Shown here: positions 1 through 43,142 of the stretch, in pieces
Position numbering within the stretch: position 1 is the first letter of the stretch
Layout of the letters: each line of letters opens with the position of its first letter
IMG/VR virus record: IMGVR_UViG_3300012984_000002
Location: 1-43,142 of that record
Length of the DNA stretch: 43,142 nt
Direction: 5' to 3' (one strand)
From: a virus
Position numbers and translations under genes: made by a program
Notes under the pieces: model-generated
What the model was told of the DNA's origin: nothing
Databases searched by the model: none
The model's input: only the letters and a program-made list of their open reading frames with translations

Positions 1-123
1 AAATAGCGAGTGCGCGGAGACGGCATTCACCTACTACTAAAGTTAAGCCATCGTTGCGCAGAACAATTGGGTGTAGGATACCATAGCCGGAGGTGAAATC
101 GTCTGCTAGATTACGTAAGTGTT
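1..123. repeat. Terminal direct repeat (copy 1), identical to 43020-43142
   Basis: The first 123 bases match the last 123 exactly. The repeat lies inside one open reading frame, and joining the ends restores an uninterrupted 436-codon ParB-methyltransferase gene. This is best explained as the overlap left when a circular or circularly permuted genome is assembled. A true packaged terminal repeat is possible but less likely, because it interrupts a coding gene far from the terminase genes. Confidence 0.95.
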
Positions 124-190
124 CAGCGGAGAATTCTTTGCGTTGACGATCGGGAGGGATTATGACTGCTGAATAGTGAATAGTTTTCAT
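1..190 (-). CDS. ParB-DNA methyltransferase fusion, N-terminal part (runs off left edge)
   Basis: These are the first 63 codons of the gene that continues at the right end of the window. The start ATG is at 188-190, preceded by AGGAA about 8 nt upstream. Residues 54-61 read GECRLRAL, the core of the ParB/sulfiredoxin-like nuclease domain, and residues around 101-113 (encoded at the other end) give the ENTRRKNLT-x-EEA pattern of that domain. The joined protein is 436 aa. In phages this ParB domain fused to a methyltransferase is usually thought to guide DNA binding or nicking, but its role here is inferred. The gene follows the DUF669-like gene, with a hairpin (209-229) in the gap. Confidence 0.85.
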   Translation of the reverse strand, partial: MKTIHYSAVIIPPDRQRKEFSAEHLRNLADDFTSGYGILHPIVLRNDGLTLVVGECRLRALAI

Positions 191-208
191 TTAAGTAGTT
201 CCTGATGT

Positions 209-229
209 GCGGGGATGGTTAGTCCCCGC
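209..229 (-). other. Intergenic hairpin ahead of ParB-methyltransferase gene
   Basis: GCGGGGA (209-215) and TCCCCGC (223-229) form a perfect 7-bp stem with a 7-nt loop between the DUF669-like gene and the ParB gene. No U-run follows, so it is not a standard terminator. It may be an attenuator or an RNA-processing/stability element. A similar CGGGGA/TCCCCG stem recurs at 12680-12714. Confidence 0.5.
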
Positions 230-237
230 GAGGGAGA

Positions 238-681
238 TTAAATGCGGGCGGTGGCAACGATGTTGGAGCGGATGATAGTTGGGTCTTTCTTATCAGGCTC
301 TTGTGCTACTTTGCCACGGAGTTGGGCACCTACTAACATCATAGGAGTCCAAGGTGTACCAGCTTCGTTTTGACCTACGGCTTCACGGAGTTTACCAATC
401 TGAACATTCTTACCTTCCGCGTCGTCGAGGAGACCTGAATCTGTAAGATCACAGAAGCAAGAGATCTTAGACTTGGTTGGGTTCATACCAGTTACCGCGC
501 AAACTTCTGGGTCGATACATTCAACCTTTGCTTCGAGAACTACCATGTCGTCTTTTGGGTTTTTGAATTCCACGCCTGTGATAGTGAAAATGAAATCACC
601 ATTTGGCATTGGTGGAATACTGGTAGACATTTTGCTTTCGGTTGCTGCATTGAGAAGGACATCGGCATTAAATAAAGACAT
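238..681 (-). CDS. DUF669-like protein, probable ssDNA-binding/annealing partner
   Basis: This 147-aa protein is predicted to be beta-rich. It begins with a short helix, then a strand pair around residues 28-50 (FIFTITGVEFK, VVLEAKVE), a middle segment with a leucine-rich helix (GKNVQIGKLREAVG), and a final strand block (GAQLRGKVAQEP ... IVATARI). This layout and its position directly downstream of a Sak4-like AAA ATPase match the DUF669-type proteins that accompany phage AAA_24/Sak4 recombinases and may bind single-stranded DNA. The start is supported by AAGGAG 7 nt upstream. The family assignment rests on pattern and neighbourhood, not a strong motif, and no catalytic residues are expected. 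Confidence 0.6.
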   Translation of the reverse strand: MSLFNADVLLNAATESKMSTSIPPMPNGDFIFTITGVEFKNPKDDMVVLEAKVECIDPEVCAVTGMNPTKSKISCFCDLTDSGLLDDAEGKNVQIGKLREAVGQNEAGTPWTPMMLVGAQLRGKVAQEPDKKDPTIIRSNIVATARI

Positions 682-692
682 TATGAGTCTCC

Positions 693-1598
693 TTAGACTT
701 GGGTTGTTGGCAGGATTTTCCCACCCTTGAGTTTCCAGGCTTCAATAATTTGCTTGAAGTCGGGAATTAGTTTGTCACTGCGAGGCAAGTGACGTGATTT
801 GAGATCGGCCTTTCCAGGGACGGAGGACCAAGTATGCTTACCGTCTGAAGATACTTCAGCCAGAAGTACGTTGTCGAAATCACGGGGGAGGAGAGGCCCG
901 AGTTTCTTGCCGATGGAACTGGCATAGACTTTAGATCCACCTGTGAGTTCGTCAAGTTCTTTTTCAGCATGCGCATTCACAACGATGTGACAGTGGCAGC
1001 CATTGGTGAGTAGGCGAATGAAACCTGCACACATATTTTGTGCGACTTGCCAATCCATCTGGGAGAGAATTGGTTTGCCGCCGACGATGAAGTCGATGCA
1101 CATGCGATTGAAACCTGAGAGGGTGTCGAGACAGAGAGCACGGTCGGTTGACCAGGAGTCTACTGGCCCGAAGTTTTGTCCGGTAATATCGCAGGTGAAA
1201 TTTGCGCAGGCTTGGATGACATCAAGGTATTGCTGGAATTTTGATTTGCCCATGTCGTCTAGGTTGGCGACTGCCTTGAGGGTCGAGGCATTAATGAGCT
1301 TGGCAAACTTCAGCATGTCATCGATATCTATAACACCTGGGGCGATGTACTTCAGGTGGTAGGAGCCTTTAGGTAGATCGCCGAGGACTGCTTGAATCCC
1401 TGGTTCAGTTGCAAGGATGAATGGTTTAACGCCAGTGTTAATCAAGGTGCGGAGGGCGTGCGTTTTGCCTGTGCCAACTCCGCCAATGATCATGGTGGTA
1501 GAGCCTTTCGCCGAGTCTTGTACTTCGTTTTCTGCAGGAGTATTCACTTGTGCTGGCTTACCGTACGTGTTCTGAGGTAGTGGTTTTGTGTCAGTCAT
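693..1598 (-). CDS. AAA_24/Sak4-like RecA-fold ATPase, single-strand annealing or recombination protein
   Basis: This 301-aa P-loop ATPase has a classical Walker A at residues 39-46 (GGVGTGKT) and a Walker B-like strand RALCLDTLSGF around 153-163. A region of about 60 residues between them and a later strand (CHIVVNAHAEKE, near 203-214) fit the RecA-like AAA_24 family, which includes the phage Sak4 annealing proteins. Its likely role is ATP-dependent annealing or strand exchange during phage replication and repair. The DUF669-like gene follows after 11 nt, a pairing typical of this system. The first 30 residues are proline/asparagine rich and probably disordered. The start ATG has AGGAAA upstream. 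Confidence 0.8.
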   Translation of the reverse strand: MTDTKPLPQNTYGKPAQVNTPAENEVQDSAKGSTTMIIGGVGTGKTHALRTLINTGVKPFILATEPGIQAVLGDLPKGSYHLKYIAPGVIDIDDMLKFAKLINASTLKAVANLDDMGKSKFQQYLDVIQACANFTCDITGQNFGPVDSWSTDRALCLDTLSGFNRMCIDFIVGGKPILSQMDWQVAQNMCAGFIRLLTNGCHCHIVVNAHAEKELDELTGGSKVYASSIGKKLGPLLPRDFDNVLLAEVSSDGKHTWSSVPGKADLKSRHLPRSDKLIPDFKQIIEAWKLKGGKILPTTQV

Positions 1599-1666
1599 TT
1601 TGGTTTCCTATGTTGGAAAAGGATTATGGGTGGAAGTTTGCGTCCTTGCAAATCAATCGGCAGAAG

Positions 1667-3046
1667 CTAGTCAAAGTCACCCAACATTAATCCCGCTACG
1701 CCTTCATTGCGATCCCGATCTCGGTCAGCTTTCTCCCAATCAAAGTTGTCGAAGTCAGGGTGTTGGCGGGAAGTATTCATAGCTGGATGCGTCATCTTCT
1801 CGGAATCGTCTGGGCTCTCTGAACATACAGTATCCGCTTCCGACTCGATGAGGGAACCAGTATCCATCGCAATTGCAGGGGCGTGGTCTGGGCGTAGTTC
1901 TCCTGCGGGATTTATTGCGGACCCGATTCTTTCTTGTGGGCATATGAGATACTCAGCGAGCAATTGAGCTGGACGAATCATCCCTTCACTAATAAGGGCA
2001 GTGAAGAGTCGAAGGGTGGTAGTGTATAAGTCAGGGGCGAAGTCTAGGTAAACTTCGTCTGCCCCAGAATAAGCAAACGAACAGTTAGCAGGTTTGATTT
2101 CGAATGGAGAAAGGTCAAAGCGCTTGGAGATTTTATCCAGTTGCTTCTGCATCCAAGGCTGCATTGGGTATTCCTGGAAGAGGCTGGTAATCTGTTTGCG
2201 GTGATTGTTGAAGTCTTCGCGCAGAGTTTTTTGCAACTTTGTGTAACGATCTTCTAGCCAATCTTCCCAAATTGCGAGGTTGTTTTTGAACCCATCGTAG
2301 TTGGATTCAGCATAGTGATCTGTGAATGCAATCTCCTCGTCGATCCAGTCATGCTCTGTGCCGAAGAGCTGAGCTTGGGCTGTGAGGTAAAGGGCATAAG
2401 CATTGGCTGCGGTACGGTCTTCGGTGAGAGAGCATTCACCTAGGAAGTTGTAGGAGTAGCGCAGGGAGGAGGAGACTGGTGTCTCAGATACTATGTACCC
2501 TTTGCAGTAAAGAGCGCCTGCATGACCTTGGGCTGGTTCGAGGATCTCAATATTGTTAATGGTGGCGAGGACTGCACGATCAGATGGTAGATAGAAGTGA
2601 TCCCATTGGTCTATGAGATCCTCAAGTTCTGGGCCTACTATCGTAATGGCTGTATATTCTTCCATGTTTTGTTCGGCAGCTTCTGTTTCAATATAGATCC
2701 AACCGCCTTCTTCATAAGTATTGGCGACTAGTTCGCGCACACCCTGCCATAGCTTCCAGTTACGACCAAGGTTGGTGGTGAATGGGAGGGCGATATCACC
2801 GAGGTGGAGGCGCTCGATTAACTGTCCGCGATGTTGGATGCTTTCGCTGCTGAGTATGTAGCCTTTCGCACAGGGTTCTCCGGCTTTCTGGATGTGCATC
2901 TCGAATTGAATTCCGATACGTGCGAAAATTGCGAGGGCATACTTAAGGCCAGTGCCGAAGTGAAGCCCTGGTTTAGCACTTGCGCCGAAGAGGACGAGGT
3001 CCAAAGGGTCGATGGCGACTGGTGTTATGAATGAGATTTTAGACAT
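1667..3046 (-). CDS. Phage GHKL-type ATPase-like protein
   Basis: This 459-aa protein has the motifs of a family of phage ATP-binding proteins related to Hsp90/histidine-kinase ATPases. They appear in an unusual order. A glycine box (FGTGLKYA, residues 30-37) comes first, and the helix carrying the Glu/Asn of the N-box (RELVANTYEEGG, 104-115) comes after. Further on are ALYCKGYIV and SLTEDRTAAN, which also recur in this family. The last 80 residues are acidic, low complexity and probably disordered. Its function in phages is unknown; the fold predicts ATP-driven conformational change. It overlaps the upstream gene by 8 nt. The adjacency to the Sak4-like gene (68-nt gap) suggests, but does not prove, a DNA-metabolism role. 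Confidence 0.65.
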   Translation of the reverse strand: MSKISFITPVAIDPLDLVLFGASAKPGLHFGTGLKYALAIFARIGIQFEMHIQKAGEPCAKGYILSSESIQHRGQLIERLHLGDIALPFTTNLGRNWKLWQGVRELVANTYEEGGWIYIETEAAEQNMEEYTAITIVGPELEDLIDQWDHFYLPSDRAVLATINNIEILEPAQGHAGALYCKGYIVSETPVSSSLRYSYNFLGECSLTEDRTAANAYALYLTAQAQLFGTEHDWIDEEIAFTDHYAESNYDGFKNNLAIWEDWLEDRYTKLQKTLREDFNNHRKQITSLFQEYPMQPWMQKQLDKISKRFDLSPFEIKPANCSFAYSGADEVYLDFAPDLYTTTLRLFTALISEGMIRPAQLLAEYLICPQERIGSAINPAGELRPDHAPAIAMDTGSLIESEADTVCSESPDDSEKMTHPAMNTSRQHPDFDNFDWEKADRDRDRNEGVAGLMLGDFD

Positions 3047-3446
3047 GATAGTAGGATTCCAGTGGGGTTAGGTCAAGAAGGTTTTGGTTAGCGTCGAGGT
3101 ACCAGCGCACATCCATGTAGTCTACGTAGGTGGCTGAGTTGAAGTGCATCTGGACTTTGGGTTTAGTGTTAAGGATCTGCACCCAAGTTTCCTCCAGCCA
3201 TTTGACAATCCCTTTAGGATGGGACTGCCATAGGCGTGGAATAAGGATGGAGGCTGAGTCGATTGCATCTGGCATGATGACAACTTCTGATTCTGGTTTA
3301 ACTATTCCTCCGGCAGCACGGCGTTTAAGTTCGGTCTCAGCTTTGTCTGCCTGCTGCGTGTCGTTCCTAACCATCCATTGGAGGTAGTCCTCTGGAAGCA
3401 TGTCGAACCCTTTGCCGCGGTACTTGCCGAAAGAGATGCGGTCCAT
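3039..3446 (-). CDS. DUF3820-like small protein with FGKYRGK motif
   Basis: This 135-aa protein starts with SFGKYRGKGFDMLPEDYLQWM (about residues 5-25), the signature of DUF3820-type proteins and of the short domain appended to some exonuclease-X-like proteins. The remainder (a helix with WLEETWVQIL and a terminal Tyr-rich segment) is not recognised. No nuclease active-site residues are seen. It overlaps the downstream GHKL-like gene by 8 nt and follows the upstream stop by 1 nt, so translation is probably coupled; its own ribosome site is weak. Confidence 0.55.
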   Translation of the reverse strand: MDRISFGKYRGKGFDMLPEDYLQWMVRNDTQQADKAETELKRRAAGGIVKPESEVVIMPDAIDSASILIPRLWQSHPKGIVKWLEETWVQILNTKPKVQMHFNSATYVDYMDVRWYLDANQNLLDLTPLESYYHV

Positions 3447-3447
3447 A

Positions 3448-3645
3448 TCAGTTCACCACGTAAGGTTCAACGATGTTGTTTGGCTGCACAACTTTCTTCA
3501 CCCAGTGATTGGAAACTTTATCGACTGGTATTACATCGAGATAACCATCTTTGTGCTCGTAGATTGCCATTGCTTTCTTCGCAGTGTTTGCACGATAGAC
3601 AGCGTAGCGGTGGACAGGTAGTGGAACTGAAGATTTCTGAATCAT
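3448..3645 (-). CDS. Small hypothetical protein, first gene after an internal promoter
   Basis: This 65-aa basic protein (MIQKSSVPLPVHRYAVYRAN...) has no recognisable domain. A GGAG sequence about 8 nt upstream supports the start. It is the first gene downstream of a good sigma70-like promoter at 3686-3714 and is tightly followed by the DUF3820-like gene. The short strands and charged residues could form a small beta fold; no function is assigned. Confidence 0.6.
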   Translation of the reverse strand: MIQKSSVPLPVHRYAVYRANTAKKAMAIYEHKDGYLDVIPVDKVSNHWVKKVVQPNNIVEPYVVN

Positions 3646-3685
3646 GGTAGGGCTCCAAATTAATTGTAGTTTGATAAGGAAACTA

Positions 3686-3714
3686 ATTGTAGTTACGACT
3701 CTTCAGAGAGTCAA
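3686..3714 (-). promoter_or_regulatory. Sigma70-like internal early promoter
   Basis: Read leftward, TTGACT (3714-3709), a 17-nt spacer and TACAAT (3691-3686) give five of six matches at both elements with ideal spacing. The -35 overlaps the stop codon of the ligase gene. The spacer contains a 5-bp dyad, GACTC-TTCAGA-GAGTC (the latter half shared with the -35 region), a possible operator. TAATTGTAGTT occurs twice, at 3661-3671 and 3684-3694. Confidence 0.6.
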
Positions 3715-4652
3715 CTTAAATCCCAGCGTTCACGCCATCCGATAAATCGTCCGGACCTGGGGACATCCTTAATGCCATAGTTATGGTAACGGTATGTGAA
3801 AATTTTATTCGATAACTGATCACGTATTCTCCACCAGCGTTCACGTTCGTCGAGAGTAATTCCTTTAAAGATTCCAATGGTAAACTCTGCGTGGGTGTGG
3901 ATATCCTGCACGTCGAAAGATCCGACAGCTTCATAGGGTATTTGATTCTCAGCATGAGAAGATCGTTGAGTAAATCCGAGGGGAGATTTGGTTGTGTCAT
4001 TGTTGTTCAGCATCATTTGGTTAACACGCAGAATCTTGCATTCCGACTGAGCTTCGAGCTTCATGCGCAGGAGGAAACACTCTCGGAAGGTGGAGCGACC
4101 GTACTTGTAGAGACCCGAGGCAGAGCGGATGCAGATACCTTCGTAGCCTAGTTCAGTATAGTCGGCGAAGAGCTTGAGGACTTCTTCTGGGGTGTCGCAT
4201 TTAGTATGAGTCACTAACTCTGATGGAGCTGCAGGGTAAAATAAATCTTGCATTAACTCCAGACGCTCGGAGAACGGGGAAAGATAATTTAACCCGTGAT
4301 ATCTAAAACAATCTGGAACTATATCGAATATGTAGAAGTTGAAATCTGGCGTTCCAGCTTTTGTCATGATAGCTGATTGGGTGGTGTGGTAAAAGAGTTC
4401 TGTAGTGGGATCTCCAACTCCTAACTCTCCATCAACACCACAATAGAATCCTCTCAGAGTTTTCTGCATGTGTTCGTTGGGGAGGTGGCGGCCTGAGTTA
4501 GACTGAACGAAAGATACTCCAGTTGTCGCTCGCACTCCATCCAGCTTAGGTGATACGTACACAGGATACTTGAGCTGCGGTAACATGGAGGGACTGAGCG
4601 TGAAATTGTTAGGGCATTTCATAGGACGAAAGCCGAGTGGTAAGTTATGCAT
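3711..4652 (-). CDS. ATP-dependent DNA ligase
   Basis: This 313-aa ligase seals nicks by adenylating a lysine and then the 5'-phosphate. Nucleotidyltransferase motif I is SPKLDGVRA (34-42, with Lys36 the predicted AMP acceptor). Motif III is split over VDGEL (73-77) and YIFDI (107-111), motif IV is YEGICIRS (170-177) and motif V is LLRMK (194-198). The C-terminal 100 residues are the expected OB-fold. The length is close to small T7-type ligases (about 350 aa). It is translated from a TAGGAGA ribosome site that overlaps the stop of the preceding 27-codon gene. It probably joins Okazaki fragments together with the split DNA polymerase. Confidence 0.9.
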   Translation of the reverse strand: MHNLPLGFRPMKCPNNFTLSPSMLPQLKYPVYVSPKLDGVRATTGVSFVQSNSGRHLPNEHMQKTLRGFYCGVDGELGVGDPTTELFYHTTQSAIMTKAGTPDFNFYIFDIVPDCFRYHGLNYLSPFSERLELMQDLFYPAAPSELVTHTKCDTPEEVLKLFADYTELGYEGICIRSASGLYKYGRSTFRECFLLRMKLEAQSECKILRVNQMMLNNNDTTKSPLGFTQRSSHAENQIPYEAVGSFDVQDIHTHAEFTIGIFKGITLDERERWWRIRDQLSNKIFTYRYHNYGIKDVPRSGRFIGWRERWDLS

Positions 4653-4660
4653 ATTATCTC

Positions 4661-4744
4661 CTACTTAAAGTGCTTGTGTAGATAATAGCTGCCGGCGATG
4701 ACAGCTATTACATATAGTCCAAAGGTTATCCAGAAACCTGTCAT
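4661..4744 (-). CDS. Tiny 27-aa membrane peptide
   Basis: The reading frame encodes 27 residues beginning MTGFWITFGLYVIAVIAGSY and ending in a basic His/Lys tail. About 17 residues are hydrophobic, so it is a single transmembrane segment. The start overlaps the stop of the upstream gene in an ATGA arrangement and the stop codon forms part of the ligase ribosome site, indicating a coupled gene. It could be part of a lysis or membrane-interaction cassette with the 74-aa protein upstream; this is inference. Confidence 0.55.
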   Translation of the reverse strand: MTGFWITFGLYVIAVIAGSYYLHKHFK

Positions 4745-4965
4745 AACTGGATGCGAAAGGGTTTGCCTGATTCGAGGTGAAATACGGGCGGCGGTGGCGA
4801 TGGCTGAGGTGCGCGCAGACACTGATCAATAGGCAATGCTACTTGGACAGTTTGCACTGGCGTTTCGAGCGAGCGTTGGTATAGGCAGTAAGCTGTGTAG
4901 AGTACTGCGAATAGAATGATAGTCTGAGCGTATAGGTAATACTTTCCAGCGCGAGTTAATTTCAT
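4741..4965 (-). CDS. Small membrane protein with proline-rich exterior
   Basis: This 74-aa protein has a short basic N-terminus, one transmembrane helix (about residues 10-29, YYLYAQTIILFAVLYTAYCL) and a proline-rich tail containing PSPPPP. Basic residues before the helix favour an N-in topology with the tail in the periplasm. No lipobox is present, and one cysteine lies beyond the helix. The general shape resembles phage spanin or other lysis-accessory proteins, but no sequence match is claimed. ATGA overlaps on both sides show tight coupling with its neighbours. Confidence 0.6.
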   Translation of the reverse strand: MKLTRAGKYYLYAQTIILFAVLYTAYCLYQRSLETPVQTVQVALPIDQCLRAPQPSPPPPVFHLESGKPFRIQL

Positions 4966-5213
4966 TTCGGTTCTCCTGGGTTGGCGGTTACTTCAGCGTT
5001 AAGGACAGCGGCTTCAAGTTCCGCTAGAGGAAAGATCTCTAAGGGAGTGAAGTTCTTACGCGCAGAACGTGCGAGATCACCCCGAGTATAGACTTGTTCT
5101 GGTTGAAAGTTTTGCGCGATAAAATCCATTGCGTTTTTAAGTGCAGACTGCCGCATGATTTTGTCGATGAAGCGTTCGTTCTGCGATTGGGTTGGTGGGT
5201 ACTGAGTTGTCAT
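4962..5213 (-). CDS. Small hypothetical protein, paralogue of the next upstream gene
   Basis: This 83-aa protein has no named domain. Its middle (about residues 28-73) aligns without gaps to residues of the 79-aa product of 5217-5456: both have an I-A helix, a P-x-QV turn, a conserved Leu, and a final F-x-x-x-x-L-E-A helix. The pattern (helix, P-[ED]-QV[YF], helix, acidic helix) is common in small phage proteins and suggests a helical adaptor. The start overlaps nothing upstream (3-nt gap) and the stop overlaps the next gene by ATGA. Confidence 0.6.
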   Translation of the reverse strand: MTTQYPPTQSQNERFIDKIMRQSALKNAMDFIAQNFQPEQVYTRGDLARSARKNFTPLEIFPLAELEAAVLNAEVTANPGEPK

Positions 5214-5216
5214 AGG

Positions 5217-5456
5217 TTAGGTCTCCTTAGACCAGCCGTTTTCGCGCGCCCAAGCTTCAAGTTTAGCCTCGTCGAATAGATCTTCGAGGTTGTACTCGTC
5301 TAGTAACCAGTCCTTTAGGGCTGCAACTTCGAAGACTTGGTCTGGGCGAAGTTCATCAGCAATCTTTTCCAAGATTCCTTCGAGGTCATCTAGGATGACT
5401 GCTGCTAAGGAATCTTTTAAACGGCTTTCTAAACGGTGATGTATTTCTGCTGGCAT
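5217..5456 (-). CDS. Small acidic hypothetical protein, paralogue of the next downstream gene
   Basis: This 79-aa acidic protein includes LRPDQVFEVAALKDWL and ends with LEAWARENGW, a pattern seen in small phage proteins of unknown function. It aligns over about 45 residues with the product of 4962-5213. Together with the 172-aa gene just upstream it forms a three-gene tandem with 1-3 nt gaps. No enzymatic motif is visible; a protein-protein interaction role is possible. Confidence 0.6.
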   Translation of the reverse strand: MPAEIHHRLESRLKDSLAAVILDDLEGILEKIADELRPDQVFEVAALKDWLLDEYNLEDLFDEAKLEAWARENGWSKET

Positions 5457-5457
5457 G

Positions 5458-5976
5458 TTAATTCTCCTGAGAGATTAGAAGACGGGCTACGTCAGACTTT
5501 AAGAGTCCCACGTTATCGAGCTTCTGTACGAGAACATTTGCGAAAGCTATGTCGTACTGAGCTTTCAGTTTGGCGCCGAGTTCGTCAGCAGCTTTGCGAC
5601 ACACCTTGTCGAGAGTCTCTCCAAGAGTACGGTTTTCAATTCGAGCGATACGATCCAGGATATACTCCTCAATGGTGGTTTCTTTATAGCCACTGAAGGA
5701 AAGTTTCTCAGCAGTTATCATCTGCTCCACCTTAGCTGAGAACATGGCCGCAAGGATTCCTTCCAGGTTCTTAACGATCGTGGACTGTAGGTGTCTGTCC
5801 ACGGCTAAGTTAACCTGATCTTGAATGCGTTTCATTGCAGTGTAATTGATGTGATCTTTGATTACATTGGTAAGGCTACTGCCGTGTTCTTCTTCTCCAT
5901 CGACAAACACGTCGCTGAGATCGAGCGTGATGGTTAGGGATTTTGGGATTGCTTCTACCTTGGTTTCTTCTGACAT
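5458..5976 (-). CDS. Hypothetical alpha-helical protein
   Basis: This 172-aa protein is not recognised. It starts with a beta segment (LTITLDLSDVFVDG) followed by an acidic turn, and the rest is predicted helical with long amphipathic stretches (INYTAMKRIQDQVNLAVDRH; IEEYILDRIARIENRTLGET). Such a helix-rich design could be an oligomer-forming structural or inhibitor protein. It is separated by 1 nt from both neighbouring genes, so it is part of the same translationally coupled string. Confidence 0.6.
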   Translation of the reverse strand: MSEETKVEAIPKSLTITLDLSDVFVDGEEEHGSSLTNVIKDHINYTAMKRIQDQVNLAVDRHLQSTIVKNLEGILAAMFSAKVEQMITAEKLSFSGYKETTIEEYILDRIARIENRTLGETLDKVCRKAADELGAKLKAQYDIAFANVLVQKLDNVGLLKSDVARLLISQEN

Positions 5977-5977
5977 A

Positions 5978-6904
5978 TTAAACTTCCTCTACGGTTAGTG
6001 GGTTCCAGATTTTGATATCATAATTGGAGGGAACCCAGTTCTCAGGTTCCCGTGAAGAGCACAATAAGGTATACCTGCAAGGGCGGTTGTACGCATTGCA
6101 GGCAGACCCCATTGCTTGCGGGAAGGACATCTTTTCCCAGCATTCGATCATGCGAGTGATGGTCTCGCGGGTATCTTCGAGCCACTGATCTACCATCCAG
6201 CGTGGGCGGAAGGTGAAGGCCTCTGCGAAGTTGATGTTCGCTTGGGTGAACGCGCAGCCACGAACGCAGACTCCGGCAGGAGTGAGGCCTGATTCGTAGG
6301 CTGCCCAAGTGTAGCCTGAGAATTGCGAACGCATGTCCCAGGATTTGAGCCACTGCGGGCCGAGGTTTGAAGAGGTCTTGTCGTCCATGATCCAGACTGT
6401 TTCGTTCCGCATCGCCAGCATGTCGAGCTTGCCTGTGTAGAGGATAGGGGCGCCTGTGTCTGGATGGTTGATGCCGATGGGAAGGGCGAAGGAAAACTCT
6501 ACGCATGGGCGAGAACCTTTTTCCGTATCCATCATGAGGGGCTGGAGTGGATCAGTAGCGACGCCCCATTTGCCAAAGTAATCTTCGATTGCTAGTAAGA
6601 CATGCACAAGATTCTTTGTGTGATCTTCCATGATTGGGTTGTCGCCCCAGTGTTTGATGGCTGCGACTTGGGCACGGTGGATTACTTCAGCGCGCGGCAT
6701 GTCAGCGTTGGAGAAGAAGTAGGTGCGAGCTACTTCGAGTCCACGCGCGTAAGCGCCGCCTGCAATGAGGTCAATTGCAAGATCACCTTTCGGACGGAGG
6801 TTGCGCAGGTATCCGTAGTACCAATAGGTTGGGCACTGACGGAATGCACTGAGCATCGTGTCGTCGAGGTGATCTGGGAATGGGGGATGGACTGTTGGGT
6901 TCAT
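5978..6904 (-). CDS. Cas4/AddB-like PD-(D/E)XK nuclease with iron-sulfur cysteines
   Basis: This 308-aa protein shows the RecB/Cas4-type nuclease fold. An N-terminal LSAFRQCPTYW motif supplies Cys24. The active site is GKLD (158-161) and VWIMDDKTS (170-178), i.e. Asp161, Asp175 and Lys176, followed by QFSGY (194-198), the usual Q-x-x-x-Y helix. Cys269, Cys276 and Cys282 at the C-terminus complete the one-plus-three cysteine set that binds a 4Fe-4S cluster in Cas4 and AddB. It likely resects DNA ends for recombination with the Sak4-like protein. The ATG at 6904 was chosen over upstream starts because it has GAAGGG and an ATGA overlap with the preceding gene. Confidence 0.8.
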   Translation of the reverse strand: MNPTVHPPFPDHLDDTMLSAFRQCPTYWYYGYLRNLRPKGDLAIDLIAGGAYARGLEVARTYFFSNADMPRAEVIHRAQVAAIKHWGDNPIMEDHTKNLVHVLLAIEDYFGKWGVATDPLQPLMMDTEKGSRPCVEFSFALPIGINHPDTGAPILYTGKLDMLAMRNETVWIMDDKTSSNLGPQWLKSWDMRSQFSGYTWAAYESGLTPAGVCVRGCAFTQANINFAEAFTFRPRWMVDQWLEDTRETITRMIECWEKMSFPQAMGSACNAYNRPCRYTLLCSSREPENWVPSNYDIKIWNPLTVEEV

Positions 6905-7335
6905 AGTGAGCGCCCTTCTTTGTAACGTTCGATGACCTTCCAGTCTTCTGGGACTTTGCGGTTCACCCAGATATAGTTGATGAGATCCGCTGCGTCTGAA
7001 GCCGTGACGTGCTGAGGATATTTGCACCAGCGATCGAGAGCAGCAGATGACGGTGTGCCGTAGTAACACCAAGCGCGCACTGCCCACTCGTCGGAGGTCA
7101 GGCCGTAGTAGGATAGGAACCAATCCATTTGTTTACCTGGCAATGGTTGCGCGTTGGAGGATAAGATTGCATGGCCTACTATACAGGCGACATAGCCGCA
7201 CGCAGGTTTAGTTTGCATGCAAACTACGTCGTTTAGGCCATTAAGATTTTGGTCTAAGTAGAGAACTTTCAGGTCGAAGTGTTCAGCTTCTTCGCGAAGA
7301 ACTGCTTCGAGAGCTTTGAGTCGTTGTGTGTTCAT
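6901..7335 (-). CDS. Hypothetical protein with C-x-x-x-ACI-x-G motif (tandem paralogue 2)
   Basis: This 144-aa protein belongs to a widespread but uncharacterised type of phage/bacterial protein with a CGTxxCIAGxA-like motif, here ACGYVACIVGHAIL (about residues 44-57). A helical region follows (LTSDEWAVRAW ... VTASDAADLINYI). It is a diverged duplicate of the product of 7332-7757, which has VACIAGSAYLL and VTARQAADLLYFI in the same order. The start at 7335 has AGGAGA upstream and an ATGA overlap; the longer frame to 7464 would cut into the neighbouring gene. Function unknown; the paired cysteines may bind a metal or form a core bridge. Confidence 0.65.
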   Translation of the reverse strand: MNTQRLKALEAVLREEAEHFDLKVLYLDQNLNGLNDVVCMQTKPACGYVACIVGHAILSSNAQPLPGKQMDWFLSYYGLTSDEWAVRAWCYYGTPSSAALDRWCKYPQHVTASDAADLINYIWVNRKVPEDWKVIERYKEGRSL

Positions 7336-7757
7336 AGGAATTCTCCTGGGTGTGTAGGAATCCGGCCTGTAGCAGCGATGAAGTAGAGAAGATCTGCTGC
7401 TTGTCTGGCAGTTACTCGGCTGGGGAGTACGTGCCAAAGGGATTCTCTCATATCGGTTGTACACCAGCGGCGAAAGACTGAACTTTCTTTCGGGGTGAAC
7501 TCGAAGGGAGGGATTGAAGTTTCATACCAATTGAAATCTCCATCACGAAATGTTTCATAGGCGTTGAGTATTGAATGCCCCTGCTCAAGTTCGTGTAGAA
7601 GGTAGGCGGACCCAGCGATACATGCTACGGTATCGCATAGGGCTGGAGGTTCTACAGGCGGTGGGTTGATGGACATGAATTTGGTGAGATCGAAGTTGTG
7701 CTGACGATCTGGTCTGACGATGAAGTCAGCTAACTTGCGGCAGAATTCGATGTTCAT
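7332..7757 (-). CDS. Hypothetical protein with CDTVACIAG motif (tandem paralogue 1)
   Basis: This 141-aa protein starts with a helix of the type LADFI (residues 9-13), then CDTVACIAGSAYLL (about 41-54), an aromatic middle, and VTARQAADLLYFI near the C-terminus. It shares the same architecture as its downstream neighbour, indicating tandem gene duplication and divergence. The CGTxxCIAG-like motif is common in proteins of unknown function in phages and their hosts. ATGA overlaps on both sides place it in the coupled early operon. Confidence 0.65.
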   Translation of the reverse strand: MNIEFCRKLADFIVRPDRQHNFDLTKFMSINPPPVEPPALCDTVACIAGSAYLLHELEQGHSILNAYETFRDGDFNWYETSIPPFEFTPKESSVFRRWCTTDMRESLWHVLPSRVTARQAADLLYFIAATGRIPTHPGEFL

Positions 7758-7987
7758 ATTAGCTTCTCCCCGAGAGCTAGTAAGAGATCAGCTGGAAGCT
7801 TAGCCTTGTCGGCTTTCGCTGCTTTCTCTTGTTGTTTAACGTTGGCGGTGAGAGCTTTTGCCTCACGGTAAGTGCGATACTTCGCGAGAGCAGCGGCTAG
7901 TTCTGGCTGCGATACTTCTTCGCCGGCTGCTATACGCTGACGGAGATCGTCTACTGACGCAAGGGTTTCAGGTGGTACGAAAGCCAT
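7754..7987 (-). CDS. Small helical hypothetical protein
   Basis: This 77-aa Ala/Lys-rich protein has a helix-turn-helix-like start (SVDDLRQRIAAGEEVSQPEL) and a long charged helix (LTANVKQQEKAAKADKAKL) likely to form a coiled coil. No family is recognised. The start ATG overlaps the upstream stop as TAATG and its stop overlaps the next gene as ATGA. Confidence 0.6.
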   Translation of the reverse strand: MAFVPPETLASVDDLRQRIAAGEEVSQPELAAALAKYRTYREAKALTANVKQQEKAAKADKAKLPADLLLALGEKLI

Positions 7988-8481
7988 TATGATTGCTCCT
8001 GTGCTTTTTGGATTGTTTCGAGGTTGAGGAGGTAGTAAACCGCCGCCTCACGTTCTTCAGCGTTCAACGGACGATTGCGCGCTGTGTCGTGCAATCCGAT
8101 ACTGAATGCTATTTCCCCGTGACGAGGGCCAGTTCCATAGGGTCCGTCATGGCGCTGGTCTGTCCAGTGGGCATAGTTTTTCAGCCCCAGATATTTTGTT
8201 TTCAGTGTGTCTAACTTCTCTGTGGAGGCGAAAATGGAGACCGCTTCGCGCACTAATGCGTGGCGCTCGATGGTGGAAGCTTTGCCATAAACTCTGACGA
8301 TGCATTTGGCTTGCTGGATTTTATCCAAGTCCAGTCCCGCTTTTGCTTGATTGCGCTGGGATATGAGCGATTCTTGGCGGTCTTGAAGAGATTTCAGTTC
8401 TGACTTGAACTTGGCGCGAAGCTTTTGCTCTTCGTATTCGAGCGTGTCTAGTTCGCTGATGATGTCTAGTAGACAGGTCAT
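7987..8481 (-). CDS. Hypothetical coiled-coil protein
   Basis: This 164-aa protein has an N-terminal coiled coil of about 45 residues (ELDTLEYEEQKLRAKFKSEL and on), followed by a compact segment containing GPYGTGPRHGEIAFSIGLHD with a Gly/His-rich loop. A C-terminal helix follows (LNAEEREAAVYYLLNLETI). The loop is conserved-looking but does not match a known catalytic motif. It overlaps both neighbours. The coiled coil suggests dimerisation. Confidence 0.6.
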   Translation of the reverse strand: MTCLLDIISELDTLEYEEQKLRAKFKSELKSLQDRQESLISQRNQAKAGLDLDKIQQAKCIVRVYGKASTIERHALVREAVSIFASTEKLDTLKTKYLGLKNYAHWTDQRHDGPYGTGPRHGEIAFSIGLHDTARNRPLNAEEREAAVYYLLNLETIQKAQEQS

Positions 8482-8711
8482 TCTGGTAACTCCTGAGTTT
8501 CGGTTGCGTTTTCTTCGAAGCCAGAGCCTTTCAGCTTATCCTGCGCGTCGAGGAAGTTGGTGATTAACATACCTGCGATCTGGGACTGCATTCCGTGGCG
8601 AGGTTTGCCAAGGATCGGGTCAATGCAGAATTCATTCAGTCGTTCCACGAGTTTGACTGGAAGCCAGAAGGTTTGGTATTTGTGTGGGTCGAGCTGTTTT
8701 TGGCGTGCCAT
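8478..8711 (-). CDS. Small ribbon-helix-helix-like phage protein
   Basis: This 77-aa protein has the pattern seen in many small phage proteins with a possible ribbon-helix-helix fold: a strand (TFWLPVKLVERLNEFC), a GKPRHG turn and a helix (MQSQIAGMLITNFLDAQ). If so, it would bind DNA as a dimer and is a candidate regulator, since no other repressor is visible. The start at 8711 is preferred because AGGAA lies about 8 nt upstream. An upstream in-frame ATG at 8735 has no comparable ribosome site. Regulatory function is inference. Confidence 0.55.
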   Translation of the reverse strand: MARQKQLDPHKYQTFWLPVKLVERLNEFCIDPILGKPRHGMQSQIAGMLITNFLDAQDKLKGSGFEENATETQELPE

Positions 8712-8749
8712 AAGTAGTTCCTGGGTGGAGGGCATCCATGCCCAGTGGT

Positions 8750-9085
8750 TTAACCTAAGTGATCTGGTAACGAGTCGTCGGTGAATTCGAAATCAGCTGG
8801 CATACCGACACCCATGTTTAGTTCCTGCTCTATTTTTCCGATCGTTACTTTCTGGAGCATCTCTAGGATCTGATGTTTGTTGCCGAAAGAAGTCTCCATA
8901 ACTCCGAAGGCATTCTCCTCCTCTACTACATAAGGTACGAGGATTAGAATGCCTTCTGGAGTTATGTTTCTTTCTCGGAGTTCGGCGATAGTTTTCTCCA
9001 GAACTTTGATGGTTTCGGCGAACATAACTTCAGGTGCTGGTTTGGCGCCCGTTGAAAATACTTCAGTTTTACTTTCTACTTGCAT
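8750..9085 (-). CDS. Hypothetical protein
   Basis: This 111-aa protein has an alpha/beta pattern: a helix (AETIKVLEKTIAELRERNI), a strand (EGILILVPYVVEEE), then a helix (KHQILEMLQKVTIGKIEQEL) and an acidic tail. No family is recognised. A ribosome site AGGAGATCC lies upstream of the start. It is one of a string of small unknown genes between the coiled-coil gene and the zinc-binding protein. Confidence 0.6.
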   Translation of the reverse strand: MQVESKTEVFSTGAKPAPEVMFAETIKVLEKTIAELRERNITPEGILILVPYVVEEENAFGVMETSFGNKHQILEMLQKVTIGKIEQELNMGVGMPADFEFTDDSLPDHLG

Positions 9086-9095
9086 GGTGGATCTC

Positions 9096-9587
9096 CTAGT
9101 GCTTAGTTGGTGGGGTGAATGGTACTACGTTTTCTGGAAACTTTTCCTCCCTTTGTTCTGGCAGGACTTCTAGAACAACTGGTAGGATATCGATTAAGTT
9201 CTGGATGAAATCGCGCGAGGCTGCAATGCCTATCTTAGGGTTTTCCAGGCTGTCGTCCTGACACGCGATGATGTACTCTTTGAGTTCTCCGCTCTTAGCG
9301 AGCTTTGCGTCGAAGAGCTGGCGCACGAGCGTATAGAATGGTGCGAGTGCTCGTGTGTACTCAGTGATCGGGTGGGAGAGGATTAATCCAATTGCTGTGT
9401 TGAGGTCGGCCTGGACACTGCGAGCAGTGTTGCTTTTCCACATATAGCCCTGACCATCCCCTTCAAATTCGACTTTGAGTAGGAAGGATTTGATCGGGAT
9501 GTTTTCCAATTGGCGCTGAGAATAGAGATAATTAAGGTCTCTCAGCGCGCGCACGAAGTCCATGAGAATTTTTGAGTTCTCGCTCAT
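9096..9587 (-). CDS. Hypothetical protein
   Basis: This 163-aa protein is mostly helical with a central hydrophobic helix pair (ADLNTAIGLILSHPITEYTR; RDFIQNLIDILPVVLEVLP) and a proline-rich C-terminus. It has no recognisable domain, signal peptide or transmembrane segment of convincing length. It overlaps its upstream neighbour by 4 nt (ATGA), implying coupled expression with the zinc-binding protein. Confidence 0.6.
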   Translation of the reverse strand: MSENSKILMDFVRALRDLNYLYSQRQLENIPIKSFLLKVEFEGDGQGYMWKSNTARSVQADLNTAIGLILSHPITEYTRALAPFYTLVRQLFDAKLAKSGELKEYIIACQDDSLENPKIGIAASRDFIQNLIDILPVVLEVLPEQREEKFPENVVPFTPPTKH

Positions 9588-10108
9588 GATTTAGTACCTG
9601 TTGTGATGGAAGCGGTTAGGGATGGGAGCTGTGGTTTTGGTTGAGCGGCAGAGACGAAGAACTTAGACTCGGTGCTGAGTCTATGCGCTATGTCGAAGCA
9701 GTGCATGCAGACTGGGACTGAGGTGAGCTGGTATTCTCGGCGAAATGGAAGATAGGAGTATACTTGCTCTGGATCAGCGTAAGTGGTGACCTGCGCTTGG
9801 ACGTAGTGCGTGCCTAGTTTCTCGTGAGATTTCTTGAGAAGAAGGTGTGGGTTAGGCCACTGGAAATGGGCGCTGCAGGAATTGCAGGTTGCTTCGTGAA
9901 TGATGAGGACAACTTCTTCCTCAACCCAGCGATGAGAAGGAGCTTTGGCTTTGCGCTCCTTCTTCTCAGCGATCTTTTCGAGTTTCGCCTCGACCTTGGC
10001 TTTCTTCGGACCTGTCACCATCTCCATCATCGCATCCCAGAGGGATTGGTCGAAAGCTGGTGTGGTTGGGATTCCGTTTGTGGACTGAGGTTTTTTGTTA
10101 TCACTCAT
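9584..10108 (-). CDS. Hypothetical protein with CxxC...CxxC zinc-ribbon pair
   Basis: This 174-aa protein has a Lys/Glu-rich helix (residues 35-55, EAKLEKIAEKKERKAKAP) followed by CNSC near residue 75 and CMHC near residue 134. The two CxxC knuckles about 56 residues apart, with strands between, suggest a zinc ribbon, often found in nucleic-acid or protein-binding modules. The ends are low complexity and probably disordered. Overlaps at both ends place it in the coupled operon. No specific family is claimed. Confidence 0.6.
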   Translation of the reverse strand: MSDNKKPQSTNGIPTTPAFDQSLWDAMMEMVTGPKKAKVEAKLEKIAEKKERKAKAPSHRWVEEEVVLIIHEATCNSCSAHFQWPNPHLLLKKSHEKLGTHYVQAQVTTYADPEQVYSYLPFRREYQLTSVPVCMHCFDIAHRLSTESKFFVSAAQPKPQLPSLTASITTGTKS

Positions 10109-10515
10109 ATTAAATTCACTCCGAATTGGCGCTGAAGAGCTGAAGATTGCTTTTCGGCGCGAGCTAGTTCTGCTTCTAGGGTTGCGAGGTCATCCCAGAG
10201 TTCGTAAGTTTCTTCAGCGCTCATGATTATGAGTTTGTGCTTTTGCTGGAATGAATTCCCAGTTAAGTGAGCGGTGATCATGCGCTGGATGTCGAGGAAC
10301 TCTGCGCTGGGTTTGTTGCCGAGATGGAACTGGCGAACTACTTCTGAGCATTCCTCTCCTCGCATACGCTCCCACCAGTCAAGGGTCACTTGTTGGCGGA
10401 TGATTACGCTGGAACTTTGCTCCATGATTCTGTGCTGCGTTTTGTGCTTGGACTTGAGGGATTTTGCAGCCTGCGCGTGGAGTTCGCGCAAGAGGCTGAG
10501 GATTTGCGTTTTCAT
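10105..10515 (-). CDS. Hypothetical helical protein
   Basis: This 136-aa protein has a basic N-terminal helix (LRELHAQAAKSLKSKHKTQH), a central section with WERMRGEECSEVV and a C-terminal coiled-coil-like helix (TYELWDDLATLEAELARAEK). No domain recognised. It is linked by ATGA overlaps to the upstream membrane peptide and the downstream zinc-ribbon gene. Confidence 0.6.
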   Translation of the reverse strand: MKTQILSLLRELHAQAAKSLKSKHKTQHRIMEQSSSVIIRQQVTLDWWERMRGEECSEVVRQFHLGNKPSAEFLDIQRMITAHLTGNSFQQKHKLIIMSAEETYELWDDLATLEAELARAEKQSSALQRQFGVNLI

Positions 10516-10649
10516 CTCTGAACTCCGTGGTAAATTGCTACTGAGTATAGAAGGTAGCAGAGGAAAATGAAAAGTCCTATTCCAATGAGGCAGAGAATTA
10601 ACTGCCCCAATGCGATTAGTGCAAGTGCTTTGCGACCTGGAGTTTTCAT
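10512..10649 (-). CDS. Small 45-aa membrane protein
   Basis: The product is 45 aa: a basic start (MKTPGRK) then one long hydrophobic stretch (about residues 8-36, including LILCLIGIGLFIFLCYLLY) and a short polar tail. It is a one-segment membrane protein, with the basic end probably inside. The start at 10649 has AGGAGT 10 nt upstream and an ATGA overlap with the preceding 40-aa gene; a longer frame to 10742 lacks such support and would read through that gene. Part of a run of three small membrane or basic proteins and a candidate lysis or membrane-remodelling cassette. Confidence 0.6.
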   Translation of the reverse strand: MKTPGRKALALIALGQLILCLIGIGLFIFLCYLLYSVAIYHGVQR

Positions 10650-10768
10650 AGTACGACTACTCCTGCGCTGATACCGTAACAGGTGAGCAGAACGTATTCG
10701 AATGCGCCGAGTGCACAAGCCATTGCGAGACTGCTTAACCATACAGCTTGAGTTTCTGTAAGTTTCAT
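10646..10768 (-). CDS. Small 40-aa membrane protein
   Basis: The frame encodes 40 residues starting MKLTETQAVWLSSLAMACAL and continuing as a hydrophobic segment that ends AGVVVL. TAAGGAG precedes the ATG by about 7 nt, a strong ribosome site, and the stop overlaps the next start as ATGA. Two short hydrophobic helices or one long one are possible. The function is unknown; holin-like behaviour is possible but unproven. Confidence 0.6.
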   Translation of the reverse strand: MKLTETQAVWLSSLAMACALGAFEYVLLTCYGISAGVVVL

Positions 10769-10778
10769 GATGCGCTCC

Positions 10779-11006
10779 TTAGTGTGCTGAGCGGATACGA
10801 ACGTTGTGGAGTTTGCGAGCGGTCCTTTTTGCGCGAGCTACGCCTGTTGCTGTGCGAGGTGACTTGCGCCCACCTTTGCCGCGAGAGTAGTAGCCAAGAC
10901 TTGTTTCCAGCGCTTTTAGCTGTCTTTCGCTGTGAGATATTGAGTCGTTGTGCATGATTGCAGACATTGCCGCGAAGATTGCGATTGAACGAGAAAATGC
11001 TTTCAT
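10779..11006 (-). CDS. Small basic protein with hydrophobic N-terminus
   Basis: This 75-aa protein starts with a short hydrophobic segment (SIAIFAAMSAIM, residues 7-18), which might be a weak signal or membrane anchor. It ends in a strongly basic, Gly/Arg-rich tail (YSRGKGGRKSPRTATG, then RAKRTARK). The tail could bind nucleic acid or acidic lipids. It is the first gene downstream of the 11007-11218 control region with its branched RNA-like fold. AGGGGAA lies upstream of the ATG. No family is assigned. Confidence 0.6.
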   Translation of the reverse strand: MKAFSRSIAIFAAMSAIMHNDSISHSERQLKALETSLGYYSRGKGGRKSPRTATGVARAKRTARKLHNVRIRSAH

Positions 11007-11041
11007 AGGGTTCCCCTAGATTGTTGGAAGTTATCTGGATG

Positions 11042-11110
11042 GAATAGTTATTGGTTAGACTGAAGTCCCAGCTGACTAGAGTTGCGCCAACCACGAACCA
11101 ATAACTATTC
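11042..11110 (-). ncRNA. Putative structured RNA leader with 15-bp closing stem
   Basis: GAATAGTTATTGGTT (11042-11056) is a perfect inverted repeat of 11096-11110. Inside the 39-nt interval are GTTG-CGC-CAAC (11081-11091) and AGTC-6 nt-GACT (11064-11077). The AGTC at 11064-11067 could instead pair with GACT at 11058-11061. On the leftward transcript this would fold as a long stem closing a multibranched loop with two mutually exclusive hairpins, 36 nt ahead of the gene that starts at 11006. It could be an RNA leader, a small RNA or a DNA cruciform; no known RNA family is recognised. Confidence 0.45.
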
Positions 11111-11118
11111 ACGGGTGA

Positions 11119-11148
11119 AGTATGACATGAGGGGAAACTGCTGGTCAA
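11119..11148 (-). promoter_or_regulatory. Possible leftward promoter
   Basis: Read leftward, TTGACC (11148-11143), an 18-nt spacer and CATACT (11124-11119) resemble a sigma70 promoter (five of six and four of six). It sits just downstream of the paired TACTTGTA element (11153-11192) and upstream of the structured region and the small membrane-protein genes. Moderate match only. Confidence 0.35.
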
Positions 11149-11152
11149 TAGG

Positions 11153-11192
11153 TACTTGTAGTTTGACTGGTAAAGTACTTGTATTACTTGTG
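11153..11192. promoter_or_regulatory. Paired TACTTGTA operator-like element (copy A)
   Basis: TACTTGTA occurs at 11153-11160 and again exactly 23 bp later at 11176-11183, with a third variant TACTTGTG at 11185-11192. The same pair with the same 23-bp spacing, an identical AAAG before the second copy and identical TTA after it occurs on the opposite strand at 13660-13693 (28 of 34 positions match). Each unit is a near palindrome (TAC-TT-GTA). It is probably a binding site for a phage or host regulator. Confidence 0.5.
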
Positions 11193-11218
11193 GCATTCCT
11201 TTGCCTCGTCTGCTGCAT

Positions 11219-11647
11219 TCAGCCCTTGGGTCTGGCGTCGGCGAGCAGGTCTTCCAAGCTTTGCGCGGGAGCTTCGATGGGAGTTGGGTTCGAACTGGGA
11301 ACTGGTGGAGTGTCAATCATCCCTTGCATAATAGCTTTGTAGCTCTTGGCTTCAGTCCAAGCTGGACCTGCGGCGAAGACTTCTATGTAGTGGGTTAGTT
11401 CGGGGTGCTCAGGGTCTAACAATTCCTTGGGGAGTTTCTTGCATGACACTGAGCTGAATTGAATTGCGTCCCAGTCTGGGTGATTGGTGTCTCGGAGTGC
11501 GACTCTGTACCCATTGAGGTCGAAGCGGAGTGAATTGGCGGCTTCTTTGGTGAGTGCGCCAGTCTTGAAGCTTCCGTGCGCGTTGCACTGAGCGAATATC
11601 TTCGCGTTCATTGGGTGATAGGTGCTGGGATCTTTGGACTTGGGCAT
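11219..11647 (-). CDS. Hypothetical protein
   Basis: This 142-aa protein begins MPKSKDPSTYHPMNAKIFAQ and has a beta-rich centre (SLRFDLNGYRVALRD; AIQFSSVSCKKLP), then a proline-rich, probably disordered C-terminus. No domain recognised. It lies between the intrinsic terminator at 11674-11709 and the control region at 11007-11218, so it may be transcribed by readthrough past the terminator. A GGGAGA sequence precedes the internal start region only weakly. Confidence 0.6.
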   Translation of the reverse strand: MPKSKDPSTYHPMNAKIFAQCNAHGSFKTGALTKEAANSLRFDLNGYRVALRDTNHPDWDAIQFSSVSCKKLPKELLDPEHPELTHYIEVFAAGPAWTEAKSYKAIMQGMIDTPPVPSSNPTPIEAPAQSLEDLLADARPKG

Positions 11648-11673
11648 AGGGAGATTCTCGTTTTGGTTGCAAA

Positions 11674-11709
11674 AATAAAGCCTGAGAACTTTCGCGCTCA
11701 GGCTTTATT
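11674..11709 (-). terminator. Intrinsic terminator, leftward
   Basis: AATAAAGCCTGAG (11674-11686) pairs perfectly with CTCAGGCTTTATT (11697-11709), a 13-bp stem with a 10-nt loop. On the leftward transcript the stem ends in UUUAUUUUU. It lies 39 bp after the stop of the 11749-12225 gene, so that highly expressed-looking gene is terminated, with the rest of the operon served by readthrough or new promoters. Confidence 0.85.
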
Positions 11710-11748
11710 ACCGTTTAGCTTTACTGCTGAAATGTTACTTTGTTGCGA

Positions 11749-12225
11749 TTAGATGCCGAGGCCTGAGTCGCCTGCTTCGATGCTTGCTTGAGCAGCTTTC
11801 GCTAACTCTTCCGCACGCATTTTGGCAAGTTCGGCTGCAACGACTGGCTTGTTTCTCAGAGCTTTGATTTGTTCTTCGCTGAGAGCTTCTAACAGAGCTT
11901 CGACTTCGGTTTGCGCTTTGCCAGTGATGTTGATCAATGCCAAGACCAATTTAGTGGTATTTCCACCTGTGCCAGCTGCACGACCTTGAGTCCATTCGCC
12001 TGCATAGATGCGTTCTAATTGAGCGATGAGTGCTTCTTCAGCTTCCTTCGGATCTTTCTTGCTTGCGTAGGAGTCCTGCAACTTCTGGCGCACGCCGTAT
12101 GCGAGGAATTTCGCTTTGATTTCGTCCGAGAATTTGTCGTATTCCGCTGTTACCACACTTCCGGTGCTGAATGTGAAGACTGCTGAGTTTGGTGTCTGGG
12201 TTACTGCGCATTTTGCTTGAGACAT
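11749..12225 (-). CDS. Conserved phage protein of unknown function, paralogue of 13065-13592
   Basis: This 158-aa protein aligns along its length with the 175-aa product of 13065-13592. Shared elements are an early strand ending in F-x-x-G-x-x-x-TAE, a helix with KQ/RQ-KLQDSYA, the segment GEWTQGRAAG (GEWSSRGKAG in the other), NITGK (NISGK) and a C-terminal helix ALRNKPVVAAELAKMRAEEL. The pattern is a recurrent phage family without an assigned function. The gene has its own upstream control region of more than 500 bp and its own terminator, so it is probably strongly expressed. Confidence 0.7.
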   Translation of the reverse strand: MSQAKCAVTQTPNSAVFTFSTGSVVTAEYDKFSDEIKAKFLAYGVRQKLQDSYASKKDPKEAEEALIAQLERIYAGEWTQGRAAGTGGNTTKLVLALINITGKAQTEVEALLEALSEEQIKALRNKPVVAAELAKMRAEELAKAAQASIEAGDSGLGI

Positions 12226-12485
12226 TTTGATTACCTTTCTGAGTTGTGGGCGAGATGCCGATTAAAGTTTCCTTGGGCGCTGAAGATTTGCGCGTTTGGA
12301 ATTGGTAATTTGCGGGATTTCGCGTGGGTTGTCAAGGTTTGAATGCAGAAGGTGGGGCATGGGTGACCGATTGGTGCGGGATTTGACCGTGGATGTCGGA
12401 ATGGGGGCAAGTGGCCTTGATTCCTTGTTCCTATTGGGTGCCTTGAATTTACAAGTAGATTTAGGAAGGAATAAAGGGGTTTGTT

Positions 12486-12519
12486 CTTATATCAAAAAAA
12501 ATACTGTATATACATACAC
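12486..12519 (-). promoter_or_regulatory. Candidate leftward promoter with LexA-like operator
   Basis: Reading leftward, an extended -10 TGATATAAG occupies 12494-12486, directly after an A/T run. The near-LexA box CTGT-ATATACAT-ACAC (12504-12519, seven of eight half-site positions) lies where the -35 region would be. No good -35 hexamer is visible, consistent with an extended -10 promoter. It would drive 11749-12225. Confidence 0.4.
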
Positions 12520-12679
12520 CTATAACACACCACTGTATATCCATACATAATAGCAATATACAAGTGAATACAAGGCACCGACTAGAAACAAGGGAACAAG
12601 GGTACTACCCCTATTTTAGACACTTCCGGTAACTTGTGGACAATCGACGGGAAGGCACTTCCTAGCCCCTACAAACGAC

Positions 12680-12714
12680 AACGGGGAAGGTCATATAAAT
12701 GACGCATCCCCGTT
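12680..12714. other. Two-part hairpin downstream of 12748-13068
   Basis: AACGGGGA (12680-12687) pairs with TCCCCGTT (12707-12714), and inside GTCAT (12690-12694) pairs with ATGAC (12699-12703) around a 4-nt loop. It lies 34 bp after the stop of the leftward gene. There is no U-run, so termination would be inefficient; RNA stability or Rho-independent pausing are alternatives. Confidence 0.5.
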
Positions 12715-12747
12715 TCCAACCTTCCTATAAATGAAGCCTGTTTCGTC

Positions 12748-13068
12748 CTATTGCGGTTCTTTGTAATACTTGAGCTGTAGCACTTCTGTCTTACCACCTT
12801 GCCCCACTCTCACTGGCATAGCCTTCATTACCTGCATCACCTTATAGGTATCTTTCAGCCAATTGCACAGTTCCACTGTATTCTCCCAATCGGTGGGAAC
12901 TTTGATCACCAGTTCCTGATCGTGGTCGAAGAAGGTTAGCTCGCACATCTCCCACGTGTTCCCAATAATCGCTTTCGCCATTGAGTTACGTTGCGCCTGC
13001 ACGATAATGTCATAGATCACATGGGCGCTTGCGTTAATAACTCCACACACTACAATACGCTTAATCAT
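12748..13068 (-). CDS. Hypothetical protein
   Basis: This 106-aa protein starts MIKRIVVCGVINASAHVIYD and has alternating strands and helices, with WEMCELTFFDHDQELVIKVP in the middle. No domain is recognised. ATGA overlap with the upstream 175-aa gene shows coupled translation. It ends ahead of the 12680-12714 hairpin and the long control region. Confidence 0.65.
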   Translation of the reverse strand: MIKRIVVCGVINASAHVIYDIIVQAQRNSMAKAIIGNTWEMCELTFFDHDQELVIKVPTDWENTVELCNWLKDTYKVMQVMKAMPVRVGQGGKTEVLQLKYYKEPQ

Positions 13069-13592
13069 ACCGCACCTCCGAACAAATCAGCCAATGAAGT
13101 GTCGTCCCCTACCGCTGCGGCCAAACGTTCAGCCTTCAACCGTGCAACCTCTGCCATCACTTGTGGCTTCTTAGCCAGCGCTTTCTTCTGCGCTTCATCC
13201 AATTGTCCGATCAGCGCCATACACTCTGCCAAAGTCTTTCCGCTTATATTCACCACAGCCTGCACTAGATCGTTATTCCCTTCGCCTGCTTTCCCTCTAC
13301 TACTCCACTCGCCACCTACCAGCGTATCAATCCTTACTTGCGCAAAGGTATACGCCTCACTCGCAGTCTTGATACCGCTATAAGCATCGCTAATAGTTTG
13401 CTTCAGCCCGTGCATCATGGCTGCGTGCCTAATCCCCGCGGTCAGTGTGTCGGGATCTATCTCTGCTGTTTGTCCGTTGCCGAACGTCCAGACCAGCTTC
13501 CCCTCAACCTCAACACACTTAGCCTTAAACCCAGCCTTAGCCTGAGCCGCGCTCACTTCCACTTCAACACCTGCGATTTTATTAGCGTTCAT
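13065..13592 (-). CDS. Conserved phage protein of unknown function, first gene of leftward unit
   Basis: This 175-aa protein is the first gene leftward of the divergent control region. It is homologous to the 158-aa product of 11749-12225: shared TAE-, HGLKQTISDAYSG-, GGEWSSRGKAG-, NISGK- and ALAKKPQVMAEVARLKAE-like segments are in the same order. Duplicates of an early-expressed gene, each with its own control region, imply a dose-dependent role; DNA binding is possible but not shown. The final residues (SLADLFGGAV) form a short tail absent from the other copy. Confidence 0.7.
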   Translation of the reverse strand: MNANKIAGVEVEVSAAQAKAGFKAKCVEVEGKLVWTFGNGQTAEIDPDTLTAGIRHAAMMHGLKQTISDAYSGIKTASEAYTFAQVRIDTLVGGEWSSRGKAGEGNNDLVQAVVNISGKTLAECMALIGQLDEAQKKALAKKPQVMAEVARLKAERLAAAVGDDTSLADLFGGAV

Positions 13593-13619
13593 GATATATA
13601 CCTACCTATTATCTAGTTC

Positions 13620-13633
13620 AGGCGATATTGCCT
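13620..13633. promoter_or_regulatory. Palindromic operator candidate
   Basis: AGGC-GATATT-GCCT is symmetrical at 12 of 14 positions and sits about 30 bp upstream of the leftward start at 13592, a typical operator position. No cognate repressor has been identified. Confidence 0.35.
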
Positions 13634-13659
13634 AAGTGCAGCTTAACATACTGGTGTAT

Positions 13660-13693
13660 TAATACAAGTACTTTGCACGCCAATATACAAGTA
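13660..13693 (-). promoter_or_regulatory. Paired TACTTGTA operator-like element (copy B)
   Basis: On the minus strand TACTTGTA occurs at 13693-13686 and 23 bp later at 13670-13663, followed by TTA. It matches the element at 11153-11186 at 28 of 34 positions, including the AAAG immediately before the second unit. The element lies 70-100 bp upstream of the first leftward gene, where it could control the early promoter. Confidence 0.5.
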
Positions 13694-13845
13694 TTTTTAT
13701 TCTTTCTTCATCTGTTTTCAGCTCCTTTCATTCTTCTTTCCTTTCCTCTCCTTCCTTCCCAGCTGCTACCCACTAGGGGACAGCCACCCCACCCACCCGG
13801 GGTCGGCGGATTCTTCAGGCTCCTCTCTAAATCGCGCCAAAAAAT

Positions 13846-13874
13846 TTGACTTTCTCTTGACCACTGAGGAGAAT
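13846..13874 (+). promoter_or_regulatory. Candidate late promoter for the terminase-structural operon
   Basis: TTGACT (13846-13851), a 17-nt spacer and GAGAAT (13869-13874) give five of six and four of six matches to the sigma70 consensus. The predicted transcript starts near 13880, which rules out the upstream ATG at 13873 and supports terS starting at 13912. Confidence 0.45.
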
Positions 13875-13911
13875 GCGGCCACACTCGAATCACTTACCGA
13901 GGGTTCGCACT

Positions 13912-14418
13912 ATGTCCAACTTCGTCTCAAATCAAGTCCTTCTCCGCGTTTCGCACAAGCACGAGGCTGTGATGATGCACATGCTTCAGTTCCCACAGCA
14001 ATCGCTGAATGAAGTCGCTGCGATCTTCGATATGACTCCGAACTATCTCAGCATCCTTGTGCACTCCGATACCTTTCAGGCGAAGTTCCAGGAGCTGAAG
14101 AAGGAGCACTTCCACGTGCAAATGGAATCGCTGCCAAAAAAGATTGAAGCCTTAGCGAACTTAGCGTTAGATCGTTGGGGTGAAGAGATCGCAAGTTCAG
14201 CAGATCCTAAGTTCATCAAGGACTCCGCTGACAGATTGCTTCAACGCTTAGGCTATGGTGCGACGAAGGGTGTGCAGGTAGATATTAACGTACCTGCCAC
14301 CACTGAACCCTCCATCGCCAAAGATGCTATCGACGCTGCAAACAGAGCCCGTGCAACTCTGCGCGCAATTAAAGCCACTGCACTTGAAGGGGAGTTCCAT
14401 GAAATTACGCCCAACTAA
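13912..14418 (+). CDS. Terminase small subunit
   Basis: This 168-aa protein probably recognises phage DNA to start packaging. A helix-turn-helix is visible near residues 29-49 (SLNEVAAIFDMTPNYLSILV), followed by a long helical oligomerisation region (FQELKKEHFHVQMESLPKKI and on) and a polar C-terminus expected to contact TerL. The length suits small terminase subunits. Position immediately before the nuclease-like gene and TerL supports the call. GAGGG lies 9 nt before the ATG at 13912. Confidence 0.75.
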   Translation: MSNFVSNQVLLRVSHKHEAVMMHMLQFPQQSLNEVAAIFDMTPNYLSILVHSDTFQAKFQELKKEHFHVQMESLPKKIEALANLALDRWGEEIASSADPKFIKDSADRLLQRLGYGATKGVQVDINVPATTEPSIAKDAIDAANRARATLRAIKATALEGEFHEITPN

Positions 14419-14893
14419 CTTTCTACCAGCGGGAGCTGTGCAGAGAGTAATGCTTACCGACAGAGGTCCCAGCTTTGCGCCACAGAAACTGAAGGGTGTG
14501 CAGAAGGCTGGGATCGTTTTCGAGAAGATGTTTCATCTGAACATGAAGATGCGGTTCGGTGATATGTACCATCAGAATCCTTGGTTCCATTTCTTCTCTG
14601 AAGGTGCATGGCATTGGTGCCAACCTGATGGGATCTTATGCCAACCAGAACTGAATCTCGTAACGATCTTCGAATGCAAACTCAAGCACACTTCTCGCAG
14701 TTGGTTCCAACTTATGGAGCGTTACTTGCCTGTCGTGAAAGCTGCGTTCGGCCCAGACTTCCGTTACAATCTTGTAGAGGTTTGTAAGTTCTACGATCCT
14801 CATTCCCCGTACCCAGTTAAAGCTCCTCTCCTACGCGAGTTGACTGCCTCACCTGAAGCGGAAACAGTAGGAGTTTATGTATGGAACAAATAG
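14399..14893 (+). CDS. PD-(D/E)XK nuclease-like protein between terminase genes
   Basis: This 164-aa protein has a PD-(D/E)XK-like core. PDG (about residue 75) is followed by a beta hairpin and FECKLKHT (about residues 92-99), giving Asp-x(n)-Glu-x-Lys geometry. Aromatic residues around it (WFHFFSEGAWHWC) resemble short phage nucleases. It could process DNA ends at packaging or degrade competing DNA. The ATG at 14399 has GGGGAG upstream and overlaps terS by 20 nt, and the gene overlaps terL by 13 nt, so all three are co-translated. Confidence 0.55.
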   Translation: MKLRPTNFLPAGAVQRVMLTDRGPSFAPQKLKGVQKAGIVFEKMFHLNMKMRFGDMYHQNPWFHFFSEGAWHWCQPDGILCQPELNLVTIFECKLKHTSRSWFQLMERYLPVVKAAFGPDFRYNLVEVCKFYDPHSPYPVKAPLLRELTASPEAETVGVYVWNK

Positions 14894-16356
14894 AAACTAG
14901 TACGGCTGAAATCATTGCGATGGCAGCGGTAGACAACGAGTTCTACTCCAAGCACTTCTTCCCCAAGGCATTTCGCCAAGACTCTCCTGAATTCCATAAA
15001 GAGGTCTGGGAGCAGCTGGAGTTCGGTGGGAGATATGTTGGGCTGATGATCTTCCGTGACGGAGCGAAGACGACAGTTGCTCGCGCCTTTCTCTCGAAGC
15101 GGATTGCCTACGCTACCTCCCGCACCATCGTGGTAGTCGGCAAGTCAGAAGATGCGGCATGTAAGACAATCGACTGGCTCCGTAAAGCCATCCAGTTCAA
15201 CACTCTCTGGACATCCACATATGGGCTCGAAGCGGGAGAGACCTTCAATACGTCGCACATCATTATTGAGCACAAGACCATGGACTGTCGCATTCAGGTT
15301 ATTGCTCTTGGTATTCACGGTTCTGTGCGCGGTATTAACCTTGATGATTATCGTCCTGATCTTATCCTTGTTGATGACCCGTGCGACGAAGAGAATACTG
15401 CGACACCTGAGCAGAGGAAAAAGATCTCGGATTTATTTTTTGGAAGCCTGAAGAATACCTTGGCGCCAGAGACTGATATGCCTGAGGCGAAGATGATCTT
15501 GCTGCAAACTCCACTGCAAGCGGACGACCTTATTAATCAGGTAGATAAAGATGCTGAGTGGAAGTGCGTGAAATTCTCGATATTCGATGAACAGGGTAAG
15601 TCACGTTGGGAAGCCCGTTGGCCGACCGCAACTATGCTGAAATACAAACAAGCATCAATCGATCGGAATCAGCTTTCCCTCTGGTTGCGCGAGAAAGAGG
15701 TAACAGTTGTTTCACCCGAATCTGCGTGGTTCAAAGCTGAGTGGTTGGACTTCTGGGATGTGTTGCCTGAAGGCGGAATCTGTTATATCGGGATCGACCC
15801 TACGCCTCCACCGAAAGATCAGGCACAAATCATCAAAAACCCTAAGCTCGATGATGCAGTTATTCTGGCGATTAAATTTCACAAAGGCATCATCTATATA
15901 GTAGATTACTTTACTGTTAAGTCGCCTCAACCAGAGGAACTTTCAAATCAGTTCTTTATCTACCGCAGACGCTTCTCTCCCTTCAAAGTTGGTGTGGAGA
16001 CTGTGGGTTACCAACGAGCGCTGAAGACTCACATCGAAGGTGAGATGCGGAAGCGTCAGGAGTTTACAACTATTTCCGCGATTGAAGACAAACGTCCGAA
16101 GCCGCTGAGAATTACACAAACGATCTCTGATTATGCGTCCCACCGCAAGATCAAATGCCATCGATCAATGGCAGGTTTTATAGAACAATTTACTACTTAT
16201 CCTCAGTCCTCTCACGACGACATTCTGGATGCGCTTTCGATTGCGATTAGCCTGATAGTTCCAGGCCTTGATTCAGTAATCGAAGGTGAGTTCTCAGTTG
16301 TGAATGAAGATGACCCCGAGGTTCAGCAATTACTTATTGGATGGAGACGCTCATGA
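14881..16356 (+). CDS. Terminase large subunit
   Basis: This 491-aa packaging motor has an ATPase domain followed by a nuclease. The Walker A region is FRDGAKTT (58-65), lacking the usual first glycines, as in many phage terminases. Walker B is LILVDD (161-166), and a coupling motif LLQTP lies at about 207-211. The RNase-H-like nuclease has IGIDP (303-307, Asp306), VGVETVG (370-376, Glu373) and SHDDILDAL (444-452, Asp446, Asp447, Asp450). GTAGGAG precedes the start. Length and order are normal for phage TerL. Confidence 0.9.
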   Translation: MEQIETSTAEIIAMAAVDNEFYSKHFFPKAFRQDSPEFHKEVWEQLEFGGRYVGLMIFRDGAKTTVARAFLSKRIAYATSRTIVVVGKSEDAACKTIDWLRKAIQFNTLWTSTYGLEAGETFNTSHIIIEHKTMDCRIQVIALGIHGSVRGINLDDYRPDLILVDDPCDEENTATPEQRKKISDLFFGSLKNTLAPETDMPEAKMILLQTPLQADDLINQVDKDAEWKCVKFSIFDEQGKSRWEARWPTATMLKYKQASIDRNQLSLWLREKEVTVVSPESAWFKAEWLDFWDVLPEGGICYIGIDPTPPPKDQAQIIKNPKLDDAVILAIKFHKGIIYIVDYFTVKSPQPEELSNQFFIYRRRFSPFKVGVETVGYQRALKTHIEGEMRKRQEFTTISAIEDKRPKPLRITQTISDYASHRKIKCHRSMAGFIEQFTTYPQSSHDDILDALSIAISLIVPGLDSVIEGEFSVVNEDDPEVQQLLIGWRRS

Positions 16357-18206
16357 ATATCAATATCGCTATACCTAAGGACTCAAAGCTCCACGCAGAA
16401 ATTCTTTCTAAACTTGCTGAACGTAAGAACAGAGCTACGAAGAAGAATCGCGGAAGAATCCAAGCTTGGGAGGAGCAGGAGAAGTTGGCACAGGGTATTG
16501 TGCACCTGAGTGAAATCGAGAAGAAGAAGGTAAGAGAGGAGAAGATCTCTTATGTCACTGTGCAAGTGCCTTACTCCTATGGCATGATGATGAGCGCTCA
16601 TACCTACTACTCCTCGGTATTCCTTTCCCGCTCCCCTGTCTTCCAGTTCGAAGGGATGCAAGCGGAGACCGAACAATCTGAACAAGCGGTTGAAGCGTTG
16701 ATTAATTATCAGCTCTCAACCACCAACGCGCAGTACGAGATCTTTCTCTGGCTTTATGATGCGTGTAAGTATGGGCTGGGGATTCTCGGCACTTTCTGGG
16801 AAGAGGAATGGGCATACGTATCTCGCATAGAGGAAGTTCCACAAACTTACTTGGGCATCCCAATTCCAGGTGCGAAGCCTAAGAAGCAACGTACGACTGA
16901 ACGCATGCCTAAATATAAAGGCAACAAACTCTACAACGTGCAACCAGTTAAGTTCTTCTGGGACCCATCTGTAACTCCAGCGCATTTGCAACAAGGCGAG
17001 TACTGTGGTCGTTACTACACTATGAGTTGGAATAAGTTTTCAGCCGGAGCTCAAGAGGGAGTCTTCATTAACGCTGAAGATGCCGCTGGATACTTTAACT
17101 TGACCGACCCAGATCAAATTACTTCGACTTGGTTAGATACTCCAGATGTTAACAGTTCGCTGGATACTTCAAAAACTGGTAAAGGCTTCGGTTCTTTCAC
17201 AGATATCTTTGTACGCTTGATCCCATCTGAATGGAAACTTGGAGCATCGACTTATCCTGAACTCTGGGTCTTTACTCTTTTGCATGGAGCGCTGATTGTT
17301 CGCGCCCGTCCGATGGGAGATTACTCTGACAAGTTTCCGTTCTTTACACTGGAACAGGAGATCGAAGGTTATGCGCTGTACCGTCCAGGTGTGATGGAAC
17401 AAATGCAACCTTACAACGATATCCTAACTTGGCTCTTCAACTCGCACTTCTATAACGTTGAGCAAGCGTTGAACAATCAGTTCGTCTATGACCCATCTCG
17501 TGTGGTGATGGCGGATATCTTAGACCCTCAACCTGGGAAGCGTATCCGTCTAACCCCAGGTGCATATGGCACTGACACGAAGACTGCGGTATCTCAGCTC
17601 ACTGCATACGACGTGACCCAAACCCATCTCTCCGATTTCGATCGCGTGGGAATGCAGATGCAACGGGCGAATGGGATAGTTGACGGGATTATGGGACAAG
17701 TTGCGACTGGTGGGCGTAAGACTGCGACAGAAGTTCGGACCTCCACTCAAGGTGGGATCAATCGTCTGAAGACTGTCTCCGAGTATATGAGTGCTCAAGG
17801 CTTTCAGCCATTGGCTATGCATTTGCTCTCTACCACCCAGCAGTACTATGACCAAGAGATGGATCTGAGAATTCTCGGGATGTCGGGCGAACGTCAGTTG
17901 GTTAAAGTAACCCCTGAGATGATTGCGGGCAATTACTCCTTCGCCCCAGTCGATGGCACAATGCCAATTGACCGTTTGGCTCAGGCTCAACTCTACCAGC
18001 AAATGATGGTGGGTTTAGCTGGTAACCAACAAGTCGCACAGCAATTCGATTTCGTGAAGATGGCTACCTGGATTGCGCGCCTGTTCGGCATGCGTTCAGT
18101 AGACTCCTTCCGATTACAACAAGCAGACCCAGCTGCGATGCAGCAACAAGTTCAAGCTGGTAACGCTATCCCGCAAGGGCAACTTCCACAAGGACCACAG
18201 CAATGA
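16353..18206 (+). CDS. Portal protein
   Basis: This 617-aa protein forms the dodecameric DNA channel of the head. The sequence has an N-terminal helical arm, YVTVQVPYSYG..MMSAHTYYSS, a central region with WEEEWAYVSR and PVKFFWDPSVTP, a stem or clip segment with FPFFTLEQEIEGYALYRPGV, and a Gln-rich C-terminus (AQAQLYQQMM ... GQLPQGPQQ). Position right after TerL and its size match podoviral portals. The start at 16353 has GGAGA upstream and an ATGA overlap with terL; an ATG at 16341 has no ribosome site. Confidence 0.85.
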   Translation: MNINIAIPKDSKLHAEILSKLAERKNRATKKNRGRIQAWEEQEKLAQGIVHLSEIEKKKVREEKISYVTVQVPYSYGMMMSAHTYYSSVFLSRSPVFQFEGMQAETEQSEQAVEALINYQLSTTNAQYEIFLWLYDACKYGLGILGTFWEEEWAYVSRIEEVPQTYLGIPIPGAKPKKQRTTERMPKYKGNKLYNVQPVKFFWDPSVTPAHLQQGEYCGRYYTMSWNKFSAGAQEGVFINAEDAAGYFNLTDPDQITSTWLDTPDVNSSLDTSKTGKGFGSFTDIFVRLIPSEWKLGASTYPELWVFTLLHGALIVRARPMGDYSDKFPFFTLEQEIEGYALYRPGVMEQMQPYNDILTWLFNSHFYNVEQALNNQFVYDPSRVVMADILDPQPGKRIRLTPGAYGTDTKTAVSQLTAYDVTQTHLSDFDRVGMQMQRANGIVDGIMGQVATGGRKTATEVRTSTQGGINRLKTVSEYMSAQGFQPLAMHLLSTTQQYYDQEMDLRILGMSGERQLVKVTPEMIAGNYSFAPVDGTMPIDRLAQAQLYQQMMVGLAGNQQVAQQFDFVKMATWIARLFGMRSVDSFRLQQADPAAMQQQVQAGNAIPQGQLPQGPQQ

Positions 18207-18538
18207 GTATTCAAAGAGATGAGTTAGAACAGATCGCGAAAGACCAGTCAAAGGAGATCGCTGAGATTACGGAGATGTTAACGGACTTGACATCTCGTGC
18301 AGGTTGGGGGAGACTTAAGGAACTTGTTGAGAAGCAGGTTCAAGTGCGGATGACTCAAGTAATGACATCCAGCGAATTACAATTAAGATTGGTAGATCCA
18401 CCAACTACTACGGAAAGATTGCTTGGAGAGGCATGCGGTTTAAGACTTGCAATGTCTCTTGCAGAAACCTTCCTAACCGCCCAAGAGGATATGAAAAATG
18501 CTAGTGAACAAACTGATCAATCTGATGTTGATGAATGA
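18203..18538 (+). CDS. Hypothetical head-region protein
   Basis: This 111-aa helical protein (coiled-coil-like N-terminus, IQRDELEQIAKDQSKEIAEI) is located between portal and scaffold. ATGA overlap with the portal. No domain is recognised. Its position hints at an assembly factor, but this is inferred from context only. Its end overlaps the scaffold start by 41 nt. Confidence 0.6.
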   Translation: MSIQRDELEQIAKDQSKEIAEITEMLTDLTSRAGWGRLKELVEKQVQVRMTQVMTSSELQLRLVDPPTTTERLLGEACGLRLAMSLAETFLTAQEDMKNASEQTDQSDVDE

Positions 18539-19397
18539 AGTTGAAGCTGACGGTGCCGCTGGTGGTTCTGCAGCTCCTGTTGTCGATACAGGTTCAGAGG
18601 ATCTATCACCTGATGCCCAAGTGTTCGAGGCTTTGGCAGATGAATTTGAAAATGAGGATGAGGAGAGTTTAGAGGCCGCATCGACTGAAGTTCCGGTAGT
18701 ACCAGCTGCACCCGCAGCTACCCAACCAGTAGTTCCAACTCCTACTGTTGCTACCCCAGCTCCAGCTGCAACTCAAACTCCCCCTGTAAGCGCGGTTCAG
18801 GAAGTACCGCAACAGGTCACAGCTGCTCAGTCCCCAGCTCAACCTGTTCAGCAAGCTCCGTCTCGAGATCAAGCGGTAGCCTCGATCGCGCAACAACTGG
18901 CGATCACAAATGAGGACGATATAATGCAACTGCGTACGGAACCTGAGAAGGTTATCCCTAAGCTGTTGGCGAATTTGTTCTATGATATACACGGGACGCT
19001 CACTCGTCAGTTCCAAGAGTCACTTCCAAACATGCTGCAAAGTGTGTCGCAAAGGGCTCAAGCTGATTTGCAAGCGGAACAGGCTTTTTATGAACAATGG
19101 CCAGCATTGAAGGAGCATAACAAACTCGTGTTGGATACTGCTAAGCTGTACATGAAGATGAATCCTACCGCTGACAAGACTGTAGCGATGCAGGAGATTG
19201 GTGCGATGGCAATGCTGAAAGCGAAGATTCCCTTCGACACAGTAACCGGAAAACCAATAGTCGCAAGTGCAGCTCCAGTAAATCAACCGTTCCGACCAAC
19301 TTCAACTGGTGGCGCAGGAGCAAACACTAACGCCTCTAACCAATCTCCTTGGGAGAAAATGTTAGAGGAATTCGAGCAGGAAGATAACGCGGAGTAA
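18498..19397 (+). CDS. Scaffold-like protein, acidic and proline/alanine-rich
   Basis: This 299-aa protein precedes the capsid gene. The N-terminal half is acidic (ENEDEESLEA) and then a long Pro/Ala/Thr/Val/Gln-rich linker (about residues 60-125), followed by a helical section (LRTEPEKVIPKLLANLFYDI) and a C-terminal cap WEKMLEEFEQED. This composition and location fit phage internal scaffolds. Start at 18498 is preferred because AGAGGA precedes it by about 8 nt; ATGs at 18525 and 18531 are in frame but lack a ribosome site. Confidence 0.65.
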   Translation: MLVNKLINLMLMNEVEADGAAGGSAAPVVDTGSEDLSPDAQVFEALADEFENEDEESLEAASTEVPVVPAAPAATQPVVPTPTVATPAPAATQTPPVSAVQEVPQQVTAAQSPAQPVQQAPSRDQAVASIAQQLAITNEDDIMQLRTEPEKVIPKLLANLFYDIHGTLTRQFQESLPNMLQSVSQRAQADLQAEQAFYEQWPALKEHNKLVLDTAKLYMKMNPTADKTVAMQEIGAMAMLKAKIPFDTVTGKPIVASAAPVNQPFRPTSTGGAGANTNASNQSPWEKMLEEFEQEDNAE

Positions 19398-19402
19398 TTA
19401 TC

Positions 19403-20599
19403 ATGGCTTTTGCAGGCTTACGTGGAACTGGTGACTGGGCTACCGATGAACGTCCAAAGAATTTCCGTCAAACTATTCTCTGGAGACAACCTAACGGTTC
19501 TTCTCCTTTGACGGCTATGTTAGCAAAGATGAAGACTGAGTCGACAGATGACCCAGAATTCGCTTGGTGGGAAGAAGAACTGACAATCATGCGTGTTACT
19601 ATGAACGCAGCGATTCTCGGTACCACTGATACCACAGCAACTTTCCTCTCCGGCGGACTGAATTTAGTTCCTGGTGATGTGTTGTTGGTAGAGAAAACTG
19701 AAGTTGCAGGTTACGATAACGAACTGGTAACAGTTTCTTCCGTAACTAACGACACCACTGTTGTGATCAAACGTGGTCAAGTCGGTACTACCGCTACTGC
19801 GATTCCAGCTAGCGGAAACATGACCAAGATTGGTAATGCGTATTCTGAAGGTTCAACATCTCCTTCAGTGACTTCACGCAATCCTACCAAAGTGTACAAC
19901 TATTGCCAGATCTTTAAGACTGCGTACGAGTTGACCAACACTGCGAAGGCTACCAAAACTCGTACCGGTGATCCACTGAAAAACGACAAGAAACGTCGTA
20001 TGTTCGACCACTCAGTGGCGATGGAACAGTCTTTCATCTTCGGTAAGAAGAATGAAACAACTGGCGCGAACAGCAAACCTTTACGTTACACTGGTGGTGT
20101 ACGTCAGTTCATTCAAACGAACGTGAGCGTATTCACAACCACCCCTACAGAAGATTCATTCTTGGCTTCTGTGTACCCAGTGTTCGATTACCAAGCAGAT
20201 GGTGTGTCTGGTAATGAGCGTATCGTGTTGGCTGGTAATGGGTTTTTGAACTCATTGAACAAGTTGGCAGCTGGTGGTACCGGTTCTACAAACCGTGTGC
20301 GTCACATGGAAACTGTTAAGTTCTACGGAATGGAACTGATGAAGTGGGTATTACCTCAGGGTACATTGTACATCAAGACTCACCCTCTGATGAACGTGCA
20401 TCCTAAGTACACCAACTCAGCGTTCATTTTGAACCCTGCTGCACTGGTGTATCGTCCTCTTGCAGGTCGTGATACCAAAGCGCAAGACAACATTCAGGCT
20501 CCTGACTCTGACACTCAGAAAGGTCAGTGGTTAACTGAAGCAGGTCTTGAGGTGAACCATGAAAGAACCATGGCATACCTGGGCAACTTTGTAGTTTAA
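19403..20599 (+). CDS. Major capsid protein, SU10/DUF5309-like
   Basis: This 398-aa protein has the typical opening of this family: PKNFRQTILWRQPNGSSPLT (residues 19-38), then DDPEFAWWEEE (about 51-61), which fits the N-arm/E-loop of HK97-fold capsids. A beta-rich inserted domain follows (about 75-150, with VPGDVLLVEK and VTVSSVTNDTTVVIK). The C-terminal core includes ERIVLAGNGFLNSL, MNVHPKYT and WLTEAGLEVNHE. The gene is followed by a strong intrinsic terminator, as expected for the most abundant virion protein. The SU10-like assignment is a family-level inference. Confidence 0.8.
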   Translation: MAFAGLRGTGDWATDERPKNFRQTILWRQPNGSSPLTAMLAKMKTESTDDPEFAWWEEELTIMRVTMNAAILGTTDTTATFLSGGLNLVPGDVLLVEKTEVAGYDNELVTVSSVTNDTTVVIKRGQVGTTATAIPASGNMTKIGNAYSEGSTSPSVTSRNPTKVYNYCQIFKTAYELTNTAKATKTRTGDPLKNDKKRRMFDHSVAMEQSFIFGKKNETTGANSKPLRYTGGVRQFIQTNVSVFTTTPTEDSFLASVYPVFDYQADGVSGNERIVLAGNGFLNSLNKLAAGGTGSTNRVRHMETVKFYGMELMKWVLPQGTLYIKTHPLMNVHPKYTNSAFILNPAALVYRPLAGRDTKAQDNIQAPDSDTQKGQWLTEAGLEVNHERTMAYLGNFVV

Positions 20600-20612
20600 T
20601 GGAAGGGCGCTT

Positions 20613-20637
20613 GGGAGGTTAACAGCCTCCCTTTTTT
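20613..20637 (+). terminator. Intrinsic terminator after the capsid gene
   Basis: GGGAGG (20613-20618) pairs with CCTCCC (20626-20631) over a 7-nt loop and is followed by six T residues (20632-20637). The tail genes downstream must use readthrough or other promoters. Confidence 0.9.
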
Positions 20638-20649
20638 ATTGAGGTAAAT

Positions 20650-20964
20650 ATGAAAATCACTTCGAAAGACTTAGTTGCAGACCGTAAAGACGAAAGCAGT
20701 TCATCATCTCCTTGTTGCATAATGAAGGACGACGATGACGAGCGGAAGTTTTATGTTTCCGTACCTGTGACGGAAACAGCTATTAAAGGGCTGGCGATTG
20801 GAACGTCAGTTGAGTTAAATGTGAAGGGAGTTCTGAAGGAAGTTCGTACCCGTTGGTGTGCAGAGGTAGAAATAGAGGTAGGGGAAATAACCCTAGCCAA
20901 TTCCAAAAATGACTTTGAGGCCCTGATAGATGAAAACGACGAAGAATATGACAATGAAGACTAA
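20650..20964 (+). CDS. Small acidic hypothetical protein
   Basis: This 104-aa acidic protein follows the capsid terminator. It has a serine-rich, then Asp-rich segment (DESSSSSPCC; KDDDDER), strands YVSVPVTETAIKGLAIG and CAEVEIEVGEITLAN and an acidic tail. A small beta-fold capsid or decoration protein is plausible from location, but no family is recognised. Its end overlaps the glycosyltransferase by 35 nt. Confidence 0.55.
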   Translation: MKITSKDLVADRKDESSSSSPCCIMKDDDDERKFYVSVPVTETAIKGLAIGTSVELNVKGVLKEVRTRWCAEVEIEVGEITLANSKNDFEALIDENDEEYDNED

Positions 20965-21646
20965 GCAACCAGCCCTTCCAGAAGCTCGCATTTTAGTAGC
21001 TGTTCCCAGTGGTTCTACGTGGGAAGCTGACTTTGGGATGAGTATGCTGGCAATGGTAGCTAACTCGAATATAGTTCCTGAAGGTTATTCGAATATTAGT
21101 CTTGGAGTGCAGAATACGAAAGGAAGTATTCTTCCCCAGCTGCGTACCAAGTTGGTGCAAAAAGCTCAAGAGATGAATGCAACTCACATTCTTTTCATTG
21201 ATTCAGATATGCAGTTCCCAGCGTGGACATTGCATCGGTTGCTGGAAATGAAGAAAGAAGTAGTTGCGTGTAACTGTGTTACTAAATCGCTTCCGACAGT
21301 CCCAACCGCCCGCTTCAAAGATGGGACTTTAGCTGGAACTCCAATGCGTCATTATGATTATGATGGAAAGGTAGATTGCATTCCTGTCTGGCGCGTGGGT
21401 ACGGGTGTGATGCTGATTGAGATGGGTGTGTTTGATAAAATCGGTCACCCGTACTTTCCGATTACTCAGCTTGAAGACGAAATTATCGGTGAAGATTGGG
21501 GATTTTGTCAACGTTGTGAAGACGCAGGTATCGAAATTTTCGTAGATGTAGTGCTGAGTCCTTATATTGGGCATGTCGGGAGATTGGAATATACCGCGGC
21601 TATGCAGGACATGAGCAAGTCACAAGTAGTTTCCAATCCAAACTAA
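20930..21646 (+). CDS. GT-A type glycosyltransferase
   Basis: This 238-aa protein has the features of a GT-A fold nucleotide-sugar transferase: a Rossmann start ARILVAVPSGSTW (19-31), the metal/nucleotide motif THILFIDSDMQFP (about 84-96, DxD), the acceptor-side pattern RVGTGVMLIEMGVFDKIG, and the catalytic region IIGEDWGFCQRCEDAG near residue 185. Substrate and acceptor are unknown; sugars could be added to virion proteins, DNA or a host target. In-frame ATGs at 20948 and 20954 are alternative starts. The gene lies between capsid and head-tail genes. Confidence 0.7.
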   Translation: MKTTKNMTMKTKQPALPEARILVAVPSGSTWEADFGMSMLAMVANSNIVPEGYSNISLGVQNTKGSILPQLRTKLVQKAQEMNATHILFIDSDMQFPAWTLHRLLEMKKEVVACNCVTKSLPTVPTARFKDGTLAGTPMRHYDYDGKVDCIPVWRVGTGVMLIEMGVFDKIGHPYFPITQLEDEIIGEDWGFCQRCEDAGIEIFVDVVLSPYIGHVGRLEYTAAMQDMSKSQVVSNPN

Positions 21647-21659
21647 AAGTAGGTTCGAT

Positions 21660-21878
21660 ATGACACCAGTAGAAGTGGGCTTGAGCATCGTAGGTTCTGG
21701 GGTTAGCATTGTGCTGTGTGTTTATATCCCGATCTTACTTGGAACTTTGAAGGCGTTCAGGGAAGAATTCCACAAGATGGAAGTGGCGTACGCATCAAGA
21801 CTAGCACGATTGGAAACGATGGTGCAAGCTGTAGTAAATCAACAAAAACGGATTTCTAATTTATTGGAGAAAGATTAA
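21660..21878 (+). CDS. Small membrane protein with coiled coil
   Basis: This 72-aa protein has one transmembrane segment (residues 8-29, including IVGSGVSIVLCVYIPILLG) then a charged helix (AFREEFHKMEVAYASRLARL) predicted to form a coiled coil. It resembles Holin-type or tail-anchoring proteins only in its shape. It is a candidate lysis component or membrane-associated virion protein. Spaced 13 nt after the glycosyltransferase and 1 nt before the adaptor gene. Confidence 0.6.
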   Translation: MTPVEVGLSIVGSGVSIVLCVYIPILLGTLKAFREEFHKMEVAYASRLARLETMVQAVVNQQKRISNLLEKD

Positions 21879-21879
21879 T

Positions 21880-22473
21880 ATGACTCTCACTGAAGTCACA
21901 GCGCTCGTCAATAATCGGATAGGGAATCTGGTGAGTTACGACACAACCATTCAGACAAAACTTGAATTTGTGAAATCCACCAAGCTGGAGCGAGACCCAA
22001 TTCTCAAACCTTGGTTCTTGGAGTATTCTTCAGCTGCTACATTAGTATCTGGCGCAACAACTTATACTTTGCCGACAGATTATTTAGGAGCAGAACCTGA
22101 TTCCTACTTACGGAAGACTGCTGAGAAAGGTTTCTATAAGCGCATTCGTCCAGAACAAGCCGAAGAGGTGGATGAAACTTGCACTAAGGTATACTATATG
22201 CGGGGCACCACAGTCACTTTCCAGCCAGCTCTCACTGAAGATACGTCAATGACGCAGTGTTATTACCAAGCAACTGGAACTTTAGCGAGTACCCCAACTA
22301 CTAATCCTTGGCTTCTCTACGCAGCAGATTTGCTTGCCGCGGAAACTGCTTATGAATTCCTGATGGATTTCCAAGATGTCGAAGGAGCCCGCCTGCAAGC
22401 TACCGCTGCTCAGCAAGCCCGTAATCGAATCATCGCTGAGAATATCGAGCGCCAATTGGGGACTCAAGTATGA
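21880..22473 (+). CDS. Head-tail adaptor (connector) protein
   Basis: This 197-aa protein starts with TLTEVTALVNNRIGNLVSYD and contains the beta segment YTLPTDYLG and later WLLYAADLLAAETAYEFLMD. Helices followed by a beta insert and a terminal helix are typical of ring-forming connector proteins (such as T7 gp11 or P22 gp4-like). The position between capsid and the propeller-like nozzle supports the assignment. The stop overlaps the nozzle gene by ATGA. Confidence 0.55.
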   Translation: MTLTEVTALVNNRIGNLVSYDTTIQTKLEFVKSTKLERDPILKPWFLEYSSAATLVSGATTYTLPTDYLGAEPDSYLRKTAEKGFYKRIRPEQAEEVDETCTKVYYMRGTTVTFQPALTEDTSMTQCYYQATGTLASTPTTNPWLLYAADLLAAETAYEFLMDFQDVEGARLQATAAQQARNRIIAENIERQLGTQV

Positions 22474-23972
22474 AACTGCTACCGAAGCTTTTGCAGCTTA
22501 ATTACACTGATATTCGAAAAGGGATGGCTCCTGATAATATCGAAGATATGACTATCCCTTGGCAGAATCTTGTTAATATGCGTCCTATGCAGAATGGGAT
22601 ATTGCCAATTGCTGGGTTAAGCGCTCTTGTAGATGTATCTATTGGGGTTGCCAGTAGTTATTTCTTAATGGATAACTGGAATTATAGCGTAACAACTGGA
22701 ACTTATTACGGATTGGTAGGAGTTGTGAACCCGACAACTCATGAATTATTGGTCTATAAACTTGATAGCGCGGGTACTTTTACTTTAACCAATACAGCTA
22801 AGAAGTTCAGTGCGATTGAACACGGAACTGGCATCATCAACCAAGTGTCTACAGTGAACTGGGGTGAGTGGAGAGCTATTTGCTGTGGGGTAGAGGTTAA
22901 TGGAACTCCAGGTGAAGGACTTTTGTTGGCGAAATATCCAGCGGGAACTTATGCTGCGGTAGTTGGTGCTGGTATTCCGCGCTCAATTTTCCTGCACAGT
23001 CCGCATGTATTAGGGTTTAACTACCCTGGTAATACCGATCGGTTCGCTTGGTGCACTGCGGATGATATTGAAACTTGGACTGTAACTGCAGCGAACTCCG
23101 CGGGTGATTTGAATATTCGGGAATTTGCTGGTATTGGAATCGTATGCGTCGCAGCTTTGGGGAAATCGATTGCTGCGTATTCCTCGGAAGGCATGGCAGT
23201 TATCAGTTATATTGGAGCACCTCTCTATTATGGTTATGAGATGGCAATTCCAGATAGTATTGGAGCCGTATCTCAAAAAGCTGTGGTAGCGGTGGGCAAT
23301 AATAACTATGGCCTCTGTGCGAAAGGGTTCTTCAAAACAGATGGTGTAAATTACGAGTGGATTGGTCGGGATAGGATCTGGGAATATTTCCTTCAAACTT
23401 CTTCTGGGTTTAATCTAAGTCGTACTGTAGCTGTTCATTTAGAGAGTAAGACTGAAATTTGGTGGACTATAACCTCAACAAATTTTGCAGCTCCTTCCAT
23501 AGCCTTTGTTTATAATTATACACTGGATGCATGGTTTCAGTCTAACCTCACTGGTAATGGAGCTATGCCAGAAGTTGGCACTCACCCTGCAGTTCAAGGG
23601 TATCAATCTACTGTGTATCAGAAAGAAATTGGAAATCAAATTCGCTTAGTCTCTTCGTTTACGAATTACAGTTCCTCTGCGACCAGTAAGGCTACAGATT
23701 TTGGGGAAAGTTCAATCTATAAATTCCTGCAAGCCGTAGGTATTGAGAACAATCTCTCTAATAATGCTAGTCCATATACTGTAACATTTACTGCATCTGC
23801 TGATTTGGTGTCAGGACTCCCTATTGCGTTGAAACTGTCTACCAGCAAACTATATTTCGCTTTGGTGACTGGACGATACTTCAGTTTGATTATCACTGAA
23901 AATAGTACTAGCAAATTAACGATGCTGCAGACCATTACGTTCTATGGCAAAGCGTCAGGTGGTGCATTATGA
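22470..23972 (+). CDS. Tail nozzle protein, P22 gp10-like beta-propeller
   Basis: This 500-aa protein is beta-rich and similar in pattern to P22 gp10 and other podoviral nozzle/DNA-stabilisation proteins. Repeated elements are FAWCTADDIETWTVT, LGKSIAAYSSEGMAVISYIG, IPDSIGAVSQKAVVAVGNNN and FFKTDGVNYEWIGRDRIWE, consistent with propeller blades. It would seal DNA in the head and form the tail tip with the adaptor. Assignment is by fold pattern and gene order; a homologue search would test it. Confidence 0.65.
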   Translation: MKLLPKLLQLNYTDIRKGMAPDNIEDMTIPWQNLVNMRPMQNGILPIAGLSALVDVSIGVASSYFLMDNWNYSVTTGTYYGLVGVVNPTTHELLVYKLDSAGTFTLTNTAKKFSAIEHGTGIINQVSTVNWGEWRAICCGVEVNGTPGEGLLLAKYPAGTYAAVVGAGIPRSIFLHSPHVLGFNYPGNTDRFAWCTADDIETWTVTAANSAGDLNIREFAGIGIVCVAALGKSIAAYSSEGMAVISYIGAPLYYGYEMAIPDSIGAVSQKAVVAVGNNNYGLCAKGFFKTDGVNYEWIGRDRIWEYFLQTSSGFNLSRTVAVHLESKTEIWWTITSTNFAAPSIAFVYNYTLDAWFQSNLTGNGAMPEVGTHPAVQGYQSTVYQKEIGNQIRLVSSFTNYSSSATSKATDFGESSIYKFLQAVGIENNLSNNASPYTVTFTASADLVSGLPIALKLSTSKLYFALVTGRYFSLIITENSTSKLTMLQTITFYGKASGGAL

Positions 23973-24361
23973 TACCTGACGTGGAGCTGTATAAGACTTG
24001 GCAGGGATGGGGCAATAAGATCAAAGGTCTGTTACAGAAGGCAGATGATTATTTGAATCTGAAAAGAATCTATAATCCAACTGTGAGTTTTACTGGAGCT
24101 ACAGTTACAGCTTCTTCCGTCGAGTACGACCCACAGACTGGAAGATTAGCTGGAGACATTACCTTTACAGACCCAGGGGCTACAGTAGTCATACAAATGG
24201 CAGGGCTAGATTTAACAGCTCGGACACAAATGGCTATCATAGCTGGAATTGGATTTTCTGGGGTCAATGCAAGGTATGTTCGTTATACAGCTTCCTCGAA
24301 GACTGTGTCGATAACTGCTGTATCCGGAGACGTCCGCATAATTTTTAGTGTTGTGGTATAA
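23969..24361 (+). CDS. Hypothetical tail-region protein
   Basis: This 130-aa protein starts with a helix (WQGWGNKIKGLLQKADDYLN) and is then all beta (VSFTGATVTASSVEYDPQTG ... VSITAVSGDVRIIFSVVV). It overlaps the nozzle by ATGA. A small tail or fibre-anchoring protein is plausible from position. Not recognised. Confidence 0.55.
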   Translation: MIPDVELYKTWQGWGNKIKGLLQKADDYLNLKRIYNPTVSFTGATVTASSVEYDPQTGRLAGDITFTDPGATVVIQMAGLDLTARTQMAIIAGIGFSGVNARYVRYTASSKTVSITAVSGDVRIIFSVVV

Positions 24362-24376
24362 CTGCATCGATTTCAG

Positions 24377-24406
24377 TTGCCAGTGTTGGAATAGCAGGTA
24401 TATGAT
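24377..24406 (+). promoter_or_regulatory. Possible promoter before fibre-like genes
   Basis: TTGCCA (24377-24382), an 18-nt spacer and TATGAT (24401-24406) match the sigma70 hexamers at five of six positions each. It falls in the only 70-bp gap between tail genes and may boost expression of the gene starting at 24432. Confidence 0.35.
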
Positions 24407-24431
24407 TAGTTGGAATTAGGGGAGAAAAGTA

Positions 24432-25733
24432 ATGGCTACCAGTCAAACAACTCAAGACAAACGCGGTATCTGGGTATACGATTCGATTACGAATACCTGG
24501 GGCCCTCGTGTGCCAACTTACTCTCACGGTGATACTTACACTATAACTGACTCTTCTATCCCAGCTAACACTGCAACTGGTGTTGGTTTCTCAGGTGGTG
24601 CAGGTGGAATTACTGAATCACTGAATGTCGGTTCGACTATTCCTAATAGTGGCAATTGGCTATTTAATATTGCTTCTACTAATCCAGTGGTTTATAACGA
24701 TTCTACTCGTGGCAAGGTCATGTATAATGATTATGGGTCAGGAATGGCTGATTTAGATGCAGCCAAAACTTACACGCATAGTAGCATTGCATCGAACAAT
24801 TTCATTTATATTTCACGTTATGTGAGAGCGGAGTTGCTAACTACAGGTGGAGTTCCATACCCTGATGATAAACAAGTTCAATGGAAATTCTCCCGACTGA
24901 ATTATGCAATGGGAGTGAGTGACGATTTTGACCTGAATACTGGGCAAGAAATTTTCGTAGCTATTTCTTACAATTCAAATGGCCGTCAGGTACGAATTGA
25001 GAATAATGCCGGTTTAGCTACTGGAACATTAACATCTGGCAATACTGCTACAGTAATGAACGATACTACGCAAAACTGGATTACAAATCAGTTGCGGAAT
25101 CGTCGAGTAGACATTAATAATGCAGGAGTCCATTCCTTTGGGGTGGTGGCCAGTAATACAGCCACCTCATTTACTTTGGTAAACGGTATTACAGCTCCTC
25201 CAGCTGGAGCTACATACTCAATCAACATTCAGCAAGATTTTTATGGTTCTACTGGTTTAGTACCAAAGCCAAATTCAGGTTGGTTCTTGCATGAACAACT
25301 GATTAACACTGGAACAGTCAATGGTGCTGACGGATATTATACAAATGTATATCGTCAGGGGGGAGTAGCGATATACGATACCAAATCTGGCTTACCGATG
25401 TATGGTGGGACAAAGAGATTTATTTATCCAATTCATCAGGATTACTTTGGCAACTTTGAAGTTCCAATGACTTCAAAGAAAGTTTATTCTGATGACCTCT
25501 ATAGTCAAGTATCGACTGGCGTGTCACTTCGTGTGATGCTGACCAATGGTCTGAATATCGATACTTGCACAGTGTATGAGGTACAGCCTTACTCATCTTG
25601 GACTGCGGCAGTTAGTATCGTAGGTACTATCAACGTTGGGGCGGTTCCGGTTACAGGCAGATACTTCCTTTGCGTAGTGAGCGGGTTGAATACTGTGGTC
25701 CTGTCGAAATCAGTTAACATAAGAGTACCATAA
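24432..25733 (+). CDS. Tail/receptor-contact protein, beta-rich
   Basis: This 433-aa protein begins with QTTQDKRGIWVYDSITNTWG and is rich in Gly, Asn, Thr and Ser with strand-heavy stretches (ESLNVGSTIPNSGNWLFNIA; IYISRYVRAEL). Around residue 150 is WKFSRLNYAMGV, and the end carries a short immunoglobulin-like region. It resembles phage fibre or carbohydrate-contact proteins by composition, but no named domain is claimed. It is likely on the virion surface and in contact with the host. Confidence 0.55.
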   Translation: MATSQTTQDKRGIWVYDSITNTWGPRVPTYSHGDTYTITDSSIPANTATGVGFSGGAGGITESLNVGSTIPNSGNWLFNIASTNPVVYNDSTRGKVMYNDYGSGMADLDAAKTYTHSSIASNNFIYISRYVRAELLTTGGVPYPDDKQVQWKFSRLNYAMGVSDDFDLNTGQEIFVAISYNSNGRQVRIENNAGLATGTLTSGNTATVMNDTTQNWITNQLRNRRVDINNAGVHSFGVVASNTATSFTLVNGITAPPAGATYSINIQQDFYGSTGLVPKPNSGWFLHEQLINTGTVNGADGYYTNVYRQGGVAIYDTKSGLPMYGGTKRFIYPIHQDYFGNFEVPMTSKKVYSDDLYSQVSTGVSLRVMLTNGLNIDTCTVYEVQPYSSWTAAVSIVGTINVGAVPVTGRYFLCVVSGLNTVVLSKSVNIRVP

Positions 25734-25734
25734 T

Positions 25735-26865
25735 ATGACTATCTATAACTGGGCAGCATATGCAGCGGCAACGGACTTAGGCGCAACCGCAGGGTTTACC
25801 AGACAAACTGGTAACTCCGGTTCGATTGCTGTAAACTCCAGTCACAACTTGGACTTCGTAACTACAACGCCAAATTCATTGTATACCTGTGATGAGGCTG
25901 CGTCAGATAGTTCATTTGAAATCACTTTGATTGGCGGCTCAGGTAGCGGTGGTAACTTCTATCCTTGTTGTGTACGCGTGTTGGATATCAACAATCTGAT
26001 TGGAGCTCGCATAACCTCCGCCAACAACTTGGAATTGTTCAAGTATGTAGCTGGTGTGGCAACTCAGTTAGGTTCTAGTGTTGCTATTACGGGCAGAGCA
26101 ACAGGCGATAAGATTAAACTCACAGCTGTTGGTAATACTTTGAATGTGTATTACAATGGCGTGTTGAAAATTGGTCCGATTACTGAGAGCTTCAACAATA
26201 CCCAGACTAAAATGGGTATGTTCATGCGCTCCTCGACCATCAATAACTTTGTGTCCGCAGCAGAATCGCTTAATCTCGGTGTTGCTATTGCATCAATTAA
26301 CAGTGGCAACGGGGTTAAAGTAGGTTCAACTGGAAACACAATAACCACTACCGGTAGCACTACGATGACAGCGCTCACCATTGGTGGCGTGTCGATGACG
26401 AATGTGGCTGGTAGCGGAACCTCTTTTACGTTCGACTGCCCAGATCAAGTTGATAATACCACATCTCCCAAGTATGGTACGCAGACAGCTTCAGCCACAA
26501 CGGGAGTCGGTACTCTTACTGCGAGTACCCAGTACCTTCCTCCAAATGGTTACAACTATGTAACCTTGGTTGACCCGATTAACACTACTGTCGATGGTGT
26601 GGTTTACAATTATATCCCTGCAGCTGTTGCGACGGACGAATTAGCAGGTGAAACGGCGAAAATCACTTTGGGTACTGATGGTACAGCAGTTGCTGCTTAC
26701 ACAGGAACCCAGATCATTCGTCATTGGTCGTCTGTAGATTCGAAGATTAGATTCGTAAGTGTGATTACAGGCTCAAGTGGGACACAAACGTCTGGTACTC
26801 CTAGCGGTCAAGTGCTGCAGGGCAATACCATGGTCGGACAAACTTTAACTGGCATTAGAATGTAG
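25735..26865 (+). CDS. Tail protein with LamG/concanavalin-like domain
   Basis: This 376-aa protein has a jelly-roll-like N-terminal 190 residues: SFEITLIGGSGSGGNFYPCC, then VRVLDINNLIGARITSANN, KIKLTAVGNTLNVYYNGVLK and TKMGMFMRSS, the order of strands in LamG or concanavalin-like sugar-binding folds. The rest is beta-rich (ISGN/TGSTTMTALTIGGVSM). A receptor or carbohydrate-binding role is inferred. Confidence 0.55.
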   Translation: MTIYNWAAYAAATDLGATAGFTRQTGNSGSIAVNSSHNLDFVTTTPNSLYTCDEAASDSSFEITLIGGSGSGGNFYPCCVRVLDINNLIGARITSANNLELFKYVAGVATQLGSSVAITGRATGDKIKLTAVGNTLNVYYNGVLKIGPITESFNNTQTKMGMFMRSSTINNFVSAAESLNLGVAIASINSGNGVKVGSTGNTITTTGSTTMTALTIGGVSMTNVAGSGTSFTFDCPDQVDNTTSPKYGTQTASATTGVGTLTASTQYLPPNGYNYVTLVDPINTTVDGVVYNYIPAAVATDELAGETAKITLGTDGTAVAAYTGTQIIRHWSSVDSKIRFVSVITGSSGTQTSGTPSGQVLQGNTMVGQTLTGIRM

Positions 26866-26875
26866 GAGCTTCATC

Positions 26876-27172
26876 ATGACTGAGAAGAATTATGAGATTA
26901 CAAATCCAGGCGGAACAACAACTCAACACGATTTGCATGTTGACTTAACTTCACCTGGAACAAGAGTGGTTGTTAATGGCCGGCAGACAGGGACTTTAAC
27001 TTTCACGGTTAAAGCGGTGGATTCAGATTACTGGACTGCTCCGTCTAACAATACGTTGGATTTAACTGTAAGCAATGTTTGGTATATTGAAGGGGTTCCA
27101 CTGACTTCAATTAAAATTGCTGATGGTGGTTCTGGTTCTTACAAGGTTAATATTCGTCAATACAGACGCTGA
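26876..27172 (+). CDS. Small beta-rich virion-associated protein
   Basis: This 98-aa protein has an immunoglobulin-like pattern (RVVVNGRQTGTLTFTVKAVD; NNTLDLTVSNVWYIEG) and no signal or membrane segment. It follows the LamG-like gene with 10 nt spacing and may decorate the tail. Function not known. Confidence 0.55.
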   Translation: MTEKNYEITNPGGTTTQHDLHVDLTSPGTRVVVNGRQTGTLTFTVKAVDSDYWTAPSNNTLDLTVSNVWYIEGVPLTSIKIADGGSGSYKVNIRQYRR

Positions 27173-27180
27173 GGTCCAAC

Positions 27181-28272
27181 ATGGCTACTAACACTGTTAC
27201 CCAGACACAGGAACTCACGCCGGAACAGAAAGCTCTTGCGCAGATCCAACTTGAGCAGATTAAGCGTCGGCAGGGTTTCGAAGATTTTGCAGGAAATATT
27301 CTGCTCGGGAAACCTTTGAGTTCATTGTCTGGTAGTACTGGAGGCACAGGACTTGGCCCAGTATTGACTGGAGTTCCGTCCGGTTCAAATCCAGTTAGTT
27401 CCACTGTAGGCGCATCGGGTGGAGCTGGGGCAGCAGTCAGCAATCCTTCAATAGGAAGTGCGGTAGGAAGTATTGCCTCTCTAAATAACTTGGCTGGAAA
27501 TACAGCTGGTGCTGTTACAAGCTCAAACTCAGGGCCTAATGTCTCAGGTCCAAGCGTTCTGGACTCTATCGGTAAAGCGCTTTCGAATGTGAACCCAGGT
27601 CTCGTTGGAAGCTTGGTTGGTGGTGCATCACTGGGATTGGGCGGCATTGGAATTGGGAAAACAGTTGGTGACAGCATTGGAACTTTGTTGAATGGTAATT
27701 CTACGCCTGCTTCAGTGATTACACCTGAAATGAATGCGGATGTTTCGAATCAGATTAACCAACAAAATCAACAAACTCTCGCGCAGAATCAAGCGCAAAT
27801 TGTTGCAGATACACAAAAGGGTATTGATGCCTTGACTCCTGAGCAAATTCGAAACCAAGCGAATGCTCCGTCTAGCAACCCTTTATATCATGCGCCTACT
27901 CAGGGGCAGATCTCAGCTGGTCGTGCAGCACAAACAGCGCAAGATGGATTACAGTTCTTAGCGCAAAGTTATGGTGCAACGCAAGATCTGTTAAATGCTA
28001 TGAGCGGTGGTGGAAACTCTGGCCCTCCTGAGTGGGCGCGCCAAAAGATGCAGGGCGAAGCGGTATTTAATAACAGATTAGCCCCTGCTTTAATCTATGC
28101 TGGTTACACTCCGACTCAGATTAAAGACATCTATATGAGATATATCGGTGGTTATGGAACTGGGGTGAACAATGATATCCCAGAAATTGCTGCGGCGATG
28201 CAAAAGTATATGACTCGTCCAGGTGCTAATACTACATTGCAAACCCCAAGTGCAAATAAAGCTGTTAAGTGA
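27181..28272 (+). CDS. Putative internal virion/ejection protein, glycine-zipper type
   Basis: This 363-aa protein is Gly/Ser/Asn-rich. A central hydrophobic glycine-rich segment (about residues 130-165, PGLVGSLVGGASLGLGGIGI) is like a membrane-inserting glycine zipper. It is followed by a Gln/Asn-rich helix (NQINQQNQQTLAQNQAQ). Such proteins in this position often are ejected into the host to form the DNA path. The C-terminal portion from about 280 (PPEWARQKMQGEAVFNN) is more compact. Assignment is by composition and location. Confidence 0.5.
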   Translation: MATNTVTQTQELTPEQKALAQIQLEQIKRRQGFEDFAGNILLGKPLSSLSGSTGGTGLGPVLTGVPSGSNPVSSTVGASGGAGAAVSNPSIGSAVGSIASLNNLAGNTAGAVTSSNSGPNVSGPSVLDSIGKALSNVNPGLVGSLVGGASLGLGGIGIGKTVGDSIGTLLNGNSTPASVITPEMNADVSNQINQQNQQTLAQNQAQIVADTQKGIDALTPEQIRNQANAPSSNPLYHAPTQGQISAGRAAQTAQDGLQFLAQSYGATQDLLNAMSGGGNSGPPEWARQKMQGEAVFNNRLAPALIYAGYTPTQIKDIYMRYIGGYGTGVNNDIPEIAAAMQKYMTRPGANTTLQTPSANKAVK

Positions 28273-28280
28273 GGTGACAC

Positions 28281-29843
28281 ATGGCTACTGCTACAGGAAT
28301 TTCAAATCCAGGTGTTACTAACACGGCCACAGCACCTGGGCAAGTACCAATGGCTACCACGTTTGTGCAGAATACTTCGAGTGGTTTACCATTCCAGTCT
28401 CAAGCACAGGCTCGTACTGCTGCTGATCCAAGTCAAGAAGCTTTCTACAATGCACTGCCAAAGTATTACACTGGATCTACTGTCGCAAATCAAACTCCTG
28501 AGCAAATCGCTGCTCAGAATATGATTAAGAATCAGTCCAACACTAATACAGGTGTTATTGGGAGTGTGTTGAATAACTGGGGTAATACAACTCCGGCAGC
28601 GAATTCAACTGCAGCTAGTGTGAATTTGAATCAAAACGCTACTGCGCCAATTGTTGGCCCAGGTGGTGTTAATACTGCTCAAGTGAACACTCATCCAAAT
28701 GTGACAGCGCAAAATGTAAATACTGCTGCGACAGTGAATACTCCAGCTGCATTTACCCAAGACGTGGGGATGAACCCTAATCTGAATAACGCGTTGACCT
28801 TTGCATTAGGGGATATTTTAAACCAAGGGAATCCGTACGCTCAGGCAAATATGGATTCAGCTACCCGTCAGATTACTGATAATTTTGTGCAACAAGTTTT
28901 GCCGAAGTTAGGTTCTGTAGCTCAGCAATCTGGCGCTTGGGGCGGAAGTCGTCAAGGTGTCGTCGAAGGTTTGGCAGCTGGCGAAACCGCTAAAGCTGTC
29001 GGAGATACTGCCGCTAGCTTGGCCGCAAAGAATTACGAAACAAGTCTGAATACTTTCAACAATGCGTTGGGGGTAGGTACTACTTTACGTGGACAAGATG
29101 TAACTCAGCGGAATATTGCATCTAATGAAGGTCTGACTAATCGCCAATTAGATGTGAACTCTGCATTGCAGAATCGTCAAATTAGTTCGCAGGAAGGTCA
29201 AGCGAACCAACAAGCGAATTTGTCTGCGGGCACAACTAATGCGAATCTGACAAGTAACGAAGCCTTGAATAATCGTCAGATTAATTCTGCCGAAGGTTTG
29301 GCTAAGTTACAAGCTGATCTCCAAGTGGCTGTACAAAATGGGCAGATCAGTCAAGCGGAAGCTGCGCAAAGATTATCGACTGCCGCTTCACTAGCTACTG
29401 CAAATCGTCAGATTGATTCGAATGAAGGCTTGACTAATCGTCAGCTAACGATCGCACAGCAAATTGAACAGGCACAGTCATTACCAGCTTTACTTAACGC
29501 GAGTTATCAACCTGCTCAAATGTTGGATGCGATTGGTTCTGATAATCGTGCATATGATCAGCAGCTTATTGACGCTGACATAGCTCGTAATAACTATGGC
29601 CAGAACATTGATGCGGAAAGATTGAATCAGTTCAACGCAATTTTAAATGGTGGCAGTACTTCTGGAATTACTGGGGGTTCGACCACTACCACATCAACTA
29701 CAGGTAGTAAAAATTCTGCGGTTCAGAATGCGTTAGGTGGTGCGGCAGCTGGATCAGTGTTGGGATCGCTAACTAGTCTCAACAATGGCGGCGAGTGGGG
29801 TGCGGTGCTTGGTGCCCTCGCAGGTTACTTAGACGGAAAATAG
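28281..29843 (+). CDS. Putative internal virion protein with tandem 11-residue repeats
   Basis: This 520-aa protein has at least eleven contiguous 11-residue units (about residues 277-397), such as RNIASNEGLTN, RQLDVNSALQN, RQISSQEGQAN, ANLTSNEALNN, RQINSAEGLAK and RQIDSNEGLTN, which fit a consensus RQI-x-S-x-EGL-x-N. Hendecad periodicity implies a right-handed coiled coil or filament. Polar low-complexity stretches flank it, and a glycine-rich hydrophobic C-terminus (AAAGSVLGSLTSLNN, VLGALAGYLDG) may insert in a membrane. Order after the glycine-zipper protein suggests an ejection protein. No database family is claimed. Confidence 0.55.
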   Translation: MATATGISNPGVTNTATAPGQVPMATTFVQNTSSGLPFQSQAQARTAADPSQEAFYNALPKYYTGSTVANQTPEQIAAQNMIKNQSNTNTGVIGSVLNNWGNTTPAANSTAASVNLNQNATAPIVGPGGVNTAQVNTHPNVTAQNVNTAATVNTPAAFTQDVGMNPNLNNALTFALGDILNQGNPYAQANMDSATRQITDNFVQQVLPKLGSVAQQSGAWGGSRQGVVEGLAAGETAKAVGDTAASLAAKNYETSLNTFNNALGVGTTLRGQDVTQRNIASNEGLTNRQLDVNSALQNRQISSQEGQANQQANLSAGTTNANLTSNEALNNRQINSAEGLAKLQADLQVAVQNGQISQAEAAQRLSTAASLATANRQIDSNEGLTNRQLTIAQQIEQAQSLPALLNASYQPAQMLDAIGSDNRAYDQQLIDADIARNNYGQNIDAERLNQFNAILNGGSTSGITGGSTTTTSTTGSKNSAVQNALGGAAAGSVLGSLTSLNNGGEWGAVLGALAGYLDGK

Positions 29844-29852
29844 AGGTGAATT

Positions 29853-30086
29853 ATGAGTATTGATGCATTGTTGGCGAATATCCAGACACCAGAACAAATT
29901 AAAGCGTTGAGTGCGAAGCTGGCTAAGGCAGGACGGCCTCCACAAGGATTGCCAGGGATGGCAGCAGGGACTTCTCCTGCGCCTGCAGTTCCAACAGCTG
30001 CGCCTTCAGCTCCACAAATTATGGCGAACCCCGTGCCTCCACCAGAGGGCTTGGGTTCAATCTTAGGAGGATTCGGCAATGCCTAG
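29853..30086 (+). CDS. Small proline/alanine-rich protein
   Basis: This 77-aa protein has an amphipathic N-terminal helix (SIDALLANIQTPEQIKALSA) and a Pro/Ala-rich disordered tail ending GLGSILGGFGNA. It is followed by an 8-nt overlap with the next gene. Perhaps a capsid-internal or adaptor peptide; no family recognised. Confidence 0.55.
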   Translation: MSIDALLANIQTPEQIKALSAKLAKAGRPPQGLPGMAAGTSPAPAVPTAAPSAPQIMANPVPPPEGLGSILGGFGNA

Positions 30087-31095
30087 TTTTGACCAACAGA
30101 TTCCAGATGATGCTGGAGTACAGCCAGCGCAAGGTTTGCAGTTGCAAGGTAAGTTTGGAGCACCTCCAGCGAACCCTCAGGAAGAAAGTACATTTAGTTC
30201 TGAGTGGGAAAATTTCTTCAACAAACTGAAGACCGATACCCATATGCAGGAAGCGTTGTTGAAGTTTAGTTCAAACGTGACTAGTGGTCAGCATAACGGA
30301 ACAGTCAATGCTGTAGCAGCATCTGCTTCGGACGCAGTGTCAGGGTATAACGAAGCTAACCGTTTGGACGCGGCGAGAGCGACTAAGCTGGCGATGGACA
30401 AGTCAACCCATGATGCAGAGATTCTTAAGACTTGGTCTGAGATCGCGAAGAATCACGGTTTGACCGAGGAAGCTGGCGCTAATGCTGGGAAGGCTCGAGC
30501 TGATACTAAGAAGTCTGTTGCTGAAGCTAGCCGTACTACTGGCGCAATTGATCTCGATGCAGCTAATGCAGAGTTGGCTCGAGCTCGCGCAGCCGAGGCG
30601 TGGGCTACTGCGAAAGCTGGTGGGAAAGGGAAGAAGGCTCCAGATAAGACGGATAAATTAGCGGTGGCACTGTTAGCAAAAGGCTTGGCTACTGACTCAA
30701 ATGATGCTTATATACAAGCGACGGAGATGATGAAGTCGCCAGCCTTGAGCAAGATCGCTGCGGATTTCATTAACTCACAGGGCTTTCTGTATGGCGATAA
30801 CTTACCTGAGAAAACTAAACAAGCTGTTCAAACGGCTGTGGGCGCAGGTAAAGGACTTACACCTGGACTTGGAGTCCCTTCAGGTGGTGTTCCTATCCCT
30901 ATGCAAACGCCGAACCTGAGTGAGTTGCGTAAGATGGCTGATCATTATACCACGCTACGCAACAAGCCACCTGTTTCAGACGCGAAACTTATAGAACTAA
31001 GTAAAAGTCCAGAGATGATACTACAGCTGAAAAATGCTATGGTGCCTGTGGACGATACTTCCGACGGAGAAGAAGAAGATGATTCCCAACCTTGA
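30079..31095 (+). CDS. Putative internal virion protein
   Basis: This 338-aa helical protein has an Ala/Lys-rich middle (DLDAANAELARARAAEAWAT, then KAGGKGKKAPDK) and an acidic end. No domain is recognised. It sits between the hendecad protein and the giant protein, consistent with a set of internal core or ejected proteins. The end overlaps the giant gene by 17 nt. Confidence 0.55.
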   Translation: MPSFDQQIPDDAGVQPAQGLQLQGKFGAPPANPQEESTFSSEWENFFNKLKTDTHMQEALLKFSSNVTSGQHNGTVNAVAASASDAVSGYNEANRLDAARATKLAMDKSTHDAEILKTWSEIAKNHGLTEEAGANAGKARADTKKSVAEASRTTGAIDLDAANAELARARAAEAWATAKAGGKGKKAPDKTDKLAVALLAKGLATDSNDAYIQATEMMKSPALSKIAADFINSQGFLYGDNLPEKTKQAVQTAVGAGKGLTPGLGVPSGGVPIPMQTPNLSELRKMADHYTTLRNKPPVSDAKLIELSKSPEMILQLKNAMVPVDDTSDGEEEDDSQP

Positions 31096-34000
31096 TGAGT
31101 TTTTAGATACTGGTACCGACTTAACAAACCCTCAGCCTTCAGTTCCCATCCCTCAAGCCCTGCCTAACACGCAGGGTTTTTCTGCGCCCCAAGTTCCTGA
31201 TCAGTTGGATAGCTTCTTCTCAGAGCCACAAAGCTTAGACGCGATGTTGGATACTGAGCCAGCCGATGTCCATGTACAAGACGATGGGGATGGTGTGCTG
31301 GGTTGGTGGCACAAGAATGTGTCAGATAATCCTACGCTTCCTTTCAATAAAAACACCTGGGAAGGAATTGGGGAAGCAGCTAAAGCGAGGTGGGAACGAG
31401 TTAAGCTCGGAGCTGAGGCTACTGGGTTGAGTATGCTTGCCGGCGAGATTGGAGATGCAGCACCCGATCAATACAAAGCTGAACTCGTGCAAAATCGGGA
31501 TCAAGAGCTGAATAAAATCTACGGTGACGTGCGGAAAAATATGGAGCTGGAAGCCCAAGCGACTCCGCAGAATTTAGGTTTGATTCAGAAAGGTGTCCGT
31601 GGTGCGGTGTTAGGTGTGCCTGATATGGCGGCGACCTTAGGTTTGACTGCGCTCACACGTAGCCCAATTCCTGCGGTGATGATGCAATCTGCTGCTGGTG
31701 GCATGGAATCGAAAGCTACCGCTGGGGCAGCTGGACTGAGCGATTCTGCTGGTAATGCGAAGGCTAGTATAGATGCACTGATTAATGGTGCGTTCAGCTT
31801 CTTGCCGACTAAAGCCTTAGGTTCGCTGGTAGATGCTGCGAAAACCGGTAGTGCTGATGTGATCAAGCAGGTCATGGGAACTATTGGGCATCAGATCGTT
31901 GGTGACCAATTAGCTACGGCTGCACAGAGTCTAAACGATTACGAGTTTGGGTTGGACAAGGAACTGGAAAATGCAGAAAGCTGGGAAGATGCAGTTAAGA
32001 TTCAAGCTGAGCGTCAAGCAGTCAGTGCGATTCGAACTGGATTATTGTCTGGTGTAACTGCTGGTGGCATTGGGGCTATGCGGTCGAAGGGCGGAAGAGA
32101 GCCAGTTGAAATTCCCCTGAAACAAGGGGAAGAAACAGCTCCATCTGAAACTCCTCTCCAGCAGGAAGTTGCCCCTGAACCTAAGCCGTTCCAAGGTCCA
32201 GTGATAAGTCAGGATCTTCTCAATGCTCGCTTGGATGCAGATAGGGCAGAGCAAAAGTTTCAATCTACTGTGGCAAAGGTGAATGAGAATCCGCTGGATG
32301 GGTTTTTGGACGAAGGTAATATTCCTACTATGGAAGGTGGTAGACAAGCTGATGCTCAGATCGATCACATAAACGTTTTTGATAAAGGTGTCTGGAAACC
32401 TGCGAAACAGGCGATCGCTGAACAAGAGAAGCCCTCGGTATATACAGGGGATTTAAACGATTGGATGACTGGCAATGACCCTGCGCGTGTGAAAGCTGCG
32501 ACCGAGTATGCAGATTTTCAGTCGAGAGCTAAGCCAATTCTGGAATCGTGGCAACAAGATCTATTACCTGACACTAGCGTGGTGCTTGGGGCAATTGATC
32601 CGAACTCGCCTAAGTTGGGGACAGCTCGGGTGGCGAAGGGCATAGGACGCATCCTAACGAACCCTATGAACTTTGAGGGGGAGTTCTCGGACTCATTAGG
32701 CTACAACCTAATGGCCCACGAGTTCGGGCATTTGTTTGCAGATACTGAATATCAGAAGCTGGGGCCTAAAGCTAAGTTGGCACTGGAGCACGAGTACCAA
32801 GCCTGGAAAAGTACGCAGACTCCTGAGACAACTATGGGTGAAATTCAGCGTACTCGTGATACTCCCATTGATGTTTCTAGTCACCCTATGAACGGGCGAA
32901 CATTGGCTGAGTCTGAATCAAGATCGCCAGAATGGACTGAATATTATTTGAGCCGCAAAGAGTATATGGCTCAGCAGATGGCACGGTATCAGACGTATGA
33001 CCAGAAAGCGATGAAAGTTGCTAAGCCTTTTTTTGCTCGTTTGGTTGCTAAGCTGCAATCATTCCACAAAGAACATGGAGATGAATTCGCTCCCACGCAA
33101 ACTTTCCAGACCTGGGTTGACTCACTTTCCGCACGCAATAAAGCTGCGAGATTAGAGAATTCCGAAGGGGATCGTCAGGCTGAAGCTTGGGATAAAGTGA
33201 GTAAGGCGAGCATTGAAAAGGTAAGCCCTGCGCAATTTCATATGGCAGAGATGCTGGAAACTCAGCGTGCCTACGATGAATGGCGGAAGAGCTACGGGGA
33301 TCTGGCGAAGAAACCTTCCGAGAGAATTTCGAGTTTGGAAGGGAAATTGAATTCGCCAGAGTTTAAAGAAAACTTGGATGGCGGAACTGATAACATGTCG
33401 AAGTTCAAAAAGAACTTTCTGACCATTATGCAGAACGCCAAGAATAATCCACACATTCCTGGCCTCTTAGCGGGCACTCCCGAAGGTGGACCTGGGTTTA
33501 TCAAAGTGATGGAAGATCACGGGAATTTCAGACGTGCGGAAACTAAACTCACTGATTCCTTCCTACGCGACTGGAGAAAGTTGGGGGCTCTTCAGATTGC
33601 TAAAGTAGGCGAACTTGCTACTACGGCTGATGAAATATCTCGCGAGATCGGACGGAAGTTAACTCCAGGAGAATTAGCAAGAGAAGCTAAATTTCTCGGA
33701 ATTACTGCTGATGGCATGGATGTGTATAACCAGATGCAAGCTAACTTCAGTCGGAAGTTGGATCAACTCCACGCAGCTATGGTGACTCGAGCTGAGCGTA
33801 TGGGATGGTCTGATGAAAATGCAAAAGCTCAGCATTTGGAAGATCTGAAAGGTCGGGTGGAAGCGCTAAAGAATTCCAACTACTTCCCATCTACCAGATT
33901 CGGAGACCACGTAGTGAAGGTGGTGGCTGGTAAGCCAGGGACTTTCAAAGGGAAGTTCTATAATCAAGGGGATACTCTGCTTCGTGAGCACTATGAATCG

Positions 34001-36070
34001 AAAGCGGATGCGGATGAGCGCGCTGCAAGTTTGCGGAAGCAAAATATTGGGCAGGGAAATTTCATAGGTGTGGATAAGTTGGCTAAAACTGCTGATAAAT
34101 CCCTTCAAGGTATGCCTCCAATTTTGCTGCAGGAATTGCAGAACCGGTTGCCTGTAGAGCAGCACCAAGCGATTCGCGATGCAATGGCGGCTGCAGCGCC
34201 TGGACGTGGATTCGTTAAGCATATGCTGAAGAAGCAAGGCGTAGCTGGTGCGAGTAAGAATTTCCGCAGAGCTTATATGTCTTACATGGATAGTTTCGAT
34301 CGGCACGTAGGAAGACTGATGACTGAGGATCAGCTGGATTCAGCTATTCGCGCGGTAAGCCAATCTGCGGACAGCCTAGTGGGGCAGGGGAAAGACGCGA
34401 CCAATCGTCGGATGGTGCAAGAGATGATGGCTGACACTAAGAATTATCTCTTCAACCCAGGCGAGGAGTTCAAAGGCTGGGGAGCGTTGGCGTTCAATTA
34501 TTATCTGACCGGTGTGCCTAAGCATGCGGTGTTAGCGATGCTGCAGTTACCTCTAGTTTCCTTCCCTCACCTGAGTGCTAAGTACGGCACGCTGAAAACT
34601 ATGGAAGCGTTCACCCGTGGGATGGGGAGACTGGTGCAAGGGAAATTGGATCTAACGAAGCTGCCACAAGCACTGCAAGATGCTATGCAACAGGGTGAGA
34701 AGGATGGAATATTTTCCCACACCATGATGCGCGAGCTGGGAACGCTGGCACAAGCGCACAACTTGGATCGACTGCTACCTAAGGTGATGGGGAAGGGAGA
34801 CAAGATTGCACAAGGTTGGCAAAATTTTGCGTCTGTAGCTGGTGCGTTGTTCCATTATTCAGAAGTATTCGCACGTTGGAATACCTTTCATGCAGCTTGG
34901 GAACTGGAGCACCAAAAATCTGGAGACTCAGTGAAAGCGTATCAAGCTGCTAAGGATGCAGTGCAACGTAGCCACTTCGTATTTACTGCTGAGAACTCAC
35001 CTCCAATTATGCGGGGGAAAGCTAGACCGCTGTTCGTATTCCAAACATATACCCAACACATGCTGGAGTTTTTGCTGGGATCGAATAATCCTGGAAAGTG
35101 GCGTGCAATGGCAATGCTGATGATGGCAGCTGGTGCTAGTGGTTTACCCTTTGCGCAGGATGCGGAGGAGATCACTAACTGGGTGATTAAGAAGTATAAC
35201 AAGATGACTGGGGATTATTCCACTATTCCTGATGTGAAGCAGAACATTCGGAAGGAATTGGTGCAGATGATGAATGTGGCTGGCGAGGATCAGGCGAAAG
35301 TAATCGCGGATTTAGCGCTGGATGGTGCGGGTAAATGGGGTTTTGGTTTACCTTGGATAGGAGAGATGACAGGGATTCCTACCGGTAGTTTTGACCTAAC
35401 TCCGAGTCTGAGTATGGGTAGCATCATACCAGGAATTAATGCTATCAATGCGAAGAACTGGAACCAGGGGCTATCCGATGCGACGAGTGGAATTGCTGGA
35501 CCTGCGCTTGGAGTGCCTCTCCAAATGATGCAAGCGATGACGGAATCTCAGGCAAGTGGCGATTGGCGTTTAGGAAAGTTCCTGCCGAACATGATTGAGA
35601 ATCCAGCGAAGGCTGTTAAATGGGCGGAAGATAGAGGGATTAAAGATAAGTATGGAAGAACAGTTCTAGACTTTGATCCTGAAAACCCTTCTCACCGTGC
35701 GGATGCGATCTGGCAGGCGATGGGCATGCAGCCTACTAGACTGAGCGTTGAGCGAGATGCAAGATGGGCAGCTCAAAGAACGAATGAATACTACGGGACT
35801 ATCCGTATGGAGCTGATTTCGCAGATGGAAACTGCTGTTCGCGCGCATAGTGATGAGGCTATTGCAGATGTCACTAAAGCCATCATGAAGTATAATGATA
35901 CAGTGCCTGCGGCTGGTTACAAGCTGAATGCTGCTGCGATCAAAGGCGGAATTATGGCTAGATTGAAAAGTGATATGCTGTCTGGGAAAGGATTGCCAAG
36001 TAGGAAGTTTGATATACCAGCGACAAAAGCGTTGCGGGATTCCTTTCCCGTGGAACCTGCTAAGCAATAG
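31079..36070 (+). CDS. Giant internal virion protein with HEFGH metallopeptidase motif
   Basis: This 1663-aa protein is the largest gene. The N-terminus (first 60 residues) is acidic and proline-rich. A zinc metallopeptidase-like motif MAHEFGHLF lies at residues 545-553 (His547, Glu548, His551), and KEYMAQQMAR (Glu628) could supply the third ligand, as in gluzincin-like proteases. Further on are long helical regions, hydrophobic segments near 1148 (HAVLAMLQLPLVSF) and 1344 (AMLMMAAGASGLPFA), and a terminal acidic end. It resembles the large ejected or polyvalent proteins of podoviruses. The start at 31079 has GGAGA upstream; it overlaps the upstream gene by 17 nt. Confidence 0.7.
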   Translation: MIPNLDEFLDTGTDLTNPQPSVPIPQALPNTQGFSAPQVPDQLDSFFSEPQSLDAMLDTEPADVHVQDDGDGVLGWWHKNVSDNPTLPFNKNTWEGIGEAAKARWERVKLGAEATGLSMLAGEIGDAAPDQYKAELVQNRDQELNKIYGDVRKNMELEAQATPQNLGLIQKGVRGAVLGVPDMAATLGLTALTRSPIPAVMMQSAAGGMESKATAGAAGLSDSAGNAKASIDALINGAFSFLPTKALGSLVDAAKTGSADVIKQVMGTIGHQIVGDQLATAAQSLNDYEFGLDKELENAESWEDAVKIQAERQAVSAIRTGLLSGVTAGGIGAMRSKGGREPVEIPLKQGEETAPSETPLQQEVAPEPKPFQGPVISQDLLNARLDADRAEQKFQSTVAKVNENPLDGFLDEGNIPTMEGGRQADAQIDHINVFDKGVWKPAKQAIAEQEKPSVYTGDLNDWMTGNDPARVKAATEYADFQSRAKPILESWQQDLLPDTSVVLGAIDPNSPKLGTARVAKGIGRILTNPMNFEGEFSDSLGYNLMAHEFGHLFADTEYQKLGPKAKLALEHEYQAWKSTQTPETTMGEIQRTRDTPIDVSSHPMNGRTLAESESRSPEWTEYYLSRKEYMAQQMARYQTYDQKAMKVAKPFFARLVAKLQSFHKEHGDEFAPTQTFQTWVDSLSARNKAARLENSEGDRQAEAWDKVSKASIEKVSPAQFHMAEMLETQRAYDEWRKSYGDLAKKPSERISSLEGKLNSPEFKENLDGGTDNMSKFKKNFLTIMQNAKNNPHIPGLLAGTPEGGPGFIKVMEDHGNFRRAETKLTDSFLRDWRKLGALQIAKVGELATTADEISREIGRKLTPGELAREAKFLGITADGMDVYNQMQANFSRKLDQLHAAMVTRAERMGWSDENAKAQHLEDLKGRVEALKNSNYFPSTRFGDHVVKVVAGKPGTFKGKFYNQGDTLLREHYESKADADERAASLRKQNIGQGNFIGVDKLAKTADKSLQGMPPILLQELQNRLPVEQHQAIRDAMAAAAPGRGFVKHMLKKQGVAGASKNFRRAYMSYMDSFDRHVGRLMTEDQLDSAIRAVSQSADSLVGQGKDATNRRMVQEMMADTKNYLFNPGEEFKGWGALAFNYYLTGVPKHAVLAMLQLPLVSFPHLSAKYGTLKTMEAFTRGMGRLVQGKLDLTKLPQALQDAMQQGEKDGIFSHTMMRELGTLAQAHNLDRLLPKVMGKGDKIAQGWQNFASVAGALFHYSEVFARWNTFHAAWELEHQKSGDSVKAYQAAKDAVQRSHFVFTAENSPPIMRGKARPLFVFQTYTQHMLEFLLGSNNPGKWRAMAMLMMAAGASGLPFAQDAEEITNWVIKKYNKMTGDYSTIPDVKQNIRKELVQMMNVAGEDQAKVIADLALDGAGKWGFGLPWIGEMTGIPTGSFDLTPSLSMGSIIPGINAINAKNWNQGLSDATSGIAGPALGVPLQMMQAMTESQASGDWRLGKFLPNMIENPAKAVKWAEDRGIKDKYGRTVLDFDPENPSHRADAIWQAMGMQPTRLSVERDARWAAQRTNEYYGTIRMELISQMETAVRAHSDEAIADVTKAIMKYNDTVPAAGYKLNAAAIKGGIMARLKSDMLSGKGLPSRKFDIPATKALRDSFPVEPAKQ

Positions 36071-37244
36071 CCATTTTTGGCTTTCCACCGACGACCTTCA
36101 TAACGCAGCGTTTAGATTGCAGAAGGTCTTTGATGGATTTCTCGAATTCATCCCACCCCATGATGTTAGCTGCTAGGGCGTAAAGTTCTGGCAGCGTCAA
36201 TTCTCCGTGAGAAGTTAAGAAACGTACGAGATGATTTGCTTTCTTGCCTGCAAATGAAACTCCGATATTACCGAAAACCTTCGGCATGTCTGCCTCAAGC
36301 TCAGTCATTTTATTGATCGCCATCTGCAGGTGGTGTTCTTCGATCACTAGGTCGTCAGATTCTGACAAAGAAAGTATCATTGCGAGTTTATGGATGTGAG
36401 TCTGCTTTCGCGCAATGTAACCGTCGAAGTTAGCTGTCGTTAGATGTGGTGGAAGGTGTGTAAAGAAATCTGTATACCATGCAGTCCCTAATTTCTCCGC
36501 TTCTGGCGACAAGGTCATCGCCCCAGCTAACTTCGAAATATGTGTTAGGTCTGCAATTAAATCCGCCTTCAGTTTCAGGTGATCCTCTGGTAAAAAGGTA
36601 TTCGGATAGGCTACGAAGTTCCTCTTCTCTTGTGCGTAGATGAAAATCGTGCGGGAAGTGAACCCCCCACCAATCATATATTCTGGGAAGGCGGAGCATA
36701 TCCAACTGGGAGTTGTGCAAGCTATGAGATTTAGGCATGGGTTTTTAATCGAATGTTCGCCTGAACCCATCGTGGCTTTCTTCCAGTCACCTTTACGCGA
36801 ATCCCAGAGATCAACGAGGATATCTACCATCTCGCGATTGGTTGGATCAAGGAAGGTGCCGAATTCAGATGCAACGATTGTGATCGCAGACTGGATTAAT
36901 ATTTCCCCTTTTGGGGTGTGGAATACTTTTTGAGATTTAGACAACTGCTCAACGAGCTTCTGCCAAGTTACAGCTGAAGGACCGAAAACTACGTTCGGGA
37001 CTTTTGCCAGGAGTTCGGCGCCGATTCCAGCTGTAGTGGATTTCGATACGATACCTGGTGGTGCAACGAAAACGATGTAGAAGTTAGGCACCCATTGCCA
37101 GTAGCCCATCTCCATCCAAACCTGACGACGTACTGCGCCGGCGAGGGTAGAGATAGCTGTCCAATAATGGAAGTGATCGGGCGCTTCTGAGTGTTGGGTA
37201 TAGCGTAGGTAGGCTTCTATAAAGTTTGGAAAATTCCTACTCAT
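36060..37244 (-). CDS. DUF3987-like helicase/primase-type ATPase
   Basis: This 394-aa protein shows a variant Walker A, FVAPPGIVSKST (59-70, Lys69), Walker B-like ITIVASEFGTF (121-131, Glu127) and an arginine finger region GGGFTSRTIF (192-201). These fit the phage DUF3987 type of replicative helicase-like protein. The C-terminal 100 residues form a winged-helix-like segment (LVRFLTSHGELTLPELYALA). The gene converges with the giant protein, overlapping its stop by 11 bp. It likely unwinds DNA for the split polymerase. Primase activity is not evident. Confidence 0.7.
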   Translation of the reverse strand: MSRNFPNFIEAYLRYTQHSEAPDHFHYWTAISTLAGAVRRQVWMEMGYWQWVPNFYIVFVAPPGIVSKSTTAGIGAELLAKVPNVVFGPSAVTWQKLVEQLSKSQKVFHTPKGEILIQSAITIVASEFGTFLDPTNREMVDILVDLWDSRKGDWKKATMGSGEHSIKNPCLNLIACTTPSWICSAFPEYMIGGGFTSRTIFIYAQEKRNFVAYPNTFLPEDHLKLKADLIADLTHISKLAGAMTLSPEAEKLGTAWYTDFFTHLPPHLTTANFDGYIARKQTHIHKLAMILSLSESDDLVIEEHHLQMAINKMTELEADMPKVFGNIGVSFAGKKANHLVRFLTSHGELTLPELYALAANIMGWDEFEKSIKDLLQSKRCVMKVVGGKPKMAIA

Positions 37245-37245
37245 T

Positions 37246-37893
37246 TTATTCTCCAGGGAAACGGGTTATATTACCCGCGAGATCTACTTGGTACGAGCAT
37301 CCTACTCTGTGTAAAGCTTCGTGAGCATCCATAGTGTATTTGATTTCAATCGAATCTCGCCAATTTTCCGGCAGATAGTAAAGGACCTGTTCACATCGAC
37401 GCAAGAGAGTGATGTAATAGGATTTCCAGTGGAATGGGGTGATCCAATCCGCTAGAGGCTGGGAACATTGGACTAAGATGAATTGGGTGAGCGCTGGGCA
37501 ATATACGTTGTGGCCAAGGGAGATTAGTTTTTCGGTGATATGCATAAGTTCTGCTGAGTTCACGTCGAGACTGTGTCCCCCTGTGTAGACTGGCCCAACT
37601 AGGATCGAGCTGAGTTCGGGTGAATATACACGTATTTTGTTCCCCATACTAAAAGTAGTTTCATCACTCAGCATTTTCACCGGTACATCATTAATCACTG
37701 TACCCACATCGGCTGGGTTTCCACTGACCAATTCACAATCGCACATCTCTTCGTATGTTTCCGGATGTTGGTAGAGCCTGAGAACTTTTAATCTTCTATT
37801 CAACATCGTGCGCAATGAGCCAGATCCTTTGGCTCGTCCGAAGATTTTATCTGAACCAGTGTAGTGGTAGATTTCTCCGATTAAGATATTCAC
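37246..37893 (-). CDS. DUF4406/nucleoside deoxyribosyltransferase-like protein, GTG start
   Basis: This 215-aa protein ends with a domain resembling DUF4406 and nucleoside 2-deoxyribosyltransferase-like proteins. It has RVYSPELSSILVGPVYTGG followed by NSAELMHITEKLISLGHNVYCP, a C-terminal LRRCEQVLYYLPENWRDSI, and a final helix that carries AHEALHR. The first 80 residues are a separate small beta-fold. The GTG at 37893 is supported by GGGGAG 7 nt upstream and by overlap with the polymerase stop as TAGTG. Enzymatic activity toward nucleotides is only a family inference. Confidence 0.65.
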   Translation of the reverse strand: MNILIGEIYHYTGSDKIFGRAKGSGSLRTMLNRRLKVLRLYQHPETYEEMCDCELVSGNPADVGTVINDVPVKMLSDETTFSMGNKIRVYSPELSSILVGPVYTGGHSLDVNSAELMHITEKLISLGHNVYCPALTQFILVQCSQPLADWITPFHWKSYYITLLRRCEQVLYYLPENWRDSIEIKYTMDAHEALHRVGCSYQVDLAGNITRFPGE

Positions 37894-38597
37894 TAGCAAT
37901 CTCCCCAAGATGTGGCTGAAGTTTTGTAAGAAGCTGGGATTATAAGAGGTTCTACATAAGGAAGTTCGATACGCATGCAAGCGAGAACTTTCTCAATCGC
38001 TTCTTCGGTACGCTCAGTTGGCCACTGAAGAACAAGTGAATCGTGCACCTGCATAAGTGGCTGAATCCAAGGCAGAGTTTTGAAGATTTGAATGAGCGCT
38101 TTGGAGATGATTAAACCAACGGTAGATTGTGGTCCCCAAGCAAGAGCTTGTGGTAGAAGTCTGTCGTCGATGCGATCAAAGTACATACGCTCATAGCCTA
38201 GAATGTTGGTCACCTTCCGGTTGTTGAGCAGCCCCCACCAGACTCTATCATGCCACTCCTTGATGCCTGGGTGTAAGGTGAACCATTGGGCTTGGAACTC
38301 GGTTGCACGCGCTAATGATACACCCATCGCTTTAGCGCACGTTGCAGCCTTCCCGCCGTAGTTGGTAAGGTGGACTCCAGCTTTAGCCTCTGGGCGGGAG
38401 CATCCCATCATGGCTGCATTGAGGTCGTGCAGGGAGCCAACACCTGCACGGAAGAAATCCATGAGCGATTTGTCCTGCGCCTCCCACGCAACCACCTGGG
38501 CGTCAGCACCCTTCAAGTCAAAGTCCCCGATTGTCATACCTGGATCTGGGATGAAACACTTTTTAATGTTGGGCAGTTCTATTGTTTTAGCGACCAT
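37893..38597 (-). CDS. Family-A DNA polymerase, C-terminal half (palm and fingers) of a split polymerase
   Basis: This 234-aa protein carries the catalytic centre of PolA-type DNA polymerases. Motif A is GDFDLKGADAQVVAW (24-38, Asp25), motif B is R68-x3-K72-x3-H76-x3-YG (68-81; the Phe762 position of Klenow is His), and motif C is QVHDSLVL (183-190; Asp186, with Ser instead of the usual second Glu). There is no exonuclease or thumb; these are in the gene at 39552-41168, whose product ends at the conserved NLQNIPS just before this part begins. The two proteins must associate. The split leaves no residue missing. Confidence 0.8.
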   Translation of the reverse strand: MVAKTIELPNIKKCFIPDPGMTIGDFDLKGADAQVVAWEAQDKSLMDFFRAGVGSLHDLNAAMMGCSRPEAKAGVHLTNYGGKAATCAKAMGVSLARATEFQAQWFTLHPGIKEWHDRVWWGLLNNRKVTNILGYERMYFDRIDDRLLPQALAWGPQSTVGLIISKALIQIFKTLPWIQPLMQVHDSLVLQWPTERTEEAIEKVLACMRIELPYVEPLIIPASYKTSATSWGDC

Positions 38598-38598
38598 G

Positions 38599-38871
38599 TC
38601 AGAGGTACTCCTCGTATTTCTTAATTGTAGCTGTATATTCCACAGAATAGCAACCACCAGATGTTGATCCTTTCCACTCAATTCTATCGGTATCGCTCGG
38701 GAAGAGGGGAGGATTGTATTTATCTGCAGACTTCTTGTTCACTAACTCATTCCAACGCTGAATCACATGCTCACGCGAATCCCCTATAACAGCAATGCGT
38801 GTCCATTCATCTGGCTCACCTTCCCAATGTGTACGTACACAACGAATCTCAGCTACGTAATGCTTTTTCAT
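38599..38871 (-). CDS. Small hypothetical protein inside the split-polymerase gap
   Basis: This 90-aa protein begins MKKHYVAEIRCVRTHWEGEP and is beta-rich in the first half, then has HVIQRWNELVNKK. No domain is recognised. The start at 38871 has AAGGGG upstream and ATGA overlap with the previous gene; a longer frame to 38898 lacks support. The gene precedes the polymerase C-terminal half by 1 nt. Confidence 0.6.
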   Translation of the reverse strand: MKKHYVAEIRCVRTHWEGEPDEWTRIAVIGDSREHVIQRWNELVNKKSADKYNPPLFPSDTDRIEWKGSTSGGCYSVEYTATIKKYEEYL

Positions 38872-39086
38872 GTTAACCCCTTCTCGTCTGCTAGCCATGT
38901 TGGAATGGTGATTGAATAGATTTCACCCTTTGCGTCATACCCCTCGTCTTCAATCTGAGATAGTGGAATCCAGACCGGAGCGTCACCACCTACATCGATT
39001 TGGAGAGCGGCGGCTGAGCGATAGCGAACTTTACATTCGATCTCGACGTGCTCAACACCTTGGACGTAACCTGTTACTTGTCTCAT
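38868..39086 (-). CDS. Small widespread phage protein with VWIPLSQIE motif
   Basis: This 72-aa beta-rich protein has the pattern of a frequently seen small phage protein: a CKVRYRSAAALQIDVG hairpin, APVWIPLSQIED, and a C-terminal IPTWLADEKGL. The family is common in phage genomes near replication genes, function unknown. TAATG and ATGA overlaps tie it to its neighbours. Confidence 0.6.
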   Translation of the reverse strand: MRQVTGYVQGVEHVEIECKVRYRSAAALQIDVGGDAPVWIPLSQIEDEGYDAKGEIYSITIPTWLADEKGLT

Positions 39087-39361
39087 TATACTCTCCCGTT
39101 TGTTAAAAGTGATACTTCAGCCTTCCGAGCTTTCTCATTCACCAATTCTTCAGTAAACATGATATCCAGTTTGCCCGCTAATGAACGGTAGAAATCGTGG
39201 GTCTGAAGCATGCGTTTGATTTGGAATTCAGAGAAGACTGGTGCGCCGGTATCTTCGCGGAAAGTTTGAGACTTCATGTTGTGGTAGCGCTTGTAGGCGA
39301 CTGAAGATTCAGCCAGAGCATACTCACGCAGGAGTTTAAGTTCAAGGGAAGTTAGTTTCAT
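39086..39361 (-). CDS. Small helical hypothetical protein inside the split-polymerase gap
   Basis: This 91-aa helical protein (SLELKLLREYALAESSVAYK; EFQIKRMLQTHDFYRSLAGK) has no recognisable motif. It overlaps the downstream gene by 1 nt and is 1 nt from the upstream one. Nothing suggests a homing endonuclease. Confidence 0.6.
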   Translation of the reverse strand: MKLTSLELKLLREYALAESSVAYKRYHNMKSQTFREDTGAPVFSEFQIKRMLQTHDFYRSLAGKLDIMFTEELVNEKARKAEVSLLTNGRV

Positions 39362-39362
39362 A

Positions 39363-39548
39363 TTAGTACCCCAGTTGTTGACGGAAACGATTAAGAGCTA
39401 TGAAGATAGACTCTCTGTGACGCCTATCTTCAGGATATTCATCGTCAAGTATAACACCAGGAGCATTTTGCAGTAAGCCCATCAGGTACTGAGCTTCGCC
39501 CGCCGTTAGTGTTAGTGTAATTTCAATACTACTTTCTGCCTTAGCCAT
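39363..39548 (-). CDS. Small widespread phage protein with LTAGEAQYLMGLLQN motif
   Basis: This 61-aa protein has a strand (IEITLTL) followed by the helix LTAGEAQYLMGLLQN and a C-terminal helix (HRESIFIALNRFRQQLGY). This order is a common small phage protein pattern with unknown function. It lies 3 nt after the polymerase N-terminal half, in the gap of the split polymerase. Confidence 0.65.
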   Translation of the reverse strand: MAKAESSIEITLTLTAGEAQYLMGLLQNAPGVILDDEYPEDRRHRESIFIALNRFRQQLGY

Positions 39549-39551
39549 AAT

Positions 39552-41168
39552 TTACTCCTCATTGCCTGATGGTATGTTTTGCAGGTTGCCACCGAAATCG
39601 AAAGCATCTGCGGATGATGTACAACGGTAGGTTTCTGCCATCCCTACACCATAGGAACAGCGCATTCGGTTATCCCAATCTAAACGAACATCTAAGAAGG
39701 TGGAAATGAAAACGCCGAGAGAACGGTATTCAAGGATGAGTTTGAATACTGGACGAAACAAAGGGTCGATATCTCCGAGAGCCTTCAGACAATCGTCATC
39801 GGTGGAAGGTTTGCGAGTCATGCGAGATTTTTGAACTGGCAACCCGAAGATTGTATAAAGGATCTTCATTAGCTGAGTTGGAGATTGATACCAAGCTGAA
39901 TCAGATTTACCCTTAGTCAATTTCTGTCCACCAGTTAAACACTCGGTGTATTTCATTAGCTCACCTTCCACCTGCATACGAAGGTTCATTGCTTTCGCGA
40001 GTTGAGTTTTGCGCTGAGCTAAGTCTTGACGAATACCACGCAGCATCATTGGGTACATCGCGTAAGCTGTGTCCATCTGTTCTGCGATCAATTGCTTCTG
40101 CAGATCGTTTGCCCCTTCCCACATAATCTCCCAGGCCCACAGAGTATTTGCAGCATCCTTGCAGTTATAGCGCTGGTAGGCAGGTACTTCGGATGGATCT
40201 GGAATATGGCCGGAACCTTCGTCTTTCCAGAATGAATAATAGGGAAGAGTCATAGAGCAAAGGAACGCGAGATTGCGCGGAAAGCCTGCGAAGAGTACAT
40301 GCCAAGCGATCATGGTATCTTTCCAGCCCTTTGGATTAGCGCCCCAGTAGCGAGCGAGGTACTGTAAGTCGTATACGAAGTTCTGGCCTACGCATTCATG
40401 ACGGGACATAACTCTTAGGAGTAGGATCACTATCGCTTCCTCTTCCTCCTTCGTCCAGTAAGATGTCGTAGAGTCCGCTTTGACGAAGGGCACACAGATG
40501 GCGGTAGTTGGGGAGGTCGCGATTGAGATGTACGTTATGTAACGAAACCTCGTCTCGATATCTACGCCGATGCGTGAAGAGGGTTGAGTCAACAGTTTGC
40601 TTAGCCATGTGGTCGCCTCTGCGAAAGTTGGGTTAATGAGAAAGTTTTCTAGCGGAGGAACTTGACGCTCATACCAGAACTTAAATGCGTTCTGCAGATC
40701 ATGACGAATGTAGAAAGTCCATTCGAAATTCTGGGTTGCTTTGAAAGGAGAGATGATTGGGAACACACGGCAAGCGCCAGTGATAATCTTACTCCCTCTC
40801 CAATTGAAAGCTGAAGGTTGTTTGTGCGTAGCCATTAAGGCTAAATCGCCAGCTGCAATTATCATCTCGCGATGCTTGAGTTGTTGGCTAGCTGTTTCGA
40901 TTGAAGCGAAAACTTTCGGGTCGATGTACTTACCGCAGCAAGGTTTGTATCCTTTAGCTGGGTACTGAGTCTTGGTACAAAACCAATTGTCAGTATCATT
41001 GTTTGGTGGATAGGTGTTATGGACGTACTGGAATTCCACATCGTTAAGGTTGAAGCCGGCAGCCTGCAACCATTGACGAAAGTCGTGGAACATTCCAGAT
41101 GAGAAGGGGGTGGTGCGGTTGAGATCACTGATCGTTGGATAATCTAGAAGGACGAGGACTGGTTTCAT
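39552..41168 (-). CDS. Family-A DNA polymerase, N-terminal half: UDG-like, 3'-5' exonuclease and thumb
   Basis: This 538-aa protein has three parts. Residues 1-165 resemble a uracil-DNA-glycosylase fold (PFSSGMFHDFRQWLQAAGF; EMIIAAGDLALMA; FNWRGSKIITGACRVFPIIS), but the glycosylase catalytic motif is degenerate. Residues 198-345 are a DnaQ-like proofreading exonuclease: GVDIETR (201-207), GQNFVYD (261-267) and YNCKDA (334-339). Residues about 360-538 form the thumb and the start of the palm, ending in NLQNIPSGNEE and a stop. A normal PolA would continue into motif A; that part is encoded separately at 37893-38597. Neither frameshift nor intein residues are visible at the break. Confidence 0.8.
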   Translation of the reverse strand: MKPVLVLLDYPTISDLNRTTPFSSGMFHDFRQWLQAAGFNLNDVEFQYVHNTYPPNNDTDNWFCTKTQYPAKGYKPCCGKYIDPKVFASIETASQQLKHREMIIAAGDLALMATHKQPSAFNWRGSKIITGACRVFPIISPFKATQNFEWTFYIRHDLQNAFKFWYERQVPPLENFLINPTFAEATTWLSKLLTQPSSRIGVDIETRFRYITYISIATSPTTAICVPFVKADSTTSYWTKEEEEAIVILLLRVMSRHECVGQNFVYDLQYLARYWGANPKGWKDTMIAWHVLFAGFPRNLAFLCSMTLPYYSFWKDEGSGHIPDPSEVPAYQRYNCKDAANTLWAWEIMWEGANDLQKQLIAEQMDTAYAMYPMMLRGIRQDLAQRKTQLAKAMNLRMQVEGELMKYTECLTGGQKLTKGKSDSAWYQSPTQLMKILYTIFGLPVQKSRMTRKPSTDDDCLKALGDIDPLFRPVFKLILEYRSLGVFISTFLDVRLDWDNRMRCSYGVGMAETYRCTSSADAFDFGGNLQNIPSGNEE

Positions 41169-41458
41169 TCTTGGCTCCCGAGAATTCTGCCGTTGTGCGT
41201 TATTATGTGGGGCTGATCATCCTTCGCAAACACTCCGTCAGATGTGACTTCAAATTGAATCTTGCCGTTAGCAGGAATACAGTAACCATCAAGTTTATCG
41301 TGATTGATGGTGAAGCCTGCATCTGAGTAAGTGTATTTTGAGGGATCAGTTTTAGTTGGGGTAAGTTGCTGCCGGACGTACCCTTCATCGTATCTGCGAA
41401 GGATAGTCCCTGGTTTATACAGGGCTCCTTCTTTATTGATGATATAGAGTTTGGCCAT
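41165..41458 (-). CDS. Hypothetical protein
   Basis: This 97-aa beta-rich protein contains YIINKEGALYKPGTILRRYD and IITHNGRILGSQ. No family. It ends in an ATGA overlap with the polymerase N-terminal half. The 3-nt gap from the upstream gene also indicates coupling. Confidence 0.6.
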   Translation of the reverse strand: MAKLYIINKEGALYKPGTILRRYDEGYVRQQLTPTKTDPSKYTYSDAGFTINHDKLDGYCIPANGKIQFEVTSDGVFAKDDQPHIITHNGRILGSQE

Positions 41459-41461
41459 GAG

Positions 41462-41899
41462 TTACCCCTTGATTACAGTGCCAGAACCATCGGCGTCACC
41501 AACTGGAGTTTTAAGTACCTCTCCTATTCGAACGGGAGTAGGTGGGACTGTGTAGGGAACTTGGCCTTGGTCCAGTTGGCGAACTACTTTTAGTACCTGA
41601 GATTCCTTGAGAGAGTGGAACTTCTCTCCATAGTAAACGATGTGGATGATCTCACCTGATTGGGTCCAGATTGATTGGACGTATTCACCTTGAACTGAAG
41701 TTGAAGTGATACCACCTTTACCCATAGCAATCTCTACTTTCGCGCAGAGTTCTTTGTAGGTGTTGGCCACCTTGAATTCTTCCAACGTGGTGGGTGCGAA
41801 AGAAAGTCTGGGATTTTTATTGAAGTATTCTTGAGCGGCAGCTTTAGCTAGTTCAAGTTCCGAGTTAACTGTTTCAAAATTAAACGTGATTAAGTACAT
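41462..41899 (-). CDS. Hypothetical protein
   Basis: This 145-aa protein has an N-terminal strand and helix (YLITFNFETVNSELELAKAA), then strands (IWTQSGEIIHIVYYGEKFH), and a Pro/Gly-rich end. No domain is recognised. AGGAGA precedes its start and its first base overlaps the last base of the methyltransferase stop. Confidence 0.6.
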   Translation of the reverse strand: MYLITFNFETVNSELELAKAAAQEYFNKNPRLSFAPTTLEEFKVANTYKELCAKVEIAMGKGGITSTSVQGEYVQSIWTQSGEIIHIVYYGEKFHSLKESQVLKVVRQLDQGQVPYTVPPTPVRIGEVLKTPVGDADGSGTVIKG

Positions 41900-43142
41900 T
41901 ATAGATCTCCTTTGAATGTGTGTTCGTTAAGGCGAGATGCAGCTAGATTATGGTCGGCCTCATCACGATTAATGCCAGTGGCGTGGAGATGCAGGAAATT
42001 CGCCGCCGGAAAAATCGGGCCTCCTCCCGCGAATGGATCAAGCACCTGATCTCCAGGTTGGCAGGATCGTTCCAACAGGTTAATATAAACTGAGGCTGGC
42101 TTCTCAGCAGGGTGCCCAGAAACTGTCGTACGCGGGCAATTAGAGATGACGTCAGGCTGGATTGAATTGACTTTGCGATCTCCTTTATTTGCGAAGAGGA
42201 CGCAATCGTAGGAATTCCGCGGTGCATGTTCAGGGCGAGGTGCGATGCCCAATCCGTTAGCTGGTCCAACAGCTTTGTGCCATATGATTGGTCGATTCCA
42301 GACGTTCCATCCAACTTCGGCAAATATATCTCGTAGGATATGCCAATGCCGTGGGTCGCAAAAGAGATACAAGTGCGCTTGATCTGATGCCACTCGGAAG
42401 AGTTCAGGGGCAACTGTGCTAAGAAGATCTTTGAAGTATGTGAAGTCGTCTGCATATTTGTGGTCCTGCTCTTGGACGGAAGAGAATTTATCTGCGCCTA
42501 CTCCGTAGGGTGGGTCGGTACAGATGCATGCGTAAGTACCTGAAGGTAAAGTTGCAAGAACATCTCGTGCATCCCCGAGGAGATTTTTGTGAGATCCAAT
42601 GTAGTTGGAAGATATGAGTTTGCCGAGAGTGTTTGTAAGATCTGTGTTGTGTGTGCGGCGTATGGCTCTAAGAGCTTCACCTTTGGATTTTGCATTGGCG
42701 ACCTCTGGCATATCAGCGTGTTTGGCAATCAGGGTCATATCGCGGATTGCTTCGGTGGTGGAGGATGGGGTATCCACTGGGTGGAGTTCTTGCATGAGTT
42801 GCTTGTCGGTGATTGCTGGGAATTCAGCACGACGCAAGGCTTGGTAGCGGGCAACTGCTTTTGCCTCTTCCATTAAGGTGAGGTTTTTACGACGAGTGTT
42901 CTCATGAAGTTCAGCTGCAACTAAATCTACTTCAGGTAGATCGGCGAGGGCTGAGTATGGGATGTGACCGATGGGAAGAGTCTGGCCTGCATGTTGGATT
43001 GGCTTTCCTTCGGCAGCGCAAATAGCGAGTGCGCGGAGACGGCATTCACCTACTACTAAAGTTAAGCCATCGTTGCGCAGAACAATTGGGTGTAGGATAC
43101 CATAGCCGGAGGTGAAATCGTCTGCTAGATTACGTAAGTGTT
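41899..43142 (-). CDS. ParB-DNA methyltransferase fusion, C-terminal part (continues off right edge)
   Basis: This is the 3' portion of the 436-aa gene that begins at position 190 after circularisation. The ParB-like segment (ENTRRKNLTLMEEAKAV near 103-119, using the joined numbering) and a helical linker precede a class-beta DNA methyltransferase. Motif IV is CTDPPYG (about 230-236) and HPAEKP (366-371) and motif I DPFAGGG (391-397) follow, the order of beta-type N6-adenine or N4-cytosine methylases; DPPY favours adenine. It may protect phage DNA from host restriction or mark it for regulation. The target sequence is unknown. Confidence 0.85.
   Translation of the reverse strand, partial: HLRNLADDFTSGYGILHPIVLRNDGLTLVVGECRLRALAICAAEGKPIQHAGQTLPIGHIPYSALADLPEVDLVAAELHENTRRKNLTLMEEAKAVARYQALRRAEFPAITDKQLMQELHPVDTPSSTTEAIRDMTLIAKHADMPEVANAKSKGEALRAIRRTHNTDLTNTLGKLISSNYIGSHKNLLGDARDVLATLPSGTYACICTDPPYGVGADKFSSVQEQDHKYADDFTYFKDLLSTVAPELFRVASDQAHLYLFCDPRHWHILRDIFAEVGWNVWNRPIIWHKAVGPANGLGIAPRPEHAPRNSYDCVLFANKGDRKVNSIQPDVISNCPRTTVSGHPAEKPASVYINLLERSCQPGDQVLDPFAGGGPIFPAANFLHLHATGINRDEADHNLAASRLNEHTFKGDL
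43020..43142. repeat. Terminal direct repeat (copy 2), identical to 1-123
   Basis: Second copy of the 123-base end overlap; see 1-123. It falls in the ParB-methyltransferase frame and confirms that the window is a full genome unit. Confidence 0.95.

Follow-up and report, generated by a model that had tools for sequence, protein, structure and literature searches.

The window analysed here, the whole 43,142-nucleotide stretch of IMG/VR record IMGVR_UViG_3300012984_000002, has identical ends (positions 1-123 equal 43020-43142), and is therefore a complete phage genome of about 43.0 kb. The early operon runs leftwards from 13.6 kb, across the genome end, as far as 36 kb, and the late operon runs rightwards from 13.9 to 36 kb. 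By way of the end repeat, one minus-strand gene passes from 190 to 1 and then from 43019 to 41899, and encodes a protein of 436 aa, a fusion of a ParB-type part and an HTH region with an N6_N4 DNA methyltransferase. Megablast of the window against named phages gave no match, while protein searches led to relatives such as Vibrio phage VS-ABTNL-3, Microcystis phage Mel-JY34, Bacteriophage sp. MW202489 and many IMG/VR contigs, to which terminase and primase are mostly 40-55% identical.

A first-pass annotation of this DNA had pointed out a direct pair of TACTTGTA at two places, and both pairs are indeed there, with 28 of 34 positions identical (82%). In the whole window, TACTTGTA-N15-TACTTGTA without any mismatch occurs only at sites 2 and 3 of the table, and TACTTGTA by itself is found six times against 1.05 expected. 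As for the extra single copies listed, that at 12450 is exact, those at 11185 and 12559 each carry one mismatch, and an exact copy at 4102 had been missed. If up to two mismatches are allowed per pair, the window contains five pairs with a start-to-start spacing of 23, while other spacings average 0.1. Thus, a genome-wide search with the 23-bp period retains the two original pairs but adds three (sites 1, 4 and 5). The five sites are 31-bp near-palindromes with the consensus TAcTTgTA-GTTT-N7-AAAc-TAcTTgTA, in which the 15-bp spacer is also conserved (GTTT-N7-AAAC). Each of them is regained by a held-out matrix, with scores of 23.7-33.0 against shuffle maxima of up to 20; the next-best genome position under these matrices scores 11-15, and the matrix scan of the ~43.0-kb genome gave no sixth site of comparable score. 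The dispersed five-site family is, for all practical purposes, certain.

Table. Positions of the five sites and of the genes discussed with them.
Feature	Position	Strand	Sequence	Held-out score	Context or basis
Site 1	3661..3691	+	TAATTGTAGTTTGATAAGGAAACTAATTGTA	26.3	spacing-23 scan; flanked by ligase ORF 3711-4652 (-) and ORF 3448-3645 (-)
Site 2	11153..11183	+	TACTTGTAGTTTGACTGGTAAAGTACTTGTA	33.0	in first-pass annotation; intergenic 11007-11218
Site 3	13663..13693	-	TACTTGTATATTGGCGTGCAAAGTACTTGTA	31.4	in first-pass annotation; divergent early/late region; ~195 bp upstream of small-terminase ORF
Site 4	21621..21651	-	TACTTTTAGTTTGGATTGGAAACTACTTGTG	31.6	spacing-23 scan; covers stop of ORF 20930-21646 (+); 9 bp from end of site to ATG at 21660
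Site 5 (weakest)	37627..37657	-	TACTTTTAGTATGGGGAACAAAATACGTGTA	23.7	spacing-23 scan; between polymerase C-part and primase, within ORF 37246-37893 as called
ParB-HTH-N6_N4 DNA methyltransferase fusion, most of gene	41899..43142	-			domain profile matches
Same fusion gene, first 63 codons, ATG at 190	1..190	-			via end repeat
DUF3987 primase	36060..37244	-			site 5 nearby
Small terminase ORF	13873..14418	+			phrog_2538; downstream of site 3

The idea of a phage-specific, repeated element to which a protein may bind through two contact blocks, some two helical turns from each other, is supported. A palindrome of ~31 bp describes it better than a direct pair does, and the relatives have clear palindromes. 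Nor is the element restricted to two control regions as had been thought: site 4 lies within the late operon, and site 5 in an ORF that separates polymerase from primase. Two other interpretations were rejected, namely a sigma-70 promoter with hexamers 23 apart, for which matches are poor and orientation is inconsistent, and recombinase core sites (12-bp arms, 7-bp spacer), for which the spacers vary among the five sites.

Is the element shared with other phages? It is absent from the relatives examined, and in IMG/VR the spacer-containing pattern occurs in 0 contigs; the bare TACTTGTA pair is found in 86 contigs, none of which has the conserved spacer. The best early match, in contig L114, was rejected as coding sequence kept as protein. 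The nearest relatives found, at ~50% protein identity, carry another palindrome instead, in many cases at junctions that are also occupied in the window. A first de novo search of the relatives' intergenic DNA did not require palindromes, and the repeats it returned proved palindromic. Six copies of TACCATTAA-N7-TTAATGGTA are present in G002 and five of TATATGGTGTG-N7-CACATTATATGGT in G044, and a palindrome search gave, among others, GGGGaggTTAAT-N6-ATTAAcctCCCC in G012 and G007, GGGTTTAC-N6-GTAAACCC in L006 and G022, and CCCGGGGATTA...TAATCCCCGGGG in G027. About 26 of 30 fusion-encoding phages have their own palindrome family of ~30 bp in 3-9 copies, mostly 4-8, a count that involves judgement and takes in G005 and G010, which have just three sites each with a motif common to both, as well as the weaker L005, G011, G013, G022, G023 and G026. 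No convincing family was seen in the four fusion-encoding relatives L004, G003, G020 and G042, for which other motif lengths were of no help. Coding repeats (G049, the collagen-like one of G011, G013) and terminal repeats (G058) were put aside as noise.

Which protein, then, may read the palindromes? The ribbon-helix-helix-like protein at 8478-8711, once suggested as the binder, matches no Pfam or NCBIfam family, and it is rejected because it is too rare among relatives: a homologue is found in 3 of 29, while most have a palindrome family. Besides the window, 28 of the 29 relatives encode the fusion, and all 28 methyltransferase-bearing relatives have its ParB part (in G002, confirmed by inspection). 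The window fusion matches ParB_N at E 2.8e-4 with 21.3 bits, under the Pfam cut-off of 26.3, N6_N4_Mtase at 8e-19 and TIGR04285 Noc at 2.9e-9. Against the PDB, a profile of the fusion family matches Spo0J (3e-17 to 5e-19), Noc (9e-17), CcrM (1e-19) and also H. pylori ParB. In the HTH region, the profile match extends to residue ~196-213 of ParB/Noc chains, and only part of the HTH falls inside the best PDB alignments; the AlphaFold model of the G012 fusion has HTH helices at 140-148 and 154-167. The top rows of a Foldseek search with the whole fusion are all methyltransferases, and the ParB assignment therefore rests on profile searches. The nucleotide-binding motifs GERR and ENxxR are conserved in the family; the window fusion has ENTRR and, in place of GERR, GECR, with which it may or may not bind nucleotide. 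The C-terminal dimerisation domain of ParB is absent, and the N6_N4 methyltransferase takes its place.

Genomes with and without the fusion were compared by the excess of the fourth-best site over the shuffled maximum, with sites at least 1 kb apart. Scores of at least 18 (18-33) were reached by 18 of 30 fusion-encoding genomes, including the window (20.8), versus 0 of 12 without the fusion (Fisher test, p about 2.4e-4); the highest score was 17.4 in genomes without the fusion and 10.7 in shuffles. The most telling controls are fusion-less genomes of similar layout, namely Pseudomonas phage PaP2 (10.9), Polaromonas phage Tiera (12.4), Caulobacter phage Kuura (11.0) and the within-clade contig G039 (11.1), all near the shuffle level and with no family. 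Desulfofustis phage LS06-2018-MD01, which has a distantly related fusion with 25% identity, was examined later on that account, and this out-of-sample genome has GCTATGTCCCAAATTGGGACATAGC in nine copies with a score of 29.6; five copies fall in gaps of the gene annotation, and each of the other four overlaps an annotated gene that is small or adjacent. In Vibrio phage 1.213.O, a more distant fusion-bearing phage, no clear palindrome family of such type was found. We consider it fairly probable that the palindromes are bound by the fusion protein.

Proteins and motifs were also compared in 986 pairs, in which motif-sharing was predicted after removing replication-protein similarity. The best predictor was the putative recognition helix, residues 148-166 of the window fusion (the G012 model has this helix at 154-167), with a residual AUC of 0.84, and it came first again in a retest on 46 new loci, with 0.80, values that come from few and non-independent motif-sharing pairs (19; 23 in the retest) and from a segment picked after viewing the alignment. 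Remaining segments and proteins gave 0.34-0.71 (ParB_N 0.56, methyltransferase 0.63, orf238 0.71, primase 0.34, Sak4 0.46, polymerase 0.53-0.60) and, in the retest, 0.29-0.71. In raw AUC of the retest the methyltransferase domain is similar to the helix (0.91 vs 0.88), and nearest-family assignment was right in 10 of 22 loci only. G012 and G007 have the same motif and helix, yet their ParB_N parts are as divergent as those of unrelated pairs; G022 and L006 have a common motif despite rather different HTHs. L029 and L023 have an HTH like that of G027, and two sites were not found in their partial contigs. A genome-wide Mantel test over 18 families (with G007 mis-centred, since corrected) was uninformative. 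That site specificity is read by the recognition helix of the fusion's HTH is thus a proposal with statistical support, short of proof.

Location of the sites gives another clue. At least half of the site is intergenic in 63 of 133 cases versus 9.6 expected, on a crude gene call that over-calls genes. In each of the 22 genomes tested, the gaps between sites are more regular than random placement would give, with values below the null mean; Fisher p is 9e-8 if sites are placed uniformly and 6e-20 if they are confined to intergenic bases. A minimum distance of >0.2-1 kb was imposed on some seeds, which slightly biases these values towards evenness. Of the 24 family-bearing genomes, 17 have a palindrome no more than ~450 bp from the primase gene, ten of them within ~50 bp. 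A site precedes the small terminase gene (terS) by 100-210 bp in ten genomes, one of them the window, and in five genomes a site follows the major capsid gene at 39-49 bp. These common junctions (polymerase/primase, pre-small-terminase, post-major-capsid) are reused by lineages with unrelated site sequences. Such regular spacing points to a function across the genome more than to the promoter regulon first envisaged, and leaves room for silencing.

With a probability of roughly 0.6, we consider that the phage's own ParB-HTH-methyltransferase binds five dispersed palindromes, among them the two TACTTGTA pairs, and such sites are best read as a phage counterpart of the parS or KorB-operator loading sites. 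ParB-type proteins are described in a PNAS 2025 survey to load as clamps at palindromes and then to slide (PMC12704722); KorB also loads and slides as a clamp, and silences promoters 1.5 kb off (PMC11790492). In the phage, a fusion dimer would close on a palindrome depending on nucleotide, and would then slide off the site as a ParB/KorB-type clamp, carrying the methyltransferase, and possibly blocking promoters, over several kilobases between sites. Four to nine evenly spaced loading sites would give coverage of the whole genome, and the HTH protein and every site would change together between lineages. The methyltransferase in place of the dimerisation domain, together with the even sites, fits a protein that loads and then methylates the DNA between sites, and we put forward clamp loading with spread methylation as the main purpose only tentatively. 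Slightly more speculative is a general picture of a phage clade in which a ParB-type clamp with methyltransferase, evenly spaced palindromic loading, genome methylation and a co-switch of HTH and sites in each lineage might all be combined. KorB-like silencing by the fusion is the main alternative use.

The last point leads to the rival with the most in its favour, though we think it unlikely, in which the sites are dispersed operators of a transcriptional regulator, either a KorB-like silencer fusion or another stoperator-like repressor, and the bound protein stops transcription in operons or shuts early genes. The sites at junctions inside each operon and in the region where early and late genes diverge would suit it, but three of the five sites oppose transcription, promoters show no consistent placement at them, and even spacing is unexpected for promoter-directed control. 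The stoperators of cluster A mycobacteriophages are also dispersed sites for a phage DNA-binding protein, but they are asymmetric, transcription-oriented and bound by a monomeric transcription-terminating repressor (PMC9283540), while the window element is near-palindromic and does not follow the direction of transcription.

Binding by the fusion has several parallels. Like KorB and its OB operators of plasmid RK2 (PMC11790492), the phage would combine an HTH-bearing ParB-type clamp with dispersed palindromic operators on a small replicon; in contrast, KorB has no methyltransferase and acts with KorA, of which no counterpart is known here, and the phage sites are ~30 bp with lineage-specific sequence. 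Chromosomal ParB-parS and Noc share the ParB N-terminal domain, by PDB profile matches the HTH region, and several dispersed palindromes, but differ in ParA, which was not seen here, in the C-terminal dimerisation domain, replaced here by the N6/N4 methyltransferase, and in the genome-wide even sites. The identical domain combination is found in phage ParB-CTPase - N6_N4 methyltransferase fusions of the PNAS 2025 survey, whose available part covers nucleotide-binding assays and suggested anti-defence roles, and mentions no DNA sites with the methyltransferase fusions (PMC12704722). The 17-bp palindromes of cluster O mycobacteriophages are likewise dispersed, mainly intergenic or at gene 5' ends, and without meaningful orientation; they differ in being 34 near-identical copies and, as far as the accessible part of that report goes, have no link to a ParB-methyltransferase (PMC4351075). 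Both the fusion and, in cluster O, dispersed palindromes of unknown function have thus been described, and a search of the open-access journal literature found no report joining the two.

It is rather improbable that another conserved protein, such as the single-strand-binding-like orf238, the Sak4-like ATPase, the primase or the polymerase, binds the sites, for instance to restart replication, to recombine or to package the DNA. All of them are as universal as the fusion, the primase gene often adjoins a site, and orf238 has the second-best residual AUC; still, by family none of them reads palindromes in a sequence-specific way, Sak4, primase and polymerase are weak predictors, and PaP2, Tiera and Kuura have a recognisable primase and no sites. 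Slightly less probable still are centromere-like sites that would serve to partition or condense the replicon while the phage is carried in a pseudolysogenic, plasmid-like form, a role which ParB homology and dispersed palindromes resembling split centromeres, such as those of phage N15, would favour. A ParA-like gene was not seen among the window proteins scanned (part of the ORFs), and the methyltransferase stands where the ParB dimerisation domain would be. Shea (Fredfastierviridae), a distant family member, is said to be pseudolysogenic (PMC13348215), but PaP2 of the same family has neither the fusion nor the sites. RNA-level terminators or hairpins, or mechanical repeats with no common binder, are very improbable: strong folding is possible in some lineages, as in G027, but the window element pairs poorly, with TT facing TT in each TACTTGTA and no T tract, and families of other lineages are AT-rich, with no RNA family match.

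Phage ParB-methyltransferase fusions have been an unexplained domain combination, and the candidate sites make their function testable: in phages that lack ParA, the fusions could serve to load a clamp, to direct methylation or to silence at long range. The concerted evolution is unusual as well: all 4-9 sites of a genome shift in sequence together, often at unmoved junctions, and such concerted change may be used to decode the specificity of ParB-type HTHs. In the closer pairs G018/G019, G007/G012 and G027/L033, the site sequence is kept.

The two ends of the record (1-123 and 43020-43142) are identical over 123 bp, even though it is classed as linear; the genome is complete, and the junction of its ends is crossed by the ParB-methyltransferase gene. 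The AT-rich intergenic stretch carries an inverted repeat, GGTGCCTTG/CAAGGCACC, together with direct repeats, ACTGTATATnCATACA, and is a possible replication origin. Two single copies of the repeated unit described in the first-pass annotation, at 12450 and 12559, fall within it, and the ORFs on either side look like paralogues.

Features of the window
Feature	Position	Strand	Remark
AT-rich intergenic stretch	12430-12600		inverted and direct repeats
ORF pair flanking the putative origin region	11749-12225, 13065-13592	-	apparent paralogues
Small protein adjoining the Sak4-like gene	238-681	-	almost universal
DNA polymerase in two ORFs (region 37893-41168)	39552-41168, 37893-38681	-	ORF layout

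The small protein beside the Sak4-like ATPase gene looks, by appearance of its sequence, like an OB-fold single-strand-binding protein; a search for a family match gave none. Four small ORFs lie between the two polymerase ORFs, and this region had no match to intron families. Separate polymerase ORFs are also found in Vibrio phage VS-ABTNL-3.

Palindromes are seen in other phages as well. In a phage without the ParB fusion (IMGVR_UViG_3300021354_000002; G001, loci L315-L317), a short palindrome of its own, similar to TGTTACTAGTAACA, is dispersed in about 19 copies, perhaps an operator or stoperator set. Vibrio phage 1.213.O (L318), which carries a ParB/sulfiredoxin gene, has at least eight TGTGA-N6-TCACA palindromes, several of them at gene junctions; they look like host CRP sites, or they could be the own sites of its ParB protein.
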